Assembly (NCBI GenBank): GCA_019744775.1
Contig: JAIETZ010000013.1
Coordinates: forward strand, 1-64,000
From: Candidatus Obscuribacterales bacterium
GTDB lineage: Bacteria; Cyanobacteriota; Vampirovibrionia; Obscuribacterales; Obscuribacteraceae
Direction: 5' to 3'
Length of the DNA stretch: 64,000 bases
The notes under the pieces are model-generated. The model did not search any database. It had not been told where the DNA came from and worked only from the letters and a program-made list of their open reading frames with translations. A program made the translations under genes and the position numbers. Position 1 is the stretch's first letter, and the number at the start of each line of letters is the position of its first letter. Of this stretch, positions 1 through 64,000 are shown in pieces.

Positions 1-143
1 GTACTGGTCGGTATGTTGCTTCAACTAACAACTTAATCGAGAAAATTGCACCCTGACGGGTTATATTTTTCATGAGGCAACAGTGATGTCAGGGTTAGCT
101 TTTTAAATGAGGCAAAACGCCTGCCACATCGACGAGGAGTTGC

Positions 144-188
144 AGATTTCTCCACTTCGGCTGCTTCGCAGCCTTCGGTCGAAATGAC
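144..188. repeat. Short palindromic intergenic repeat (REP-like)
   Basis: Non-coding segment with a perfect hairpin (GGCTGC at 159-164, loop TTC, GCAGCC at 168-173), beginning AGATTTCT and ending GAAATGAC. A related segment in reverse orientation lies at 59596-59625. The rest of 1-195 shows no gene; CCCTGAC at 51-57 and GTCAGGG at 88-94 are inverted but 30 bases apart. Confidence 0.35.
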
Positions 189-195
189 AAAAGAT

Positions 196-702
196 CTATT
201 GTGGTATCAGTGCAAGAAGTTTGGGACCAAGCACGATGGCGCCGACGACTACTGCTGTAAGAGACGCGCAGAGGACGGCGGCGGCGGCGGTGTCTTTGGC
301 GTAGCGGGCTGACTCGTGATATTCGCCTTTGGCGTAGAGGTTCACTAAGTGTTCAAGCGATGTGTTGAGGAATTCGGTGATTAGAACCAAGCCGATGGAA
401 AATGCTAGAGAAATGCATCCCAGTGTGTCCACTTTCAGCCATACAGCTGCTGCGGCAACAGCGATGGCGGCGAGGAAGTGGATGCGGACGTTGCGTTCTT
501 CTTTTAGTCCGACCCAGATGCCGTGAAATGCATGGTAAAAGGATTCGATCATGTTTAACGCCCGCCCTGATTTGCGCTGCCAGCTAGCCGGTACAAAAGA
601 TGTGGTCCGCGAACTGACGGTTCCCGGACGGTCTTTTACTCTTTCTTGTAATTCGGTGGCGATGGCTGGTTCTCCTAAGCCCGACTTGCCTGAATTTGCC
701 AA
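196..702 (-). CDS. dgkA: Undecaprenol/diacylglycerol kinase (DgkA family)
   Basis: Small integral membrane lipid kinase that phosphorylates undecaprenol or diacylglycerol at the inner membrane. The C-terminal 118 residues (from Met51) match the prokaryotic DAGK pattern: SFYHAFHGI, the basic ERNVRIH stretch (69-75), the catalytic-site E110-x2-NTSLE (113-117) and AKD (135-137), with three membrane helices. The first 50 residues are hydrophilic and not typical; the longest reading starts at TTG, so translation may start at Met51 (base 552). It lies next to ybeY on the same strand, the usual ybeY-dgkA neighbourhood. Whether the lipid is undecaprenol or diacylglycerol cannot be told from sequence; lack of other context favours undecaprenol recycling by analogy. 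Confidence 0.85.
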   Translation of the reverse strand: MANSGKSGLGEPAIATELQERVKDRPGTVSSRTTSFVPASWQRKSGRALNMIESFYHAFHGIWVGLKEERNVRIHFLAAIAVAAAAVWLKVDTLGCISLAFSIGLVLITEFLNTSLEHLVNLYAKGEYHESARYAKDTAAAAVLCASLTAVVVGAIVLGPKLLALIPQ

Positions 703-783
703 GACGATAACACGCAGGTCGCCAAGGCGGCAAATGTTGTTAAGCCTTTTTCAGTTTCGGGGCTACATATATATGCAGAACAA

Positions 784-806
784 GGGCGCATGCAATGCGC
801 CCCTAC
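784..806 (+). repeat. Dispersed palindromic repeat, copy 1
   Basis: Sequence GGGCGCATGCAATGCGCCCC followed by TAC. The core GGGCGCAT/ATGCGCCC is self-complementary. The same 21-23 bp unit recurs at 830-850, 8183-8205 and, inverted, 8262-8284 and (degenerate) 59565-59587, always between genes. Confidence 0.75.
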
Positions 807-829
807 AAGGACCAGCGACGTGTCCGGAA

Positions 830-850
830 GCGCATGCAATGCGCCCCTAC
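830..850 (+). repeat. Dispersed palindromic repeat, copy 2
   Basis: GCGCATGCAATGCGCCCC then TAC, a direct copy of the unit at 784-806, 46 bases downstream of it and just before the 3' end of ybeY. Confidence 0.75.
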
Positions 851-878
851 GAGTTCATAAGGAAAGTCGACCGTGGGG

Positions 879-1397
879 TTACCGCTTGATGCCGGCAGCC
901 TTCAGTATTGCCTTTTGGCGACCGAACATTTCCTTCTCTTCGGCTGGGGTTTCGTGGTCGAAACCCAATACATGGAGGAACCCATGCACAAAAAGGAAAG
1001 CCATTTCCCGTTCAAATGAATGCCCGTATTCGCCGGCCTGCTCATGGGCTTTTTCGGCTGAAATGACAATTTCGCCAATTTCCCAGGGAGCGCCTGGGGG
1101 CGGGATTTCCAGCTCTAAGGGAAAGGACAAAACGTCGGTTGCATAGTCCTTGCCGCGCCACTGCTTGTTAAGCTTGCGTATGGCGGCATTTGAGACGATA
1201 ACCAGGCTAAAGGCGCCCCTGCGCGGCATTTCAGCCAATAGGCGGGCTTTTAGGTGCTTTGGACGGTTATTTTTAAGGTTTCTAAGAGCCTCGGCGGCTA
1301 ATAGGTCGACTGTTTCCTCAAACCAGGCTAGGTCCACCTTTTGGCGGCGCTGCTGATTCTGGAGCTGGATTTGAAGAGGCATAAAACCCTCAACCAC
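879..1397 (-). CDS. ybeY: Endoribonuclease/rRNA maturation factor YbeY
   Basis: Zinc-dependent single-strand endoribonuclease of the UPF0054 family, acting in 16S rRNA 3' processing and ribosome quality control in the cytoplasm. The diagnostic metal motif H-x3-H-x5-H is complete: H138, H142 and H148 in the stretch HGFLHVLGFDH. TDVLSFPL (88-95) and IGEIVIS (107-113) are also standard family blocks. Length 172 aa is normal. Alternative start at Met6 is possible. It is followed on the same strand by the DgkA-family gene, an arrangement common in bacteria. Confidence 0.95.
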   Translation of the reverse strand: MVEGFMPLQIQLQNQQRRQKVDLAWFEETVDLLAAEALRNLKNNRPKHLKARLLAEMPRRGAFSLVIVSNAAIRKLNKQWRGKDYATDVLSFPLELEIPPPGAPWEIGEIVISAEKAHEQAGEYGHSFEREMAFLFVHGFLHVLGFDHETPAEEKEMFGRQKAILKAAGIKR

Positions 1398-1524
1398 CTT
1401 GAAAAATGACGAGCCGACATGCTAGCATGAAAGCCTAAGAAATCTGATTGTCGTAGACTTAAGTTAGTCTACGGCATGATGCTGTTCTAGGCGTCCAAGC
1501 TCCCTGAGCCTTCGGGTTCAAGAG

Positions 1525-2121
1525 ATGCGGGGCGTTTCAACTGGCGTTAAGCCGGTTTTCGAGGAGGCAACCTTGCCGGCCAATCTGGACAAAGTCACTG
1601 ATATCGCCGAAAGCGTCTGTAAGAAGCTTGGCTATATTTTTGTTGATGCCAGAATTGGACAAAGCGGCAGTCGTCGATGTCTGACTGTAACTATCCACAA
1701 CGAAGATGGTCATATCGGATTTGAAGACTGCGAAAAGGTCAGCCGCACCTTGGAAGAATTGCTGGACAACGAGGAGCCACCTTTAATTCAAGGAGCTTTC
1801 TTGCTGGAAGTAGAAAGTCCAGGACTTGATCGAGAACTGAAAACCGAAAGGGAATTTGCCGTATTCAAAGGCTATCCTGTTGAAGTTAAAGCTCGTCAAA
1901 AACTGGACGGTATCGGAGATTCATTCACTGGAACTCTGATGGGTCTTAAGGATGGCATTGCCAGCTTTGCTAATCCAAAACCAATTGTGTCTAAAAGCAA
2001 AAATGCAAAAACACAAAAGGCAAAGTCCGCAAAAGTTCAAACTCTGACATTGCCCAAAAAGTTGGAAGTTGAACTCTCAAAACTGAATAAAGTCCGTTTA
2101 TATCCGGAGGTAGAGTCGTGA
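1525..2121 (+). CDS. rimP: Ribosome maturation factor RimP
   Basis: Cytoplasmic factor needed for maturation of the 30S subunit. The N-terminal domain shows VDARIGQ and DCEKVSRTLEELLD, and the conserved ESPGLDRELK motif (about 112-121), followed by the SH3-like C-terminal domain. The C-terminal domain contains a Lys/Ala/Ser-rich insertion (about residues 150-175) not typical of the family. ATG 1525 gives the longest product, but TTG 1573 is preceded at ideal spacing by GAGGAGGC and would give an N-terminus (LPANLDKVTDIAE) aligned with other RimP proteins; the true start may be 1573. First gene of the nusA-infB operon; its stop overlaps the nusA GTG start by 4 bases. Confidence 0.92.
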   Translation: MRGVSTGVKPVFEEATLPANLDKVTDIAESVCKKLGYIFVDARIGQSGSRRCLTVTIHNEDGHIGFEDCEKVSRTLEELLDNEEPPLIQGAFLLEVESPGLDRELKTEREFAVFKGYPVEVKARQKLDGIGDSFTGTLMGLKDGIASFANPKPIVSKSKNAKTQKAKSAKVQTLTLPKKLEVELSKLNKVRLYPEVES

Positions 2122-3242
2122 TTAAAATAGGCGACAAATTGCTGGAAGCAGCAGAAGAACTAGAGCGCGAGCGCAATATTCCGCAGGAGGAATTCATTTC
2201 CTATGTCTGCGATGCCATTGTTGCTGCTTATAAGAAGAAAGTGCCAGATCATGACGTAGAGGGCGTACGCGCAATCTTCGATCCGGAGACAGGCGAAATA
2301 GGAATTTTTGCACCGAAAGAAGTTGTCGAAAAGGTTGCTAACTCCTATCACCAGATTTCACTCAAAGACGCTAAGGATCTAATTCCTGACGTTGCTGTAG
2401 GCGAAGTTCTGGAAATTGAAGTTACACCAACTGATTTCTCTGAATTCGGTCGTATTGCTGCACAAACAGCAAAACAACTGATCACACAAAGACTGCGCGA
2501 AGCAGAAAAAGAGTTGATCAAGAAAGAATTCGAAGCACGTAAGGGCACCTGTACAACAGGTCAAATCGAGCGTATCGAAGTAATAAGCAACACAAGAAAC
2601 AACGTCATCATCAACTTGGGTCGCGTCGAAGGCTGCATGCCGACACGTGAGCAATTGCCTGGTGAAACATATCGCGTCGGCAACCGTGTTCGCGTATACG
2701 TTCTTGAATTGCGTGACACCGGACGCGTTCCGCAAATTATTGTTTCACAAGCGCATCCTGAATTGGTGCGTGAATTGTTTGAACTCTATGTGCCTGAAAT
2801 TGAAGACGGTACAGTTGAAATCAAATCAATTGCTCGTGAAGCTGGTTACAGAACCAAAATTGCAGTTCACTCCGAAGATGCCGATGTTGATCCGGTAGGA
2901 GCATGTATCGGTACTCGTGGTGTGCGTATTCAAAACGTTGTTGCCGAATTGCGCAACGAGAAGATTGACGTCATCCGTTTCTCAACAGATCCGGTCGACT
3001 ACATCTCCAACTCGTTGAGCCCGGCTCGCATCACAACCGTTGCGCTGTACGAAGATGCACCGGAAATGGGCGGCAAGCGTGCTGAAGTTATCGTTCCAGA
3101 CGATCAATTGAGCTTGGCGATAGGCCGTGGCGGACAAAACGTCCGTTTGGCTGCCAAACTCACCGGCTGGAAGATAGACATCAAGTCCGAAAGTCAAACT
3201 GGCGGTACGTACAAAAACGTAACGGCCGGCGTTGAAGAATAG
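2118..3242 (+). CDS. nusA: Transcription termination/antitermination factor NusA
   Basis: RNA polymerase-binding elongation factor controlling pausing, termination and antitermination. Order of domains: N-terminal RNAP-binding domain (1-130), S1 domain around the GTCTTGQIERIE segment (about 140-205), then two KH domains including CIGTRGVRIQNVV and the second KH loop IGRGGQNVRLAAKL near 330. At 374 aa it lacks the acidic AR repeats found in gamma-proteobacterial NusA, which is the common short form. Start is GTG, overlapping the rimP stop (GTGA) and preceded by GGAGG at 2106-2110. Confidence 0.97.
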   Translation: MIKIGDKLLEAAEELERERNIPQEEFISYVCDAIVAAYKKKVPDHDVEGVRAIFDPETGEIGIFAPKEVVEKVANSYHQISLKDAKDLIPDVAVGEVLEIEVTPTDFSEFGRIAAQTAKQLITQRLREAEKELIKKEFEARKGTCTTGQIERIEVISNTRNNVIINLGRVEGCMPTREQLPGETYRVGNRVRVYVLELRDTGRVPQIIVSQAHPELVRELFELYVPEIEDGTVEIKSIAREAGYRTKIAVHSEDADVDPVGACIGTRGVRIQNVVAELRNEKIDVIRFSTDPVDYISNSLSPARITTVALYEDAPEMGGKRAEVIVPDDQLSLAIGRGGQNVRLAAKLTGWKIDIKSESQTGGTYKNVTAGVEE

Positions 3243-3317
3243 TTATGAGAGGGCTTAGACGTAAATACTTCGAATAGAAAAGACACTAAAGCACAGGCGG
3301 TACACGACCGCCTGTGC

Positions 3318-3731
3318 GTGTCCTGTCGAAGTTTTGCTCCTCAGTCCCAACTCATTCGTCTAACAGCCGACAATGCCAGCGGGCAAGTAATTGCTCGTTT
3401 TGATTGCTTAACATATCCACATTCTGACAGCCCTGTAATTGGGCGCTCCGCTTACTTATGCCCGAATGCCAAATGTGTCGAAGAGGCGCTAAAGGGCACC
3501 AGGCTTAAGTTTGCCCTATCCGGCCGCAAGGTCAAAGGGCAGGCAAGTAAGCGGTCTATAACCTGGCCTCTTGAGTCACAACTTATCAATGTTTTGCTAA
3601 GTAAATTTACAGATAGGGCACAAACATGCCAAAATACTCAGGGGAAGGCAACTTCACCAATAGCAACGCAACAACCGCCCAAGGCGGGTAGTGCCGAGCG
3701 CGACAAAGCTGGAGCAAAAACAAACAAATGA
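3318..3731 (+). CDS. ylxR: YlxR-family RNA-binding protein (DUF448)
   Basis: Small protein found between nusA and infB in many bacteria. Family features: the RxCxxCR-type start motif (here R-L-C-V-S-C-R), LIRLTAD, and GRSAYLCPNAKCVEEALKG. The C-terminal 40 residues are a Lys/Thr/Gln-rich tail. The start is a problem: the first in-frame ATG/GTG/TTG is GTG 3318, which lies inside the conserved motif and removes its first Cys (codon 3315). The frame stays open upstream to 3249 but has no standard start codon there, only CTG at 3312. The stop overlaps the infB start (ATGA). Confidence 0.8.
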   Translation: MSCRSFAPQSQLIRLTADNASGQVIARFDCLTYPHSDSPVIGRSAYLCPNAKCVEEALKGTRLKFALSGRKVKGQASKRSITWPLESQLINVLLSKFTDRAQTCQNTQGKATSPIATQQPPKAGSAERDKAGAKTNK

Positions 3732-6262
3732 ACGATAGAGTTCGTATCTATGAACTAGCGCGGCAGATGAATCTTCCCAACCAGGATCTCGTCGTAACCT
3801 TACGCGAACTGGGGTATGAGGTGAAGAGCCACTCCAGCACAATCGACGGGTCAACCGTCGGGCTTTTGATTTCCGCCCTCGGTAAGAAGAAAGCCGGTGA
3901 GAAAGTCAGTGCCGCCACAACGCCGGCAGCGGCACCAGCTGCTAAGACCCCAAAAGCATCCAAAGCAACTATCGCTCCGCCTCCGGAACCAGTCGTTGTG
4001 AAGCCGCGTGTTCTTTCTCGCCGCAAACCGACCCCACCACCAGGTGAAATTGTCGCTGAACCAGTTGCCGAGCCGTTGGCTCCAGCGGCTGCTGAAGCAC
4101 CAGCGGCACCGGCACCAGTTGCCGCTCCTGAGCCTACCGCTCCTACACCACCACCGGTTGCCCCAATTGCAAGACCATCACTAATTCTTCCACCTCCAGC
4201 GCCTCCTGTTGTGGCTGCTCCAGAGGCGCCCGCTATTGAAGAACAAAAGTCTGAGGGTGGTAAGAAAGACGGCAAGAAGGACAAGAAGCATCATAGAGAC
4301 GACGATGATGAAGACGAGAAGAACAGCCCGTTGGTTGTGAAGGCAACTCCATCGCAGCCGGTTCGTGTTGCTGCTCCATCTATTCGCGCAACCCCACCAC
4401 GTCCTCCGAAGTCACACCGCCAAGGTGGCGCAGACAGGCATGCGAAGAAGGAAGAGAAATCAAAACCGGCTGCTGCAATTCTTGAAGTGCCGAAGATCAT
4501 TACTCTGACGCAGCCTCTCACAGTAAAAGAATTGGCTGAGCGCATGCTTGTTCCCGAAACAGAAGTGATCAAGCGTCTGTTTATGAAGGGCTTCATGCGT
4601 ACAGTCAACCAAATGGTTGAGTTGGAATTGGCTCGCGATTTGGCCACTGAGATGGAGTACGAAGTACTTACTGAAGAGCTGAAAGCTGAAAAAGCGGAAG
4701 AAGTTGCCCTCACTGATGAAGAAAAGGCCGCTCTGGTTACCAGACCACCTGTTGTAACCATCATGGGGCACGTTGACCACGGCAAGACAAGCTTGCTTGA
4801 CGCTATTCGCCAAACCAAGTTCCAAATAACCGCAGGCGAAGCAGGTGGTATCACTCAACACATCGGCGCGTATCACGTTGAAATTCCGGGTGAAGACGGC
4901 ACGATAAAGCAAATCGTATTCTTGGATACACCTGGTCACGAAGCTTTTACAGCTATGCGTGCCCGTGGAGCGAAGGCAACCGATATCGCAATTCTGGTTG
5001 TTGCCGCTGATGACGGTGTTATGCCTCAGACAATTGAAGCTATCGACCATGCTAAGGCTGCCGGCGTACCAATTATTGTTGCTGTCAACAAAGTGGACAA
5101 AGCCGAATCCGATCCGGATCGCGTGCTGAGTCAATTGATGGAACATGAATTGGTTGCTGAAAAATATGGTGGTGACACGGTTACTGTTGAAGTATCGGCT
5201 AAAAAGCGTGTTGGTCTCGATCAACTCTTGGAGATGATTCTCCTTGTTGCAGATGTTTTGGAATTGAAAGCCAATCCGGATGGACCAGCTCAAGGTCTTA
5301 TCGTGGAGGCCGAACTTTCACGTGGGCGTGGTGCAGTTGCTACAGCCTTGGTTCAAAACGGTACATTGCATGAAGGCGACTACATTGTTGCCGGAACCTG
5401 TCAGGGCAGAGTTCGTGCCTTGTTTGATGACCGCGGCGAAAGAGTAAAAGCTGCCGGTCCGTCAATGCCGGTTGAAGTATTGGGTCTTGATGAAGTTCCG
5501 CAAGCAGGCGATCGCTTCGAAGTCGCAAACGACATCCAATCAGGTAAAGCAATTGCCGAAGAAAGACGTCTTGTTGAAGTCGATAAGTTTAGACATCGCG
5601 TTACTCTTGAGTCGTTGCATGATTTGCTCGAGCAGGGTGAAGTCAAAGAATTGAACGTCATCATCAAAGCTGACGTGCAGGGTACTGCCGAAGCCATTGC
5701 CGAGTCCGTTAAGCGCTTGTCCAACAAAGAAGTTGCCGTGCGTGTATTGCGCACAGCCTCTGGTGATATTTCCGAAAATGACGTCAACCTGGCGGCATCA
5801 TCGGAAGCGATCATCATTGGCTTCAACGTTCAGCCTGACGCTAACGCTAATCGCGTGAAGGAATCGGCCGGTGTTGATGTCCGTACGTACAGCATCATCT
5901 ATCAAATCACTGATGACCTGATTGCCGCTATCGAAGGTCTCATCCAACCGTTGAGAACTGAGGTCAAGATCGGTACTGCTGAAGTGCGCCAGATATTCAA
6001 GTTCGGCAAGAATTTGATGATTGCTGGTTGTATGGTTAGCAGCGGTAAGATTACGCGTGGTTGTATCGCACGTATCGAGCGTGATGGACAAACTATCTTC
6101 GACGGCAAGCTTGATACGCTTAAGCGCTTCAAGGATGACGCCAAGGAAGTTGCGCAAGGCTTCGAGTGCGGTATGAGCTTTGCCGGCTTTACCGATATCA
6201 AGGAAGGCGATATCATCCACGCCTTTACGATCCAAGAAACCAAGCGTGAGATTCCACGCTGA
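3728..6262 (+). CDS. infB: Translation initiation factor IF-2
   Basis: GTPase that places initiator tRNA on the 30S subunit. Domains: N-terminal IF2_N helix (1-55), a long Pro/Ala/Val-rich linker (about 60-180), a Lys/Asp-rich charged stretch (about 180-205), a second IF2_N domain (TVKELAERMLVPETEVIKRLF), then the G domain with GHVDHGKTSLLDAIR, DTPGHEAF and NKVDK, and the C-terminal beta-barrel and initiator-tRNA-binding domains. Length 844 aa is typical. ATG overlaps the ylxR stop by 4 bases. Confidence 0.98.
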   Translation: MNDRVRIYELARQMNLPNQDLVVTLRELGYEVKSHSSTIDGSTVGLLISALGKKKAGEKVSAATTPAAAPAAKTPKASKATIAPPPEPVVVKPRVLSRRKPTPPPGEIVAEPVAEPLAPAAAEAPAAPAPVAAPEPTAPTPPPVAPIARPSLILPPPAPPVVAAPEAPAIEEQKSEGGKKDGKKDKKHHRDDDDEDEKNSPLVVKATPSQPVRVAAPSIRATPPRPPKSHRQGGADRHAKKEEKSKPAAAILEVPKIITLTQPLTVKELAERMLVPETEVIKRLFMKGFMRTVNQMVELELARDLATEMEYEVLTEELKAEKAEEVALTDEEKAALVTRPPVVTIMGHVDHGKTSLLDAIRQTKFQITAGEAGGITQHIGAYHVEIPGEDGTIKQIVFLDTPGHEAFTAMRARGAKATDIAILVVAADDGVMPQTIEAIDHAKAAGVPIIVAVNKVDKAESDPDRVLSQLMEHELVAEKYGGDTVTVEVSAKKRVGLDQLLEMILLVADVLELKANPDGPAQGLIVEAELSRGRGAVATALVQNGTLHEGDYIVAGTCQGRVRALFDDRGERVKAAGPSMPVEVLGLDEVPQAGDRFEVANDIQSGKAIAEERRLVEVDKFRHRVTLESLHDLLEQGEVKELNVIIKADVQGTAEAIAESVKRLSNKEVAVRVLRTASGDISENDVNLAASSEAIIIGFNVQPDANANRVKESAGVDVRTYSIIYQITDDLIAAIEGLIQPLRTEVKIGTAEVRQIFKFGKNLMIAGCMVSSGKITRGCIARIERDGQTIFDGKLDTLKRFKDDAKEVAQGFECGMSFAGFTDIKEGDIIHAFTIQETKREIPR

Positions 6263-6272
6263 GGGGGTAAAA

Positions 6273-6626
6273 ATGTCGACTCCTCGTTCACTTAGAGTAG
6301 CTCAATCCCTTAAGCGTGAGATGTCTGCCATGCTCATGCGTGATTTGAAAGATGAGAGAATATCAGGCATCGTATCCGTAGTTGATGTTGATCTGACAGG
6401 CGATTGCCGTTCTGCCAAGATATTCATTTCTGTGTATGGTGATGAAGCTGCTCAAAAAGGCACTGTGGATGCATTGAATGAAAAGCAAGGCTATATTCGC
6501 GGTGAACTTTGCCGCAGACTTTCCTTGCGCTTTGCTCCGGAAATTGTTTTCAAACTCGATAGTTCGTTGGAGCGCGGATCACGCGTAACTGATCTCATTT
6601 CCAAGATCTCTCGCGGCGAGATTTAA
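6273..6626 (+). CDS. rbfA: 30S ribosome-binding factor RbfA
   Basis: Cold-shock-related 16S rRNA maturation factor with a KH-like fold. Begins MSTPRSLRVAQSLKREMSA with the family signature R(V)xxxLKRExSxxL, followed by DVDLTGDCRSAKIFISVYG and LSLRFAPEIVFKLDSSLERGSR. 117 aa, normal length. ATG 6273 is chosen because GGGGG lies 5-10 bases upstream and the upstream in-frame extension overlaps infB. Position between infB and truB is classic. Confidence 0.95.
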   Translation: MSTPRSLRVAQSLKREMSAMLMRDLKDERISGIVSVVDVDLTGDCRSAKIFISVYGDEAAQKGTVDALNEKQGYIRGELCRRLSLRFAPEIVFKLDSSLERGSRVTDLISKISRGEI

Positions 6627-6636
6627 GTCCTTCTCA

Positions 6637-7569
6637 ATGACATACTTTCTCAACATCCATAAAGAGTCTGGCATGACTGCGCATGATGTTGTAGCTATCG
6701 TGCGCAAGATAACCGGCATTAAACAGGTTGGTCATGCAGGTACTCTTGATCCGGCTGCCACTGGCGTATTGCCGGTTGCAGTTGGTAAGGCCTGCCGATT
6801 GCTTCGCTATTTGTCGTCCGATAAGACTTATATCGCAGAGATATTGCTTGGAGTTTCCACTGCGACTGATGATCTCGATGGTGAAGTGCTTGAGAAAAAA
6901 GATGTTGCGTTGAGCAATGAACAAATTGCTGAAGCGCTCAAGTCTTTCGTTGGATTATTGGAACAGCGACCGCCGAATTATAGTGCCGTGCACCATCAAG
7001 GTAAGCGCTTATACGATTTAGCCCGTAAAGGAATTACAGTTGAAGATATTCCACTGCGCAAAGTAACGGTGCACAAACTTGAAGTGCTTGATATAACAAT
7101 GCCTGTTATACGAGTGCGCATAGCATGTTCTGCCGGGACGTACATTCGATCAATTGCCAGAGATCTAGGTGAGAAATTATCCGTTGGTGGTTGTTTGCAG
7201 TCTTTAGTCAGAGAAGTTGCAGGACCATTTACTCTCGATAAATCAATAACTTTAGGTCAACTGAAAGAGCTATCGTCCGAAAAGCGCATGAGCGAAGTAA
7301 TGACGGATCCTGGTTCAATGCTGGATTTGAAGAGCATATCTATAAATGAGGATATAGCCAAAAAGCTGTCATTCGGACAGGCTGTAACGCTGGAAATGCT
7401 CTCAAATGCTGGCATTCATGATATAACTGAGGCTTCTTGGCAGGAGCCTCACCCGGTCATTTTGAGATATGACGGACAGTCTGAGGACTCGTTGTTAGCC
7501 GTATGCCGACTAGTAACTGCTGCCGAGACGTCAGATACTTTGCTTAAGCCGGAGGTTGTAATTGTCTGA
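6637..7569 (+). CDS. truB: tRNA pseudouridine(55) synthase TruB
   Basis: Makes pseudouridine 55 in the T-loop of tRNAs. Motif I KESGMTAHDVVAIVRK and the catalytic block VGHAGTLDPAATGVLPVAVGKACRLL (catalytic Asp in TLDPAA, near residue 40) are clear; YIAEILLGVSTATDDLDGEV and RVRIACSAGTYIRSIARDLG complete the family pattern. 310 aa. Eleven bases after rbfA, in the same operon; its end overlaps the next gene by 8 bases. Confidence 0.97.
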   Translation: MTYFLNIHKESGMTAHDVVAIVRKITGIKQVGHAGTLDPAATGVLPVAVGKACRLLRYLSSDKTYIAEILLGVSTATDDLDGEVLEKKDVALSNEQIAEALKSFVGLLEQRPPNYSAVHHQGKRLYDLARKGITVEDIPLRKVTVHKLEVLDITMPVIRVRIACSAGTYIRSIARDLGEKLSVGGCLQSLVREVAGPFTLDKSITLGQLKELSSEKRMSEVMTDPGSMLDLKSISINEDIAKKLSFGQAVTLEMLSNAGIHDITEASWQEPHPVILRYDGQSEDSLLAVCRLVTAAETSDTLLKPEVVIV

Positions 7570-8161
7570 GCAGCCTAAAAACGCAGTCCAAAATATTGAT
7601 AGAGTTGCGCTTCTGCAACTAACTATCTTTGTTGAAGCGTTCATTCTATTGGGCGCTACATTTTGGTCGCGAGTTTCCGAAGTAAGGTTGATTGAATTAA
7701 TCGATGAAGTTACAACGCCAGATTTATTGCTTGGTCTAGGCTTAGGATTTGTTTTATCCGCTGTAAGTATTTTTCTTTTCTGGCTTGGAAAATACGTAAA
7801 ACCACTTGGAGACTTGCGCTCAATAGTGGTTGATCAACTGGCACCAATATTTTGTCAGTTGACATGGTCTGATGTTTTTATTCTTGCAATAGTTTCCGGC
7901 TTTTGCGAAGAAGTCATGTTTCGTGGAGTTGTCCAACAACAATTCGGAATATGGTGGGCAAGTTTGTTTTTCGGATTATTTCACTGCCCCAGCTTCAAAC
8001 ACTTTTCCTATGGGCTCTGGGCACTCGCTGCCGGGCTGTTGCTTGGCTGGATTGTTGTCTACACGGGAAGTCTGTGGCCGGCGATCATCACGCACGCTGT
8101 TAGCAACGTGTTGTCGTTGATTTTCCTGCGTCGTGCCGGTAAACAGGCGACCACTGTCTAG
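7562..8161 (+). CDS. CPBP-family intramembrane metalloprotease
   Basis: Multi-spanning membrane protein of the CAAX/ABI (CPBP) protease family. Motif 1 is EEVMFR (E116, E117, R121), motif 2 has H141 in FGLFHCPSF, and motif 3 is HAVSN near residue 178, the set needed for a metal-dependent intramembrane glutamyl protease. About five to six membrane segments. Start is TTG and overlaps the end of truB, suggesting translational coupling. Substrate unknown; family members act in protein maturation or bacteriocin immunity, neither of which the context supports specifically. Confidence 0.85.
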   Translation: MSEQPKNAVQNIDRVALLQLTIFVEAFILLGATFWSRVSEVRLIELIDEVTTPDLLLGLGLGFVLSAVSIFLFWLGKYVKPLGDLRSIVVDQLAPIFCQLTWSDVFILAIVSGFCEEVMFRGVVQQQFGIWWASLFFGLFHCPSFKHFSYGLWALAAGLLLGWIVVYTGSLWPAIITHAVSNVLSLIFLRRAGKQATTV

Positions 8162-8182
8162 CGTTTTGATTTGCCAAGGAAA

Positions 8183-8205
8183 GGGCGCATGCAATGCGCC
8201 CCTAC
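8183..8205 (+). repeat. Dispersed palindromic repeat, copy 3
   Basis: Exact copy of the 23-bp unit at 784-806. With the inverted copy at 8262-8284 it frames a 102-bp segment that could fold into a long hairpin, MITE-like, between the CPBP gene and the HU gene. Confidence 0.75.
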
Positions 8206-8261
8206 AAAGGCAATAGTACAACGTCTGTATTTCAAAATGAAACGCGCACGAAAGGTTCTGC

Positions 8262-8284
8262 GTAGGGGCGCATTGCATGCGCCC
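8262..8284 (-). repeat. Dispersed palindromic repeat, copy 4 (inverted)
   Basis: Exact reverse complement of the 23-bp unit at 8183-8205; the two copies face each other across 56 bases. Confidence 0.75.
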
Positions 8285-8315
8285 GGCTGCTGTTTCCTGC
8301 TGCTGCCCCGCGCAC

Positions 8316-8350
8316 AAAAAAATGGCGAGTCTTGCGACCCGCCATTTTTA
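8316..8350 (-). terminator. Rho-independent terminator of the HU gene (possibly bidirectional)
   Basis: Perfect 10-bp stem AAAAATGGCG (8318-8327) / CGCCATTTTT (8340-8349) with a 12-base loop. On the minus strand it follows the HU stop codon by about 24 bases and ends in a T run; the A/T arms also allow it to end plus-strand transcription from the truB/CPBP side. Confidence 0.85.
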
Positions 8351-8373
8351 ATTGTCTTACTCAGACCTACCGA

Positions 8374-8778
8374 TTAACGGCGGCTTTTCTTTTTGGAAGC
8401 GGTCTTCTTAGCCGGCTTTTTAGCAGCTGACTTCTTGGAAGAAGCAGACTTGCTTGGCTTGGAAGATTTGCTTTCAATTTTCGGAGCAACGAGTCTGGAT
8501 TGACCGTTGATGATGGACTTCAACTCGCGACCAGCGCGGAAAGCTGGCACTTTGGCTGCAGCGATCTTGAGCTTTTGCGATGGGTTTTGTGGGTTAACGC
8601 CGGTACGAGCGCGACGGTGTCTTTGCTCGAATGTACCGAAACCAACGAGGGTAACCTTGTGTCCTTTGAGGATGGACGAAGTAATGATGTGAATGAAAGC
8701 GCTGATGTTATCACGAACAACATTTTTCGGTTGTCCTGTAATTTCTACGATTTCATCGATCAATTCTGCTCTATTCAT
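8374..8778 (-). CDS. HU-family DNA-binding protein with basic C-terminal tail
   Basis: Nucleoid protein. Residues 1-90 carry the HU/IHF fold: MNRAELIDEIVEITGQPKN, VTLVGFGTFEQRHRRARTGVNPQNP (the DNA-binding arm region) and KVPAFRAGRELKSIIN. It continues into a roughly 40-residue tail of Ser, Lys and Ala (KKPAKKTASKKKSRR at the end), resembling histone H1-like tails seen on some actinobacterial and planctomycete HU proteins. ATG 8778 is chosen because GGAG precedes it and the upstream in-frame extension is not HU-like. Confidence 0.93.
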   Translation of the reverse strand: MNRAELIDEIVEITGQPKNVVRDNISAFIHIITSSILKGHKVTLVGFGTFEQRHRRARTGVNPQNPSQKLKIAAAKVPAFRAGRELKSIINGQSRLVAPKIESKSSKPSKSASSKKSAAKKPAKKTASKKKSRR

Positions 8779-8879
8779 GCGAATCTCCACAAATGTGAGA
8801 GTAAATAACGCAGGTGATACTACCACCTGCGTAACTCAACATTCAACACTTGGCGAACGGAAATTTTTGAAATTGCAAA

Positions 8880-9000
8880 AACAAAAAAAGGGCAAACCCT
8901 AAAGCTGGTGTTGGGCTAGGTTGCGGCTGCTACTAATGTTTACGAGCCGATCCTCCACGCCGAACCTTCGGGTCCACCCCATAGGTGGAATATACCCGTG
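8880..9000 (-). ncRNA. Candidate structured small RNA or leader, family not recognised
   Basis: About 120 bases between hup and mnmE. Read on the minus strand it can fold into nested helices: GGGT/ACCC enclosing CCACC/GGTGG (around 8970-8996), CCGAA/TTCGG (about 8961-8972), and AGGTT/AACCT, and it ends in AGGG-TTTG-CCCT followed by seven T (8882-8896), a weak terminator. It lies upstream of the HU gene on the same strand, so it may be a separate sRNA or an attenuating leader. It lacks the SRP RNA, tmRNA, RNase P and 5S signatures I looked for. Confidence 0.3.
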
Positions 9001-9070
9001 AAAAAGTGGCAAATAACTGCATAAACATTAAGAGTAATTACGGTTTGGATAGGTCATCATAGGATATGTT

Positions 9071-10474
9071 TTGCACATGCAAAACACTAACGCCAGTAAC
9101 GAAACAATTGCCGCTATAGCTACAGCCCCTGGAGTGGGCGCTATTGCTATTGTTCGTCTATCTGGACCCAGAGCATTTGAAATTGCGAATTCTATTTTCG
9201 CAATCGACAAAAATGTATTGTCGCAAACAATTGACTTAAAGAGTCATCATGTTCAACACGGCTATATAGTTGATCGCGATTTGCAGACTATAGTCGACGA
9301 AGTCGTTTTGATTCCCTACAAATCGCCGCGCAGTTATACAGGTGAGGATTTAGTAGAAGTCACTTGCCATGGTGGACCTGTAGTAACTTCTGCAATTCTT
9401 GCGCTCATGTTGAAAAACGGCGCCCGTTTGGCGCGCGCCGGCGAATTCACCGAAAGAGCTTTCCTGTCCGGCAAATTGGACCTAACGCAAGCCGAGGCGG
9501 TTTTAGATTTAATACAAGCAAAGACAACTCGCCAATCGCGTATGGCGCTATCAGCGCTCGCAGGACATCTGGGCGGCAATATTCAAAAGATTCGTTTGGA
9601 CTTGTTGAATTTGATGTCCGCGGTTGTTGCCGGAATTGATTTCCCTGAAGAAGTTGGTGAAGCCGATGTCAATGAAGTCGCAAAAGTAAGTGCGCAAAGT
9701 CGCAAGGCGCTGGAAGAGTTAACAAAGACTGCCCGTTCGGGAAGATTTATGCGTGATGGTTTGCGCTTAGCAATTGTTGGTCGACCCAACGCCGGAAAAA
9801 GCAGTCTGATGAATCAGTTGCTTAAATTTGAACGTGCGATTGTTACCGAAATTGCCGGAACGACAAGAGACTCTTTGGAAGAACTGTTAGATCTCAATGG
9901 TATACCCGTAGTATTAATTGATACAGCAGGTATAAGACACACAGACGATACTGTCGAAAAAATCGGCATTGAGCGCAGCCGCAAAGCAGTCGCCGAATCC
10001 GATCTTGTTTTATTCGTTGTTGATTTAACAGCAGGCTTTGATGAAACCGAGCGCGATATTCTAAATGTGATTGGCACAAGACCATTTGTTTTGATCGGCA
10101 ATAAAGTAGATGTCGCAAAAAACAACGGACATTTTGCAGAATCCAAATCATCCAATTGCGTGGGCGCCCTTAATATTTCCGCCGCTACGGGCGAAGGCGT
10201 CGACACTGTCGCCGGTCAAGTAGAGTCCTGGGTATTTGGTGAAAGCTCCCTGCGTAATGGGCAGGCGTCCCTAAACCAACGGCAAGCCGAACTATGCCGC
10301 CGGGCTGCAGAAGCCCTGGCTCACGTGGAAACGACCTTGGCAAGCGGGCTTCCGCAGGATTGCCTGGCTACCGACCTGAAAACAGCCGTAGACGCCCTCT
10401 CGGAGGTCTGTGGGGAGTCGGTCTCGGAAGAGGTCATTCACCAGGTGTTTGCCAACTTCTGTATCGGTAAGTAA
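9071..10474 (+). CDS. mnmE: tRNA modification GTPase MnmE (TrmE)
   Basis: Acts with MnmG to install the cmnm5/nm5 group on U34 of tRNAs. N-terminal folate-binding domain: TIAAIATAPGVGAIAIVRLSGP and the SYTGEDLVEVTCHGG block; helical domain; inserted G domain with GRPNAGKSSLMNQLL, GTTRDSLEE, DTAGI and GNKVD; and the C-terminal FCIGK with its conserved catalytic Cys. 467 aa, full length. ATG 9077 (two codons on) is an equally possible start. Confidence 0.97.
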   Translation: MHMQNTNASNETIAAIATAPGVGAIAIVRLSGPRAFEIANSIFAIDKNVLSQTIDLKSHHVQHGYIVDRDLQTIVDEVVLIPYKSPRSYTGEDLVEVTCHGGPVVTSAILALMLKNGARLARAGEFTERAFLSGKLDLTQAEAVLDLIQAKTTRQSRMALSALAGHLGGNIQKIRLDLLNLMSAVVAGIDFPEEVGEADVNEVAKVSAQSRKALEELTKTARSGRFMRDGLRLAIVGRPNAGKSSLMNQLLKFERAIVTEIAGTTRDSLEELLDLNGIPVVLIDTAGIRHTDDTVEKIGIERSRKAVAESDLVLFVVDLTAGFDETERDILNVIGTRPFVLIGNKVDVAKNNGHFAESKSSNCVGALNISAATGEGVDTVAGQVESWVFGESSLRNGQASLNQRQAELCRRAAEALAHVETTLASGLPQDCLATDLKTAVDALSEVCGESVSEEVIHQVFANFCIGK

Positions 10475-10696
10475 AGCCCTTAACGCGCGACTCATTCAGG
10501 GCTCGATTGGCTACAGCAAAGTGCCGCAGCGGAGCGCAGGATTGCGACAGAGCAATCCGTAGCGAGAGCGTCCAAAGGCGTATGGCAAGCGCAGGCGAAG
10601 GCGTTTGCCGCAGCCGGAGCGTAATCGTGGCTGCCTGTCCTGCTAAAATGGCGATGCAGCAGTTTGTTCATGCTGCTATAAAAGGAGTGTAATTCA

Positions 10697-12646
10697 ATGT
10701 CGAATGTTCAAACCCAGATTAGCGTCATTCTCCCCGATGGGTCCAAGAGAGAGCTAACCCCTGGGTCAACCGGTGCTGACCTGGCAAAGTCCATCGCCCA
10801 AGGGCTGTTTCGTAAGTCCGTTGGTCTAACAATAAATGGAGAGATTCGTGACCTCTATACGCCTTTAACTGATGGCGATACAGTCAAAATCCTCACACCG
10901 GACGATGCTGAATCCATTGAACTTCTTCGACACTCCACAGCTCACGTCATGGCGGAAGCTGTTCAGAAGATTTTCCCAGAGGCAAAAATTGCCATTGGTC
11001 CAACTATTGAAGACGGCTTCTACTACGACTTCGAAATTAAAGGTCATCCGCTAACTCCGGAAGACCTTGAAAAAATCGAAGCCGAGATGAAGCGTATTGC
11101 TTCGGAAGACCAGCGTCTTGTCCGCCATCAGATTTCTGATGTGGATAAGCAAATTGCTGAATTTAAGAGCCAAGGCGAGAAATTCAAGGCTGAGCTTCTT
11201 GAAGAGCACCGTGACCATTCGCCTACTATGTATTTGATGCAAGACAAAGATGGCAAAACCATTTGGAATGACCTTTGCCGCGGACCTCACCTGCCAAGCA
11301 CAAGCGCCATCAAAGCATTTAAATTACTTAAGGTTTCTGGCTCCTATTGGAGAGGCGACGAGAAGCGCGAACAGCTTCAGAGAATCTACGCCACTTGCTG
11401 GTGGAAGCAAAGCGATTTGGATGATTACTTGCACCGCTTGGAAGAAGCAGAAAAGCGTGACCACAGAAAATTGTCAAAGCAACTGGATCTCTTTTCGCAA
11501 CACGAAGAGGTTGGTCCCGGTCTAGTTTTCTGGCATCCAAATCTCGCCACCGTGCGTACCATCATTGAAGACTTCTGGCGCACTGAGCACAAGCGCCGTG
11601 GTTATCAATTTGTCTTTACGCCGCATATTGCCAGCGAAGACTTGTACAAAATAAGTGGACACTTGGAGTCATACGGCGAAAATATGTATTCGTCGATGGA
11701 CATTGATGGACTGCCGTATCGCGTCAAGCCAATGAATTGTCCAGGTCACATCATGATCTACAAGTCGCGTCTGCATAGTTATCGTGATCTGCCATTGCGT
11801 TTTGCAGAACTTGGTACTGTGTATCGCTATGAAAGATCAGGCGTCTTGCACGGCATGTTGCGCGTACGCGGATTTACCCAAGATGATTCGCACATCTTCT
11901 GCACACCGCAGCAACTCGAATCCGAAATCAATGGCATCCTCGATCTCATTGAGATGATGATGGATACTTTTGGTTATACCTACAAAGCCTATCTATCAAC
12001 TCGTCCGGAAAAATACATTGGTACCGACGAAGAGTGGACAATGGCGACTAATGCATTGGAAGCAGCGCTCAAATCCCGCGGTCGTGATTACGAAATTGAT
12101 GAAGGTGGCGGAGTATTCTACGCGCCGAAAATTGATATCAAACTCTACGATGCGATTGGTCGCGAATGGCAAGGACCGACTGTACAAGTCGATCTCAACT
12201 TACCGAGACGCTTCGATGTAACCTACATCGGAGAAGACGGCGAGCGCCATCAAGCAATCATGGTGCACCGCGCAGTATTGGGTTCGTTGGAGCGCTTTGT
12301 CGGCGGTCTCATCGAGCACTATGCCGGAGTCTTCCCGACTTGGCTGGCACCAACGCAAGTTGCCGTTCTGCCAATTTCCGACAGACACGAAGCATACGCC
12401 CGCGAATTGCACGATCAATTGCAAGCCCGCGACTTCCGCGTGAAGCTGGACGACCGCTCCGAACGCATCAACTACCGCATCCGGGAAGCTCAAGTAGAGC
12501 AAATCCCATACATGCTCGTAGTCGGTGACAAGGAACTCGAATCCAAATCCGTAGCCGTCCGCCACCGCAGAGACGGCGACCTCGGAACAATCCCCTTCAC
12601 CGAATTCGTCGAGCGCCTAACAAAAGAAGTCAACGAGCGGACATAA
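10697..12646 (+). CDS. thrS: Threonine-tRNA ligase
   Basis: Class II aminoacyl-tRNA synthetase. Order: TGS domain (1-65), tRNA SAD editing domain with HSTAHVMAEAVQKIFP (zinc-type editing H-x3-H) and the later C-RGPHLPSTS block, catalytic core with MNCPGHIMIYKS, RYERSGVLHGMLRVRGFTQDDSHIFC, and the C-terminal anticodon domain APTQVAVLPISD. 649 aa. Ribosome site AAGGAG at 10681-10686. The last 17 bases overlap the convergent heme gene. The 222 bases before it hold no gene or obvious T-box. Confidence 0.97.
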   Translation: MSNVQTQISVILPDGSKRELTPGSTGADLAKSIAQGLFRKSVGLTINGEIRDLYTPLTDGDTVKILTPDDAESIELLRHSTAHVMAEAVQKIFPEAKIAIGPTIEDGFYYDFEIKGHPLTPEDLEKIEAEMKRIASEDQRLVRHQISDVDKQIAEFKSQGEKFKAELLEEHRDHSPTMYLMQDKDGKTIWNDLCRGPHLPSTSAIKAFKLLKVSGSYWRGDEKREQLQRIYATCWWKQSDLDDYLHRLEEAEKRDHRKLSKQLDLFSQHEEVGPGLVFWHPNLATVRTIIEDFWRTEHKRRGYQFVFTPHIASEDLYKISGHLESYGENMYSSMDIDGLPYRVKPMNCPGHIMIYKSRLHSYRDLPLRFAELGTVYRYERSGVLHGMLRVRGFTQDDSHIFCTPQQLESEINGILDLIEMMMDTFGYTYKAYLSTRPEKYIGTDEEWTMATNALEAALKSRGRDYEIDEGGGVFYAPKIDIKLYDAIGREWQGPTVQVDLNLPRRFDVTYIGEDGERHQAIMVHRAVLGSLERFVGGLIEHYAGVFPTWLAPTQVAVLPISDRHEAYARELHDQLQARDFRVKLDDRSERINYRIREAQVEQIPYMLVVGDKELESKSVAVRHRRDGDLGTIPFTEFVERLTKEVNERT

Positions 12647-14087
12647 TTGGTCCTTGCCTTGTCGTTTCGAGCGAGACGCCGAAGGTAGCATCGGTAAGCA
12701 TTTTCATAATTGACTCGGCGGCGGCTTCGCCGCTGGAAACGCAGTTTGGAATTCCCGGACCCATAAGATAGTTCCCGGCTAATACAAGTCGTTTATGGGC
12801 AGCCACAGATTTTTGTATATTGTCGATGAGAGTCAAATGTCCCAAGCTGTATTGTGGCGCTGCGTGTTCATGACGAGTAAGTCTTATATGTATGGGTTCA
12901 GCAAAAATTTGCAAGTATTTTTTTAAATCCTCCTTGGCGCTCTTAACTAGATCGAGATCTTTAAGTGAATAGATATCTTTGTTCAAATAATTACCCATAA
13001 AAACGCGAATCACCACGGTTTCTTTGGGGGCCCGTCCGGCATACTTTTGACTGGCAAATGTACACGCGATAATATGACTCTTTTCTTTTGCCGATACGAC
13101 GAAACCGTAACCCTTTAATTTGGGAACGTCCGATTTTTTGTACACAAGATTGAGCACGACGGACTGTGCGTGAGTGATTTGCGACAGCTGTTTAGAAATC
13201 GTTGTATCAAAATTGGACAAAATTTGGCTTGCCTGATTGGACGAGGTCGCAATAATTAGTCCGTCAGCTTTAATAGATCCGCTATTTTTCGTCTCCACAA
13301 TAAATCCCATGGTGTCACTCTTGATTCCGCAAACCTCGGTATTGGTTCTGATTGCTGAGCCCAGCCTGGAAACAATTGTTTCGGAAAGGACAGCTAGTCC
13401 TCTGCTGAATGAAATGAAAGGACCCGTGCCGTCTTTTGAAGATCTCCTGGCCGACTTCATTAATCCGGAAATAACGCTACCATGGCGTTTTTCCAAATCC
13501 AGAAAGCGTGGCATGGTAGCTTTGAGACTTAACTTCTCTGGATCGCATCGGTAAATTCCGCCAACTAACGGTTGTACAACTCTTTCTAAAGCCTCTTTGC
13601 CAAAGCGACGACGAACAAACGCAGCTAAGGACTCATCATCAACTTCTTTCTTGGCAGGTAGGAATGTTTCCAGCGCCATTCGCAATTTGCCCAATGGTGA
13701 AAATAAGGTTGAGGCGAAAAACGCAAGGAAGTTTGTGGGAGCTAAAACAATGAAGCCTTGTGGTACGACATGTAATTTGCCATTCCAGGCAACATAAGTT
13801 CGGTTGTTTTGTTTTTCCGTCGCAATTACTTGATCTTCTAAACCGAGTCGGGTAATTAGGCTAAGTGCTATTGGCTTTTCTGTCAAAAGGGAATCCGGTC
13901 CTTCCTCCAGAATAAAATGTCCTTGGCGTATTGTCGAAATTGCTCCGCCACATCTATCTGATGCCTCTAGAACTGTTATCTTTAATGCAGGTTGGAGTTC
14001 GTGCAGTTTGAATGCTGCCGACAAACCGGATATGCCACCACCTATGATAACTACATGCGGGCTTTGCTTGTTGTTCGGAACTTCCAT
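12630..14087 (-). CDS. hemY: Protoporphyrinogen oxidase (HemY type)
   Basis: FAD enzyme oxidising protoporphyrinogen IX (or coproporphyrinogen III) in heme synthesis. FAD-binding VVIIGGGISGLSAAF near the N-terminus, then the GG motif region DRCGGAI, EEGPDSLL, PLVGGIYRCDPEKLS, and the C-terminal FAD-contact LAGNYLMGPGIPNCVSSGEAAA. About 485 aa. ATG 14087 puts the Rossmann motif near residue 11 as usual; a GTG at 14132 would add 15 residues. The palindrome at 14170-14187 lies 82 bases upstream, linking heme supply to the nitrate/NO genes. Coproporphyrinogen versus protoporphyrinogen specificity cannot be decided here. Confidence 0.92.
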   Translation of the reverse strand: MEVPNNKQSPHVVIIGGGISGLSAAFKLHELQPALKITVLEASDRCGGAISTIRQGHFILEEGPDSLLTEKPIALSLITRLGLEDQVIATEKQNNRTYVAWNGKLHVVPQGFIVLAPTNFLAFFASTLFSPLGKLRMALETFLPAKKEVDDESLAAFVRRRFGKEALERVVQPLVGGIYRCDPEKLSLKATMPRFLDLEKRHGSVISGLMKSARRSSKDGTGPFISFSRGLAVLSETIVSRLGSAIRTNTEVCGIKSDTMGFIVETKNSGSIKADGLIIATSSNQASQILSNFDTTISKQLSQITHAQSVVLNLVYKKSDVPKLKGYGFVVSAKEKSHIIACTFASQKYAGRAPKETVVIRVFMGNYLNKDIYSLKDLDLVKSAKEDLKKYLQIFAEPIHIRLTRHEHAAPQYSLGHLTLIDNIQKSVAAHKRLVLAGNYLMGPGIPNCVSSGEAAAESIMKMLTDATFGVSLETTRQGPIMSAR

Positions 14088-14169
14088 TATGTATTCAGAG
14101 ACAGGAAAAACTAATTCTGTATTATCGTGCACTGACTACATTTTCGGATCGCCCGAGCGAAGTACTCCG

Positions 14170-14187
14170 ATCATCCATTAGGATGAT
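14170..14187. promoter_or_regulatory. Operator-like palindrome A upstream of hemY
   Basis: ATCATCCATTAGGATGAT: perfect 7-bp inverted arms ATCATCC/GGATGAT around a 4-bp centre. Located between the response regulator gene and hemY. Same architecture as at 31069, 47141, 56622, 62476 and weaker sites elsewhere in the window. Confidence 0.6.
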
Positions 14188-14221
14188 TTCGGAATTAATA
14201 AACGTGCTCACGTTTGCCTAA

Positions 14222-14950
14222 TTAAACCAAACCGCTCCGCATAGCTTGAACTGCTGCTTGAGTTCGATCGTCTACCGCTAGTTTATTTAAAATATTACGG
14301 ACATGAGTCTTAGCTGTTGACAGAGAAACTATAAGCCGATCAGCTATTTCTTGATTGGACAAGCCCTCCACAATAAGCTTCAATACTTCCAATTCTCTAG
14401 ACGATAGTTGCTCCGGCAAAGAATTACCGGCAGTTGAAGATGGCTCTGTGTTCACCGGTGCTTCGGCTTTAGTAAATTCCCAGGCTTTTTCAGACTTTGT
14501 TTCTTGGGATAATCGATTTTTCAAAACTTTAGCCGCAATAGTGGTGTCAAGCCAGATGTCTCCTGAAGATACACTGCGAATTGCAGTGTACAGACGATCA
14601 GGTTGTACATCCTTTAGGCAATAGCCGCCGGCGCCTGCTGCTAATGAAGCTGCAATATCCTGTTCGTTGTCATGTGACGTAAGCATTATTATTTTGGCTT
14701 CCGGATTACTTACAAAAATGAGCTTGGAAGCCTCTATCCCATCCATTACTGGCATGCCTACATCCATTAGGACAACATCTGGCTTGATTGAGCTATAGGC
14801 TGTCACCGCTTCTTGCCCATTTGAAGCTTCACCAATCACCTTCAAATCGCTCGTTCGCTCTAGGACTGCCTTTATCCCGATGCGAGTCAGCAGATGATCT
14901 TCAACTAATAGAATCGTTATTTGGGTGGGCGTTTTCTCTTGATTGCTCAT
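14222..14950 (-). CDS. NarL/FixJ-type response regulator
   Basis: DNA-binding response regulator. Receiver domain 1-130 with acidic pocket VEDH (16-19), phosphorylation site D63 in KPDVVLMDVGMPVMDG, and the conserved Lys in CLKDVQ; C-terminal LuxR-type helix-turn-helix LSSRELEVLKLIVEGLSNQEIADRL...TAKTHVRNILNKL. 242 aa. Divergently transcribed from the globin-coupled histidine kinase with 52 bases between starts, so the two are almost certainly partners. A candidate regulator of the palindromic sites in this window, one of which lies just beyond its 3' end. Confidence 0.93.
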   Translation of the reverse strand: MSNQEKTPTQITILLVEDHLLTRIGIKAVLERTSDLKVIGEASNGQEAVTAYSSIKPDVVLMDVGMPVMDGIEASKLIFVSNPEAKIIMLTSHDNEQDIAASLAAGAGGYCLKDVQPDRLYTAIRSVSSGDIWLDTTIAAKVLKNRLSQETKSEKAWEFTKAEAPVNTEPSSTAGNSLPEQLSSRELEVLKLIVEGLSNQEIADRLIVSLSTAKTHVRNILNKLAVDDRTQAAVQAMRSGLV

Positions 14951-15002
14951 AATTCACCGGTCAACATCTAACAACAGAGTATTTTTGATTATTATATATT
15001 CT

Positions 15003-16610
15003 ATGACTGAAACGCCTAAGCCAAACTGGGAGAGCAAAGACGAAATCGAGTTGCGCAAGCGCTGGCTCGAATTCGGTTCTCAAGATGAAGAAGTACTTGC
15101 TGAACTTGATCCGTTCGTGTCAGGTCAAGCACAACAACTGATTGATTATGTATATCGACACTTTCTTTCGTTTCCGGAAACCTCCGGATTTTTTCCCGAT
15201 AAGGAAACGCTAGAGAGAGCGAAGTCCGCTCAAATTGCTTACTTCGATCGTCTGACAAAGGGAAGCTATGATGAGAATTACGTCAAGGATCGCTTGCGCG
15301 TTGGGTCAACACATTACCGCATTGACTTGGATCCTAAATGGTACTTGGGTGCATACAGCCGCGCTATGCAGTGGTTTTCAGATCGGCTGTTTGAGAAAAT
15401 GTCCCAGGAACCGGCAAAGCTTCTAAAAGCAATTTCTGCTTTCAGAAAAATAGTTTTCTTTGATATGGGCTTGGCTATCGAAACCTATATCCGGGCAAAA
15501 GAGACGGCAATACGGTCCCATATGGAGGCACTACATGAATTAGCCACGGAAAAGAAAGTTACAAAAAGCATTCTTGAGAATGCTCCCATTGGTATTGTGA
15601 GACTTAGCAGTGAACTTGCCTGTCTCGAGTCCAATCAAAAATTCCTCGAAATGGCGGGCATTGGTCGGAGTGAAAAAATAATGGGTCGATCACTTTCCTC
15701 CTTCGCTCCTAGTTTGCCAATACAAGTCTTTGAACAGGTTCTTTTAACTGGAAATGCTTTTGCTGCTACTGCGGAGCCCCTTATCTTTAATTCCGATATA
15801 AAAGCTGTTCCTGATTATTTTGACTGGGCTGTTTGGCCTATCAAAGACAATATTGGTCGGACAGTCGGACTGGTCGCTAAATTTACTAACGCCAGTGATC
15901 GCATTATGGTACAGCAGCAACGTGAAGATTTCGTAGCGACGCTAACACATGATTTAAAAACACCGATACTCGCTGCCAATCGTGCGGTAAAACTTCTTAT
16001 GGATGGCGACTTTGGTTCTGTATCCGAGGAGCAGACGAAGATTCTGCAAACAATTCATGATAGTAATTCGTCGCTTTACACACTTGTTCTAACTTTGCTA
16101 GATGTTTATAGATATGAGTCCGGTTCAAAGGAGCTAAATATTGCACCGGCTGACTTGACTGTCACGATAAGTCATTTAGCCGATGAATTAAGATCACTTG
16201 CTCAAACACAATCAATCAAACTCACGGTGGTTTTGCCAAAGACGTCTCTAAAAGTCATGTGTGATGAAGAGGAAATCAGGCGTGTAATTCAAAACCTTGT
16301 GGACAATGCTCTCAAATATACGCCAATCGGTGGAACGATTACCATCTCCATGCAGCAATCCAACGAAGAAACTCTTATAGAGGTCAAGGATACGGGCAAA
16401 GGCATAGCCGACGAAGATCAGCCGAAATTATTTCAAAGGTTCTGGCAAGCAGCAGGCAGCGGTCGTTATTATGCTGGTACAGGTTTAGGACTTTTTCTCT
16501 GCCGCAAAATCGTAGAAAGGCATAATGGACGAATTTGGTGCGAAAGCAAACCGGGTCAAGGATCTACTTTCCGATTTACTATTAGTCACATGCAAGTTCG
16601 GGCTAGCTGA
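15003..16610 (+). CDS. Globin-coupled sensor histidine kinase
   Basis: Likely heme-based O2/NO sensor kinase. Residues about 20-180 are a protoglobin (globin-coupled sensor) domain with the proximal-histidine block RVGSTHYRIDLDPKWYLGAYS, H104 being the predicted heme ligand. Residues about 185-305 are PAS-like (LENAPIGIVRLSSELACLESN). HisKA follows with phospho-acceptor H316 in ATLTHDLKTP, and HATPase_c with NLVDNALKY, DTGKGI, and GTGLGLFLCRKIVE. No membrane segments. ATG 15003 (MTETPKPNWE) is chosen; the upstream in-frame extension overlaps the divergent regulator gene. Heme binding is predicted, not shown. Confidence 0.9.
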   Translation: MTETPKPNWESKDEIELRKRWLEFGSQDEEVLAELDPFVSGQAQQLIDYVYRHFLSFPETSGFFPDKETLERAKSAQIAYFDRLTKGSYDENYVKDRLRVGSTHYRIDLDPKWYLGAYSRAMQWFSDRLFEKMSQEPAKLLKAISAFRKIVFFDMGLAIETYIRAKETAIRSHMEALHELATEKKVTKSILENAPIGIVRLSSELACLESNQKFLEMAGIGRSEKIMGRSLSSFAPSLPIQVFEQVLLTGNAFAATAEPLIFNSDIKAVPDYFDWAVWPIKDNIGRTVGLVAKFTNASDRIMVQQQREDFVATLTHDLKTPILAANRAVKLLMDGDFGSVSEEQTKILQTIHDSNSSLYTLVLTLLDVYRYESGSKELNIAPADLTVTISHLADELRSLAQTQSIKLTVVLPKTSLKVMCDEEEIRRVIQNLVDNALKYTPIGGTITISMQQSNEETLIEVKDTGKGIADEDQPKLFQRFWQAAGSGRYYAGTGLGLFLCRKIVERHNGRIWCESKPGQGSTFRFTISHMQVRAS

Positions 16611-16621
16611 ATCGGGTATTG

Positions 16622-16882
16622 CTACAAGCCTTTGGTCTTTGCGTGACGCTCTAAGCGTCTAACAAAGAAGTACAGACTTAATACCCCTGTAAACAGCAAT
16701 CCAGAAAAAATTGCGCCGGGAATAGCCGCATCATGATGTCCGGATAGATAGGCTTCTAGAGATGCTGTAAGCAGCCACATTTGAACTACCAGAAGAACAA
16801 CAATGATTGCAAACGAGCCATCTATCGCTACCATGTACTGGTGTCGGGAAAGAGTTCGTTTTTCAAGATTGTCTTTACTCAT
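16622..16882 (-). CDS. Small two-helix membrane protein of the nitrate gene set
   Basis: 86 aa with two hydrophobic helices (about residues 17-43, including VVLLVVQMWLLTASLEAYLSGHHD, and 53-74 FSGLLFTGVLSLYFFVRRL). It looks like the DUF6755-type small proteins found next to Rieske/molybdoenzyme genes, but this assignment is from memory of the pattern only. It overlaps the Rieske gene start-to-stop by 8 bases and is the last gene of the set, ending 11 bases from the convergent kinase gene. Possible role: small subunit or anchor of the membrane complex. Confidence 0.7.
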   Translation of the reverse strand: MSKDNLEKRTLSRHQYMVAIDGSFAIIVVLLVVQMWLLTASLEAYLSGHHDAAIPGAIFSGLLFTGVLSLYFFVRRLERHAKTKGL

Positions 16883-17390
16883 GAATCTTTATACCGGTTG
16901 CGATTAATAGTCCATTTTCCTGCTCTAGTATTACACGCGGCAATGGACGAGGCGGAGGTCCTTTGAGAACTTCTCCGGTTTCGATAGCAAATGACCCTTC
17001 GTGACAGGGACATTCCAGTGTGCTTTTCTCTTTAGAAAAGTATACTGGACACGACAAATGAGTACACTTTTGACTGTATGCTACGAATGTATCAGGATTC
17101 GTGCGTACCATAATACAACGATCTTCGGCGTTCGGATAAGCAAACAGTTTTGTGCCGCCTACAGGAATTTCGGAGGCGTTTGCAATTGCTTGACGAGGAA
17201 AAACAGGTTTTCTGTACAGCCATGCTTTTCCTAATATCCATAAATTGCCTACAAACATAGCTAGGCTCGTGAGGGTAAGAAACTTTGTGAATTGCCTGCG
17301 GTTAACAAAAGTTTCGTGTGCTGACTCTATGGAAAACTCGTCCTTCCATAAAGGTTCCCCTTCAGAATGACGAACTGGTTTCATAGTCAT
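16875..17390 (-). CDS. Membrane-anchored Rieske 2Fe-2S protein
   Basis: 171 aa. One membrane helix (about 34-55, [21 protein letters not shown]) then a Rieske fold with cluster ligands in CTHLSC and [25 protein letters not shown]. Start ATG 17390 has a strong site (AAAGGAG) and overlaps the 3' end of the ferredoxin-type gene by 29 bases. Together with the 4Fe-4S protein and the NarK-cytochrome b fusion it suggests electron delivery from a quinol or cytochrome pool to the molybdoenzyme at 17975-20170. No twin-arginine motif is evident ahead of the helix. Confidence 0.9.
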
Positions 17391-17964
17391 GGCTCCTTTC
17401 CCACATGTAGTCTACGACATCAACGCTGATGGATTCCATTTCAGGCGATGTCATCATGAAGACCTTTGTTGTAACTGTCTGATTGCCGAAGTGAAAGACA
17501 TTGGTCGGAATAAGCTTGCGCTCCTGCTCGATTTTTTCTTTCGGTACAAAAGCCAAGGCTTGGCTTGGGCACACTGTTGCGCACATCGGCCGCTTGCCTT
17601 GAGAGGTACGGTCATAGCACATATCACACTTCATCATCAGGTCTAACTTGGTCATCATTTTAGGTACGCCAAAAGGACAACCGAGTACGCAATTAGAACA
17701 AGCTACGCAGCGGGGTTTCAGAGATGACTGTACTACGCCGTCGTCCGTCTTCTTGATAGCATCGGCTGGACAAACCTGAGCGCACGTCGGGTCGTCACAG
17801 TGCATGCACACCGTCGGAACTGTAGCTATGCTATTTGCGCGATCTATAAAGTCAACTTGAATCATTGGGTAGCCACGATGTGTCTCACATTCGGCGCAAG
17901 CATTCTCGCAGGCACGGCACCCTATGCATCGGGATGGATCAATAAAAAACGCGAAGTCGTTCAT
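17362..17964 (-). CDS. 4Fe-4S electron-transfer subunit (NrfC/DmsB-like)
   Basis: 200 aa with four cysteine clusters characteristic of four [4Fe-4S] centres: [11 protein letters not shown] (N-terminal), [26 protein letters not shown] and [21 protein letters not shown]. Proteins of this kind link a membrane quinol-oxidising subunit to a molybdopterin enzyme. It starts 10 bases after the molybdoenzyme gene and overlaps the Rieske gene, so it is in the same transcript. No signal peptide, so a cytoplasmic location is predicted. Confidence 0.92.
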
Positions 17965-17974
17965 GGTGGCACTC

Positions 17975-20170
17975 CTAAGTGGCCCAGGCAGGCTGTTTGT
18001 CTGCCTTGGCTATTCGACAAGCAGAGACTTTGTATTCCGGTATCTTGCTGCGAGGATCAATTGTACGATGGGTAAGTCTGTTAATACTTTTGTCGCCCGG
18101 CCAATGGTAGGGTACAAACACCGTATCCGGTCTGATTGTACGTACAACCATTGCTCTGAAGGTTAGCCCTTGCCTGCGTGTAGTGACAGTGACCCAGTCA
18201 CCATCAGCGATACCGTGCTCTTTGGCAAGACGGGGGTGTATTTCAATACGTGGCTCAGGATAAATATCAACCAGAGCACCTATGCGTCTTGTTTGAGTTC
18301 CGGAAAGGTACTGACTAACAACGCGACCAGTAGTTAGATATATTGGATAATCAGAATCGACAGGATCACCACTTTGCCTATAAGGAGTGAGCATGAAATG
18401 TGCTTTGCCGTCTTTGTGAAAGAAGTGATTGTCTTCAAACAATCGTGGTGTGCCTGGATGAGCTTCCGTTGGACATGGCCAAAAAACACCCATTTGTTTG
18501 TCGATTTTTTCGTATGTGATGCCGTAATAATCTGCGTTGCCGCCCTTTGAGGCTTCTCGCAACTCGTTAAAAATTTCACGCGATGTATTGTAAGGAAAGT
18601 ATTTTTCTTTACCCAAACGCCTAGATAGATCGCAGAATATTTCCCAGTCAACTCGGGCGTTACCGGGTGGGTCAACGCATTTTTGAATATGCAAGACCCG
18701 CCCTTCCACATTTGCCACCACGCCCTCGTCTTCTTCCTGAAGACTGCCGGCTAGAACTACATCTGCATAATGCGCCGTCTCGGACATAAATGGGTCAACA
18801 ATGCAAACAAATTCTGCTTTTTCTAAAGCTTCCTGCGTAAATTGAACATTGGGCAAGGAAACTATTGGGTTAAAGCATATGGATACAAGCGCTTTTATTT
18901 CGCCTTTATGCAAGGCTTCCATAATCTCCATCGCCGAATAGCCGGCTTGTGGAATATCCTCAGGCTCGATACCCCAAACCTTTGCTACGTGCTTTCTTGC
19001 TTCCGGGTCGTCAATTGAACGCTGTCCCGGTAGTTGGTCACATTTTTGTCCATGTTCGCGACCACCCTGCCCATTGCCCTGCCCGGTGATCATCAAACAA
19101 CCTGCACCTTCGCGGCCTATATTACCTGTGGCAAGCGCGATATTAATCAATGCGGAGCAATTTTCGACACCTTTGGAGTGGTGTTCAACTCCACGTGCGT
19201 GCATGATCATTGCTTTATCGGCAAGTCCTAGCCAGCGAGCGGCTTTCTCAATTGCATCTGGAGGCACGCCCGTTATATCAGCGGCAACAGCAGGTGTGTA
19301 TTGCTGGACAGCTGCGGCAATCTCGGCAAACCCGGTTGTGTATGCATCAATAAACTCCTGCTTGTGCATTCCTTCTCGAAGAATGACATTAAGTATGCTC
19401 ATGTACAAAACGACGTCCGTGCCGGGACGCACCGGAAGGTATAAATCGGTATTGCGGCTGATGGGGGTCATGCGTGGATCAACAATAATCAGCTTGCCGC
19501 CGTTATCTTTCATACGCCAGACATAATCCGTTGTGATTGGCGAGCACTCCGCTGTGTTTGAGCCTGCGATCATCACGACATCGGCGTGTGGAATGTCGGC
19601 CCAAGGATTCGGTGAGCGATCAACCCCAAAAGCGAGCTTGTAGGCAGTTCCGGCAGAGACCATGCAAAGGCGGCCATTGTAGTCGATGTGTTTCGTGCCG
19701 AGTGCCACGCGAGCAAACTTACCTAGTAGATAGGATTTTTCCGTTGTCAGCGAAGCGCCACCATACACAGCCACCGCATCCTTACCATATTTAGCTTGAA
19801 TCTCTTCAATTCGCTTCACAGTCAAATCAAGCGCCTGATCCCAGGTAGCTTCTGCAAACCCGGAGTCCGTGCGTAAAAGTGGTGTAAGCAACCTGTCCTG
19901 GTGGTTGCTTTGCATATAACGCTTTACGCCCTTTGGGCAAAGCATGCCTTTGTTGAAGGGGAAATCTTCCCAAGGTTCAAAGCCTATCACCTGGTCGTCT
20001 CTAACCTTCAATTGGATTCCGCATTGCATGCCGCAAAAACAACAGTGTGTTTTAACCAGTTTGTCGGCCGGATTAGATGCTTCGTCCTGCCAGCCACCGG
20101 GTGGCTCATAGTTGAGATGCGGCCCATAAATATCATTAAGCCTGGAAATTGGCAGCGGTGGTTTGGCCAT
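17975..20170 (-). CDS. NasA/NarB-like molybdopterin oxidoreductase (probable nitrate reductase)
   Basis: About 731 aa catalytic subunit with bis-MGD molybdenum and one [4Fe-4S]. N-terminal cluster ligands are in CCFCGMQC and the distal Cys in [13 protein letters not shown]. Following blocks [34 protein letters not shown] and [34 protein letters not shown] are those of the assimilatory/periplasmic nitrate reductase and formate dehydrogenase group; C-terminal molydop-binding domain with [17 protein letters not shown]. No Tat signal, so cytoplasmic. ATG 20170 ([11 protein letters not shown]) is chosen for its AAGGAAA site and 2-base gap to the NarK-fusion stop. Nitrate as substrate is inferred from the fused NarK neighbour. 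Confidence 0.85.
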
Positions 20171-20172
20171 GT

Positions 20173-22368
20173 CTAGTTTCCTTTTGATCTGAGCTGGGCA
20201 TTGGCGATGGACTTGCGTTTGCAGGGCGGACAGATTTCCTGCCAAGTCTTGGCGGTTCCGGACCCTGATAGTGAGTAATCAAAACCTAATTGGGGCAAGA
20301 TCGTATTAAGATCATCTATGTGCATGCGCGATGCGAAGCGTTCTCCACAACGTCCGCAAAAAGCACCAGGATCGCGTGAGCCGACATCTTGATATAGTTT
20401 CACACCTAGCTGAGCTGGACGCTGAAAAATATGAAAGAACTTGCCGAAGGGTAAATATATGAGTGCAGACACGACGGTTATTGCGTGAATGATCGAAAGA
20501 AAGTCATAGAAAATTCCTTCGAAATAGAGGTTCGACACAGTTAATGCTATTCCGGTAAGGGATATGGCAAAAAGCATGATCAATGGCACAAAGTCCATTG
20601 CGAAAGACTGAACAGCTTGAGCTCCCTGGTCGCGTAGACGACGAAAAAGCGATAGCGCGACGCCTGCTATAACCATTACTGCGGCAATATCCAGGATATG
20701 AAAAGTAATCCAGCCGACTAAACTGTGCACAGGAAATGACATGGTTGGAAAACCAAACAGATAAGGCACATATTGAGTTGCATCATTCGGCAATGTTCCG
20801 AAATAGATCCAGCCAAACACAAGCGGGAATGTGATTGCGCCTGCAAGCATACAGCCCCAAGCAAGCATCATATGTGTAAGCCATCGCATCTTAGAGCGCC
20901 GCGCTATAAATGTCTGTGCAAATATATGCGTGAAAGAAACTCTTGCCAGTTTTACTGATGCCGAAAAGCCTTCTTGTGCTAAAAGCTGCCAGCCGCGTCT
21001 CCAATACATTTTTGTTGGCGGTTTTTGAAGCCAAACAGAGTAGTGATAGGTGACACCCCAGGTGGCAAATATGGTAGCGAATGTGTAAATTACAAGTGCC
21101 GGGTCGAAGTTCTGTAGATTTCTCGACCCAACAACTATGGCAGCAAGTAAAACACCGGTCACAATAGTCGACACAAAGCCAGCGCGTAATCTATCGGCAG
21201 TGCGTACAAGATGTGGTGGCAAAGAAAGATCATGGAGGTTTTGTTGAGAGACAAATACTTTTTCGTTAGCTAGCCACAGCACAAAAGAGAGAAAAGACAA
21301 GAGCGCAAAACACGGCCATATCATTCCTAAATATTGCTTGCTTAGTCCTAAAAGAAGCGGCGGAAAAAATCCGCCCAGTCCTCCGAATGCGCCCACCAAG
21401 CCACCGACAGTGGCGACTTGCTTTGGGAATATTTCCGGCACTAGTTTAAAAACTGCACCATTACCCAAGCCAAGAAAGAGAGCACAAGAAAGTGCCCCTA
21501 CTGTAAAGGGCACCATTTGATTCCAGGCAAGCAGCGGTGCAAAAAGAGTAACTCCTAAAAATACAGCAGAGAGCACTTTGGCTCCCCCAATCCTGTCCGC
21601 CAGCCAGCCTCCTAAAGGACGAACGCCAGTGGCCACAAGAACAAAGCCGGCTGCTCGAAAGCCGGCATCGCTTGCCGTCAAAGCAAATTCTTCGCGCAAG
21701 AGCGACGGCAAGTAAATTGCAAAGGCAATGAATCCACCAAAGGTAAGGAAGTAAAACAGCGAAAGGAGCCAGCAGGACTTTTGAGTAATAAGTACATTCA
21801 GCATGTCGCTGAAAGAAACGGGTTTTACTTTCTGAGATGAATTGCTGGACATAAGGAAAAAGATAATTGCCCATATACCTAACAAACCAGCCACGGAATA
21901 GAATGCGTATTGCCAACCAAAACGATCTGCAATAAGAGGGGACAGAAATACTACGGCTGATTGTCCGATATTGCCGAGTCCATAAAGTCCAAGTGCACCG
22001 CCTTGTTTGTCAGGTGCTGTCCAGCCTGAGACGTAACCGACTCCTGCTGCAAATGAAGAGCCCGCTAGTCCAAGAAAAAATGCACCTACAAGGATTAGCG
22101 GCCATGAAGCCAAGGATGGCAGGGTGGCCGCTACCGCAGCCGACAAAAGAAGCAAAACCGTAAAAACATGCCGTGCGCCGAATCTATCCGTGAGCATCCC
22201 TACTGGTATACGGGCAAGCGAACCCAGCAATACTGGCACGGCAACAAGAGTTGCCGTCTGCGTGCTTGTCAAAGAGAGAAGTGCTTTGAAAGTAGGAGCC
22301 AGCCCACTTATTAATCCCCACGCCATAAAGCAAAGGGCAAACGAGATAGTTGCAATGAGTAAGTGCAA
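20173..22368 (-). CDS. NarK-type nitrate/nitrite transporter fused to a NarI/HdrE-like cytochrome b domain
   Basis: 731 aa, two modules. Residues 1 to about 375 are an MFS nitrate/nitrite transporter: WGLISGLAPTFKALLSLT, RIPVGMLTDRFGARHVF, GVGYVSGWTAPDKQGGALGLYGLGNIGQS, GGLVGAFGGLGGFFPPLLLG. Residues about 390-660 add further membrane helices with several His (HMMLAWGCMLAGAITFP, HSLVGWITFHILD, LSIIHAITVV), the pattern of respiratory cytochrome b subunits such as NarI or HdrE. The tail has CGRCGERF and CPPCKRKS, a zinc-ribbon or cluster-like motif. The fusion couples nitrate uptake and quinol oxidation on one polypeptide; immediately upstream of the molybdoenzyme gene. Confidence 0.88.
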   Translation of the reverse strand: MHLLIATISFALCFMAWGLISGLAPTFKALLSLTSTQTATLVAVPVLLGSLARIPVGMLTDRFGARHVFTVLLLLSAAVAATLPSLASWPLILVGAFFLGLAGSSFAAGVGYVSGWTAPDKQGGALGLYGLGNIGQSAVVFLSPLIADRFGWQYAFYSVAGLLGIWAIIFFLMSSNSSQKVKPVSFSDMLNVLITQKSCWLLSLFYFLTFGGFIAFAIYLPSLLREEFALTASDAGFRAAGFVLVATGVRPLGGWLADRIGGAKVLSAVFLGVTLFAPLLAWNQMVPFTVGALSCALFLGLGNGAVFKLVPEIFPKQVATVGGLVGAFGGLGGFFPPLLLGLSKQYLGMIWPCFALLSFLSFVLWLANEKVFVSQQNLHDLSLPPHLVRTADRLRAGFVSTIVTGVLLAAIVVGSRNLQNFDPALVIYTFATIFATWGVTYHYSVWLQKPPTKMYWRRGWQLLAQEGFSASVKLARVSFTHIFAQTFIARRSKMRWLTHMMLAWGCMLAGAITFPLVFGWIYFGTLPNDATQYVPYLFGFPTMSFPVHSLVGWITFHILDIAAVMVIAGVALSLFRRLRDQGAQAVQSFAMDFVPLIMLFAISLTGIALTVSNLYFEGIFYDFLSIIHAITVVSALIYLPFGKFFHIFQRPAQLGVKLYQDVGSRDPGAFCGRCGERFASRMHIDDLNTILPQLGFDYSLSGSGTAKTWQEICPPCKRKSIANAQLRSKGN

Positions 22369-22455
22369 GTTAGAGATCCTTGAGAGTTGTTTATTTTCTC
22401 ATAGCCGCACATCAAAAAAAATAGCTGCAAAGCGGACTAGCTGTGAAAATATGTC

Positions 22456-25119
22456 TCAAGCTGTCCGAGGGAGCAACCGACAAACCACAATAGATGCAAG
22501 AAACGAAAGCCCTGATGCAAATAAGACAATTAGCCAATCAGAAAGATCAAGGTGCGTAGTTTTCAATACAGCTTCAATGGGCCGCACGTAAATTGCTATA
22601 AACATCAAAGCATAAGAGATGAGCATGTTTACCATAAAAACCGGATTGAGATGTTTCCATCCTCCACTCATAAACGATCTATCGGAAAATGCCCAGAGCC
22701 ATGCTTGGAATAGAAGCGCGCAAGAAAGCGTTGCAAAGCTTATTGTGGTCATTTTAAAGGAGTTTCCTAAGAAGTGTCCTTGGACAATAACCGCTGTAAG
22801 TGTTCCTGCCGCCACCAAAAATGACCTGATAAGAATTTGCATATACTCAGATCTGCCAAGAATTGAGTCAGTGGTTTTGCGCGGACTAAGTTTCATGACC
22901 ATCTTGTGAGACGGCAAAAGAGAAATCCCAAGGGCGGGAAATACATGCATGATTAAGTTCAGCCACAATAGCTGAAGAGGTAAAAGCGGCAACCCTGTAT
23001 CAAATAAGACAGCTGCTGCCACGGTCGCTACGGCTGCCAGCGAAGCTGTTAATAGATAGGCTATCGCATTTTGAATATTGGCATAGATCACACGTCCTTG
23101 TTCTATCGCTTTCACAATCGAACTGAAATTATCATCTGTAATTACAATCTTGGCTGACTCGCAGGCAAGATCGGCACCACCTTTACCCATGGCTACGCCA
23201 ATGTCGGACTGTCTTAGTGCAGGGGCATCATTAACACCATCCCCGGTCATTGCCACTACTGAACCGTCTGCCTGAAGAGCTCGTACCACTTTCAATTTCA
23301 TTTCAGGACTAACGCGCGCCAGTATGTTTGTTGTGCGTAACTTTGTCGCTAAATCATTCTCGTTTAGTTGGCAAATCTCTGCACCACTTAAAACAGAATC
23401 GTCGTCAATAGAGTCAATAATACCTAAGTCATCCCCAATGGATTTAGCTGTTTGAGCTTGATCGCCAGTCAGCATTACGACCCTTATACCGGCAGCTTTG
23501 CATTGCAAAATTGCTTCCTTGACCCCTTTCTTTGCTCTGTCTTGCATGCCGATTAAACCAAGAAATGTCAAATCGGACTCAATTTCTCCATCGACTGGGT
23601 CGTTTATCGATAGTTTTTTGTTAGCAATAGCAAGAACGCGTAGACCTTTTTTAGCCATTTCGAAATTGTTTTTGAGAATAGAGTTGCGCTCAGCATCATT
23701 GAGTTCGTTAATTCCATTTTCTTTCTGTATAAACTTGCATTGTTTCAAGACGGATTCTGGTGATCCCTTGGTTAGACAAATCAGTCCACCTTGTGGGACT
23801 TGATTAATGGTGGTCATACGCTTGCGTGTTAAATCAAAGGGCAACTCATCCACACGTGGATACGAAGCGGTTAACTGCGCATGATTCAGCCCAGCCTTAG
23901 CTGCTACTACAAGTAGCGCCCCCTCAGTTGGATCTCCATGTATATGCCAATCTTCTTTACCGGCATGGTCTTCTAAAAAGGCATCATTACACACAGCGGC
24001 CGTTATTAGAATCTGGTGTAAGTTGTTTTCCTCTTGGACATCTATTTTGTTTTGACGATATTGAAAATGTCCAACAGGTATATAGCCCTCACCAGATACA
24101 GTAAATTGTTTGCCATCAGAAAATATTTCAGTAACTTGCATGCGATTTTCAGTGAGTGTGCCTGTCTTATCGCTGCAAATGACAGCACAGCAACCAAGCG
24201 TTTCTACTGAGGACAATTGCCTGATCAACACGGCGCTTTTAACCATGCGTTGCGTGCCAACAGCCAGGGCGAGAGTAGCTACGACCGCCAAGCCTTCCGG
24301 AATTGCTGCCACGGCGAGAGCTATCGAGGTTTGTGTCATTTTTACAATGGGCTCATTGTGCAAGATGCCGATCACTAAAAGGACAAGACAAAGTATTAGC
24401 GTCATCCAGCATAGCTGTTTGCCTAATCCTTCCAATTCAAGTTCAAGTGGTGTTCGCCTACCGGATATTTCGGTCAATAATTTACCCAGCTTACCTAACC
24501 TTGATTGTAAGGCTGTGGCAGTAACAATAGCCCAGGCTTGTCCATCAAGAACAAGAGTACCTTGATAGACAATATCATTACCCTCATCTGTCGATGGCAA
24601 CGATTTAAAAACAGCCACACTTTCTCCAGTCAAGGCTGATTCATCCACATTGATACCGCAAGTCTTAAACAGCTTCACGTCTGCAGGGACTCTTACCCCA
24701 GCTTCGAGACTAACAACGTCGCCAGGAACGAGTTCATGTGTAGGTAAGTCAATTTCCTCTCCATTGCGCCTGGCTCTAATCTTCGGTGAAGAGAGCTTCC
24801 TAAGTGTCTGAAGAGAAACCTTCGCTCTAAATTCTGTAATAAACCCGACAAACGCGTTCACGGCTACCGCAGTCAAAATTGCCAGCGATTGCAAATGTTC
24901 TGAAAATATATACGAGATTACTGCAGCCACAAGCAAAAGAACAATAACGCTTGATTGAAACTGGCGAGTCAATAAAAACAGCCAACCGTCCTCAGCAGTC
25001 GTAATGCTGATCTCATTTGGTCCCCATTGCGCTAGTCTTTTTGAGACTTGTTCGTTGCTTAATCCGCTGTTGAAATTTGTGTCGCTCAAAATGGGTTCAA
25101 CTGTAAAATTGGCTTGCAT
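22456..25119 (-). CDS. P-type cation-transporting ATPase (P2 type)
   Basis: 887 aa, about ten membrane helices. N-terminal cation ATPase domain (GLSNEQVSKRLAQWGPNEI), E1-E2 domain with VDESALTGESVAVFK, PEGL ion-site motif in AAIPEGLAVVATLALAVGTQRM, phosphorylation motif CSDKTGTLT, KGSPESVL nucleotide site, hinge MTGDGVNDAPALRQSDIG and a C-terminal four-helix domain. The PEGL motif and C-terminal domain fit Ca2+ (SERCA/PMCA-like) or Na+-type pumps rather than heavy-metal pumps. It precedes the NarK-fusion gene by 87 bases on the same strand, so may head that transcript. Confidence 0.92.
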   Translation of the reverse strand: MQANFTVEPILSDTNFNSGLSNEQVSKRLAQWGPNEISITTAEDGWLFLLTRQFQSSVIVLLLVAAVISYIFSEHLQSLAILTAVAVNAFVGFITEFRAKVSLQTLRKLSSPKIRARRNGEEIDLPTHELVPGDVVSLEAGVRVPADVKLFKTCGINVDESALTGESVAVFKSLPSTDEGNDIVYQGTLVLDGQAWAIVTATALQSRLGKLGKLLTEISGRRTPLELELEGLGKQLCWMTLILCLVLLVIGILHNEPIVKMTQTSIALAVAAIPEGLAVVATLALAVGTQRMVKSAVLIRQLSSVETLGCCAVICSDKTGTLTENRMQVTEIFSDGKQFTVSGEGYIPVGHFQYRQNKIDVQEENNLHQILITAAVCNDAFLEDHAGKEDWHIHGDPTEGALLVVAAKAGLNHAQLTASYPRVDELPFDLTRKRMTTINQVPQGGLICLTKGSPESVLKQCKFIQKENGINELNDAERNSILKNNFEMAKKGLRVLAIANKKLSINDPVDGEIESDLTFLGLIGMQDRAKKGVKEAILQCKAAGIRVVMLTGDQAQTAKSIGDDLGIIDSIDDDSVLSGAEICQLNENDLATKLRTTNILARVSPEMKLKVVRALQADGSVVAMTGDGVNDAPALRQSDIGVAMGKGGADLACESAKIVITDDNFSSIVKAIEQGRVIYANIQNAIAYLLTASLAAVATVAAAVLFDTGLPLLPLQLLWLNLIMHVFPALGISLLPSHKMVMKLSPRKTTDSILGRSEYMQILIRSFLVAAGTLTAVIVQGHFLGNSFKMTTISFATLSCALLFQAWLWAFSDRSFMSGGWKHLNPVFMVNMLISYALMFIAIYVRPIEAVLKTTHLDLSDWLIVLFASGLSFLASIVVCRLLPRTA

Positions 25120-25237
25120 ACGTGTAAACCCTTACCCTGACTAACTATCTAAATCTAGTATCTTCTTTGAAAAGTGAATGTTCAATCAACCGCCCGGGCA
25201 GTTTTCCAAAGTGTGCGAAGCTAAATCACTTAAATAA

Positions 25238-25255
25238 ACCATTCGAAAGGAGGAT
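25238..25255. promoter_or_regulatory. Degenerate palindrome A upstream of the P-type ATPase
   Basis: ACCATTCGAAAGGAGGAT matches ATCATCC-N4-GGATGAT at 11 of 14 arm positions. It lies 118 bases before the ATPase start and 91 bases before the divergent gene at 25347. Confidence 0.35.
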
Positions 25256-25346
25256 TCCAGTAGGTCATATACATATAAAGGCGGAGAACAAATATCATCA
25301 ACTTGAGCAATAATTATCTGGGGCTACTAACGGAACCTATAGGGAA

Positions 25347-26900
25347 ATGACGGACCTGAAACAATCAAGAGTAATTGCGGTTTTTCTTGTTTTCTCTTTA
25401 ATGAGCAGCTTTAGTAACCATAACTTAGCTCTAGCCAGCCAACAAGACGTACAGGCGACTCAAACTGACGCCATTACACAAATTCAGGATCATACCGAAG
25501 AGCCAGCAATTGCTTATATAGCAACCAACGACCGCGAAAAACTGCAGCTATTAACCAACAAAATAGTGCAAAAGGAATTGGGGTTGCTCAAAATAAATAC
25601 CTATTTTCGCCTGGAAACAACAGAGCAAAGCCGAATAAAACCCTGGCGTGTTTTTGCATTCAACCTTGCCGGAGCCGGTGTAGCCAATGCCGGTATTACA
25701 ACTATCGCCGCTGAGCGCTGGCAAACCTGGCGCAATCCCGCCAAAGCAGATCGCACAACCCTTAAGGCAGGACCTCTTCTGCTTTTAATAAGCCATTCAA
25801 TCGTCACTGCCGGACTTTTGACCGAGATGTGTTTTGATGCAGTTGGTGACTATAAGCGCAAGAAAAAAGGGATGGACATAAAGACTGCAACTAAAAAAGT
25901 AAAAGCGGCCCAAGTTGAATTACAAGACTTGCTCAGTCAGCGCGAAGCTTTGATCAAGAACTCAACAGAACTTAGCTCTCAGGATGCAAAGTTGGCGAAT
26001 GCGGAAGGACTCATATTAAAGGATTTGCGTGATCTTTCTTTAGTTGAATACTCAAAATTCTATACTCGCGGTATTAAGCGGCGTGTTTCTCGCGATCTTT
26101 CCTATTTCAACGGTTTAGCCGCCGCAACAACAGGTGGTTATATTGGTTCATTATGTGGCTTGCTTGCCATTTGCGATCGCAAGCCAAAACTGGCCGGACC
26201 AGCCGGTATAGGTTTCATTTTGTCAGGAGCTTTCATAACCGTAGCTCCGATAATTAATCGATATGGCTCTAAGTTTGCCGGTAATTTGGCCAAGAAAAAA
26301 ATCGCTAAAGAATTAGGCGGTTTAAATTCCACAGTAAACGCACAGTTGGGTACCGATGTAAAAAATCTGCAGGCGTATACTGTCGCAGAACAAACTGCCA
26401 ACGAAGACTCATTCAAGAAACGATTGTTAGTCTATTCTGATGTGCAAGAGATACTGAAAAATCAAAACGTAATGGATGCCAAAGAGAAAGCGAAGGCAGA
26501 TCGCGAGTTTCGTGAGCGTCTGTTATTCAATTCTGCAATCGGTGGCACCAAGATGGGCTGGGGCATTCAGCTCGCCAATGCAGGCTTTAGTTATCATCCG
26601 GCTCCTGCCTGGCCAAAAATTACCCGAACACTGCCCTTTGGTGGCTCAAAGGTTGTAGTAACTATACCTCGTCCGAAAGTTCCGCACACACCGGCTCAAC
26701 TTTTTTCCAAACGAGTTGCTGAAGGCGCAACTACATATATACCAGGAACTGGAATCTGGATAATTGATGCCTTGCAATCAAGAGCGCGTGGAGAAATGGA
26801 AGTATTTACGATGGGCTCTCAACAAGCGCTGCCGCACCAGAAGGTTAAGCAGAGATTGGAAAAGCTTGAACAGCTTGAGTTATCGTTGAATCAACCATAG
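25347..26900 (+). CDS. Unknown exported/membrane protein
   Basis: 517 aa, no family recognised. N-terminal hydrophobic segment (about 8-30, VIAVFLVFSLMSSFSNHNLALA) looks like a signal peptide ending ALAS. Further hydrophobic stretches near 110-125 (FNLAGAGVANAGITTIAAE), 145-165, 255-285 (LAAATTGGYIGSLCGLLAICD) and 290-310, with charged coiled-coil-prone segments between (about 175-225 and 325-385). Divergent from the ATPase set. Base composition is like its neighbours. Likely a lineage-specific envelope protein; function not inferable. Confidence 0.8.
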   Translation: MTDLKQSRVIAVFLVFSLMSSFSNHNLALASQQDVQATQTDAITQIQDHTEEPAIAYIATNDREKLQLLTNKIVQKELGLLKINTYFRLETTEQSRIKPWRVFAFNLAGAGVANAGITTIAAERWQTWRNPAKADRTTLKAGPLLLLISHSIVTAGLLTEMCFDAVGDYKRKKKGMDIKTATKKVKAAQVELQDLLSQREALIKNSTELSSQDAKLANAEGLILKDLRDLSLVEYSKFYTRGIKRRVSRDLSYFNGLAAATTGGYIGSLCGLLAICDRKPKLAGPAGIGFILSGAFITVAPIINRYGSKFAGNLAKKKIAKELGGLNSTVNAQLGTDVKNLQAYTVAEQTANEDSFKKRLLVYSDVQEILKNQNVMDAKEKAKADREFRERLLFNSAIGGTKMGWGIQLANAGFSYHPAPAWPKITRTLPFGGSKVVVTIPRPKVPHTPAQLFSKRVAEGATTYIPGTGIWIIDALQSRARGEMEVFTMGSQQALPHQKVKQRLEKLEQLELSLNQP

Positions 26901-26915
26901 TTACCAAAAGGTAAT
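26900..26915. promoter_or_regulatory. Palindrome B (GTTACC-N4-GGTAAY)
   Basis: GTTACCAAAAGGTAAT, overlapping the stop codon of the unknown gene. Near-identical palindromes lie at 31183-31198 (before the nar operon) and 45549-45564 (before the tryptophanase-like gene). Distance to the next gene start (27144) is large, so this copy may be less functional. Confidence 0.4.
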
Positions 26916-27019
26916 CACTCCAGAGAACGAAGGACAATAGGCCTTTAGGTTCTGTTTCTAAGTCTAAAACAAGCCATACTTATTAGTGAACTAAGTGACA
27001 CGGTCCTCCTGAGGTAAGA

Positions 27020-27119
27020 CAAGTACCGGACAGAAACGCAAGAGACAAGATGGACAAGAAACCTCCAGTGAAGCATCGCTTTAACATCCTTGGTCCCCAA
27101 TGCGCCTGTCCGGTACTTG
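27020..27119 (+). other. 100-base inverted-repeat structure upstream of the radical SAM gene
   Basis: CAAGTACCGGACAG (27020-27033) is the exact reverse complement of CTGTCCGGTACTTG (27106-27119). Between them, GGACAAG can pair with CTTGGTCC with one bulge and AAGC with GCTT, so the transcript could fold as a nested stem ending 24 bases before the ATG at 27144. It may be a structured 5' leader or a remnant of a small mobile element. Confidence 0.5.
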
Positions 27120-27143
27120 CCGATTTTGCAAAGCAAATTCAAC

Positions 27144-28238
27144 ATGACCAATTTGGCACATAGACCGGTTATAGATTTTGACCAATCACCATTTTTAGTG
27201 TTATGGGAACTTACAAGAGCATGTTTGCTTGCCTGTCGCCACTGTCGAGCCCAAGCGATTCGTCAACGCAATGTCAATGAATTGACTTTTGCTGAATGCA
27301 TAAAAGTTTTGGATCAGCTTGAGGAATTTGGCCGCCCGCTAATTGTTTTTACCGGAGGGGATCCAGCCCAGCGTGCGGATCTTTATGACCTTATCAAAGA
27401 GGCCGGCAGGCGCGGATTCAAATCAGCAGTAACGCCTAGCGCCACGCCTGTAATGACTCAAGACGTGGTTGAGAAGATGGCTGATGCCGGTGTAGATAGG
27501 CTGGCTATTAGTATTGACGGTGCTGATAGTCAAACTCACGATGCCTTTCGTAGGGTCAGAGGTTCTTTTGATTGGAGTAAATCCATTATTGACTGGGCGC
27601 ACAAGGCGAAGCTTCCCGTCCAAATCAATACGACGATTTGCCGCCATAATCTACACCAATTCGACAAATTTGCTAACCTGGCTGAAGAACTCGGTGCTGT
27701 TCTTTGGAGCGTATTCTTTTTGGTGCCGACAGGGCGCGCCAGCCAAGATATGCAAATTAACGCTTCAGAAGCTGAAGATGTTCTCCAGCGTATGGCACAG
27801 CTTTGCCGGACAGCTTCTTATGACGTTAAGGCTACTGCCGCGCCACATTTTAGGCGGGTTTTGATTGAGCAATATTCGGACAAGAATAATGCTCCGGATT
27901 CAGCAGCCATAAATAAGCTAAATTCCAAATTGAAGTTAGGAGCCTTGCGCTCGTATCAATCAGTCAATGACGGCAGGGGCCTGATTTTTATTTCTCATAC
28001 AGGCGACATTTTGCCTAGTGGGTTTTTGCCTCTTGCTGCGGGCAATGTGCGAAATGATTCCATAGTGTCTGTCTATCGGAAGAGCGAACTTTTTAAAAGC
28101 CTGCGCAATCCGGAATTACTTAAAGGGAAATGCGGCACTTGCTCTTATCGTCAAGTTTGTGGCGGCTCACGTGCGCGCGCCTTTGCTGAGACGGGCGATT
28201 ATCTGGCTGAAGATAGTCTTTGTTCACTAGGGATTTAA
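27144..28238 (+). CDS. Radical SAM/SPASM protein (NirJ/AhbD-like)
   Basis: 364 aa. Radical SAM cluster C27-x3-C31-x2-C34 in WELTRACLLACRHCRAQA; SPASM-type C-terminal cysteines in CGTCSYRQVCGGSRARAFAETGDYLAEDSLC. The WELTRAC start and SGFLPLAAGNVR region resemble the group containing heme-pathway proteins NirJ and AhbD and the TIGR04053-type proteins. A role in heme or tetrapyrrole modification would fit a nitrate/NO island with hemY, but peptide modification is equally possible. ATG 27144 is preferred to the TTG at 27090 because the upstream segment falls in the inverted repeat. Ends overlapping the convergent CMD gene by 12 bases. Confidence 0.85.
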   Translation: MTNLAHRPVIDFDQSPFLVLWELTRACLLACRHCRAQAIRQRNVNELTFAECIKVLDQLEEFGRPLIVFTGGDPAQRADLYDLIKEAGRRGFKSAVTPSATPVMTQDVVEKMADAGVDRLAISIDGADSQTHDAFRRVRGSFDWSKSIIDWAHKAKLPVQINTTICRHNLHQFDKFANLAEELGAVLWSVFFLVPTGRASQDMQINASEAEDVLQRMAQLCRTASYDVKATAAPHFRRVLIEQYSDKNNAPDSAAINKLNSKLKLGALRSYQSVNDGRGLIFISHTGDILPSGFLPLAAGNVRNDSIVSVYRKSELFKSLRNPELLKGKCGTCSYRQVCGGSRARAFAETGDYLAEDSLCSLGI

Positions 28239-28547
28239 ATCATCAAGAATATCATTGGCTCGAGAAAGATTAGCCATCATTGATGGAAATCCAAGAGTCG
28301 TCACCCCAAGAATCATCGCTTGCCTTATTTCAGCTGCGGTCAACCCTTCATCTAAAGCCCTGCGGCAGTGTGCGTGCACGGCTCCTTCCAGTCTTGCACC
28401 GGCTGCGGTGGCAAGTCGCACTAGAGCAATTTCCCGTTTACTCAAAGGACCGGCTTTTTTTGCAGCATTGCCTAATTGATCATAGCTGTCAAAGACTTCT
28501 TTATAGTCTTTTTGAAAATCCATAAATGCCTTTGGAAGTTTGCTCAT
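28227..28547 (-). CDS. Carboxymuconolactone decarboxylase-family protein (AhpD-like)
   Basis: 106 aa, all helical. PLSKREIALVRLATAAGARLEGAVHAHCRRALDEGLTAAEIRQAMILGVTTLGFPSMM is the CMD pattern (EGAVHAHCRRAL replaces the Cys-x2-Cys-x3-His redox site of AhpD, keeping Glu, His and one Cys). Clear AGGAGA site 6 bases before ATG. Probably a small oligomeric thiol- or peroxide-related protein; the lost first Cys argues against AhpD-type disulfide chemistry. Two 18-base direct repeats (TTGCTTTTCAAGACA-type) lie just upstream at about 28566-28602. Confidence 0.85.
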   Translation of the reverse strand: MSKLPKAFMDFQKDYKEVFDSYDQLGNAAKKAGPLSKREIALVRLATAAGARLEGAVHAHCRRALDEGLTAAEIRQAMILGVTTLGFPSMMANLSRANDILDDLNP

Positions 28548-28621
28548 TGCTTCTCCTAATTATTTTGCTTTTCAAGACAATCTTGCTTTTTCAAGACAGA
28601 TATTTTATTACATACGCAAGT

Positions 28622-29662
28622 TCAGTGCTGGAAAATTGTCAGCTTTTTTACTATCCGGCACAACAAGCCAATGAATGTTATAGACCAGGCTAGTAAGGCC
28701 AGGTAAATAAAATACCGTGGTATGGTCATAAGAAACGTCAGACCAGTCACCTGCGCTAGTTGGAATGTGGCAGCCGTATACATTCCGAGAGGAAATACAA
28801 GTCCCCAATAAAGGGGGTCATACGTCAAAGGAAAGCGTTTCCCGATATGTCGCCATACGGCTAAAGTGATAAGCATTGGTATCCACCAGGTGGCAGTTGC
28901 CCAGAAAAACAAAGTGAAGCCTTCCAGGAACGGCATTAAGCCACTAAGCAGTGGACTTTTGTCGGCATTGGTAATTAGTCTGGTGCCGGCAAGCGTCGTT
29001 ATGGCAACAGCTCCCATATTTATCCAGTAAGGCGGCGCCAGATCAGAAGGCAAAAATTTGAAAAACGTATAGCGATAAAAGATTAGCGAAATCATCCAAA
29101 TATACAGCATGCCGCCGCATAACCACATAGCCAGAGTGAAGAACAAAATTTCTTGTTCAAATGGTTTCAAGCTTGAGGCGACAAGTCCGCCCAGATTAGA
29201 GACAGCCTGTGTTGCAACTACAGCTAAGAGCCAACCGCCGTTTATCCCTTCGGCAAGAGAAGGCTTATTTTCCTTAACTGTCAAAATCGTAAAAATAGCA
29301 TACGTCAAACTAAGCCAGAAGAACGTTCCTAGAAACCAGAAAATAATTGCAGTTGGATAATCATGAAAAAGCACAACAAATTGACTGCCTAAGACACAAA
29401 TGGCAGCAACAATGCTGAAAAAGCCGACGCATCGATTGTGGTCCGTAAGATCAAAAACAAATGATTTCGTATAACAAAAAAGTCTAAGCGCCGTAAGCAA
29501 ACAGAGGATAGCAAAGAGCACTAAATTAAGTACAAACATGGAAATAGCAATTGCACGCATGGCAAGAAATTGGCAGGCAACAGAAACTATTCCTGTCGCC
29601 ATAACCAGGGCAAAATAGGCAGGATGCAATTTTTCGATTTCGTCGTAAATCGTATTTTTCAT
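28622..29662 (-). CDS. TDT/SLAC1-family transporter (TehA-like)
   Basis: 346 aa with about ten membrane helices. Starts KLHPAYFALVMATGIVSVACQF, the signature of the TehA/SLAC1/malic acid transporter family (HPxxFxxVMATGI). Family members are anion channels or transporters for tellurite, dicarboxylates, sulfite or nitrate/chloride. In this island an anion such as nitrate or nitrite is a reasonable but unproven substrate. Divergent from narK. Confidence 0.85.
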   Translation of the reverse strand: MKNTIYDEIEKLHPAYFALVMATGIVSVACQFLAMRAIAISMFVLNLVLFAILCLLTALRLFCYTKSFVFDLTDHNRCVGFFSIVAAICVLGSQFVVLFHDYPTAIIFWFLGTFFWLSLTYAIFTILTVKENKPSLAEGINGGWLLAVVATQAVSNLGGLVASSLKPFEQEILFFTLAMWLCGGMLYIWMISLIFYRYTFFKFLPSDLAPPYWINMGAVAITTLAGTRLITNADKSPLLSGLMPFLEGFTLFFWATATWWIPMLITLAVWRHIGKRFPLTYDPLYWGLVFPLGMYTAATFQLAQVTGLTFLMTIPRYFIYLALLAWSITFIGLLCRIVKKLTIFQH

Positions 29663-29744
29663 ATGCCAACTATAGCAGTTGTGGACAATGGCAAAACTAA
29701 ATGCAGCAGAGCAACTTAAAAGTAACCATGTTTAGTCTTTTGGG

Positions 29745-29762
29745 ATCAGCCGAAAGGCTGAG
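29745..29762. promoter_or_regulatory. Palindrome A variant upstream of narK
   Basis: ATCAGCCGAAAGGCTGAG, equal to the ATCATCC-N4-GGATGAT site with matching changes in both arms (TCAGCC/GGCTGA). It is also able to form an RNA hairpin with a GAAA loop inside GTTTAG/CTAAAC arms, so a terminator or RNA role is an alternative. Confidence 0.4.
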
Positions 29763-29780
29763 TCTAAACAAGCAGAAAGG

Positions 29781-29894
29781 ATGTTTGATACAGCCTATTC
29801 CTATAGAAGAATTGAAGAAGTTAAGGCGTTAGACTTAGAACAAATCGAAACTAGAACAAATTTGTATAGGGAGGCTAAGCGCAGGCTTGGATAA
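29781..29894 (+). CDS. Candidate small protein (37 aa) just ahead of narK
   Basis: ATG 29781 opens a 37-codon frame ending TAA at 29892-29894, three bases before the narK ATG. The product (MFDTAYSYRRIEEVKALDLE... ending KRRLG) is charged and helix-prone. AGAAAGG abuts the ATG, closer than usual for a ribosome site. Could be a translationally coupled leader for narK, whose own ribosome site is weak, or a chance frame. Confidence 0.35.
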   Translation: MFDTAYSYRRIEEVKALDLEQIETRTNLYREAKRRLG

Positions 29895-29897
29895 GTT

Positions 29898-31085
29898 ATG
29901 AAGACACCAGAACAGAAAGCTCTTTTGTTGGGCACCCTGGCTTTTACAGTATCCTTTGCAATCTGGGGATTATTGGCTGGCTTGATGCCGATACTAAAAA
30001 AAGAACTTGCACTTAGTGCCGGGCAGGCTAGCTTATTGGTGGCAATACCGGTAATTCTGGGTTCACTGGGAAGGATTCCCATAGGAATTTTGGCCGACCG
30101 CTTTGGCGGAAGAAAGGTTTTTTCGGCGATTTTATTGTTCATGATTTTGCCGGCGGTTGTGCTGGGTTTCGTGCATTCTTACGAAGCATTTCTCATTTGT
30201 GGGTTGTTCTTGGGTGTTGCCGGCACATCATTTGCTGTAGGTGTTAGTTTTGTCTCGCGCTGGTTTCCAGCTTCCAAGCAAGGATCGGCACTAGGAATTT
30301 ATGGTGCCGGCAATATTGGACAGTCAATTGCTGTTTTTGGCGCACCTGCCTTAGCCTCCGCCCTTGGTGGCATGCAATGGGCTGTTTGGGCTTTTAGTGT
30401 GGTGGCATTGCTATTTGCAATTTACTTCCTCATCAATGCTGAAGATGCTCCTTGGAAAGAACCGCCAAAGAGTTTAATGAATTCGCTTGGGCTCTTTTTT
30501 ACTAGACCGCGCTGCTGGCTATTGAGCATGTTCTACTTTCAAACATTTGGCGGCTTTGTGGCCCTTTCCATTTACATGCCGATGCTGTTGAAAGACATAT
30601 TTGACTTGCCAATAACTGATGCGGGTTTCCGCACAGGCATGTTCGTGTTGCTGGCAACAGGCGCTAGACCGATTGGTGGTTTCCTGTCCGACAAGTTTGG
30701 CGGCGGCGCCATACTGAGCATCTGTTATGCAGGACTTTTACCTTGCGCCTTTATGCTCACAAGTTCGGATCTTGGTTACTTTACAGTCGGCGCTTTAGGG
30801 GCGGCATTTTTGGTTGGTCTTGGCAATGGAGGGGTATTTCGGCTGGTGCCTGAATATTTCCCCAAAGATACCGGTTCGGTTACAGGTTTGGTTGGCGCAG
30901 CCGGTGGCATGGGCGGCTTTTTTCCTCCGCTTGTCCTGGGATTTTGTAAGGATCACTTCGGTACTTTCAATCCTGGTTTTTACTTGCTCGCTCTGTTTAG
31001 TCTTATTTGTTGGCTGGCTGTATATTTCACAATTCTCAAAACAAAAAAGGCATTTGAGCCGGTTCTCAATCATCCTTTAGGATGA
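29898..31085 (+). CDS. narK: Nitrate/nitrite transporter NarK
   Basis: 395 aa MFS protein with 12 helices. Nitrate-transporter motifs are present: AIWGLLAGLMPILKKELALS, RIPIGILADRFGGRKVF, GVSFVSRWFPASKQGSALGIYGAGNIGQSI and GLVGAAGGMGGFFPPLVLGFCKD. Strongly similar in order to the N-terminal half of the fusion protein at 20173-22368. Placed directly before the nar operon, so it probably brings in nitrate and/or removes nitrite for respiration. A palindrome-A site overlaps its last codons. Confidence 0.95.
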   Translation: MKTPEQKALLLGTLAFTVSFAIWGLLAGLMPILKKELALSAGQASLLVAIPVILGSLGRIPIGILADRFGGRKVFSAILLFMILPAVVLGFVHSYEAFLICGLFLGVAGTSFAVGVSFVSRWFPASKQGSALGIYGAGNIGQSIAVFGAPALASALGGMQWAVWAFSVVALLFAIYFLINAEDAPWKEPPKSLMNSLGLFFTRPRCWLLSMFYFQTFGGFVALSIYMPMLLKDIFDLPITDAGFRTGMFVLLATGARPIGGFLSDKFGGGAILSICYAGLLPCAFMLTSSDLGYFTVGALGAAFLVGLGNGGVFRLVPEYFPKDTGSVTGLVGAAGGMGGFFPPLVLGFCKDHFGTFNPGFYLLALFSLICWLAVYFTILKTKKAFEPVLNHPLG

Positions 31086-31086
31086 T
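31069..31086. promoter_or_regulatory. Palindrome A, perfect copy, upstream of the nar operon
   Basis: ATCATCCTTTAGGATGAT with perfect 7-bp arms, overlapping the narK stop and 131 bases before the start of the cytochrome c gene that opens the nar operon. Palindrome B at 31183-31198 lies between it and the gene. Confidence 0.6.
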
Positions 31087-31182
31087 TCGTTATCAAAATG
31101 ACTGACCGTCAACTTACAAATCGACCTAATGGATGTTTTTGAGCTATAGCAAAAGATGGGATAATTCTTTGTGGTGGTAGGG

Positions 31183-31198
31183 GTTGCCAAAAGGTAAC
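31183..31198. promoter_or_regulatory. Palindrome B upstream of the nar operon
   Basis: GTTGCCAAAAGGTAAC, 16 bp with one arm mismatch, ending 19 bases before the cytochrome c start codon, a position compatible with repression or with a -10-proximal operator. Confidence 0.5.
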
Positions 31199-31217
31199 AG
31201 CTTAGTTGGGAGATGCA

Positions 31218-32003
31218 ATGAAAATCCTCAAGCAACGCGATCCGGATCAATTTACATTTACTACCAAAGTTTTCGCCTTACTAGTTTGTCTATGCGGTCT
31301 CTGGGGAACAGTTAGCGTGCGAGCAGAAGAAGGTGCTCAGCAGGCGCAACTTTTTGGTGAGAAATGTTCCGGTTGCCACACGGTTGGCAAAGGTAAATTG
31401 GTCGGTCCTGATTTGCAAAACGTTGTAAATTGGCCAACCGCTGAATTAACTGCCGCGGTTAGTCGCATGCAAAAAATGGCCGGACCCCTAAGCGATGCTG
31501 AAACTAAAAGTTTGGTTTCTTTTTTGAAGAACGTCAAGGCTCCTGAGCTGGTGAAAAAATCAGAGGAGCATGCCTTGGCTGAGGCTACAACGGCAGCTCC
31601 TGCTTCTGCCGAAGTAGGCAAGGAGCTTTTCACAGGGAGCAAGGCATTCGTAAACGGTGGTCCTTCATGCATAGCTTGCCACCAAACGGAAGGCACCGGT
31701 GGCACGCTTGGTCCTAATCTGACTAATGCCTTTGATAAATTCGGCGAAAGCGCCCTGGTATCAGCCTGCGAACAAACAAATTTCAAAATCATGAAAGCAG
31801 CATACAAAGATCATCCAGTGACCAGACAAGAAGCGTTGCATCTAACTAAGTATTTTGGGTCTATTAAAGGTCGAGAAGTGAAAAATACTGATCCGCCAAT
31901 TAATGCCATTGGCTTTGGCGGCGCTCTTATTTATCTTGCTGGTTTGACTTTGTTCTACAGACGGCGTAAGGGCGACGCGCGCGATAAATTACACAGGAGA
32001 TAA
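31218..32003 (+). CDS. Diheme cytochrome c of the nitrate reductase operon
   Basis: 261 aa. N-terminal signal sequence (about 17-36, VFALLVCLCGLWGTVSVRA), first heme site C50-S-G-C53-H54, second C151-I-A-C154-H155, and a C-terminal membrane helix (NAIGFGGALIYLAGLTLFYRRRKGD) anchoring it with both heme domains outside. Similar in position and diheme nature to NarC of Thermus nitrate operons. ATG 31218 follows GGGAG at good spacing; a TTG at 31206 is possible. Four bases before narG. Probably passes electrons between the cytochrome b/Rieske part and other partners. Confidence 0.9.
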   Translation: MKILKQRDPDQFTFTTKVFALLVCLCGLWGTVSVRAEEGAQQAQLFGEKCSGCHTVGKGKLVGPDLQNVVNWPTAELTAAVSRMQKMAGPLSDAETKSLVSFLKNVKAPELVKKSEEHALAEATTAAPASAEVGKELFTGSKAFVNGGPSCIACHQTEGTGGTLGPNLTNAFDKFGESALVSACEQTNFKIMKAAYKDHPVTRQEALHLTKYFGSIKGREVKNTDPPINAIGFGGALIYLAGLTLFYRRRKGDARDKLHRR

Positions 32004-32006
32004 GTC

Positions 32007-35000
32007 ATGTCCTGGATTAAAGACATATTTGCACCGAAAGAAAGACAGTGGGAAGATTTTTATCGAAACCGTTGGTCGTACGACAAGATAGTGCGCAGCA
32101 CTCACGGCGTAAATTGCACGGGTTCTTGCAGCTGGAATGTCTATGTGAAACAGGGAATTGTTACCTGGGAATTGCAGGCTCTGGACTATCCGATTTTCAA
32201 TAAGGAAATTCCACCGCACGAGCCACGTGGCTGCCAGCGCGGCATATCTTGTTCCTGGTATGTTTACAGCCCGTTGCGAGTGAAATACCCTTACGTTCGC
32301 GGGGCTTTGCTCGATCTTTGGCGGCAAGCAAAACAAAAGCATGCAGGCGATGTTGTATCTGCTTGGTCGGAAATAGTAAGCACTCCGGAGATGCGTTCTC
32401 GCTATCAGCAGGCGCGAGGCAAGGGAGGCTTCCGGCGCGCCTCCTGGGATGAAGCTAATGAGCTCATCGCAGCAGCTAATGTCCACACAATTAAAAAGCA
32501 CGGACCGGATCGCATCGTCGGCTTCTCGCCAATTCCAGCTATGTCCATGGTCAGCTATGCGTCCGGTGCTCGCTTTCTGCAACTAATGGGCGGCGTTTGC
32601 TTATCCTTTTACGACTGGTACTGCGATTTGCCGCCGGCATCTCCTGAGGTTTGGGGTGAGCAGACAGATGTTGCCGAAAGCGCTGACTGGTATCACTCTA
32701 AGTATGTAGCCGTTGTCGGCTCCAATGTTTTGATGACACGCACTCCGGATGCTCACTTCCTTGTTGAAGGTCGCCACCGTGGCTCAAAAGTTGTCGTGTT
32801 TTCTCCTGATTTTTCCCAGGCTTCTAAAATTGCCGACGAATGGATCCCTGTTCACCAGGGGCAGGATGGTGCATTCTGGATGGCCGTAGGTCACGTAATT
32901 CTTAAGGAGTCTTACAAAGACAGACAGGTTCCATACTTTATTGACTATGTAAAGAAGTACAGTGACTCGCCATTTTTAGTGAAGCTGGAAAAAGATAGTT
33001 CAGGAGCATATAAACCTGGTAAGTTGCTGCGTGCAGCAGAAATTTCCGCCACTGAGTCTCTTGATAATGCCGACTGGAAAATGTTTGTCATTGATGAACA
33101 TAGCGGTGAATTGAAAATACCCAAGGGCACAGTGGGGCATCGTTGGCAGAAGAAAAAAGGCGAATGGAACTTAAAACTAGAAGACAGCATTACAAGTGAA
33201 AAAATTGATCCTCTGTTGTTTTTATCAGATAAATCAGATGCTTCTGCTGAAGTAATATTTGATGATTTCTCAAATAGCTTAAGCACGGAAGCTTTTAAGC
33301 GTACGGTACCAGCCAAAAAAGTTGAGACAAAAGATGGAGTTGTGCTTGTTACAACGGTTATGGAACTGCTTATGGCACAGTACGGTATTGATAACGGACT
33401 GGAAGGCGACTTTCCGAAAAACTATGAAGATGATCAAAGTCCTTTTACACCTGCTTGGCAGGAGAAATTCACCGGCATAAAATCATCCGTTGTGGTTGAT
33501 TTCGCTAGAGAATGGGCAAAGACGGCAGAAACCAGCAGAGGTAAGTGCAGCGTCATAATAGGCGCCGGCGTAAATCACTGGTATCACAACAACTTAATTT
33601 ATCGGGCAGCCATTAATGCTTTGCTCTTCTGCGGTTGCGTGGGAGTTAACGGTGGCGGGCTTAATCACTACGTCGGACAAGAGAAACTGGCTCCTATTGC
33701 CTCCTGGATGCCGATTGCTTTTGGCACTGATTGGTCAGGGCCTCCGCGCTTGCAAAACGCCCCCTCTTTCCACTATGTAAATTCCGACCAGTGGCGTTAC
33801 GATCCGGAATTCACAGAAATATGTGCTGTCTCGGATAAGAATCATGTGATGGCTCAGGGACACACCATCGACAAGCAAATAATGGCTGTGAAAAACGGCT
33901 GGCTGCCTTGTTATCCCCAATTCGATCAAAGCGTATTTGAAGTCATTGCCCAGGCTCAAGCAGAAGGCGCAAAGACCGACGATGAAATAATTGCCTTTGT
34001 GGTAAGGCAACTAAAAGATAGAAAGCTCAAGTTCGCTATGGAAGATCCGGACTCGCCGGAAAGCTTCCCGCGTGTATGGTACATCTGGCGCGGCAACGCC
34101 TTAATGGCGTCAGCCAAGGGGCATGAGTACTTCCTTAAATATTATCTGGGCACGCACAACAACTTAGTGGCCAAAGAAATAGCTAAGGATTCTGTCAAGG
34201 AAGTGACTTGGCACGACAAAGTTGACTTAGGAAAATTAGACCTTGTAGTCGATCTCAATTTCCGCATGGATACCTCAGCACTCTACTCAGACATCGTATT
34301 GCCGGCAGCAAGTTATTATGAAAAAAATGATTTGAACAGTACAGATATGCACACGTTTATTCATCCACTGCAAGCAGCTGTTCCGCCAGTTTGGGAAGCA
34401 AAACCGGATTGGGATATTTTTAAAGGCATTGCTTTGCACACAGCAAAACTCTCTGAAAAATATTTGCCGGAAATACAAAAAGACATTGTGCTTACGCCAT
34501 TGATGCACGATACACCGGGGGAAATTGCTCAACCAACTGTTCAACAATGGTCAAAAGGCGAATGTGAAGCAATTCCTGGTAAAACGATGCCTAACATGAA
34601 AATAGTGGGACGCGATTATGTCAATCTCTATAATCGATACATCTCACTGGGCAGGAACTTTCGAGATAACGGACTGGCTGTGCACGGCACACATTATGAT
34701 GTCGACGATGAGTACGACAAACAATTAAATGAATCGCCGACTGAGACGTGGGGTGGCAAAACCTATCCATCCTTAAATAGAGACATTGATGTCTGCGAGA
34801 CAATTCTTACTTTCGCCGCCGAGACTAATGGAGAAATGGCCTATCGTGCTTTTGCTGCTGAATCGGTTAAGACAGGAATTGATCACACACATCTAGCATC
34901 TGACACGCGAGGTGTGCGGTACAGATTCCAGGATTTAGTAACACAACCTCGCCGCATACTGTCATCTCCTTTCTGGACAGGTATTGTAAATAATGGACGC

Positions 35001-35639
35001 ACGTATTCGGCTTACTGCCAAAACGTAGAAGAGCATATTCCCTGGAGAACACTAACAGGACGTCAACACTTGTACTTTGATCATGAGGCTTATATTGCTT
35101 ACGGCGAACATCTGCCGACATTTAAACCGCGTGCCGATGCTCGGACGACAAGGGATTTGGAGGAAAGCAAAAATCATGGCCCGTCATTGACCCTCAATTA
35201 TTTGACGCCTCACGGAAAATGGCATATTCACTCAACTTTTGGCGATACATTAAGGATGAAGACTTTATCCAGAGGTATCTATCCAATCTGGCTAAATGAC
35301 AAGGATGCTGATCTGATAGGCATTGAAGATAACGACTGGGTTGAAATTTACAACGATCACGGAGTTGTCTGCACACGGGCAATTGTTAGCGCCAGAATTC
35401 CGCGTGGAGTAACTCTTATTTATCACTCGCCTGAACGCACACTGTCTGTTCCGAAATCAAAAGAACGCGGCATGCGCAGGGCCGGTGGTCACAATAGTCT
35501 GACGCGCACGAGGCTTAAGCCGTTGTTGATGGTCGGTGGTTATGCGCAATTTTCTTATGGTTTTAATTACTGGGGTCCAACCGGTGTTAACCGTGACACC
35601 TACGTCATTGTTAAGAAGATGGGCAAACCGGTATTTTAG
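32007..35639 (+). CDS. narG: Respiratory nitrate reductase alpha subunit NarG
   Basis: 1210 aa molybdenum subunit reducing nitrate to nitrite. FS0 cluster ligands H33, C37, C41 and C76 ([15 protein letters not shown]), and the block [29 protein letters not shown] that holds the Asp ligand to Mo in Nar[28 protein letters not shown] and the C-terminal [23 protein letters not shown] are also NarG-specific. No twin-arginine signal at the N-terminus ([14 protein letters not shown]), so a cytoplasmic active site is expected, unlike archaeal outward-facing enzymes. Strong AGGAGA site upstream. Confidence 0.97.
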
Positions 35640-35650
35640 GGGAGGACGTT

Positions 35651-37150
35651 ATGGATGTTAGAGCGCAAGTCTCAATGGTCTTTCATCTAGACAAATGCAT
35701 CGGCTGCCACACGTGTAGCGTTGCTTGCAAAAACGTCTGGACCGATCGTGCCGGCGCTGAGTATATGTGGTGGAATAATGTGGAGACCAAACCAGGTACA
35801 GGATTTCCCACGCTGTGGGAAGATCAGGAGCATTATAAAGGCGGCTGGCAGCTCAAGAACAATGGTCAGAAGGACCTTGAGCTGCGCTGTCAAGGCAAAG
35901 CCGATGCTTTCTTAAAACTCTTCTACAATCCCAATCAACCTGGTTTGGAAGATTACTACGAACCATGGACTTACAAGTATCAGGATTTATTTGATGCGCC
36001 GGAAGGCGACGACCAACCAACCGCTATTCCTATTTCGCAAATTACCGGTGAGCCCATCGATATTGAAGCTGGCCCTAACTGGGATGATGACCTGGGCGGT
36101 TCTCCCCTGTATGCAGAAAATGACCCTAATCTTGAAGGATTAACGCCTGAAGAAAGAGAACAATTATTTGAAATCCAACGTGTTTCTTTCTTTTACCTGC
36201 CGCGCATATGCAATCATTGCGCTAATCCTAGTTGTGTTGCTTCTTGTCCTTCCGGTGCATTATATAAACGTGGCGAAGACGGCATTGTCCTCATTAACCA
36301 GGAAGTATGCAAGGGTTGGCGAGCCTGTGTTTCAGCCTGCCCTTACAAGAAAATTTACTACAACTGGAAAACGGGCAAATCAGAAAAGTGTATTCTATGC
36401 TACCCACGACTGGAAACAGGACAACCCCCATCCTGCTTCCAGTCGTGCGTAGGCAGAATTCGTTATCTTGGTGTTTTGTTATATGATGCTGAGCGAATTC
36501 CCGATGCCATGAAAGTACCAGATGATCAATTGGTGGAATCGCAGAGAAATGCATTATGCGATCCCTTTGATCCAAAAGTAATTCAAGCGGCAAGAAAAAA
36601 TGGCATTAGCGAGGAATTTATAACTGCGGCTCAAAGGAGTCCAGTCTGGAAATACGTGATGGAATGGAAGCTGGCTTTGCCTCTACACGTTGAATATCGC
36701 ACCATGCCTATGCTTTTTTATGTGCCACCGCTCCTGCCTGTTATGGGAAAATCGGGCGATGGACCCTATGAAAACAACAAAGACGGCTTCTTCTCAGGAC
36801 TGGAGACGGCGCGTCTGCCAATTAAATACTTAGCCAATTTATTTAGTGCGGGCAATACTCAAATAATCGAAGACGTGTTGAAAAAGCTGATGGCCGTTAG
36901 ATACTACAAGCGAGCACTCGACATGGGTGAATTTGATATCAAGCAAAGCACCAGTATCTTAAGAGAAGCAAAAACTACTCCTAGCGAATGTGAACAAATC
37001 TACGCTTTAACAACGCTTGCTACTCCTTTCGATAGATATGCATTACCGCCAATTCAAAGAGAAGAAGCACTAGAGGGCACTTGCAATCCGGAAATATGCA
37101 AAGGCTCCTGCGGGCTTGGCTTTAGTGAATCTGCTGAGAGAGGTCCTTAA
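35651..37150 (+). CDS. narH: Respiratory nitrate reductase beta subunit NarH
   Basis: 499 aa iron-sulfur subunit. CIGCHTCSVACKNVW, CNHCANPSCVASCP, CKGWRACVSACP (the Trp that makes one centre [3Fe-4S]) and CILCYPRLETGQPPSCFQSC give the three [4Fe-4S] and one [3Fe-4S] clusters expected. Ends with a Cys-rich tail (CNPEICKGSCG). GGGGAGGAC site before ATG; the stop TAA shares a base with the narJ ATG. Wires electrons from the membrane subunit to NarG. Confidence 0.97.
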   Translation: MDVRAQVSMVFHLDKCIGCHTCSVACKNVWTDRAGAEYMWWNNVETKPGTGFPTLWEDQEHYKGGWQLKNNGQKDLELRCQGKADAFLKLFYNPNQPGLEDYYEPWTYKYQDLFDAPEGDDQPTAIPISQITGEPIDIEAGPNWDDDLGGSPLYAENDPNLEGLTPEEREQLFEIQRVSFFYLPRICNHCANPSCVASCPSGALYKRGEDGIVLINQEVCKGWRACVSACPYKKIYYNWKTGKSEKCILCYPRLETGQPPSCFQSCVGRIRYLGVLLYDAERIPDAMKVPDDQLVESQRNALCDPFDPKVIQAARKNGISEEFITAAQRSPVWKYVMEWKLALPLHVEYRTMPMLFYVPPLLPVMGKSGDGPYENNKDGFFSGLETARLPIKYLANLFSAGNTQIIEDVLKKLMAVRYYKRALDMGEFDIKQSTSILREAKTTPSECEQIYALTTLATPFDRYALPPIQREEALEGTCNPEICKGSCGLGFSESAERGP

Positions 37151-37722
37151 TGTTGAAAGACACCATTAACATAAAAAATACCATTGAGACAAATAGACAG
37201 GCTGTCCTAGAAAAAATTGCCATCTTATTTGATTACCCAACTAGCAGCTATCTAGAAACAGCCGAAGATTTGGTAAATAAAAGTCGTGATAAATATCCTG
37301 AGCTTTCAAAGTTGCTGGTGGAGTTTATCGATGCTCTTAAGCCACTTAGTCCAGAGGAGCAGGAAGAGGTTTTCACCAGGACTTTTGATATAGCTCCAAT
37401 CTGTGTGCCTTACTTAAGTTCCTACACGTTCGGAGAAGAAAGTTATGAGCGTGGTGATTTAATGGCAAAATTAAAGGAGATATACGCTATTGCCGGGTTT
37501 CAATCAGGCAATGAATTGCCTGATCATATTAGGGTTACTTTGTCTTTTCTATCTACCTTGGATGATCAGGCAGGTGCTGATCTTGTTCATTATGTACTTG
37601 CCAAGCCGATTACTGAGATGTTCGATAAGCTCAAGAACGCCAACAACCCATATTCATTGCTTATGAACGCTGTTATAAACCTACTAGAAGTCGATTTTTC
37701 CCAGGAGGACAGGAATGCTTGA
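37150..37722 (+). CDS. narJ: Nitrate reductase assembly chaperone NarJ
   Basis: 190 aa helical chaperone of the TorD/NarJ family that binds apo-NarG during cofactor insertion. ILFDYPTSSYLETAEDL, LSPEEQEEVFTRTFDI, CVPYLSSYTFGEESYERGDLMAKLKEIYAIAGFQ and LPDHIRVTLSFLSTL fit the family. Lies between narH and narI as usual, overlapping both by 1 and 8 bases. Confidence 0.95.
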   Translation: MLKDTINIKNTIETNRQAVLEKIAILFDYPTSSYLETAEDLVNKSRDKYPELSKLLVEFIDALKPLSPEEQEEVFTRTFDIAPICVPYLSSYTFGEESYERGDLMAKLKEIYAIAGFQSGNELPDHIRVTLSFLSTLDDQAGADLVHYVLAKPITEMFDKLKNANNPYSLLMNAVINLLEVDFSQEDRNA

Positions 37723-39031
37723 TTCCTTTTTGTTTGTCGGACTTCCCTATATTTCTCTTGCCGTTTGTGTTCTGGTGACCTTTTACAGGCTGCGCCACCA
37801 ACGATTTGCCCAATCTGCTTTGTCCTCGCAATTTTTAGAGAATAAACAATTGCTGTGGGGATCGATGCCCTGGCATATAGGCATAGCCGTCATATTGTTA
37901 GCCCATTTTTTCATCCTTGCTTTCCCAGGACTTTGGCAAGCTCTTGTCGCTAATAAAACTGTTCTTTATATTTTCGAATCGGCCGGGATTGCTTTGTCGA
38001 TGCTAGCTTTGGTTGGACTTGCCGTTTTACTTGTTCGCCGTATTACCTCAGCCAGAATACAGGCAGTAACAACGACGATGGATCTGGTGATTTTGCTTCT
38101 TTTGCTGGGGCAGGTCGTCTTAGGTATGGCTACAGCTGGACTCTACCGCTGGGGGTCAGCCTGGGCTGTTAATACAGCTGTTCCATATGTTTGGAGCCTG
38201 ATTTTATTCAAGCCGGAAATTGCCTATGTAACTGACTTGCCGCCTCTTATGAAAGGACACATAATTGGCGCCTGGTTGCTTCTCTTGCTTATTCCATTTT
38301 CCAGGCTTATCCATGTCTTTGCTTTGCCATTGCAATACCTCTTTCGTCCTCCTCAAAAGGTAGTCTGGATGGACAGTCGTCATCAAGAAGGTGAATTATC
38401 GCTTGCTGAGGCTCAAGAATCTAGACGCTATTTTTTGCGTGCTGCTCTCGGCATAGTAGGAGGCGCATGTCTGCTTTTTGTGGGCGCTGCTGATAAACTA
38501 TTTCGCTTTTTCTTCGGTCCCCGATTGAGTCAGAAAGAAGAGGCGTCCATTATGTCCGAGCGCCTGTCTCTTATGCAAAAGACAGTTGAGCAAAAGAAAT
38601 ATGAATTGGAACGACAACAAAACGACTACATTTTCATCTCTAAACTTTCCGATCTAAGCGCACAAAAAGGGAAATATTTCATCGATTACGCGATGACTCC
38701 GGCACTTGCCTTTCTGGATAAAGACAACTTACCGCTTTTGCTGTCGGCAAAGTGCACTCACCTTGGTTGCACAGTTGGCTCCAATGTTGACGCTGATGGA
38801 AAAATTCTTTGTCCATGTCACATTTCATATTTCGATATTCATTCGGGCATGCCCAATCCGGATTCTCCGGCGAAGGCTCCACTTCCCCACATTGGCTGGG
38901 TGCTTATGGATCAATCCGGAAAAATGGTTGCCAGCAAAACTGCCAATGGCAAAGTTACGGGCAATCCTGATTTAACTGATCTAAGTCAGTACAGTGTGTT
39001 CGTTGCCAGATATCAGAAGGAGGATGCCTAA
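37715..39031 (+). CDS. narI: NarI cytochrome b subunit fused to a Rieske domain
   Basis: 438 aa. Residues 1-215 are NarI-like with five helices and both heme b ligand pairs at NarI spacing: H54/H64 and H182/H200. Residues 235-258 (SRRYFLRAALGIVGGACLLFVGA) look like a twin-arginine signal-anchor of a Rieske protein, followed by a coiled-coil segment (about 272-305) and a Rieske domain with C347-T-H349 and C366-P-C-H369 as 2Fe-2S ligands. So the Rieske head should face the outer side. NarI and Rieske are normally separate proteins; here a quinol-oxidising nitrate reductase subunit is joined to a bc-type electron carrier. The fusion is unbroken, with no sign of frameshift. Confidence 0.93.
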   Translation: MLDSFLFVGLPYISLAVCVLVTFYRLRHQRFAQSALSSQFLENKQLLWGSMPWHIGIAVILLAHFFILAFPGLWQALVANKTVLYIFESAGIALSMLALVGLAVLLVRRITSARIQAVTTTMDLVILLLLLGQVVLGMATAGLYRWGSAWAVNTAVPYVWSLILFKPEIAYVTDLPPLMKGHIIGAWLLLLLIPFSRLIHVFALPLQYLFRPPQKVVWMDSRHQEGELSLAEAQESRRYFLRAALGIVGGACLLFVGAADKLFRFFFGPRLSQKEEASIMSERLSLMQKTVEQKKYELERQQNDYIFISKLSDLSAQKGKYFIDYAMTPALAFLDKDNLPLLLSAKCTHLGCTVGSNVDADGKILCPCHISYFDIHSGMPNPDSPAKAPLPHIGWVLMDQSGKMVASKTANGKVTGNPDLTDLSQYSVFVARYQKEDA

Positions 39032-40137
39032 TGAGCTCCGGTTCAGCATTTAGTGCGCTGGCTAACTTTTTTGCCGAACGGTTTCCTGTCGACAAACTTG
39101 ATTTTCATTCACTTATCGAAAAAAAGGAAGTGCCTGTCCACAAAATGACCTGGGGGTATTACACAGGTGGGCTGACATTGTTTTTTTTCCTTGTTCAAGT
39201 GGCAACCGGTTTACTTCTGCTCTTCTATTATCAGCCAACGGTTAGCGACGCTTATGTATCCGTTAAATACATTAGTGAGCATGTTGTCTGCGGCGCTCTC
39301 ATACGAAATATGCATGCATGGTCGTCATCGCTGATGATTTTCTTTGCCGTCGTTCATTTGCTGACAAGCTTTGCTATGAAAGCCTTCGCTAAACCCAGAG
39401 AAATTACCTGGGTAGCAGGCGTTCTTCTTTTATTCATTACTTTTACGTTCGGTTTTACCGGTTACCTTTTGCCCTGGAATCAAATTGCCGTCAATGCCAC
39501 CAAGGTTGGACTCCAGTCTATTGAACAGGCAGGCGCCTATTTGCCGGGTACACTTGCTGAGTTGCCTCGCTATCTGCGCGAGACATTTCAAGGCGAGGCA
39601 AGTGTCGGTCAATCTACTTTAGGCCGATTCTATACCATGCATGTGGTTCTATTGCCGCTTGCCTTAGTTGCCGTATTGGGCTTGCACTTGTTGCAGGTGC
39701 AATTGCACGGCATGAGTCAAGGTGTTGATAAGGCGGCTGTCAAAACAGAGAAGTTTTTCCCTATCTTTTTCTCCAAGGACTTATGTGTTTGGTCTGTAGC
39801 CTTGTTTGTTTTATTTGTATTGGCGCTTTGCTTGCCGTTTGAGTCGTTTTTGCCATTCCCTCTTTTGGAAGCATATAATCCTCTTGGTTCAACACCTGCC
39901 GGAATAAAACCGGAGTGGTATTTTTACTTTGTGTATTACCCGCTGGAGCTTTTGCCGTTCTGGGCAATCATGCTTGCGATGGGAGTGCTTACATTGGTAC
40001 TTTTCTTAGTGCCCTGGATATTTAAGGGCACCAGTCGTAGAACACTTTCAATGTTGGCAATTGCTGCCGGCATTTATCTGGTGGCAATGACGGTCTTTGG
40101 TGAACAGATATATCAACTCTTTAAGGGTGGTGCCTGA
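39031..40137 (+). CDS. Cytochrome b (b6-like) of a bc-type complex
   Basis: 368 aa. Heme b ligands H95/H109 (14 apart) and H204/H219 (15 apart); the extra residue in the second pair is typical of cytochrome b6 rather than mitochondrial-type b. The quinol-site PEWY motif is present in KPEWYFYFVYYPLELLP, so the subunit-IV part is included in one chain. Start overlaps the NarI-Rieske stop by one base with AAGGAGG ahead. With the Rieske fusion and the two cytochromes c it forms a quinol:cytochrome c module inside the nar operon. Similar Rieske/cytochrome b genes accompany haloarchaeal nar genes. Confidence 0.92.
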   Translation: MSSGSAFSALANFFAERFPVDKLDFHSLIEKKEVPVHKMTWGYYTGGLTLFFFLVQVATGLLLLFYYQPTVSDAYVSVKYISEHVVCGALIRNMHAWSSSLMIFFAVVHLLTSFAMKAFAKPREITWVAGVLLLFITFTFGFTGYLLPWNQIAVNATKVGLQSIEQAGAYLPGTLAELPRYLRETFQGEASVGQSTLGRFYTMHVVLLPLALVAVLGLHLLQVQLHGMSQGVDKAAVKTEKFFPIFFSKDLCVWSVALFVLFVLALCLPFESFLPFPLLEAYNPLGSTPAGIKPEWYFYFVYYPLELLPFWAIMLAMGVLTLVLFLVPWIFKGTSRRTLSMLAIAAGIYLVAMTVFGEQIYQLFKGGA

Positions 40138-40733
40138 TGATAATGAAATCACGCTTGGTGCAATGTTTTAGTCTTTTAACTGCCCTTGTTCTCCAGCCCA
40201 TAGGAACAGCCGCCTACCCTGAGTTCCAATCTTTTATCGAGAAAAATTCGGGACGCACTGTTAACTGTGCAATGTGCCATACAAACCCTGATGGGCCTAT
40301 AGGCGACGGTGAAGGACAATTAGGCAGCCTCAAGGATGAGCAGCTAAAAAATGTCAATAAGGCCAGATCCGCTATGGAACCCGGTGTTGATGTAGATAGT
40401 CCAATCATGAACGAATTTGGAAACTACATTATTAAAAATGTCGGCATGAAGAAGGTTTTGGAGGCAAAAGCTAAGCCGCAGTTGCTGGCTGAGGCACTAG
40501 GAGATAAAAGTGATTTAGATGCTGACGGTATTGCTGATGCTCACGAGTTTCTTGCCGGAACTGATCCAAGGAACAAACTTCACGGCTCGCCGGCTTCACT
40601 ATTTATGATCAACCTCAGCCGCCAGAAATTTCACATCGTTATGGCTCTAGTGGCAAGCGTATTGATTATCTTTGGGTTTTTGAACTTTATAAAGGCTCTT
40701 CACATTCTAGATAACCGTAAATCGAAACGATAA
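40137..40733 (+). CDS. Membrane-anchored monoheme cytochrome c-like protein
   Basis: 198 aa. Signal sequence (about 4-24), one heme-binding C-A-M-C-H site near residue 45, a Ca-binding-like DLDADGIADAHEFLAGTDP segment (thrombospondin type-3 or EF-hand-like) near 130-148, and a C-terminal helix (IVMALVASVLIIFGFLNFI). Overlaps the cytochrome b stop by one base. Last gene of the nar operon. Probably an extracytoplasmic electron carrier of the bc-like module; the Ca-site part is unusual for a cytochrome c. Confidence 0.82.
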   Translation: MIMKSRLVQCFSLLTALVLQPIGTAAYPEFQSFIEKNSGRTVNCAMCHTNPDGPIGDGEGQLGSLKDEQLKNVNKARSAMEPGVDVDSPIMNEFGNYIIKNVGMKKVLEAKAKPQLLAEALGDKSDLDADGIADAHEFLAGTDPRNKLHGSPASLFMINLSRQKFHIVMALVASVLIIFGFLNFIKALHILDNRKSKR

Positions 40734-40740
40734 ATAAAGA

Positions 40741-42048
40741 CTATTTGTCTGCACAATTCTCCATTGCCACCAGAGGCGGCTTGAGAAATGTCACTAACAT
40801 ATTGGCAGCGAAAATGACCACTCCGGTAAGTTCAAGCGTGGCAGAAATTGGCAACAATAACCACGCCGAAGAGGCGTAATTCTCATATGCCGATATCTCC
40901 GACAAAACTCTCAAGAAACAACCAATATTGATAAGAACAAGAGAAAGAAACATGAGCCCCATGCTATAGAGCGCTTTCTTCCCTAAAAAGGCCGGTAGAA
41001 TGCGTGGTCCGATAGAAAATACCATCGTCATCAAGAAGCCGACTGTAACAGCGTGCCTTGCTGAACCGGTTATTCCTGAAGATTCCGGTTGCAAGGCTGC
41101 CCAGATATTAAGCAAAGAAGAAACTAATAGCCAAACATAGGATATACGTATGAACGAGGGGAAAGTCTTGTGTACGCCTTGTGTTTTTGCTTTGTCAATG
41201 GCAGGTTCGAAAATGCGCAAGGCAAGAGCAACCAAAAATGCCGCGCCGCAAAGTAGTGATGCTCCTATTAGCGAATCGCCGAGAAGGTAAGAGATGACTC
41301 CGACAATAGCAACTATCAAAGCGGCAAGTAAAAAGTTGCTTCTTAAGGGTTTTAAGCTTAAAAACACGGGAATCCAGTGAGCCGAAAAACCCCAGGCGAT
41401 CATCACTGGAAAACCCCAAATAGAAAGCACCAGAAATCGGCCGTTAAAATCCATTGGAAACTGAGGCGCGGCTCCCCATAGAGCAATTTCTACACTTTCA
41501 AATAGGTTTGCGCACATCGCAATAACCAAACCAACGGTGCCGGCAATAACAAGAATTGCCCAGGTCTCGACTTTCTGTTTCGATTCTTGCCCAAATCTAT
41601 GCCCTTGTATTGAACAGGCAAGAAATAACAACACTGCGCTCAATTCCAAGAGAGCAGACACAGGAAAGAGAAACCGCCACTGCCACTGATAAAAACCAGC
41701 AAACCAGTGCAGGGCAACACCAACAGTCCATAATGCCCAAATGAGCCAACCTATGGCAAATGAGGCTTTGGAAATACGGCGCAAATTAGGAATGGAATAA
41801 AAACCAATGCCCAGGATAAAGCTGCCTATCCAGCCAAAAACCTGCGCATGACCGTGAGCCTGGATCAAGGCAACAGGTATATTTGCTGTTGAATGGCTGC
41901 TACTTATGCTAAATAAATTCCAAACACCTAAAAAAGTGCCGGGAAATATCATGAATAAAATGCCCGTGATTAGAAAGGCTTCTAGAAGAAGAATCAATTG
42001 CCTTTCACGGGCAATTGTCGGCATGGAGGAAATCTTTGACTCAGCCAT
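40741..42048 (-). CDS. nnrS: NnrS family heme-copper membrane protein
   Basis: 435 aa, about twelve helices. AHGHAQVFGWIGSFILGIGFYSIP and ARHAVTVGFLMTMVFSIGPRILPAF are NnrS hallmarks with the conserved His residues. NnrS proteins protect cells during NO stress and accompany denitrification genes. Convergent with the nar operon and divergent from the HxlR gene; a palindrome-A-like site lies 55 bases before its start, the same distance as before norZ. Confidence 0.88.
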   Translation of the reverse strand: MAESKISSMPTIARERQLILLLEAFLITGILFMIFPGTFLGVWNLFSISSSHSTANIPVALIQAHGHAQVFGWIGSFILGIGFYSIPNLRRISKASFAIGWLIWALWTVGVALHWFAGFYQWQWRFLFPVSALLELSAVLLFLACSIQGHRFGQESKQKVETWAILVIAGTVGLVIAMCANLFESVEIALWGAAPQFPMDFNGRFLVLSIWGFPVMIAWGFSAHWIPVFLSLKPLRSNFLLAALIVAIVGVISYLLGDSLIGASLLCGAAFLVALALRIFEPAIDKAKTQGVHKTFPSFIRISYVWLLVSSLLNIWAALQPESSGITGSARHAVTVGFLMTMVFSIGPRILPAFLGKKALYSMGLMFLSLVLINIGCFLRVLSEISAYENYASSAWLLLPISATLELTGVVIFAANMLVTFLKPPLVAMENCADK

Positions 42049-42103
42049 GACCTGATTACCTTTAATAACCTACCTTATTTTCTACTAAATCATGGTTCTA
42101 GTC

Positions 42104-42121
42104 ATCAACCCGGCGGAGGAT
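42104..42121. promoter_or_regulatory. Palindrome A-like site between nnrS and hxlR
   Basis: ATCAACCCGGCGGAGGAT, matching ATCATCC-N4-GGATGAT at 12 of 14 arm positions with one change in each arm. It lies 55 bases upstream of nnrS and 96 upstream of the HxlR gene. A single TTACC half-site of palindrome B (42056-42060) is also near. Confidence 0.45.
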
Positions 42122-42217
42122 TTACCTGTAAAAAACGACCGATCATTCTTTGGATGGAGGATACCGTCTCTTAATCATGTTACGTTTTGATTCAGCAGCT
42201 CCTAAAGGGTTCTCATA

Positions 42218-42607
42218 ATGGAAGATGCTCATATAGATCCTTTGCAGTGTCCGATTACGTTTGTTCTGGATATCTTAAGTCCTAAGTGGACAATAGAGAT
42301 CTTGCGAGAACTCTTCACTCAACCAACGCGTACCAGGCAATTTCTCAATCTCATTCCTGGATTAAGCATGAAAAGTCTGAGAGAAAGACTGAAGGTTTTG
42401 GAAATCGAAGGTATTCTCATTCGCACCGTCTATGAAGATTCACCGCTTCGCGTGGAATACAGCCTCACGACCAAGGGCAGAGAATTGTATTCAGCGCTTA
42501 TGAGTCTCAAACGATTAGGTGAAGCCTGGCTTAACAAAAAATGCCAATGCCCATTTGATCTCGAGCTGTCTCAAGACGATATTGTTTGTCCTAACAAGAA
42601 CTCTTAA
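42218..42607 (+). CDS. HxlR-family transcriptional regulator
   Basis: 129 aa winged-helix protein. DPLQCPITFVLDILSPKWTIEILRELFTQPTRTRQFLNLIPGLSMKSLRERLKVLEIEGILIRTVYEDSPLRVEYSLTTKGREL is the complete HxlR pattern with the N-terminal Cys (C11) often used for redox or electrophile sensing; the tail adds CQC and another Cys. Ends 4 bases into the convergent lyase gene. A plausible reader of palindrome B, since members of this family bind short inverted repeats, but nothing here proves it. Confidence 0.92.
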   Translation: MEDAHIDPLQCPITFVLDILSPKWTIEILRELFTQPTRTRQFLNLIPGLSMKSLRERLKVLEIEGILIRTVYEDSPLRVEYSLTTKGRELYSALMSLKRLGEAWLNKKCQCPFDLELSQDDIVCPNKNS

Positions 42608-44061
42608 ATATCAAAGCTTATTGCTCTTGCTTCGAAATCCGCTATACATATTTGCTTTGGCTGTAAGTCTTGATTGATAGGACAAAAACGCGCCTGAAAA
42701 AATCGCAAGGTCTGCGGTTCGTAGGTCATTTGCAATCCCTTTATCGATTCGCGCTCTTCATATAGCCGGATAACGGAATCTGCCACCACATCCATGTGCC
42801 CTTGACTGTAGACTCGTCTTGGAATGGTTAAGCGGACCAATTCCAATTCAGGATAGTGATTTTGACCGGTGACGGGATCGCGACCTGCTGATACTATGCC
42901 TCTTTCCATCGCTCTAATGCCGGAGTCGACATAGAGGCTTGCGCATAACGACTGGGCAGGAAATTCATCCTGTGGTATGTGCGGCAAGAAACGCTTAGCA
43001 TCCAGGTATATTGCATGACCGCCAAATGGTTCAACCACAGGGACACCGGCTGCCACCAGTTGTTTGCCCAAGTAATGCACCTGTCCTATGCGGTTTGTCA
43101 GATGCTCGTCCTTAACCGCTTCTTCGAGCCCGCGCGCCATTGCCTCCATATCGCGTCCTGCCAATCCGCCATAGGTATGTAATCCCTCGAAAAGAACGAC
43201 TAGTTCGCATGCTTTCTCATAGAGTCCCTGGTCACGTAATCCAAGGAAACCGCCGATATTGACCAGCAAATCTTTTTTGCCGGACATAGTGCAAGCATCG
43301 GTAAGATCTGCGATTTCCCTTAAGATCTCGGCGCATGATTTATTGGACTGTCCGTCTTCCTGCTGCTGTATGAACCAAGCATTTTCCAGAGCCCTTGTCG
43401 CATCCAGTACAACGCGAATATTATTTTTCCGACAAAGGGAAGCAACTTGTCTTAAATTGCTAAGGGAAAATGGTTGACCGCCGGCCATATTTACACAGGC
43501 TTGCACATTTATATACGGAATTCTATTGGCGCCTGCCTGAGCTATCAGTTGCTCCAATTTAGATAGGTCAATATTACCTTTGAATGGCTCTAGGCTTGTA
43601 GGGTCGTAAGCCGCATCAACAATTACGTCCTGAAAGGAGCCGCCTGCAAGTTCTTGGTGGGCTCGTGTTGTTGTGAAGTACATGTTGCCTGGAATAATGT
43701 CGCCTTGCTTAATAAGCAACTTGGACAATAAATGTTCAGCGGCTCTTCCCTGGTGTGTCGGTACTGTGTAGCGGTACCCATAATATGTATGAACTGCTTT
43801 TTCCAGATTGTAAAAATTTTTCGAGCCCGCGTAAGCCTCGTCGCCAACCATCATGCCTGCCCACTGATAATCGCTCATAGCTGATGTACCGCTATCGGTC
43901 AGCAAATCGATATATACATCTTCGGAACGCAGAAGAAATGTATTGTAGTGGGCTTGAGCGATTGCTTCTTTTCTATATTCCGGTGTTGTTATCTTTAAAG
44001 GCTCAACCATTTTGATCTTGTATGGTTCTGCCGATGGTCTTGGGCGATAAGCGGTTATCAT
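42604..44061 (-). CDS. Tyrosine phenol-lyase-like PLP enzyme
   Basis: 485 aa beta-eliminating lyase, which in characterised members splits tyrosine to phenol, pyruvate and ammonia. DLLTDSGTSAMSDYQWAGMMVGDEAYAGS, VPTHQGRAAEHLLSKLLIKQGD, NMYFTTTRAHQE, the PLP-lysine block TMSGKKDLLVNIGGF (about 260-275) and the MERGIVSAGRDPVTG block near 388 follow tyrosine phenol-lyase, including the Arg in MERG that in TPL recognises the phenol side; tryptophanase has VEIGS there. Overlaps the tryptophanase-like gene (ATGA). Rare outside enterobacteria and some anaerobes; here coupled to a ketosynthase/radical SAM cluster. Confidence 0.9.
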   Translation of the reverse strand: MITAYRPRPSAEPYKIKMVEPLKITTPEYRKEAIAQAHYNTFLLRSEDVYIDLLTDSGTSAMSDYQWAGMMVGDEAYAGSKNFYNLEKAVHTYYGYRYTVPTHQGRAAEHLLSKLLIKQGDIIPGNMYFTTTRAHQELAGGSFQDVIVDAAYDPTSLEPFKGNIDLSKLEQLIAQAGANRIPYINVQACVNMAGGQPFSLSNLRQVASLCRKNNIRVVLDATRALENAWFIQQQEDGQSNKSCAEILREIADLTDACTMSGKKDLLVNIGGFLGLRDQGLYEKACELVVLFEGLHTYGGLAGRDMEAMARGLEEAVKDEHLTNRIGQVHYLGKQLVAAGVPVVEPFGGHAIYLDAKRFLPHIPQDEFPAQSLCASLYVDSGIRAMERGIVSAGRDPVTGQNHYPELELVRLTIPRRVYSQGHMDVVADSVIRLYEERESIKGLQMTYEPQTLRFFQARFCPINQDLQPKQICIADFEARAISFDI

Positions 44062-45479
44062 AAATTACTCTCCACGATGGTAGTTGCCGCCGGTATGGTA
44101 TCAATAGTGACCGGCTGAAAGCGGGCAGTAAAGTGTGGTAGCACATCAGGTTTTTCTATGATTCTCACGCCGCTCACACTCTTTCGTCGCCTAAATATGT
44201 TTCCAACTGCCTCGATAACATAGTCGTAATGGCTCTGTCCGTATACACGCCTGGGTAAAGCTAAGCGTACCAGTTCCAAACGCAACATATTTTGCTCTCC
44301 AATCTTTGGTGAATCTGTGCCGAACATTACTGATCCGATTTCGCAAGAGCGAATCCCGGCTTCCCTGTAAAGTTCAATAACCAGACTTTGTCCAGGATAA
44401 TAATCCAATGGCAAATGCTCCATAAACCGTTTTGCGTCAATGTATACAGCGTGCAATCCGTGCGGTTGTACAATCGGCACTCCGGCGTTCATAAGACCCT
44501 TGGCTAAATAACCTGCAGAATGTTCACGATAATGTAAATAGTCTTCGCACAACGCCTCTTCTAAGCCGACGGCTATTGTTTCGAGATCGCGTCCTGACAG
44601 TCCTCCATAAGTTGTAAATCCTTCCGTTAATATCAAAGACTCTCTTATTCGTTCTGCCAATTGTTTATTGTTTAGGGCAATGAACCCGCCAATGTTGGAC
44701 AGTCCGTCTTTTTTTGCCGACATCAAGCAGCCATCGGCATAACTGAATATTTCTGCGACGATGGATTTTATGGTCCTGTCCTTAAGTCCAGGATCGCGGC
44801 TCTTCATCAACCAGGCATTTTCGGCAAACCGTGCTGCATCAATGAAGAACGGGATTTTGTGCTTGGATAGTAGCCTGGCGTATGCCGCTATATTTGAAAG
44901 CGATGCCGGTTGCCCACCAATGGTGTTGTTGGTGAGGGTTATCATTCCCAATGGAATAATATCCTTGCTGTATCTGCCAATTAGCTTCTCCAGAGCAACA
45001 AGATCAATATTGCCTTTAAATGGATACCGGCTTTCCAGGTTGAAGGATTCCGGGCAAGGCAAATCAACTGCCTCTGCTCCCTCATTTTCCAGGTTGCCCC
45101 GAGTGGTATCAAAGTGGTTATTACTCGGCACTACTTGTCCCGGCCAGACAAGAACTTCGAAAAGCAATCTTTCAGCTGCACGCCCTTGGTGCACCGGGAA
45201 TACATATTCAAATCCAAATATGTCCTTAATTGTCCGACTGAAGCGCTTATAGCTGGAGCATCCGGCATAGGACTCATCGGCTTGCATAAGGGCAGCCCAT
45301 TGTTTTGAAGACATGGCGGACGTGCCGCTGTCCGTCAGCAAATCAATTGTTACATCCTCGGCATCAAGGTGAAATAAGTTGTAGCTGCATTTTGCCAGTA
45401 AGCCTTCACGCTCTTGCCTGCTGGTAAAACGAATTGGTTCGGTCATTTTGGTCCGAAAGGGTTCAATTATGGTTTTCAT
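44058..45479 (-). CDS. Tryptophanase-like PLP beta-lyase
   Basis: 473 aa, paralogue of the next gene. DLLTDSGTSAMSSKQWAALMQADESYAG, HQGRAAERLL, HFDTTRGNLENEG, IGGQPASLSNI, LMSAKKDGLSNIGGF (PLP lysine) and CEIGSVMFGTDSP. The CEIGS block resembles tryptophanase (VEIGS) rather than tyrosine phenol-lyase (MERG), suggesting an indole-type or other substrate. FDTTRGNLENEGAEAVDLPC is more divergent than in TnaA, so tryptophan is not assured. Palindrome B lies 70 bases upstream. Confidence 0.85.
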   Translation of the reverse strand: MKTIIEPFRTKMTEPIRFTSRQEREGLLAKCSYNLFHLDAEDVTIDLLTDSGTSAMSSKQWAALMQADESYAGCSSYKRFSRTIKDIFGFEYVFPVHQGRAAERLLFEVLVWPGQVVPSNNHFDTTRGNLENEGAEAVDLPCPESFNLESRYPFKGNIDLVALEKLIGRYSKDIIPLGMITLTNNTIGGQPASLSNIAAYARLLSKHKIPFFIDAARFAENAWLMKSRDPGLKDRTIKSIVAEIFSYADGCLMSAKKDGLSNIGGFIALNNKQLAERIRESLILTEGFTTYGGLSGRDLETIAVGLEEALCEDYLHYREHSAGYLAKGLMNAGVPIVQPHGLHAVYIDAKRFMEHLPLDYYPGQSLVIELYREAGIRSCEIGSVMFGTDSPKIGEQNMLRLELVRLALPRRVYGQSHYDYVIEAVGNIFRRRKSVSGVRIIEKPDVLPHFTARFQPVTIDTIPAATTIVESNL

Positions 45480-45548
45480 TATGCCTTAACCTTCTTCTCG
45501 GACATAATTTGTCATATCCGGCGCGGCTTATAATCGTCCAAACGGTGG

Positions 45549-45564
45549 ATTACCTTTAGGTAAC
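45549..45564. promoter_or_regulatory. Palindrome B upstream of the lyase pair
   Basis: ATTACCTTTAGGTAAC, arms TTACC/GGTAA perfect, 70 bases before the tryptophanase-like start and between it and the flavoprotein gene. Third clear copy of the element. Confidence 0.5.
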
Positions 45565-45571
45565 TACAAAG

Positions 45572-47020
45572 CTAACCCGTAGCTAAATTCAATTGATTGC
45601 TACCGGTCGATACTGGTCCTAAGAGATAATTTAAAACGTCTGCCGCTGAATATGAGTTTTTACCTGAAAGACAGCGTTTTATAGACATCAGATCCTTGCC
45701 GGCGGTTACTAATGGTAATTCTCGATAACCGCATTTCTGTATTTGCGCATATCCCACAGTAGATGTCAGTCCATTACACAAACATTTTTTGCCGATGGTA
45801 TCAATCAAGTTGCCGCCTTTATGCAAATAATCGTCAATTGGCTCAGCTGGGCAACGAAAACCAACGACACCATCTGACTTCTTAAAGGGCGTCCGCAAAT
45901 ATCCTAGATCGCATAGACGGGGTCTTGCCTCGTAGAGTTTTCTTTCTGAAAGTGATCCCTCTAATTTAACTACTTTGAAAGGATAGCCTGATGCTGAGGC
46001 AAGAATGTCCGTATAGGAACTGGTGTCATCACTTATGACCTTATTAATCACTGCTTGTTTGATGTCCGTGCTTATTCCGGATTCATTGCAAAAAGCAAAC
46101 GCGGTGCCCACCTGGATGCCTTGCGCTCCTTGCTTTTGTGCTGACTTTAGTTGTTCAGGTGAACCATATGAACCGGCCAACCAGAAAGGCAGTCCTATTT
46201 TTCTCATCTCGGCAAGGTTGCATTCATCTTTTGCTCCATAGAGCGGTTCACCTGTTAAATCCACTTTCAATTCTCCACGCGGCGGCGCATTATGTCCTCC
46301 TGCCGTATGGTGCTCGACGACAAAACCATTCACGTGCGACCGCTTGGACAAAGCCCAGGCAAGTGTTGATGAAGAGACAATAGCAATGAAGAAAGGTCTT
46401 TTCATAGACCTTATATTATGAAAGCCAAATTCTTTAGGATCAAAAACTGTCTCAAACACTTCATCACTTTGGGCACCTTCCACGTTGATACTCATTGTTG
46501 CTCTCTCGTTTCGGCTACATTTGTCGAGAATGCCGGGAATTGCTTTGGGAATTCCTGCTCCCATGAGCACATAATCGACACCGGCGAGCATTGCACCATA
46601 CAAGGATGGAAGTATTGGTAATTCAATTTTAGTCAGGTAATTGATTCCCACAACACCTTTGTGCCCATACTTAGCCAAGAATACCTCCACGAAATTAGCT
46701 ACTACTGTCAGTTCAATAAGACTGCGTGGACTGTTTAAGGTATGCATTGCTACAGCTTTGTACGGCTGGTTGGCTAGTCTTCCACCCGGAATGTAATAAG
46801 AGTCAATTATTCTTTGCGCCATGTCAGGTAAAGGAAAATGCGTAAGAGCTTGTCTTGTGTCGCCTGTTAGATCACCATCCTGCAAGCGACGCGTCAAGAT
46901 GCCGTCTAGAAATGTTCCGGAGACAACTCCTAATTGTCCTTGCTGTGATACTGAACGCGCCAGGCGATAGTTGGACACCGCCACACCCATACCACCTTGA
47001 ATCACCATTGGATTATTCAT
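45572..47020 (-). CDS. Nitronate monooxygenase/PfaD-like FMN protein
   Basis: About 482 aa TIM-barrel flavoprotein. MNNPMVIQGGMGVAVSNYRLARSVSQQGQLGVVSGTFLD opens it as in 2-nitropropane dioxygenase-like proteins and in PfaD enoyl reductases; VEHHTAGGHNAPPRGE and LAGSYGSPEQLKSAQKQGAQGIQVGTAFAFCNESG are the FMN/phosphate-binding blocks. The C-terminal region carries several Cys (CDLGYL, CPAEP, CLCNG, CGYREL). ATG 47020 preferred over 47050. Within this cluster an enoyl-reductase or nitronate-oxidising role is open. Confidence 0.85.
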   Translation of the reverse strand: MNNPMVIQGGMGVAVSNYRLARSVSQQGQLGVVSGTFLDGILTRRLQDGDLTGDTRQALTHFPLPDMAQRIIDSYYIPGGRLANQPYKAVAMHTLNSPRSLIELTVVANFVEVFLAKYGHKGVVGINYLTKIELPILPSLYGAMLAGVDYVLMGAGIPKAIPGILDKCSRNERATMSINVEGAQSDEVFETVFDPKEFGFHNIRSMKRPFFIAIVSSSTLAWALSKRSHVNGFVVEHHTAGGHNAPPRGELKVDLTGEPLYGAKDECNLAEMRKIGLPFWLAGSYGSPEQLKSAQKQGAQGIQVGTAFAFCNESGISTDIKQAVINKVISDDTSSYTDILASASGYPFKVVKLEGSLSERKLYEARPRLCDLGYLRTPFKKSDGVVGFRCPAEPIDDYLHKGGNLIDTIGKKCLCNGLTSTVGYAQIQKCGYRELPLVTAGKDLMSIKRCLSGKNSYSAADVLNYLLGPVSTGSNQLNLATG

Positions 47021-47140
47021 TACTACTATCTCTATTTCTACCCTGCACACAAATTAAGAACAGACAACTCTAGCACTCTTGCTCAGGCTGGCAACTAGGC
47101 ACTAAATAGTGGCCATAAGCTCATCCTGGCGATTATCAAT

Positions 47141-47158
47141 ATCATCCGTAAGGATGAT
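47141..47158. promoter_or_regulatory. Palindrome A, perfect copy, in the divergent cluster promoter
   Basis: ATCATCCGTAAGGATGAT with perfect arms, 54 bases upstream of the ketosynthase ATG (47213) and 120 bases upstream of the flavoprotein ATG (47020). Ties this cluster to the nitrate/NO genes. Confidence 0.6.
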
Positions 47159-47212
47159 ATGTGGCACCTTCTCTGCATGACAAAATTGGTTTGTTTAGCG
47201 CTTGAGTTATTT

Positions 47213-48469
47213 ATGTGCAGATCAGCAGGCTTAATTAGTTTAGGGGCTTATTTGCCGGCAAAAGAAATAAGCGGCAAAAGAAAAGACTTGCTTCTCGAAT
47301 TTTTAGCAGGCACTCTATTGCCTCAATCCTACATTGAAGAGATTAGCAAAAATAGCAAATTGCCGGGCTCAATTGAATCTAACTATGACGGCTGGATGAA
47401 GCAATCATGGTATCAAACATGGCTAAATAATTTGCCGGCAAGCAAGCAGGATAACCCCTTTCAAGGCACCAAAGAGAGACGTCGCGTACCTGTAGATCCT
47501 GATTCTTTACGAGAATCGGTTAGTCCGCATCCCATGTTGCCTTCGGATGCAGAAACTCTTGCTTGCGCCATAGCTCTGGCTAACAGCAACATTGACAAGG
47601 ATGAAATTGATCTTGTCATTACCGCATCGCAAGTACCTGATTTACCTTTACCGCCGAATGCCTCATTGGTTCAACATAAATTGCAATTGAAAAATGCTGG
47701 AGCCTTCGAAGTTGATTCGTGTTGCTCTTCGTTTGTCACGGCATTGGAGGTAGCTGAGGGTCTGGTACGCGCCGGTATTAAAGAAAAGGTCTTGATTGTC
47801 GCAAGTTATATTGACTCGATGGTTACCGATAAATCGGACTATTTTTCCGTCAATACAGGAGACGCGGCTGTAGCCGGTATTGTTGCAGCCGTAGACGATG
47901 ACTATGGCTATGTAACTTCACATTCAACCAGTCATGGCAGTCGTCACAATGCCATCATCTTGCAAAGGAGATCCCCACAACTTGCCAAAAGAAATGGTGT
48001 AGGTTCTCGCTACGAACAGGAATTCGTCACTTTTTACAACCCACAAGCCACCAAGGAAATAGCCGCGCATACCAAAGCGGATATGAAAGACGCAGTAGCT
48101 CGTGCCCTTGCCAAAGGAACGCTTTTGATGGCTGAACTGGATTTTTTAGTTACTCACCAGCCTGTTCACTGGGCCGCCGATGCTTGGCGTCAATCCCTTG
48201 GCTTTCCGGAAGATAAAGCTTACCAGTCGTTTGAGAAATACGGCAATATTGCCAACTGCAGCGCAGCGGTAAATTTGTTGGAGGCGCTGGAACAAGGATT
48301 CATAAGAAAAGGAGATCGCGTCCTTATAGCTTCTTCAGGGGCAGGTGAAAATCATGTTGCTCTGGTTGAAAGAGTCACAGCGGAATTGTGTGAGTCTGTT
48401 GTAGATAAATACGCTATGTGTCAATTTAGCGGAACGGAAAGCAATGATCGATTCTCTTGCTGCCATTGA
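47213..48469 (+). CDS. FabH-like/HMG-CoA synthase-like ketosynthase
   Basis: 418 aa thiolase-fold condensing enzyme. Predicted catalytic Cys in EVDSCCSSFVTALEV (C171 by alignment with FabH), His in THQPVHWAADAW, Asn in YGNIANCSAAVNLLEAL: the Cys-His-Asn triad of beta-ketoacyl-ACP synthase III enzymes. It has a longer N-terminal insert (about 20-105) than FabH. Not part of a fatty acid operon here, so a specialised acyl condensation is likely. ATG 47213 chosen because SAGLISLGAYLPAKEI aligns with the FabH start. Confidence 0.85.
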   Translation: MCRSAGLISLGAYLPAKEISGKRKDLLLEFLAGTLLPQSYIEEISKNSKLPGSIESNYDGWMKQSWYQTWLNNLPASKQDNPFQGTKERRRVPVDPDSLRESVSPHPMLPSDAETLACAIALANSNIDKDEIDLVITASQVPDLPLPPNASLVQHKLQLKNAGAFEVDSCCSSFVTALEVAEGLVRAGIKEKVLIVASYIDSMVTDKSDYFSVNTGDAAVAGIVAAVDDDYGYVTSHSTSHGSRHNAIILQRRSPQLAKRNGVGSRYEQEFVTFYNPQATKEIAAHTKADMKDAVARALAKGTLLMAELDFLVTHQPVHWAADAWRQSLGFPEDKAYQSFEKYGNIANCSAAVNLLEALEQGFIRKGDRVLIASSGAGENHVALVERVTAELCESVVDKYAMCQFSGTESNDRFSCCH

Positions 48470-49523
48470 GCATAAGATACAAACAGGCGAGCGCATAACC
48501 AAAGACGATGCAAGACTTCTTTGGCACAAGTCATCCGAGAAAAACCTTTGCCGATTGGCAACGAGCGTACGTAATCGGTTTCACAAAACGCATGAAGCCA
48601 CATACATAGTTATGGGCATAGTTAATTACACCAATATCTGCGTCGCGAAGTGCGACTATTGTGCCTTTGCTCGAGCGCCTAATGCCAGTGATTCTTACGT
48701 GCTTTCTAAGGAGCAGATCTTTGATAGGATCGAACACCTCATTAGACGAGGCGCTGAACTCGTCTGCTTTAACGGCGGTTTTAACCCCCGCCTGAAGATC
48801 GATTTTTATTGCGATCTGTTTGCTTCAATTCGCAGCCGTTTTGGTGGCAATATCGAGTTCTACGCCCTTACTGTTGCCGAGCTCATTTACATAGCGCGTA
48901 CTTCAAATAAAAGTATCGAAGAGTCCCTTGATTTGTTGAAGAAGTCCGGAGTCAAATGGATCACAGGTGGCGGAGCAGAAATTTTAAATGACAATTTTCG
49001 GCAAAGGCATAGCCCATTTAAATACACTGTGCCCGAGTATTTTCGTGCACAAAGACAAATTCTTGAAGCCGGTCTAAATTCGACGGCGACTATGGTTATT
49101 GGTTTTGATGAAACATTGACGGAACGGCTCGAACACCTTGAATCCTTACGCAGATTTCAAGACGACGTAAAAAAAGACCTTCAAAGAGGGCTTTCCAGTT
49201 TTTTATGTTGGACATATAAACCGCAGAATACTTCTCTTGGCGGCACTGAAATTGAGAGCAGTGAGTACTTGCGCCACTTGGCGATTTCACGAATTTACCT
49301 GGACAACATACCCCATATTCGCGCCTCTGTTCTTACGCAGTCAACGGAAGCTGTCAGAGGTCTAAGTTTTGGAGCAGATGACTTTGACCTGCCTCTGGAA
49401 GACGAGGTCACGGAAAAGGCAGGAGTAAAAATTGAATGTGACTACAGACAACTTTTAAGGCAGGTTGAATCGGTAGGCTTTGTGCCGCTAAAAAGAACAG
49501 CCAGCCTCTGTATGCAAAATTAG
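48444..49523 (+). CDS. MqnC/CofH-like radical SAM enzyme
   Basis: 359 aa. Radical SAM cluster C66-x3-C70-x2-C73 in NYTNICVAKCDYCAFAR, followed by SYVLSKEQIFDRIEHLIRRGAELVCFNGGFNPRL, YALTVAELIYIARTSNKS and KSGVKWITGGGAEILNDNFR. This order matches the dehypoxanthine futalosine cyclase (MqnC), MqnE and CofH/CofG group. No other futalosine pathway genes are near; CofH acts on tyrosine-derived chemistry, notable beside a tyrosine phenol-lyase. Overlaps the ketosynthase gene by 26 bases, so cotranscribed. Confidence 0.85.
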   Translation: MIDSLAAIEHKIQTGERITKDDARLLWHKSSEKNLCRLATSVRNRFHKTHEATYIVMGIVNYTNICVAKCDYCAFARAPNASDSYVLSKEQIFDRIEHLIRRGAELVCFNGGFNPRLKIDFYCDLFASIRSRFGGNIEFYALTVAELIYIARTSNKSIEESLDLLKKSGVKWITGGGAEILNDNFRQRHSPFKYTVPEYFRAQRQILEAGLNSTATMVIGFDETLTERLEHLESLRRFQDDVKKDLQRGLSSFLCWTYKPQNTSLGGTEIESSEYLRHLAISRIYLDNIPHIRASVLTQSTEAVRGLSFGADDFDLPLEDEVTEKAGVKIECDYRQLLRQVESVGFVPLKRTASLCMQN

Positions 49524-49527
49524 TCAT

Positions 49528-50073
49528 ATGAAAAGGAATTGCCAATTTCTAGTTTCATGGCTTTTGTATCCGGCAACAGACCTGATCGGTCAGCTCATCA
49601 CTTCTAACTTCAACCCATATCGTCTAGTGGCGCTGCTGTTGGCAGGCGGGTTGGTTTATCAATATGAAATACCCACTTGGTTTAACAGGCTAAGTGAAGT
49701 CTGTTTGCCAAAAAAAGTCGCTGGGCTTCCCGTGCTTCGGCATTTAACTGAAAACCGTGACGAGCAACTAGGGCTTAACGGCCTAGCCAGAACAATAGGT
49801 GCAGTCTTTTACTTCAATCCATTTTGGATTGCCAGACACATGCTATTTATCAAACTTGCTACAACTTCTTGGTCGGAACTAATGCCAACCATGGTTTTAT
49901 TCTGGGCTATTATTTTAGCGACCAAAATGTTTATCCTAAATCTTCCCATTGCCGTTATGGGCAACTTTATCATACAGGACAAACTGCCGCTCCACTTACG
50001 TTACGCAGGTAGCATAATACTTTCCACAATATTTTCCATAACGTATGCACTTGCTTATGCGTGGGCAAAGTGA
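49528..50073 (+). CDS. Small integral membrane protein of the lyase/ketosynthase cluster
   Basis: 181 aa, about four hydrophobic helices. PATDLIGQLITSNFNPYRLVALLLAGGLVYQYEIPTWFNRLSEV has the order of an Mpv17/PMP22-like segment (D-L-I-x-Q, then R-x-G-x3-W), but I am not sure of the relationship. Four bases after the radical SAM gene. Possible roles include product export or a membrane-bound tailoring step. Confidence 0.75.
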   Translation: MKRNCQFLVSWLLYPATDLIGQLITSNFNPYRLVALLLAGGLVYQYEIPTWFNRLSEVCLPKKVAGLPVLRHLTENRDEQLGLNGLARTIGAVFYFNPFWIARHMLFIKLATTSWSELMPTMVLFWAIILATKMFILNLPIAVMGNFIIQDKLPLHLRYAGSIILSTIFSITYALAYAWAK

Positions 50074-50090
50074 AATGTTTTCGATAAGTG

Positions 50091-50819
50091 TTATGTATCG
50101 TCGCTTGTCGAGCAGCTGGTTTCTAGGGCGATTGCTCGAGGAAACAAAATATTATTCTCCAGGTGAACATGCTCATGCATTTCAGAGGTGATTTCCGCCA
50201 AACCGTCCAATAACGCCCTGAAACTGTTGCACGCATCAGCAGGTGGGGTGAAACTATTGGTTAGCTTGGACATTAGCTCAAGATCGGCGCCGGCTGTGTC
50301 ATGCTCAAAGCGCATTACCTGTATTGGGTTGGCGATGCCGCCGCAGTGAAAAGCATGAATTGTTTTCGATGACTCTATTTTTTTGCACAATGGAAACAAA
50401 ATCATCTCTTCTTTTTGCATGTGCATTTCCAAGTCGTTTTTAAAGCGTAAGAAACAGGTGGATAAATCCTTGAGTTCCGGGTGCGCCTCGCCGTGCACGC
50501 CTGCCACTTTTTTCAGCAAAGATTCCAGCCGTTTAAGCTCCTCTCGCAATGTATTGTGATAAGCAGAGACAATGTGATCTATTAAGTCCGCCAGGCTGGC
50601 ATCAGACCAATTGGTTTCGTCGTGAGCCACATTATCATTGGCAGTCAATTCAGTTATTACAACATTGACGTCCATGCCCTTTTCTAGACATGCCTCTGAT
50701 AGAGATTTTTTACCGCCGCAGCAATAGTCGATACCAATCTTCTCAAAGATTTTTGAACGACTCGGCTTCTCCGCAACTAGCTGCCCGACAGTTGTACTAG
50801 GTTCTAATTTACTGTGCAT
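50091..50819 (-). CDS. Iron-sulfur repair di-iron protein (RIC/YtfE/ScdA)
   Basis: 242 aa. N-terminal ScdA_N (DUF542) with GIDYCCGGKKSLSEAC, then a hemerythrin-like four-helix domain with iron-ligand His/Glu residues: HIVSAYHNTLREEL, HGEAHPEL, MHMQKEEMILFPL, HCGGIANPIQVMRFEHD and HEHVHLENNILFPRA. Repairs nitrosative damage to Fe-S clusters or handles NO in the cytoplasm. Overlaps the TPR gene by 11 bases with AGGAGG ahead of ATG, downstream of norZ. No separate name chosen since ytfE, scdA, ric and norA are all used. Confidence 0.93.
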   Translation of the reverse strand: MHSKLEPSTTVGQLVAEKPSRSKIFEKIGIDYCCGGKKSLSEACLEKGMDVNVVITELTANDNVAHDETNWSDASLADLIDHIVSAYHNTLREELKRLESLLKKVAGVHGEAHPELKDLSTCFLRFKNDLEMHMQKEEMILFPLCKKIESSKTIHAFHCGGIANPIQVMRFEHDTAGADLELMSKLTNSFTPPADACNSFRALLDGLAEITSEMHEHVHLENNILFPRAIALETSCSTSDDT

Positions 50820-51861
50820 TTAGTCCTCCTGATTGTTTTTCAGCAAGTGTTTCTATCCGTATTGCTTCAGAATCCCTGCCTGATTTTCTAAGCAAATATG
50901 CATACAACTGCAATTTGTCATTCAGCTCCAAGGAGCCAAGCCCGGCAATTTGCAGTCTGCACGCAAGCGCCTGTCTGCAAAGCGGCGTTGCCTCTTCAAA
51001 GCCGTCTTTGGCGCAATAGACATCCGCGAGTTCGGACAACTCGTTGGCGAGCTTTTCTCTTTCCGTCATCGAGACTTTATTGGTAAACTGCTCTCTGGTT
51101 TCCAGAGCCTGATGGCAATAGGACTTCGCTAGACTGTGTTTTCCCTGTGCGCATAATGAAAGCCCAAGCTCATTGGCGGTCCAGACGGCTTGTGGATTTC
51201 CTTCAGATTGCTGACTCTTGAACGCCTTTAAATAGAGCTCCTCCGCCTCGTTATAATTTCCTTGAAAATAATTAGTAAGTGCCAAGAATGTTAGCAACTC
51301 GGCCACGTCTGGATGATTACATCCATATTTTTCTTCCGCTATCCTGAGCAATTGTCCATAATTGCGTTTTGCATTTTCATATTCCTGGCAAACAAGATAT
51401 GTTGCTGCCAACTTGCGTCTTGTTACCTGCACGGAGGGAAAGCTACCATGTTTTTCTAAAAGTTCGATTGCTCTTTCTCTTAATCGCGTCGATTCCTCGA
51501 AACGTCCCTCTTCACACAGACAAGTAGCATGGCCTTCCAAAATGCCTGCTGAAAAATAATCGTATTTTGCCGTTTGCGCCGCAGGATTGCTTTCCAGTTT
51601 GTCTCTTTCTAGTTCGACTATAGAGAGGGCTTCATTATATGAATTATTAGATTCCACGTAGCGACCCTGTTCTCTATATACGTCGGCAAGACGTTGCTTT
51701 AGTCCGGCAATTAAAATCGCCGGTTCGCTCAAGAAGGACTCCATCTCATCCACTGCATCAGACAGGATAGTTTCGGCACGTTTAACGTCACCTTCCTGAA
51801 GCGCTTTATCGGCTGTCCTCATGTAAAGTTCGCACAATTTGGATTCCCTAGATTCAATCAT
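50809..51861 (-). CDS. Tetratricopeptide-repeat protein
   Basis: 350 aa, almost wholly helical repeats of the kinesin-light-chain kind (LKQRLADVYREQGRYVESNNSYNEALSIVE, LLRIAEEKYGCNHPDVAELLTFLALTNYFQGNYNEAEELYLKAF and similar). No signal or catalytic domain seen. It lies 75 bases after norZ and overlaps the RIC gene, so is probably made with them; the role is likely scaffolding or protein contact and is not otherwise known. Confidence 0.9.
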   Translation of the reverse strand: MIESRESKLCELYMRTADKALQEGDVKRAETILSDAVDEMESFLSEPAILIAGLKQRLADVYREQGRYVESNNSYNEALSIVELERDKLESNPAAQTAKYDYFSAGILEGHATCLCEEGRFEESTRLRERAIELLEKHGSFPSVQVTRRKLAATYLVCQEYENAKRNYGQLLRIAEEKYGCNHPDVAELLTFLALTNYFQGNYNEAEELYLKAFKSQQSEGNPQAVWTANELGLSLCAQGKHSLAKSYCHQALETREQFTNKVSMTEREKLANELSELADVYCAKDGFEEATPLCRQALACRLQIAGLGSLELNDKLQLYAYLLRKSGRDSEAIRIETLAEKQSGGLNAQ

Positions 51862-51936
51862 GTTCGTCCCTCATTGTTTTTCTGCACACAACTTAAGTCT
51901 AAATTCGCAAAGAATTCGGCACATCAGTCTATTTGG

Positions 51937-54231
51937 CTATTTACTCAAGTCCCGGAGATCTCCGGTCATCCCAAAGAATGATTGAGATTTTGAATTTCCC
52001 CTTGCCTTTACTTTCAAAGCCGAGAATCGTGTCATCATGAACCAACAAATGGGAATGACTCCTCCTAGCAAGAACAAATAGCCGCCAACGGCTCTCAGCC
52101 AGGTGAATGTCTGGAAGCCGGTACCATCTATAAATATTTGAGATCGTCCATACCAAAGCCCATGGTCAAGAACGGCTGAAAGCTGTAAGATGCCAACAGG
52201 GAAAAGATCCATGACGACCATAAGTAAAAGTCCAATATTTAGTGACCAAAAGGCGCAGCTGATAAGCGTGGAATTCCAAAATTCCACCTTAACCAGGTAT
52301 CGACAGCAGAAAAACAGTGATGCTAGAGCTAAGTTGCCGTAAACACCCATCAAGGCCGCATGACCGTGATTGACCGTCAAATATGTACCATGCTCATAGT
52401 AATTAACAATGGGCAGGTTGATGATAAAGCCAAAGACGCCTGCCCCCAAGAAATTCCAGAAATTTACAGCCAACAGAAATAAGAACGCATCGGCTTGTCC
52501 AAATGGATAAGTAACTTTGCTTTCCTTTAGCGCCTCTGCCGGCAATTTGCGAAAACGCCACGCATCCAGAGTAAGCATTAGCAAAGGTATTACTTGCAGA
52601 GTGGAAAATACGCTGCCCAAGGCCAGTGTTATGATCGGTTTGGCATTCCAGTAAAAATTATGCGAGATACCAATTATGCCCGAGCCGAGAAATAATAGGG
52701 TAGCGAGATAGACAACTCGAGATGCTGATTTACGACTGACTAGCCCCATAAAGTACATAAAATAGGCAACTATTGATGTGGTGAACACTTCGAAAAATGC
52801 CTCCACCCACATATGAATGACACACCACCGCCAAAAGTCGGCGATAACAAAATTCGTGCGCGGAGTAGCAACAAATCCTGAACAGAAAAGAATAAGCACG
52901 GACAAAACCGAATAAAAGATCCAGCTAGGTAATGCTAAGAATTGCTTGCGTTCGAAAATGGGTTTGACGCCTCTGTAAAGAATTACAGCCCACAACAAAA
53001 ATATGACAAATAACAAGACTTGCCAGAGCTTTCCCAGCTCGACAAATTCCCACCCCTGATGTCCCAGCAAATGCCACCATTGATTTAGATAGCCCATAGG
53101 ACCAAGGAAAATCCCTGCCGAGCTGCCTAACACCAAAAGCACGAATAAACCAAACAATAAATTCATGAGCTGGAGCTGACCCTTTGGTTCTTCGCTGCCG
53201 GCCATCGGCAATACGAAAATAGAGGCGCCTATCCAGCAAGCTGAAATCCAAAACAAGGACAGCTGAATATGCCAGGAGCGAGTAATTGTAACCGGCAATA
53301 TATCTGCCATGTTCACGCCGAAAATATGCGTAAGCTTGATGAAGTCGTGAATTGTGAGCGCTCCTGCTAAAACTTGCAGCAGGAACAAAATAGCTGCAGC
53401 AGCAAAGAATTTGTAGCTGGCAAGTTGAGTTGGTGAAGGGACGAACTCACGAATGGCTTCACTGTGTAAGGCAGTCAACTTCTCATTGCCTGAGCCGGGA
53501 GTTAAGGCAGTATCAAGGCGTCCCCGTAAATAAAGGACAAAACCAATGCCTACCATTAGTCCAAGCGAGCCAAGCACGCTCCACAGAAGAACAGGAGCAC
53601 TGGGCAGATTGCCGGCAGCAGGATCATAGGGCCAATTGTGTGTGTAACTGTAAGACTTGGAAGGACGTTCTGCTGCACAAACCCAAGCTCCCCAAAAGAA
53701 GAAACTGCTTAATTGTCTGAGTTCAGTTTGGTTGTTTATATAATGATCTGAACTAAACGATCGTTGTCCCCCGCCGGTAAACATTTTCTGGTAATAGTCA
53801 ACTAAATTCTCAAATGCATATATCTCGGCTGCCGACATCAAAACTTCGCCGTTGGTGTAATTATTAGTTTTGAGATCGGATATTGTTTTGGCTTGGGCCA
53901 CATCCTCATCTATGGTCCCGTCAGCGGCACTTCCTTCTTTGTAGTATTTGTTCATGGAGGCAGCAATGTTATGCAGCGCTTCTGCCGTGAAATCTGGTCC
54001 GCGCGAACCGCCGTCGCCGAACATACTGCCATAGTCCATGAGAGCGTATTTTTGAAAAACAACTTGTCCGGCTAGAATATCTTCGCGACTAATTGCCGTT
54101 TTACTTTCGGAATCGACAAAATCCGGTATTGGTGGAGCATCCTGATAAGTGCAAATGCCCATGTACATAACTGTGGCCAATCCCACAATCATTACCACAA
54201 ATAGCGGCTGCCACCAGTTCTTGCCGTTCAC
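51937..54231 (-). CDS. norZ: Quinol-dependent nitric oxide reductase (qNOR)
   Basis: 764 aa single-subunit NO reductase converting NO to N2O with quinol electrons. N-terminal extracytoplasmic part (about 35-215, ISREDILAGQVVFQKYALMDYGSMFGDGG) replaces NorC; the NorB core follows with heme/iron-ligand helices including DILPVTITRSWHIQLSLFWISACWIGAS, LLGHQGWEFVELGKLWQVLLF, IHMWVEAFFEVFTTSIVAYFMYF, and NHGHAALMGVYGNLALASLFF. Start is GTG 54231. Heads an apparent operon norZ-TPR-RIC with a palindrome-A-like site 57 bases upstream. Confidence 0.95.
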   Translation of the reverse strand: MNGKNWWQPLFVVMIVGLATVMYMGICTYQDAPPIPDFVDSESKTAISREDILAGQVVFQKYALMDYGSMFGDGGSRGPDFTAEALHNIAASMNKYYKEGSAADGTIDEDVAQAKTISDLKTNNYTNGEVLMSAAEIYAFENLVDYYQKMFTGGGQRSFSSDHYINNQTELRQLSSFFFWGAWVCAAERPSKSYSYTHNWPYDPAAGNLPSAPVLLWSVLGSLGLMVGIGFVLYLRGRLDTALTPGSGNEKLTALHSEAIREFVPSPTQLASYKFFAAAAILFLLQVLAGALTIHDFIKLTHIFGVNMADILPVTITRSWHIQLSLFWISACWIGASIFVLPMAGSEEPKGQLQLMNLLFGLFVLLVLGSSAGIFLGPMGYLNQWWHLLGHQGWEFVELGKLWQVLLFVIFLLWAVILYRGVKPIFERKQFLALPSWIFYSVLSVLILFCSGFVATPRTNFVIADFWRWCVIHMWVEAFFEVFTTSIVAYFMYFMGLVSRKSASRVVYLATLLFLGSGIIGISHNFYWNAKPIITLALGSVFSTLQVIPLLMLTLDAWRFRKLPAEALKESKVTYPFGQADAFLFLLAVNFWNFLGAGVFGFIINLPIVNYYEHGTYLTVNHGHAALMGVYGNLALASLFFCCRYLVKVEFWNSTLISCAFWSLNIGLLLMVVMDLFPVGILQLSAVLDHGLWYGRSQIFIDGTGFQTFTWLRAVGGYLFLLGGVIPICWFMMTRFSALKVKARGNSKSQSFFGMTGDLRDLSK

Positions 54232-54287
54232 TATGTATTCCCAGAAGTTGAATATTTTTGAGTTTAGTCAAGGGAAACGATAGTTAC

Positions 54288-54305
54288 ATCATTCGTCAGG
54301 CTGAG
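54288..54305. promoter_or_regulatory. Degenerate palindrome A upstream of norZ
   Basis: ATCATTCGTCAGGCTGAG, 11 of 14 arm positions as ATCATCC-N4-GGATGAT, 57 bases before the norZ start, matching the spacing seen at nnrS (55) and at the ketosynthase (54). Confidence 0.4.
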
Positions 54306-54334
54306 CACAGGAAGGTAACCGGTCTATCGGACAG

Positions 54335-55078
54335 CTAAAGTAGTTCTTTGACGGCAGCAATAAGTAGCACAAAAGCCAAAAGCACCTGCAGCTGTCTTGT
54401 GGGAATAAACCTTGCTCCTAATTGCGAGCCGGCAAAGCCGCCAAATAAGGCGGCAAAAAGCAGGGGCCCAAATTGAGTCAGAACGACACCATTATGAAGG
54501 GCTCGACCGGCAAGGGCCGCTATTGAATTGGCGACAATAAATAGAGCTGCAGTAGCCGAGGCAGTCTTTGTATCTGCCCACCGTCTCAGAAGAATTAGAG
54601 GACTTAAAAGGACTCCCCCGCCAATTCCCACCAAGCCTGATAAAAAGCCGATTACTGCGCCTGCTACCAACATGGCAATTAAAGGGCGAGACTGGACCGG
54701 CGAATTTATAGATGTCGGCATGAATAGACGGACTGCAGCAATTATTAGAACCACCCCAAGCACGAACTCATAAATGCCGGTATCTACTTTTAGCAAACCG
54801 GCAATGAAGGCCGCCGGCACGGAAGTAACAATAAATGCTGATGTGAAGCCAATATCTAAATAACCAGCGCGAGCATAAGAAATGCAAGCAAGACCAGCCA
54901 CAAGCACATTTAGGATAAGAGCCGTGCTGACTGCTTCTACTGGATTGGCGCCTAGAATTGATAAAACAGCTAGATATGCTGAGGCGCCACCGTGTCCGAC
55001 GGATGAATAAAGTCCCGATGTCAAAAACACGGACAATATTGATAGATCACAAGACTTAAATACAGAGACTATGGCCAT
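54335..55078 (-). CDS. TauE/SafE-family sulfite/anion exporter
   Basis: 247 aa with about eight helices. LTSGLYSSVGHGGASAYLAVLSILG and GFLSGLVGIGGGVLLSPLILLRRWADTKTASATAALFIVANS are the duplicated TauE/SafE signature. Family members move sulfite, sulfoacetate or other organic anions; here it borders the NO reductase operon on the same strand but is 104 bases upstream of it and separated by the palindrome. Confidence 0.88.
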   Translation of the reverse strand: MAIVSVFKSCDLSILSVFLTSGLYSSVGHGGASAYLAVLSILGANPVEAVSTALILNVLVAGLACISYARAGYLDIGFTSAFIVTSVPAAFIAGLLKVDTGIYEFVLGVVLIIAAVRLFMPTSINSPVQSRPLIAMLVAGAVIGFLSGLVGIGGGVLLSPLILLRRWADTKTASATAALFIVANSIAALAGRALHNGVVLTQFGPLLFAALFGGFAGSQLGARFIPTRQLQVLLAFVLLIAAVKELL

Positions 55079-55196
55079 TATCCTCGAAGTTTAGCAATTG
55101 CCGACCAATTTTCCTATAGATCATCATTTCGATGGATACGTCTGGCGCAACTTTCGGCTAAGAATGAAATTAGGATCTACTTTAGTGGAAGTTTCA

Positions 55197-56126
55197 ATGT
55201 CGGCTTTTTCAACGCTACTTATCCTTGATGGTTCTGCTGAATGTTTGCAGGCCGCTGAGTTATTGTGGAAAGTGGGAGTTAGTCAAGACATAGGAGTAGA
55301 TGCGCAATTTGTCGTAGACTCTCCCGGAATATGGGAATTTCTCAGCTTTGATGTGCCTGGGTTGATTGGCAGCGGCCCATACTTGAAAGTTCACGAAGCT
55401 GTCAGACAGGAATTGCTTTCCCTTGGTGATACTCTTGCGGAGATGTACTCGGTACATTCAGGCTCACTGGCAATCAAGGGTGATGTGTTTATTGATGAAG
55501 GCAATCCGGTTAGAGAAATATGTAGCCGTGCTAGGTCCTATTCATTAACTGCCATAGGAAATAAGTCCAGCGGTATAACCTCTCCTGCTCAAGACAGGCG
55601 AGCGGTGCCGCGTCGTTCTTTGGCGGAGAAACTTGCTCATTATATCGAAAGCCCTCTTCTAATTATCCAAAATGCCTGTACGCCCTGGCAGAGCCTTGAT
55701 GTATACATTGATCCGGCTGATGATTTTCAAAATACACTGGACGGCGCGTTTTTTGTTGCCTCGTTCTTGAATGCACAAATACGTGTTGTGCCCTGCATAG
55801 ATCAGCCACATAATCAGACTGGACAGGCTGGATTGCTCAACTATCTGCAACTTCAACGTGAGAACTTTCCACAGGTAACGGTTGAGCTTATTAGCGCCGA
55901 TACAATGTCTGTCATAGCCAGTATTGCTTCCCGCACTGATATCACGAGCTTACCTGTAATTTCATCGTTTGCAGGACCTAAAGGCAGGCACGATCCTGTC
56001 GGATTGCTTGTAGATCAAACTATCCGTTATTTAAGTGTACCGTCCATCTTGTTGTGGCCGGCTGAATTCAGTCTACGGAAACTCAAGGAACAACCGGCTG
56101 CAACTAACAGAAACAAAGCTCACTGA
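55197..56126 (+). CDS. Tandem universal stress protein-like protein
   Basis: 309 aa, two Usp-like halves: FSTLLILDGSAECLQAAELLWKVG, with a GNPVREICSRARSYSLTAIGNKSSG segment, and SLDVYIDPADDFQNTLDGAFFVASFLNAQIRVV with YLSVPSILLWPAE. The ATP-binding G-x2-G-x9-G(S/T) motif is not clear, so nucleotide binding is uncertain. ATG 55197 is used because the upstream in-frame part begins at TTG and overlaps the TauE promoter. Usp proteins often accompany anaerobic regulons. Confidence 0.7.
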   Translation: MSAFSTLLILDGSAECLQAAELLWKVGVSQDIGVDAQFVVDSPGIWEFLSFDVPGLIGSGPYLKVHEAVRQELLSLGDTLAEMYSVHSGSLAIKGDVFIDEGNPVREICSRARSYSLTAIGNKSSGITSPAQDRRAVPRRSLAEKLAHYIESPLLIIQNACTPWQSLDVYIDPADDFQNTLDGAFFVASFLNAQIRVVPCIDQPHNQTGQAGLLNYLQLQRENFPQVTVELISADTMSVIASIASRTDITSLPVISSFAGPKGRHDPVGLLVDQTIRYLSVPSILLWPAEFSLRKLKEQPAATNRNKAH

Positions 56127-56521
56127 TATCGATGTAAGTGCTGAAGCATGAAGTCAAAAACATAGGGCGCCATGTTACTGCAGTCAAGGGGATCGGGAAT
56201 CTCTGTCCGGGGATGCACCAGTCCGGTCTTAGCCTTATAGGCTTCTACGTCCGTTTCAATTCCAGATGTAACTTGCTTTATCATCTCCGCGCATCCGCCT
56301 TTAGACAACTGACTGCAGTGTTGTTTGAAATATGCCTCAACTATTTGTCTAGATGCGGACAACGAACCGCATTTTTGGCAATTGCCATTGTGCGACAGTG
56401 ATCCTTCAGTAATCAAACCAACTGCATACGCGCCTCTAATAAGAGCCTCCGCACAACTAATTCCTTCTTTGTGCAATAGGTCTAAAATAAGCAGTCTGCC
56501 GTTTGGGTACCTTAAATTCAC
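56120..56521 (-). CDS. Unknown small cysteine-containing protein
   Basis: 133 aa, start GTG. NCQKCGSLSASRQIVEAYFKQHCSQLSKGGCAEMIKQ carries four Cys, two as a C-x2-C pair that could hold a metal; the C-terminal half contains DCSNMAPYVFDFMLQHLH. No family recognised. Its 3' end overlaps the Usp gene by 7 bases. Opposite moaA with 252 bases between starts. Confidence 0.65.
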   Translation of the reverse strand: MNLRYPNGRLLILDLLHKEGISCAEALIRGAYAVGLITEGSLSHNGNCQKCGSLSASRQIVEAYFKQHCSQLSKGGCAEMIKQVTSGIETDVEAYKAKTGLVHPRTEIPDPLDCSNMAPYVFDFMLQHLHRYQ

Positions 56522-56621
56522 TTGGACATTCCGTTGCTAATAGCAAAAAAAACACACGATTCTATTCTTAACTGAATCGTAAAGTTGCACATCATTCCCA
56601 AGAAGCATTACGAATAACCAA

Positions 56622-56639
56622 ATCATCCTTTCGGAGGAT
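56622..56639. promoter_or_regulatory. Palindrome A upstream of moaA
   Basis: ATCATCCTTTCGGAGGAT, 13 of 14 arm positions matching, 134 bases before the preferred moaA start (101 before ATG 56741). Placing moaA here would tie molybdenum cofactor supply to the two nitrate reductases. Confidence 0.5.
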
Positions 56640-56773
56640 AAAGGCTCTAGCCTGCCGGCACTGTGTGCTTGGCATCGGGCGCAAAGACCATATGAGGTTC
56701 GGTCTATGCGACAATAAGTTCGTGTTAGTGAATCAGCGGCATGAAAATCGAAGGTGAGGACAAGCCAAGGCTA

Positions 56774-57757
56774 ATGAATCAACTGATTGATAATTATGGT
56801 AGAGAGCATACTTATTTGCGAATATCGGTTACGGATAGATGCAATTTGCGCTGTTCTTATTGCATGCCACCGGAAGGTCTTAAGTGGAAAACCAAAGATA
56901 ATATTCTGACTTTCGAAGAAATTATTCGCATCGCAAGAGTCTTTGTAGATCTGGGAATATCGAAAATTCGTTTAACCGGTGGCGAACCGCTCGTTCGTAA
57001 AGACTTGCCTTTTCTTGTGCATCAACTGTCCAGGCTTGAAGGTCTTTCGACAATTGCCATGACAACAAATGGGGTTTTGTTATCTGGGCAAGCTCAAGTA
57101 CTGAAAGACGCCGGCTTGACCTCTTTAAATATTAGCCTCGACACACTGGACAGAATCCGTTTTGCGGAATTAACTAAGCGAGACGATTATGAAGCTGTGA
57201 TGAAGGGAATTAACGCTGCTCTAGAAATTGGATTCTCTTCCTTGAAAATGAACATGGTAGTGATCAAGGGAGTCAATGACGATGAAGTAGTCGACATGGT
57301 CAATTGGGCAAAAGATAAACCAATCAATGTGCGCTTCATCGAATATATGCCGTTTAAGGACAATCACTGGCGACCACAAGGTGTTTTCTCGTATTGCGAA
57401 ATGCGCGATGCAATTGAAAAACAGTTTAAGCTCATACCGCTTGAACTGACGCCGGGCGCCGTTGCCAAAGACTTTGCTATTGAAGGACATATTGGCAAAG
57501 TTAGTTTTATTACGTCAATGACGGAAAGCTTTTGTAGCTCATGCAACAGGTTGCGATTGACTGCAGACGGCTCCGTCAAATCTTGTCTTTTCTATTTGCC
57601 TGAAGTCAATTTGAAAGATGTATTGCGCAAGGGGATTTCAGATTCAGAGTTGGCTCTTCTGATTCAGTCCGCAGTCTTGATGAAACCAGAGGCGCATCCC
57701 CCGATGGAAGAATTAGCAAACACTGCCAACCGAACAATGATCGAAATCGGTGGTTAG
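56774..57757 (+). CDS. moaA: GTP 3',8-cyclase MoaA
   Basis: 327 aa. First radical SAM step of molybdenum cofactor synthesis. N-terminal cluster C23-x3-C27-x2-C30 in VTDRCNLRCSYCMPPEG, KIRLTGGEPLVRKDL, and the second cluster CSSCNRLRLTADGSVKSC; the C-terminus ends in Gly-Gly, as required for activity. ATG 56774 is chosen since MNQLIDNYGREHTYLR matches the family start and AAGG lies 5 bases before it; ATG 56741 would add 11 residues. Other moa genes are not in the window. Confidence 0.96.
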   Translation: MNQLIDNYGREHTYLRISVTDRCNLRCSYCMPPEGLKWKTKDNILTFEEIIRIARVFVDLGISKIRLTGGEPLVRKDLPFLVHQLSRLEGLSTIAMTTNGVLLSGQAQVLKDAGLTSLNISLDTLDRIRFAELTKRDDYEAVMKGINAALEIGFSSLKMNMVVIKGVNDDEVVDMVNWAKDKPINVRFIEYMPFKDNHWRPQGVFSYCEMRDAIEKQFKLIPLELTPGAVAKDFAIEGHIGKVSFITSMTESFCSSCNRLRLTADGSVKSCLFYLPEVNLKDVLRKGISDSELALLIQSAVLMKPEAHPPMEELANTANRTMIEIGG

Positions 57758-57787
57758 TGGCGAAGCATTTGTTTGATATCTGGGCAA

Positions 57788-57979
57788 TCAGCCGCCGTGC
57801 CATTCATCTTTGCCCGTCAACAAATCGTCGCCAGGATTGTTTTCCACGTATATAGGGATTAGGTCATCGTGGCGCGCATTGCCACAAATTGGACAGGTGA
57901 GTGGTCCGTTTGTGTATTTGAACTCACAGTCACACCAGATACAAAGGTAAGTGGCTTTTTCCGGAGCTTTTCTGGGCAT
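57788..57979 (-). CDS. Rubredoxin-like zinc-ribbon protein
   Basis: 63 aa. YLCIWCDCEFKYTNGPLTCPICGNARHDDL gives C-x2-C...C-x2-C as in rubredoxin or a zinc ribbon. Lacks the Tyr/Phe-rich core of a typical rubredoxin, so a zinc ribbon is equally likely. ATG 57979 has AAGG at normal spacing; a TTG 30 bases upstream is possible. Ends 30 bases from the convergent moaA stop. Confidence 0.75.
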   Translation of the reverse strand: MPRKAPEKATYLCIWCDCEFKYTNGPLTCPICGNARHDDLIPIYVENNPGDDLLTGKDEWHGG

Positions 57980-58055
57980 TTTTGCCTTCACGACTATTAC
58001 CTCAATCAATTGGCGTTACTTCTAGTATTGCACTAAATGCTTCAACTAACCTCCC

Positions 58056-59453
58056 TCATCGGTTCCACACTTGTGCAAAGCCTGTTTCGGACATTGTGCG
58101 CATGTCCTCTTCAAAGAAAAAACTTTCCGCACCAAAGGCGGGACGTAGCTCGTCCAGCCACCTTGCTTCTTCATCATATTTGGCAAAGAAAATCTTGTTG
58201 CACCAGCGGGGATTTCGAGCCTGTATGAATTTGAGAACGAATACTTTTTCGCCTGACAGTTCTGTGACGCCGTCAACTAAAACCTTTCCAGGAGTGCAGG
58301 ACATAGATGGGCCGCGAACGGTCCGTGCCAGTCCGGAAACTTTTTGGTAAGCGTTTTGGAAAATGTCTAAGCAGCGGTAAAGAGGTAGCTCAAAGTATTC
58401 CCGAGCTCCTGTATCGCGAGCTACAAACATGTAGTACGGAATAGTGCCTAATTTGACTTGTAATCGCCACATCTCCGACCAAATTTTTGGATCATCATTT
58501 ATGTGTTTCATTAGAGGTGCTTGACAGCGGATGACCGCTCCAGTGCTTGTAACTCGTCTTATAGCTGCTTCTGCGATATCGGTCTTAAGCAGATTAGGAT
58601 GACTGTAATGAGCCATTATAGACATCGAACGTTTTGATTCTACAACCTGTGAAAATAACCGAAGCAGATCATCTGAGTCTGTATCGGAAACAAATCGATA
58701 TGGCCAGTAGCCCAGGGCATAGGTGCCAATGCGAATGCTCGTTATTTGTTCGAATTCCGGGGTCAGCAGCGGCTCGATATAACGCCTGAGTAAATCGCTA
58801 CGCATCACCATCGGATCACCGCCGGTGAAAAGCACGCTCGTAACTCCCTTGTGATTTCTCAAGTAATCAAGCAAAGGAGTGACTTCAGTGGAAGCAAACT
58901 TTAGTCCTTCCATGCCTGTAAATTGCGGCCAGCGGAAGCAATATGTACAGTACGCAAAACACGTTTGGCCGGCGGTAGGAAAAAACAGTACAGTTTCCCG
59001 ATACTTATGTTGAATTCCCGCAACGGGTGTGCCGGCTAACCTGGGCACGTTTAGATTCATTTGTCCGGCCGGATGCGGATTTAAACGTGAGCGAATTTCA
59101 TTGGCTTGGGCTTGTATTTCCGCTTCGGAAGCTTCTGCTTTGATTAATCGCATCATGCTTTTTAGCTCATCAGGACGCAGCATGCCTGGTTGTGGAAAAG
59201 TGAGCTGAAATATGGGATCGTCAGGTACTTTTTCCCAGTCTATAAGATCTTCAACAAGGTAGTTGTTTACGCGGAACGGTAATACTGCCGATACAGCCTT
59301 CATTTTAAGAAGCGCTAGACGGCCAAGTGCCTTTAGCTGCGGCAATGAATCAAGATTACCACGTTGATAGACGGTAAATGGTCTTGGACAGTCCGTCTTT
59401 TGTAAGGTGACAGAAAAATCCGGGCAGTTGTAGTTGATTAAAGATGGATACAT
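58056..59453 (-). CDS. KamA-like (lysine 2,3-aminomutase family) radical SAM protein
   Basis: 465 aa. Radical SAM cluster C165-x3-C169-x2-C172 in TCFAYCTYCFRWPQF, with VLFTGGDPMVMRSDLL (SAM-binding GGD) and TPGKVLVDGV near the C-terminus, where a Lys is placed as the PLP lysine of KamA but without its GGGG run. The C-terminal half extends to a FEEDMRTMSETG end. The family includes lysine 2,3-aminomutase and EpmB; the substrate here is not evident from neighbours. Confidence 0.85.
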   Translation of the reverse strand: MYPSLINYNCPDFSVTLQKTDCPRPFTVYQRGNLDSLPQLKALGRLALLKMKAVSAVLPFRVNNYLVEDLIDWEKVPDDPIFQLTFPQPGMLRPDELKSMMRLIKAEASEAEIQAQANEIRSRLNPHPAGQMNLNVPRLAGTPVAGIQHKYRETVLFFPTAGQTCFAYCTYCFRWPQFTGMEGLKFASTEVTPLLDYLRNHKGVTSVLFTGGDPMVMRSDLLRRYIEPLLTPEFEQITSIRIGTYALGYWPYRFVSDTDSDDLLRLFSQVVESKRSMSIMAHYSHPNLLKTDIAEAAIRRVTSTGAVIRCQAPLMKHINDDPKIWSEMWRLQVKLGTIPYYMFVARDTGAREYFELPLYRCLDIFQNAYQKVSGLARTVRGPSMSCTPGKVLVDGVTELSGEKVFVLKFIQARNPRWCNKIFFAKYDEEARWLDELRPAFGAESFFFEEDMRTMSETGFAQVWNR

Positions 59454-59564
59454 GCTTGTAAGTCGTGCGTTGAATTCTGGCGTTGTACGCCTCTATTTCT
59501 ATTGTAAACATGGAGATTTCCAGAGTATTTCACCAGATAGCTTTTGCCAAAGTGCCCGTGCAAT

Positions 59565-59587
59565 GTAGAGGCGCTTTGCATGCGCCC
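59565..59587 (-). repeat. Degenerate copy of the dispersed palindromic repeat
   Basis: GTAGAGGCGCTTTGCATGCG then CCC, differing from the reverse-complement unit at 8262-8284 by two bases (G to A, A to T). Followed at 59596-59625 by GTCATTCTGAGCAACGCG..., related in reverse orientation to the segment at 144-188. Confidence 0.6.
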
Positions 59588-59644
59588 TTTTGCACGTCAT
59601 TCTGAGCAACGCGAAGAATCTCGCGAGTTAAAGACGTGAGCCTG

Positions 59645-60319
59645 CTATTTCTGCGCTACCATCTGCACTACGAGATCAATATGATTTTTACCTTCGTGGA
59701 AGCGGATGGCATTGTGTGTTGATAGTGTTGTGAATTTGTATCCGGCAAATTCATTTTTTAGTTCATCACGCGATGCCCAAAATATTTCGCCTGGCCTTGG
59801 AACATAACCCTCGTAAATTATTAGCCCGCCCGGCTTAAGACTTTCACGAACAACCGCAAATCCTTTATGGCGGATACTCGGCAGCGTCGGCAAGTCAATG
59901 ATGGCAATTACGTCGTAAAAGTTTTTCGGTGTACGTGGTTCTGCAAAATCCGCTATCCAGTAATTGAAAGTGACTCCATTGGATTTTGCTAGGGCTATTG
60001 CTTTTTCTCTACCCTTGACACTGAAATCAAATGCATCTACATACCAGCCGTGGCTTGCAGCGTACACCGCATTGCGTCCTTCACCTTCTCCGGGCAGAAG
60101 TAACTTGCCTCGTCTTAACTTGCTCAATTCGTCGACGAAGAAATCGTCTGGTTCTGTGCCGATGAAATATCCTTTCTTGCTATAGGCTTTATCCCAGAAT
60201 TGCTTGAGCTCGCTTGCATATTCCTGAGCGGTCAGCGGTTTTTGAGCCTGCTTGGCTTGAGCGGGCTGCAAAAAGCACAAGCAGAGAAATAGAGTTAGCG
60301 ACAGCAGCAGTTTATGCAT
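59645..60319 (-). CDS. Secreted SAM methyltransferase-like protein
   Basis: 224 aa. Signal peptide MHKLLLSLTLFLCLCFLQPAQA followed by a class I methyltransferase fold: GKLLLPGEGEGRNAVYAASHGWYVDAFDFSVKGREKAIALA (SAM-binding Gly-rich loop and Asp) and YDVIAIIDLPTL. The body resembles TehB-type methyltransferases. A signal peptide on an S-adenosylmethionine enzyme is odd since SAM is cytoplasmic; it may be lipid-side anchored or have lost activity. Last gene of the RIC-Rrf2 operon, overlapping the DUF488 gene by 8 bases. Confidence 0.8.
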   Translation of the reverse strand: MHKLLLSLTLFLCLCFLQPAQAKQAQKPLTAQEYASELKQFWDKAYSKKGYFIGTEPDDFFVDELSKLRRGKLLLPGEGEGRNAVYAASHGWYVDAFDFSVKGREKAIALAKSNGVTFNYWIADFAEPRTPKNFYDVIAIIDLPTLPSIRHKGFAVVRESLKPGGLIIYEGYVPRPGEIFWASRDELKNEFAGYKFTTLSTHNAIRFHEGKNHIDLVVQMVAQK

Positions 60320-60680
60320 TAGATGCCCTTCCAGGCAGTTTGGCTTCTAAATATTGCTTTAGAGCTTCGGCATTGTTGTGTCTGACATCTTTGGCTGCGT
60401 AGATAAGAGTCATGTGGTGACGCTGTGCCTTCTTCAGAAGCGGCTGCCAGTATACCTGGTTATGGTCCAGCTCCTGAAAGTATTTAATGAGAAACTGGCG
60501 CCATCTTTCGGGCTTATGTGCAAACCACTGCCGAAGTTCTGTACTTGGACTAACTTCTTTAATCCAGTCATCGACGACAAGTTTCTCCTTGCTGATTCCG
60601 CGAGGCCAGAGCCGATCAACTAGAATGCGCAGTCCATCGGTCGGCTCCGGCTCATCATAAACTCTCTTTGTTCGGATCAT
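60312..60680 (-). CDS. DUF488 family protein
   Basis: 122 aa. MIRTKRVYDEPEPTDGLRILVDRLWPRGISKEKLVVDDWIKEVSPSTELRQWF and MTLIYAAKDVRHNNAEALKQYL are standard for DUF488 (YeaO-like) proteins, whose function is unknown. ATG 60680 follows the stop of the DUF1858 gene directly. Frequent companion of nitrate/NO or iron-stress genes. Confidence 0.9.
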   Translation of the reverse strand: MIRTKRVYDEPEPTDGLRILVDRLWPRGISKEKLVVDDWIKEVSPSTELRQWFAHKPERWRQFLIKYFQELDHNQVYWQPLLKKAQRHHMTLIYAAKDVRHNNAEALKQYLEAKLPGRASNA

Positions 60681-60681
60681 T

Positions 60682-60909
60682 TTATGATACCCCTGCTGTG
60701 CCGGCAGCATCAAAAAACTTTTGGAGGTCGAGAATTAAAGCATCTACATCGTCGATGTGGCACATGCTGTCACACAACTCCAAATTACAATCCAGAATGC
60801 TTTCGTCGCACGACAAGGGCACATCGACCCCGTGCTGTAGGAACACTTGGGCGGCATCGGGACAAGCGTCCATAATTTCTTTTACTGTTGTCTCTCTTGT
60901 GATAATCAT
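60682..60909 (-). CDS. DUF1858 domain protein
   Basis: 75 aa. TTVKEIMDACPDAAQVFLQHGVDVPLSCDESILDCNLELCDSMCHIDD matches the DUF1858/hybrid-cluster-associated redox domain also seen fused to RIC and hybrid cluster proteins, with several Cys. Small cytoplasmic partner in nitrosative stress gene sets. GAGGTGA site 5 bases before ATG. Confidence 0.85.
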   Translation of the reverse strand: MIITRETTVKEIMDACPDAAQVFLQHGVDVPLSCDESILDCNLELCDSMCHIDDVDALILDLQKFFDAAGTAGVS

Positions 60910-60950
60910 AATGGCTCACCTCTACTTTCTTAAATACTATAACTGGGATG

Positions 60951-61409
60951 TTACTTGCGGACGGCAGGAGCCTTGGAAGGCTTGCATGTAGAGTCGCACA
61001 GCGGAATAGATTTTGTCGGACGCGCCAGCACGTCGGCAATTGTGGTATCACGGAACGCCTTTTCGATGACCGCTGTTGCATCGTCGAGTTGCTTGTGCAA
61101 AGCACAAAGATTGGTGCCATGTGCTTTGAGTCCCAAGGGGCAGGTGTTGATGCGCTGGATTGGATCGACGGCGCTTACTACTTGCAAGATTGTTACCGCT
61201 TCCGGTGGCTTTGATAACACGAAGCCCCCACCAATGCCCCTTTGAGATTGTATTAGGTCTGCCCTGACCAGCGATTTCAACACCTTAGACAAATAAGCAG
61301 CAGGTACTTTCGTGGCAGCCGATATTTGTTGTGTGGTATAAGCGGCATCGCCGTTCATTGACAGGAATACGATTGCGCGCAAAGCATACTCTGCTGTTTG
61401 AGAAATCAT
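60951..61409 (-). CDS. Rrf2-family regulator (NsrR/IscR-like)
   Basis: 152 aa winged-helix regulator. QTAEYALRAIVFLSMNG, TTQQISAATKVPAAYLSKVLKSLVRADLIQSQRGIGGGFVLSKPPEAVTILQVVSAVDP is the Rrf2 DNA-binding and dimer part; C90 and C102, with further Cys near the C-terminus (LCDSTC), can bind an Fe-S cluster, as in NsrR, which senses NO. Located directly after the rubredoxin-RIC gene with AAGGAG ahead of ATG. A good candidate to control the RIC operon and possibly the wider palindrome set. Confidence 0.92.
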   Translation of the reverse strand: MISQTAEYALRAIVFLSMNGDAAYTTQQISAATKVPAAYLSKVLKSLVRADLIQSQRGIGGGFVLSKPPEAVTILQVVSAVDPIQRINTCPLGLKAHGTNLCALHKQLDDATAVIEKAFRDTTIADVLARPTKSIPLCDSTCKPSKAPAVRK

Positions 61410-61450
61410 TGTCTTGCTCCTTAGGCTTTGAAGCGCTTTGAATGCAGCAA

Positions 61451-62407
61451 TTATTTGGTCGCTGCAGCTGACTTGAGATAATCTATTGCCCGGGGGAACA
61501 ATATGTTGTTCTCCTTATGAACATGCTGATGCATGTCCAGTTCAAGCTTGGCTAGTGAATGCAACAGAACCTTGAAAGTATCACATGCATCCTCCGGCGG
61601 CGTGTAGTTATTCGTGAGCGTCCGCATGGCGAACATGGCTTCGCCGGCATCATCGTGCTCCTGTATCATCACTTCTATGGGATGTTCGATGCCGCCACCA
61701 CAGCCAAATGATGTTGGGTTGCCTCCATCCTCCAGAGCGGAAATGCCTGGGAAGAGAATCAACTCCTCTTTTTGCATATGCAACTCAAGCTTGTCTTTGA
61801 ATGTCTTAAGCACATCCAGTACCTTCAGCATTTTAGGATGATTGTCACCATGGACTTTGGCGACCTTTTCGGCGAGCGCCTTTAGTCGGGGCAGTTCCTG
61901 CCGCAATGGTTGATGATATGAAGAGACTATATGATGGACAAGTTCCTTGAGGCTGGATTGTGTCCAGTCGGGTTCAGCGCCAGCTGGGTCTTTTTGTCCG
62001 GCGGCAACAAGTTTTGTAAGCACTTCTTGAAGGCTGAGATTTCTTTGCCTGCAAGCTTCAGCAAGCGTCACTTTGCCGCCGCAGCAATAGTCGATGCCGT
62101 ATTGTTCTAATACACAAGCGCGCTTGGGATCTTGACTGACTAAAAGACCAACAGGAAGCGCGGACATTTGTGCGCTTTCCCTCTGGGATGCATTTTCCGC
62201 CGGGCGGACGCAAGTCTGCTCGTAGATATGAAAACTCACGCATGAGCAGGGTTGGAACATATCCTTAGAAGAATTGCACTCAGGGCACTGCCAGTTATCA
62301 GGCAGATCCTCGAATTTAACAGCCGGGGAAATAGCCTGGCGAGGTTCTCCCAGTTTCTCATCAAATATATAGTTGCACACTGTACAGATTGTTTTACCGT
62401 TTGTCAT
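61451..62407 (-). CDS. Rubredoxin-RIC fusion (di-iron NO-repair protein)
   Basis: 318 aa. Residues 1-50 are a rubredoxin-like domain (C8-x2-C11, C41-x2-C44, in ICTVCNYIF and CPECN), followed by a short Cys-bearing linker, ScdA_N motif GIDYCCGGKVTLAEAC (about 105-120), and a hemerythrin-like domain with HHIVSSYHQPLR, HGDNHPKM, LHMQKEELILFPG, and MHQHVHKENNILFPRA. The rubredoxin could feed electrons to the di-iron centre. Fused forms are far rarer than free RIC. GGAGGT site; palindrome-A-like site 68 bases upstream. A second, rubredoxin-free RIC lies at 50091-50819. Confidence 0.93.
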   Translation of the reverse strand: MTNGKTICTVCNYIFDEKLGEPRQAISPAVKFEDLPDNWQCPECNSSKDMFQPCSCVSFHIYEQTCVRPAENASQRESAQMSALPVGLLVSQDPKRACVLEQYGIDYCCGGKVTLAEACRQRNLSLQEVLTKLVAAGQKDPAGAEPDWTQSSLKELVHHIVSSYHQPLRQELPRLKALAEKVAKVHGDNHPKMLKVLDVLKTFKDKLELHMQKEELILFPGISALEDGGNPTSFGCGGGIEHPIEVMIQEHDDAGEAMFAMRTLTNNYTPPEDACDTFKVLLHSLAKLELDMHQHVHKENNILFPRAIDYLKSAAATK

Positions 62408-62425
62408 GATAGCTACCTCCGCTTT

Positions 62426-62462
62426 ATGGATTTATGCATCTCTATATCCATAATAGCATAAA
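62426..62462. promoter_or_regulatory. Inverted-repeat pair in the RIC operon promoter
   Basis: TATGGAT (62426-62432)/ATCCATA (62447-62453) and TTATGC (62433-62438)/GCATAA (62457-62462) form interlocked inverted repeats 19 bases before the operon start. Possible operator for the Rrf2 regulator encoded by the operon. Confidence 0.35.
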
Positions 62463-62475
62463 CGGGGTCGGCTGG

Positions 62476-62493
62476 ATCATACTTTAGGATGAG
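62476..62493. promoter_or_regulatory. Palindrome A upstream of the RIC operon
   Basis: ATCATACTTTAGGATGAG, 12 of 14 arm positions as ATCATCC-N4-GGATGAT, 68 bases before the rubredoxin-RIC start. Confidence 0.45.
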
Positions 62494-62629
62494 GTCAAGG
62501 GAAAATGCCGACCTGGCGCTTGTAACTTCTGAGCAACAGTCGGCGCCTACTACGTATTTGCCGCATTGACGGAAACGCCCAAAATGTAGACCATTTAATA
62601 AATCAATATTGGACTAGTGTGCCTACCGT

Positions 62630-63598
62630 ATGAGTGAGTTCAACGAGTTTAGCCAGCCGAGCGCTTTAGCCTGGAAGTCGGAAGTATCCGGCTCATGGTT
62701 GGCTTATGAATCTCAAGACACACAACGCAAGCTTTCTACGGCTGCTCAGAAGCCGGAGCAGGCTCTATTGCAGCCTGATATAGATGTGGCCAGTGGCCGC
62801 GCAGGCGACACGCTGAACTTCAGCAAAGACGAGAATGGCTACTTCTTCTTCAAAGTAAAAGGCGACGACAATTATGCTCGCCACTATTTCAACAAAGCTC
62901 AGCAGTGGGCTCGGTTGGAAACTTTAGACAAAAATGGTCACCGCGTAGTTATTTCCTATGAGTTGGCCACACAACGAAACAAAGTTGACGAATGGTTGGC
63001 AACGAAAAAGCCAGTCGAAACTCCGGTGAAGACTCAGCCGAGTCATTTGGAAGTGACTCCGGCATTCACCAATGTTGAACAACAAAAATCTGTCGGTAGA
63101 CCGATACTTCCGGATCAATATCATTACTTGTCCAATATCACTGATTCCATGAATTTTAAAATAGGAAAAAACCCGTTGGGTGTTCTTCGAATGATTTCCG
63201 ACATAGCTGACAAAGTTGGAAATATGACTGATGATCAACTTGGTGCGATGCACGATTATATTGAAGGGACGCGCAATCGAGATCCGAAATTGAGACTGCA
63301 AATGGCAGTTGCAGAGTTGGCTAGAGCTTCGCAAATGATTCTGTCAAAGAACGAAAACGGCGAATTGGTATTCAGCGTTAAGGACGACAGTCCGGCTGGC
63401 GCCTACATAAACGCAGCAGTAGCGGAATTGGATAAAGCCATCCAATCATCCGACAGCCTAAAGGCATATGCAGATTACAGGCGGACTAATAACAAGGCTC
63501 GCAACCTCAGGGCAGCTATAAACTTTGTGAAAACATCACTCGACACCGGGGACTTGAAGGTCCTGAACGGACGCCCGCTTCCTGAGCTTCTGCCTTAG
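62630..63598 (+). CDS. Unknown cytoplasmic protein
   Basis: 322 aa, no family recognised. Hydrophilic, without signal peptide or membrane segment; contains FFFKVKGDDNYARHYFNKAQQWARLETLD and a second related-looking segment LVFSVKDDSPAGAYINAAVAELDKAIQ, suggesting an internal repeat of a small domain. ATG 62630 begins MSEFNEFSQPSALAWKS. Base use is like the neighbours. It lies 70 bases before dxr. Confidence 0.75.
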   Translation: MSEFNEFSQPSALAWKSEVSGSWLAYESQDTQRKLSTAAQKPEQALLQPDIDVASGRAGDTLNFSKDENGYFFFKVKGDDNYARHYFNKAQQWARLETLDKNGHRVVISYELATQRNKVDEWLATKKPVETPVKTQPSHLEVTPAFTNVEQQKSVGRPILPDQYHYLSNITDSMNFKIGKNPLGVLRMISDIADKVGNMTDDQLGAMHDYIEGTRNRDPKLRLQMAVAELARASQMILSKNENGELVFSVKDDSPAGAYINAAVAELDKAIQSSDSLKAYADYRRTNNKARNLRAAINFVKTSLDTGDLKVLNGRPLPELLP

Positions 63599-63668
63599 CT
63601 TTGACTCATCTAGACACCCCTGTTTTCGAGCTAAAATGCTCCTTTGTAACTGTCTATAAGGTCTCTCC

Positions 63669-64000
63669 GTGAAGCGCATTGCCATCCTAGGCTCTACAGG
63701 CTCTATCGGACGCCAGACGCTCGACATTGCGCGGGCTCAGGCTGCCGAATTGAAGGTCGTTGCTTTGGCTGCCGGCTCAAAAAATTTGCCGGAGCTCTGC
63801 CAGCAGGTCATCGAATTTAAGCCCGAACTCATTTGTGTTCCGACGGCTGAGGCAGCCAAGGAAGTCGCCGGAAAGCTCACTTGCATGAAGGAGCTTCCCG
63901 AAATTGTCTACGGAGACGAGGGGCTAATAGCTGTTGCTACCCATCCAAGCGTCGAGACATTGGTGACGGCAGTTGTAGGATTTTTAGGATTGAAACCGAC
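63669..64000 (+). CDS. dxr: 1-deoxy-D-xylulose 5-phosphate reductoisomerase, 5' part
   Basis: Cut off by the window end after 110 codons. Converts DXP to MEP, the committed step of the MEP isoprenoid pathway. GTG start, then MKRIAILGSTGSIGRQTLDIARAQ, the NADPH-binding GSTGSIG start of Dxr, and later VETLVTAVVGFLGLKPT, the conserved A(V)VG-x2-GL-x-PT block. AAGG at 63655-63658 region serves as ribosome site. Confidence 0.93.
   Translation, partial: MKRIAILGSTGSIGRQTLDIARAQAAELKVVALAAGSKNLPELCQQVIEFKPELICVPTAEAAKEVAGKLTCMKELPEIVYGDEGLIAVATHPSVETLVTAVVGFLGLKP

Follow-up and report, generated by a model that had tools for sequence, protein, structure and literature searches.

A globin-coupled histidine kinase, its divergent NarL-type regulator and a recurrent palindromic operator at a nitrate and nitric oxide gene island of Candidatus Obscuribacterales

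A protoglobin-coupled histidine kinase and a divergently encoded NarL-type response regulator lie beside a nitrate and nitric oxide (NO) gene island of a Candidatus Obscuribacterales bacterium, and comparative evidence supports the view that they form a gas-sensing pair that would act through a palindrome next to them, palindrome A. We assign a probability of about 80% to the full reading, in which globin kinase, regulator and operator constitute a DosR-like regulon for low oxygen and NO. The analysed stretch of DNA, hereafter the window, comprises 64,000 nt (GCA_019744775.1, contig JAIETZ010000013.1, positions 1-64,000, forward strand). Named relatives belong to Candidatus Obscuribacterales (Melainabacteria), non-photosynthetic relatives of cyanobacteria. 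Nitrate respiration has to date been attributed to this lineage on the basis of genome sequences (PMC4040986).

Results

Sensor kinase and response regulator

The kinase carries the feature that defines globin-coupled sensors, a Protoglobin domain (PF11563, residues 12-167, 9e-41), followed by HisKA (PF00512, residues 306-374, 4.5e-10) and HATPase_c (PF02518, residues 421-528, 4e-33), the latter two above cutoff. The HisKA and HATPase transmitter is intact, with a predicted phospho-acceptor H316 in the motif THDLKTP. Residues ~195-300 gave no Pfam match; in the AlphaFold2 model (mean pLDDT 87.7) they adopt a PAS fold, for which Foldseek returned many PAS domains, including the FAD-PAS of NifL, and a long signalling helix (residues 137-193) joins the globin to this PAS. 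Neither Pfam nor Foldseek gave a GAF or HisKA_3 match in the kinase, which is predicted from its sequence to be soluble. A start at TTG 14943, listed in an earlier note on this DNA, is less likely, as it would overlap the start codon of the regulator.

That note had described a protoglobin-coupled histidine kinase with a divergent NarL-type partner, and the domain matches of both proteins, together with the globin fold, bear this out (Table 1). It had further placed H104 at the proximal position of the protoglobin. This is indeed the residue that aligns with HemAT residue 123, which we take to be the proximal heme ligand, while Y51 aligns with HemAT residue 70, presumably the distal tyrosine. 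Both were invariant in 15 of 15 aligned sequences. Foldseek matched the modelled globin part to HemAT and, with a TM-score on target of 0.92 (1.4 A), to the AfGcHK globin. The word phosphorelay used in the note had to be given up, because the kinase showed neither a receiver nor an HPt domain; the pair has the make-up of an ordinary two-component system.

If the globin no longer bound gas, or mainly read redox state while the PAS possibly sensed through a flavin, the pair would be a redox or energy sensor. The match of the PAS part to the FAD-PAS of NifL, one among many PAS domains, points in this direction, as does the response of AfGcHK to the redox state of its heme (PMC8697598). However, the invariance of H104 and Y51 among aligned relatives and the agreement of the modelled globin fold with heme-bound AfGcHK and HemAT speak against this, and we consider a redox sensor unlikely.

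The regulator scored 159 and 141 bits against LiaR/VraR, 128 bits against NarL and 102 bits against DevR among PDB sequences, its relation to DevR being judged by these match scores. It remained below the NarL equivalog cutoff (NF007935, 159.9 bits versus 250). The genome encodes nine GerE-type proteins, so that a sister regulator could bind some of the sites described below. HisKA_3 kinases are the usual partners of NarL-type regulators; here, a HisKA (PF00512) kinase is teamed with one. In one genus, further close regulator orthologues (61-64% identity) were placed apart from the globin kinase (Table 1).

A recurrent operator around the kinase

Palindrome A occurs far beyond chance and belongs to a recurrent operator with the putative consensus ATCATCC-N4-GGATGAT. 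Palindrome A itself, ATCATCCATTAGGATGAT, has perfect 7-bp arms and a 4-bp spacer, ATTA, that is not palindromic, which confirms for the arms the earlier description of the palindrome as perfect. The hemY gene adjoins the regulator gene; the centre of palindrome A is 46 bp from its GTG start at 14132 and ~91 bp from a likelier ATG at 14087. A second inverted repeat, AAACGTG-CT-CACGTTT, lies beside palindrome A at 14200-14215.

Allowing up to three mismatches, the window contained 14 matches to the consensus, whereas 100 shuffles gave 2.5 on average and 7 at most. Genome-wide counts were obtained by pattern searches. The whole genome contained 23 sites with at most two mismatches, versus 3 for the reversed pattern. 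Five sites had at most one mismatch, of which four are in the window and the fifth ~20 kb from a paralogous pair elsewhere in the genome. In 50 genomes belonging to this family, 183 sites with at most one mismatch were found, versus 4 for the control. Similarly, 35 kinase neighbourhoods held 49 sites; ten control palindromes gave 0-3 each. When the 20-kb surroundings of the kinase in relatives were scanned and all 6-bp inverted repeats ranked without supervision, TCATCC-N4-GGATGA came out on top. Near the kinase in 20 other genomes, 14 sites were observed where 0.30 were expected (47-fold the genome-wide density, P 3e-19).

Sites were denser in genomes with a detected globin kinase than in those without (0.68 versus 0.33 per Mb, P 0.016), a difference partly confounded by assembly completeness. 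Ten of the 35 neighbourhoods had no site at up to two mismatches, and two genomes with the kinase (G014, G032) had none at up to one. Conversely, G038 and G050, both incomplete assemblies, had 4 and 3 sites and no detected kinase or close orthologue. In the second family of the order the pattern stood at background level. The recognition helix of its regulator is somewhat different, with TVKSHVRNILSKL in place of TAKTHVRNILNKL. No operator is proposed for this family, whose leading palindromes are AT-rich and look like chance.

The palindrome might be the operator of another regulator, of Crp/FNR type, HxlR type (42218) or another NarL type, with the globin pair a mere neighbour. FNR-type factors are the classical controllers of denitrification genes, the genome has one HTH_Crp_2 protein above cutoff besides its nine GerE proteins, and the HxlR gene lies within the island. 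Yet the 47-fold enrichment and the top unsupervised rank were both obtained around the globin kinase, and HxlR relatives occurred in only 4 of the 35 neighbourhoods. For Crp/FNR, the single HTH_Crp_2 protein speaks against ownership, as does the half-site ATCATCC, which is unlike the TTGAT of FNR. Control by a different regulator thus seems improbable to us.

Conservation and duplication of the pair

As far as sequence comparison can tell, the kinase/regulator pair is conserved almost throughout the order. The protoglobin protein was found in 43 of 53 genomes of the order, including 21 of the 22 of good quality, and the regulator was divergent and upstream of the kinase in all 26 loci where both were legible. 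The trees of the two proteins were largely congruent. In the rest of the phylum, 2 of 244 sampled genomes gave weaker matches. Outside the order, the sensor half is closest to globin-coupled proteins of Beta- and Gammaproteobacteria (30-40% identity). These were discarded as parallel kinase systems, since the readable ones are mostly GGDEF/EAL proteins, and a simple motif screen recognised no LuxR-type regulator beside them.

The paralogous pair lies on contig C4, where the regulator is 77% and the globin-PAS half 71% identical to the window pair. As read from sequence, its surroundings include genes for universal stress proteins (Usp), a hydrogenase-like cluster, a P-type ATPase and an alcohol dehydrogenase. 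The neighbourhoods of the pair in relatives are alike, with Usp genes in 30, P-type ATPases in 14 and a hydrogenase-like subunit in 12 of 35, whereas hemY or narG occurred in none of the 35. In both trees, the C4 copy groups with its same-genus orthologue, and the window copy, on a longer branch, splits off just before them. On the simplest reading, the ancestral place is that of the C4 copy, and the window copy probably arose by duplication and was moved beside the NO/nitrate genes. The order-wide home of the pair is a universal-stress-protein island.

The window pair could also be a degenerating duplicate, with the C4 pair doing the regulating. Its early branching and longer branches would fit, as would the failure to find the window copy in two incomplete same-genus genomes. 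Against this, the frames of the window pair are open, its domains and heme-pocket residues are intact, and the window holds 4 of the 5 best sites of the genome. We regard decay of the window pair as quite improbable.

Position of the sites and putative targets

All 15 independent perfect sites lay between genes, a result whose P value was calculated for an assumed coding share of 85%. The median distance from site centre to start codon was ~97 bp, and some sites are in divergent promoter regions. A role of the palindromes as RNA hairpins, such as transcription terminators, is very improbable: the sites at 14170 and 31069 do lie at or just past the stop codons of upstream genes, but the former lacks a T-run pattern, the half-site letters are conserved beyond what pairing alone would explain, and the sites cluster before start codons and occur in divergent promoter regions.

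The better sites in the window are intergenic (Table 1), preceding hemY, the cytochrome c/nar genes, nnrS/hxlR, nitronate monooxygenase/KAS III, moaA and the rubredoxin-ScdA-hemerythrin gene. The cytochrome c gene is followed by narG-like (32007), narH-like (35651) and narJ-like (37150) genes, identities that were read from the ORF sequences. The HxlR label was taken from a clustered relative. Members of the rubredoxin-ScdA_N-hemerythrin family have sites in other genomes of the order as well, and relatives of the tryptophanase-like genes in G022 and G024 have perfect sites upstream. No good site was found in the 52-bp intergenic region between kinase and regulator.

Most transcription units of the island have an operator or operator-like site upstream, and sites are concentrated around the kinase and regulator. 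The earlier proposal that the pair controls the NO/nitrate island through palindrome A is favoured by this comparative evidence, but the regulon appears wider than the island.

Table 1. Features of the kinase/regulator locus and matches to ATCATCC-N4-GGATGAT in the window, with regulator orthologues from other genomes.
Feature	Position	Strand	Evidence or context
Globin-coupled sensor histidine kinase	15003-16610	+	535 aa from ATG 15003; Pfam domains
NarL/LuxR-type response regulator	14222-14950	-	242 aa; Response_reg (PF00072) and GerE (PF00196) above cutoff
hemY, protoporphyrinogen oxidase (putative target)	12630-14132	-	TIGR00562, 313 bits vs cutoff 97.85; operator upstream
Operator, palindrome A (ATCATCC-ATTA-GGATGAT)	14170-14187		Perfect arms; between regulator and hemY
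Operator, 0 mismatches	31069-31086		Centre 129 bp before cytochrome c gene (31206)
Operator, 0 mismatches	47141-47158		Between nitronate monooxygenase-like (45572-47050 -) and KAS III-like (47159-48469 +)
Operator, 1 mismatch	56622-56639		Between moaA (56741 +) and conserved 133-aa protein (56120-56521 -)
Operator, 2 mismatches	42104-42121		Between nnrS (40741-42048 -) and HxlR regulator (42218 +)
Operator, 2 mismatches	62476-62493		Upstream of rubredoxin-ScdA_N-hemerythrin (ScdA-like repair) gene (61451-62407 -)
Operator-like, 2 mismatches	51965-51982		At norB 3' end, upstream of TPR protein (50809-51861 -)
Weaker operator-like, 3 mismatches	54288-54305		Upstream of NorB-type nitric oxide reductase (51937-54231 -)
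Weaker operator-like, 3 mismatches	29745-29762		Between SLAC1-type channel (28622-29662 -) and narK-like (29898 +)
Weaker operator-like, 3 mismatches	45533-45550		Upstream of tryptophanase-like gene (44058-45479 -)
Weaker operator-like, 3 mismatches	25238-25255		Between cation P-type ATPase-like (22456-25119 -) and ORF 25347 (+)
Second regulator orthologues	G040:C1:1694441, G041:C320, G043:C111, G045:C54, G046:C114, G047:C285		Other genomes; apart from globin kinase

The conserved ~133-aa protein, which has no Pfam match, repeatedly adjoins the operator and is a putative, uncharacterised member of the regulon. Its cluster has 8 members, one from a duplicate locus; related ORFs occur in L036, L037, L060, L172, L179 and L186, and relatives were present in 11 of the 35 kinase neighbourhoods.

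Some further features of the island were observed. The tryptophanase-like genes stand in tandem (42604-44061 and 44058-45479, both -). A radical SAM/SPASM protein of the TIGR04053 family (27090-28238, +; 444 bits versus a cutoff of 395) is kin to the heme enzymes AhbD and NirJ. In a NarK-type transporter (20176-22368, -), next to a NasC-like nitrate reductase, the C-terminal half leads into another membrane region, which is weakly similar to QmoC/TcuB, and a tail rich in Cys; the protein may be a transporter-redox fusion.

Discussion

Comparison with known systems

The kinase most resembles AfGcHK of Anaeromyxobacter, likewise a protoglobin sensor on a soluble histidine kinase and the top structural match of the globin domain. 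The proximal His99 and distal Tyr45 of AfGcHK (PMC8697598) follow the same pattern as H104 and Y51. The globins share only ~24% identity, however, and AfGcHK is described as globin plus kinase, whereas the window kinase has a PAS in between. In Myxococcus, the NmpRSTU system, with an AfGcHK-homologous kinase, governs an oxygen-utilisation regulon that includes Usp, P-type ATPase, heme synthesis and hemerythrin genes (PMC11841059). Its output is the NtrC-like NmpR, in contrast to the NarL-type regulator with a defined palindromic operator in the window. The globin-coupled diguanylate cyclases and phosphodiesterases of Beta- and Gammaproteobacteria are alike in the sensor half, but most of the readable ones have GGDEF, often with EAL, as outputs rather than kinases.

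The closest parallel in logic is offered by DosS/DosT-DosR (DevR) of Mycobacterium and OsdK-OsdR of Streptomyces, in which a heme-based gas-sensing kinase acts on a NarL-family regulator and palindromic operators. There, as in Obscuribacterales, operators cluster around the pair's own Usp-rich locus, and palindromic sites near the regulator at usp and at nitrate/hypoxia genes, a DosR-type feature, were found here too. OsdR sites lie in the promoters of usp, alcohol dehydrogenase, pyruvate phosphate dikinase and protoporphyrinogen oxidase genes, and expression of Nar2 is lower in an osdR mutant (PMC5069765). The kinds of targets overlap with those in Obscuribacterales, where sites were found near usp, ppdk, cytochrome c/nar and hemY.

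Nevertheless, the pair does not belong to the DosR family, from which it departs not only in sensor and kinase core but also in operator sequence and best-scoring relative. DosS and DosT have a GAF-heme sensor and a HisKA_3 core, whereas the window kinase combines protoglobin, PAS and HisKA. For the regulator, VraR and NarL give better scores than DevR, and ATCATCC-N4-GGATGAT is unlike the OsdR consensus AGGGCCGATCGGCCCT (PMC5069765), which is of the GGG...CCC type of DosR and OsdR. NarX/NarL shares with the window a NarL-type regulator beside nitrate-respiration genes. Unlike NarX, the window kinase has no transmembrane or periplasmic nitrate-sensing part, carries a globin sensor, and has HisKA instead of HisKA_3; the NarL operator differs from the palindrome as well.

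Proposed circuit

We propose that H104 anchors heme in the soluble kinase and that Y51, on the distal side, serves to read O2 and/or NO. The signal would travel along the long helix and through the PAS to the HisKA/HATPase core, which would autophosphorylate on H316 and pass the phosphate to the divergently encoded regulator. Phosphorylated regulator dimers would then occupy ATCATCC-N4-GGATGAT ~40-150 bp upstream of start codons. Within the island, the targets would be genes for nitrate respiration, NO reduction and detoxification, molybdenum cofactor and heme; elsewhere, together with the paralogous pair, they would comprise universal stress proteins, P-type ATPases and hydrogenase.

With respect to the sign of control, we infer that the O2-free or NO-bound kinase is most likely the active form and that the regulator is an activator. 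AfGcHK shows the opposite, as its active kinase is the O2-bound form (PMC8697598). Hence, either the kinase is inverted here, or the phosphorylated regulator represses in air.

A broader proposal, on which we are evenly divided, is that Obscuribacterales independently built a DosR-like dormancy and hypoxia-NO regulon from different parts, and that a genus-level duplication of the pair left both copies reading one operator, one in the universal-stress/hydrogenase island and the other in the NO/nitrate island. If so, a single regulon would be served by two gas sensors of different tuning, much like DosS and DosT.

Significance

Our literature search found no paper joining Obscuribacter with such a histidine-kinase study and none linking protoglobin, histidine kinase and NarL, within a limited collection in which absence is no proof of novelty. 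Globin-coupled kinases are a small group with poorly defined target genes; in this case, a sensor, a regulator, an operator and a target list were all obtained from sequence alone. If our reading is correct, the pair would be an example of a HisKA-type kinase with a NarL-type partner, and nitrate and NO metabolism in the Obscuribacterales lineage would gain a named control circuit. It would also mean that these non-photosynthetic relatives of cyanobacteria possess a convergent counterpart of the DosR regulon.
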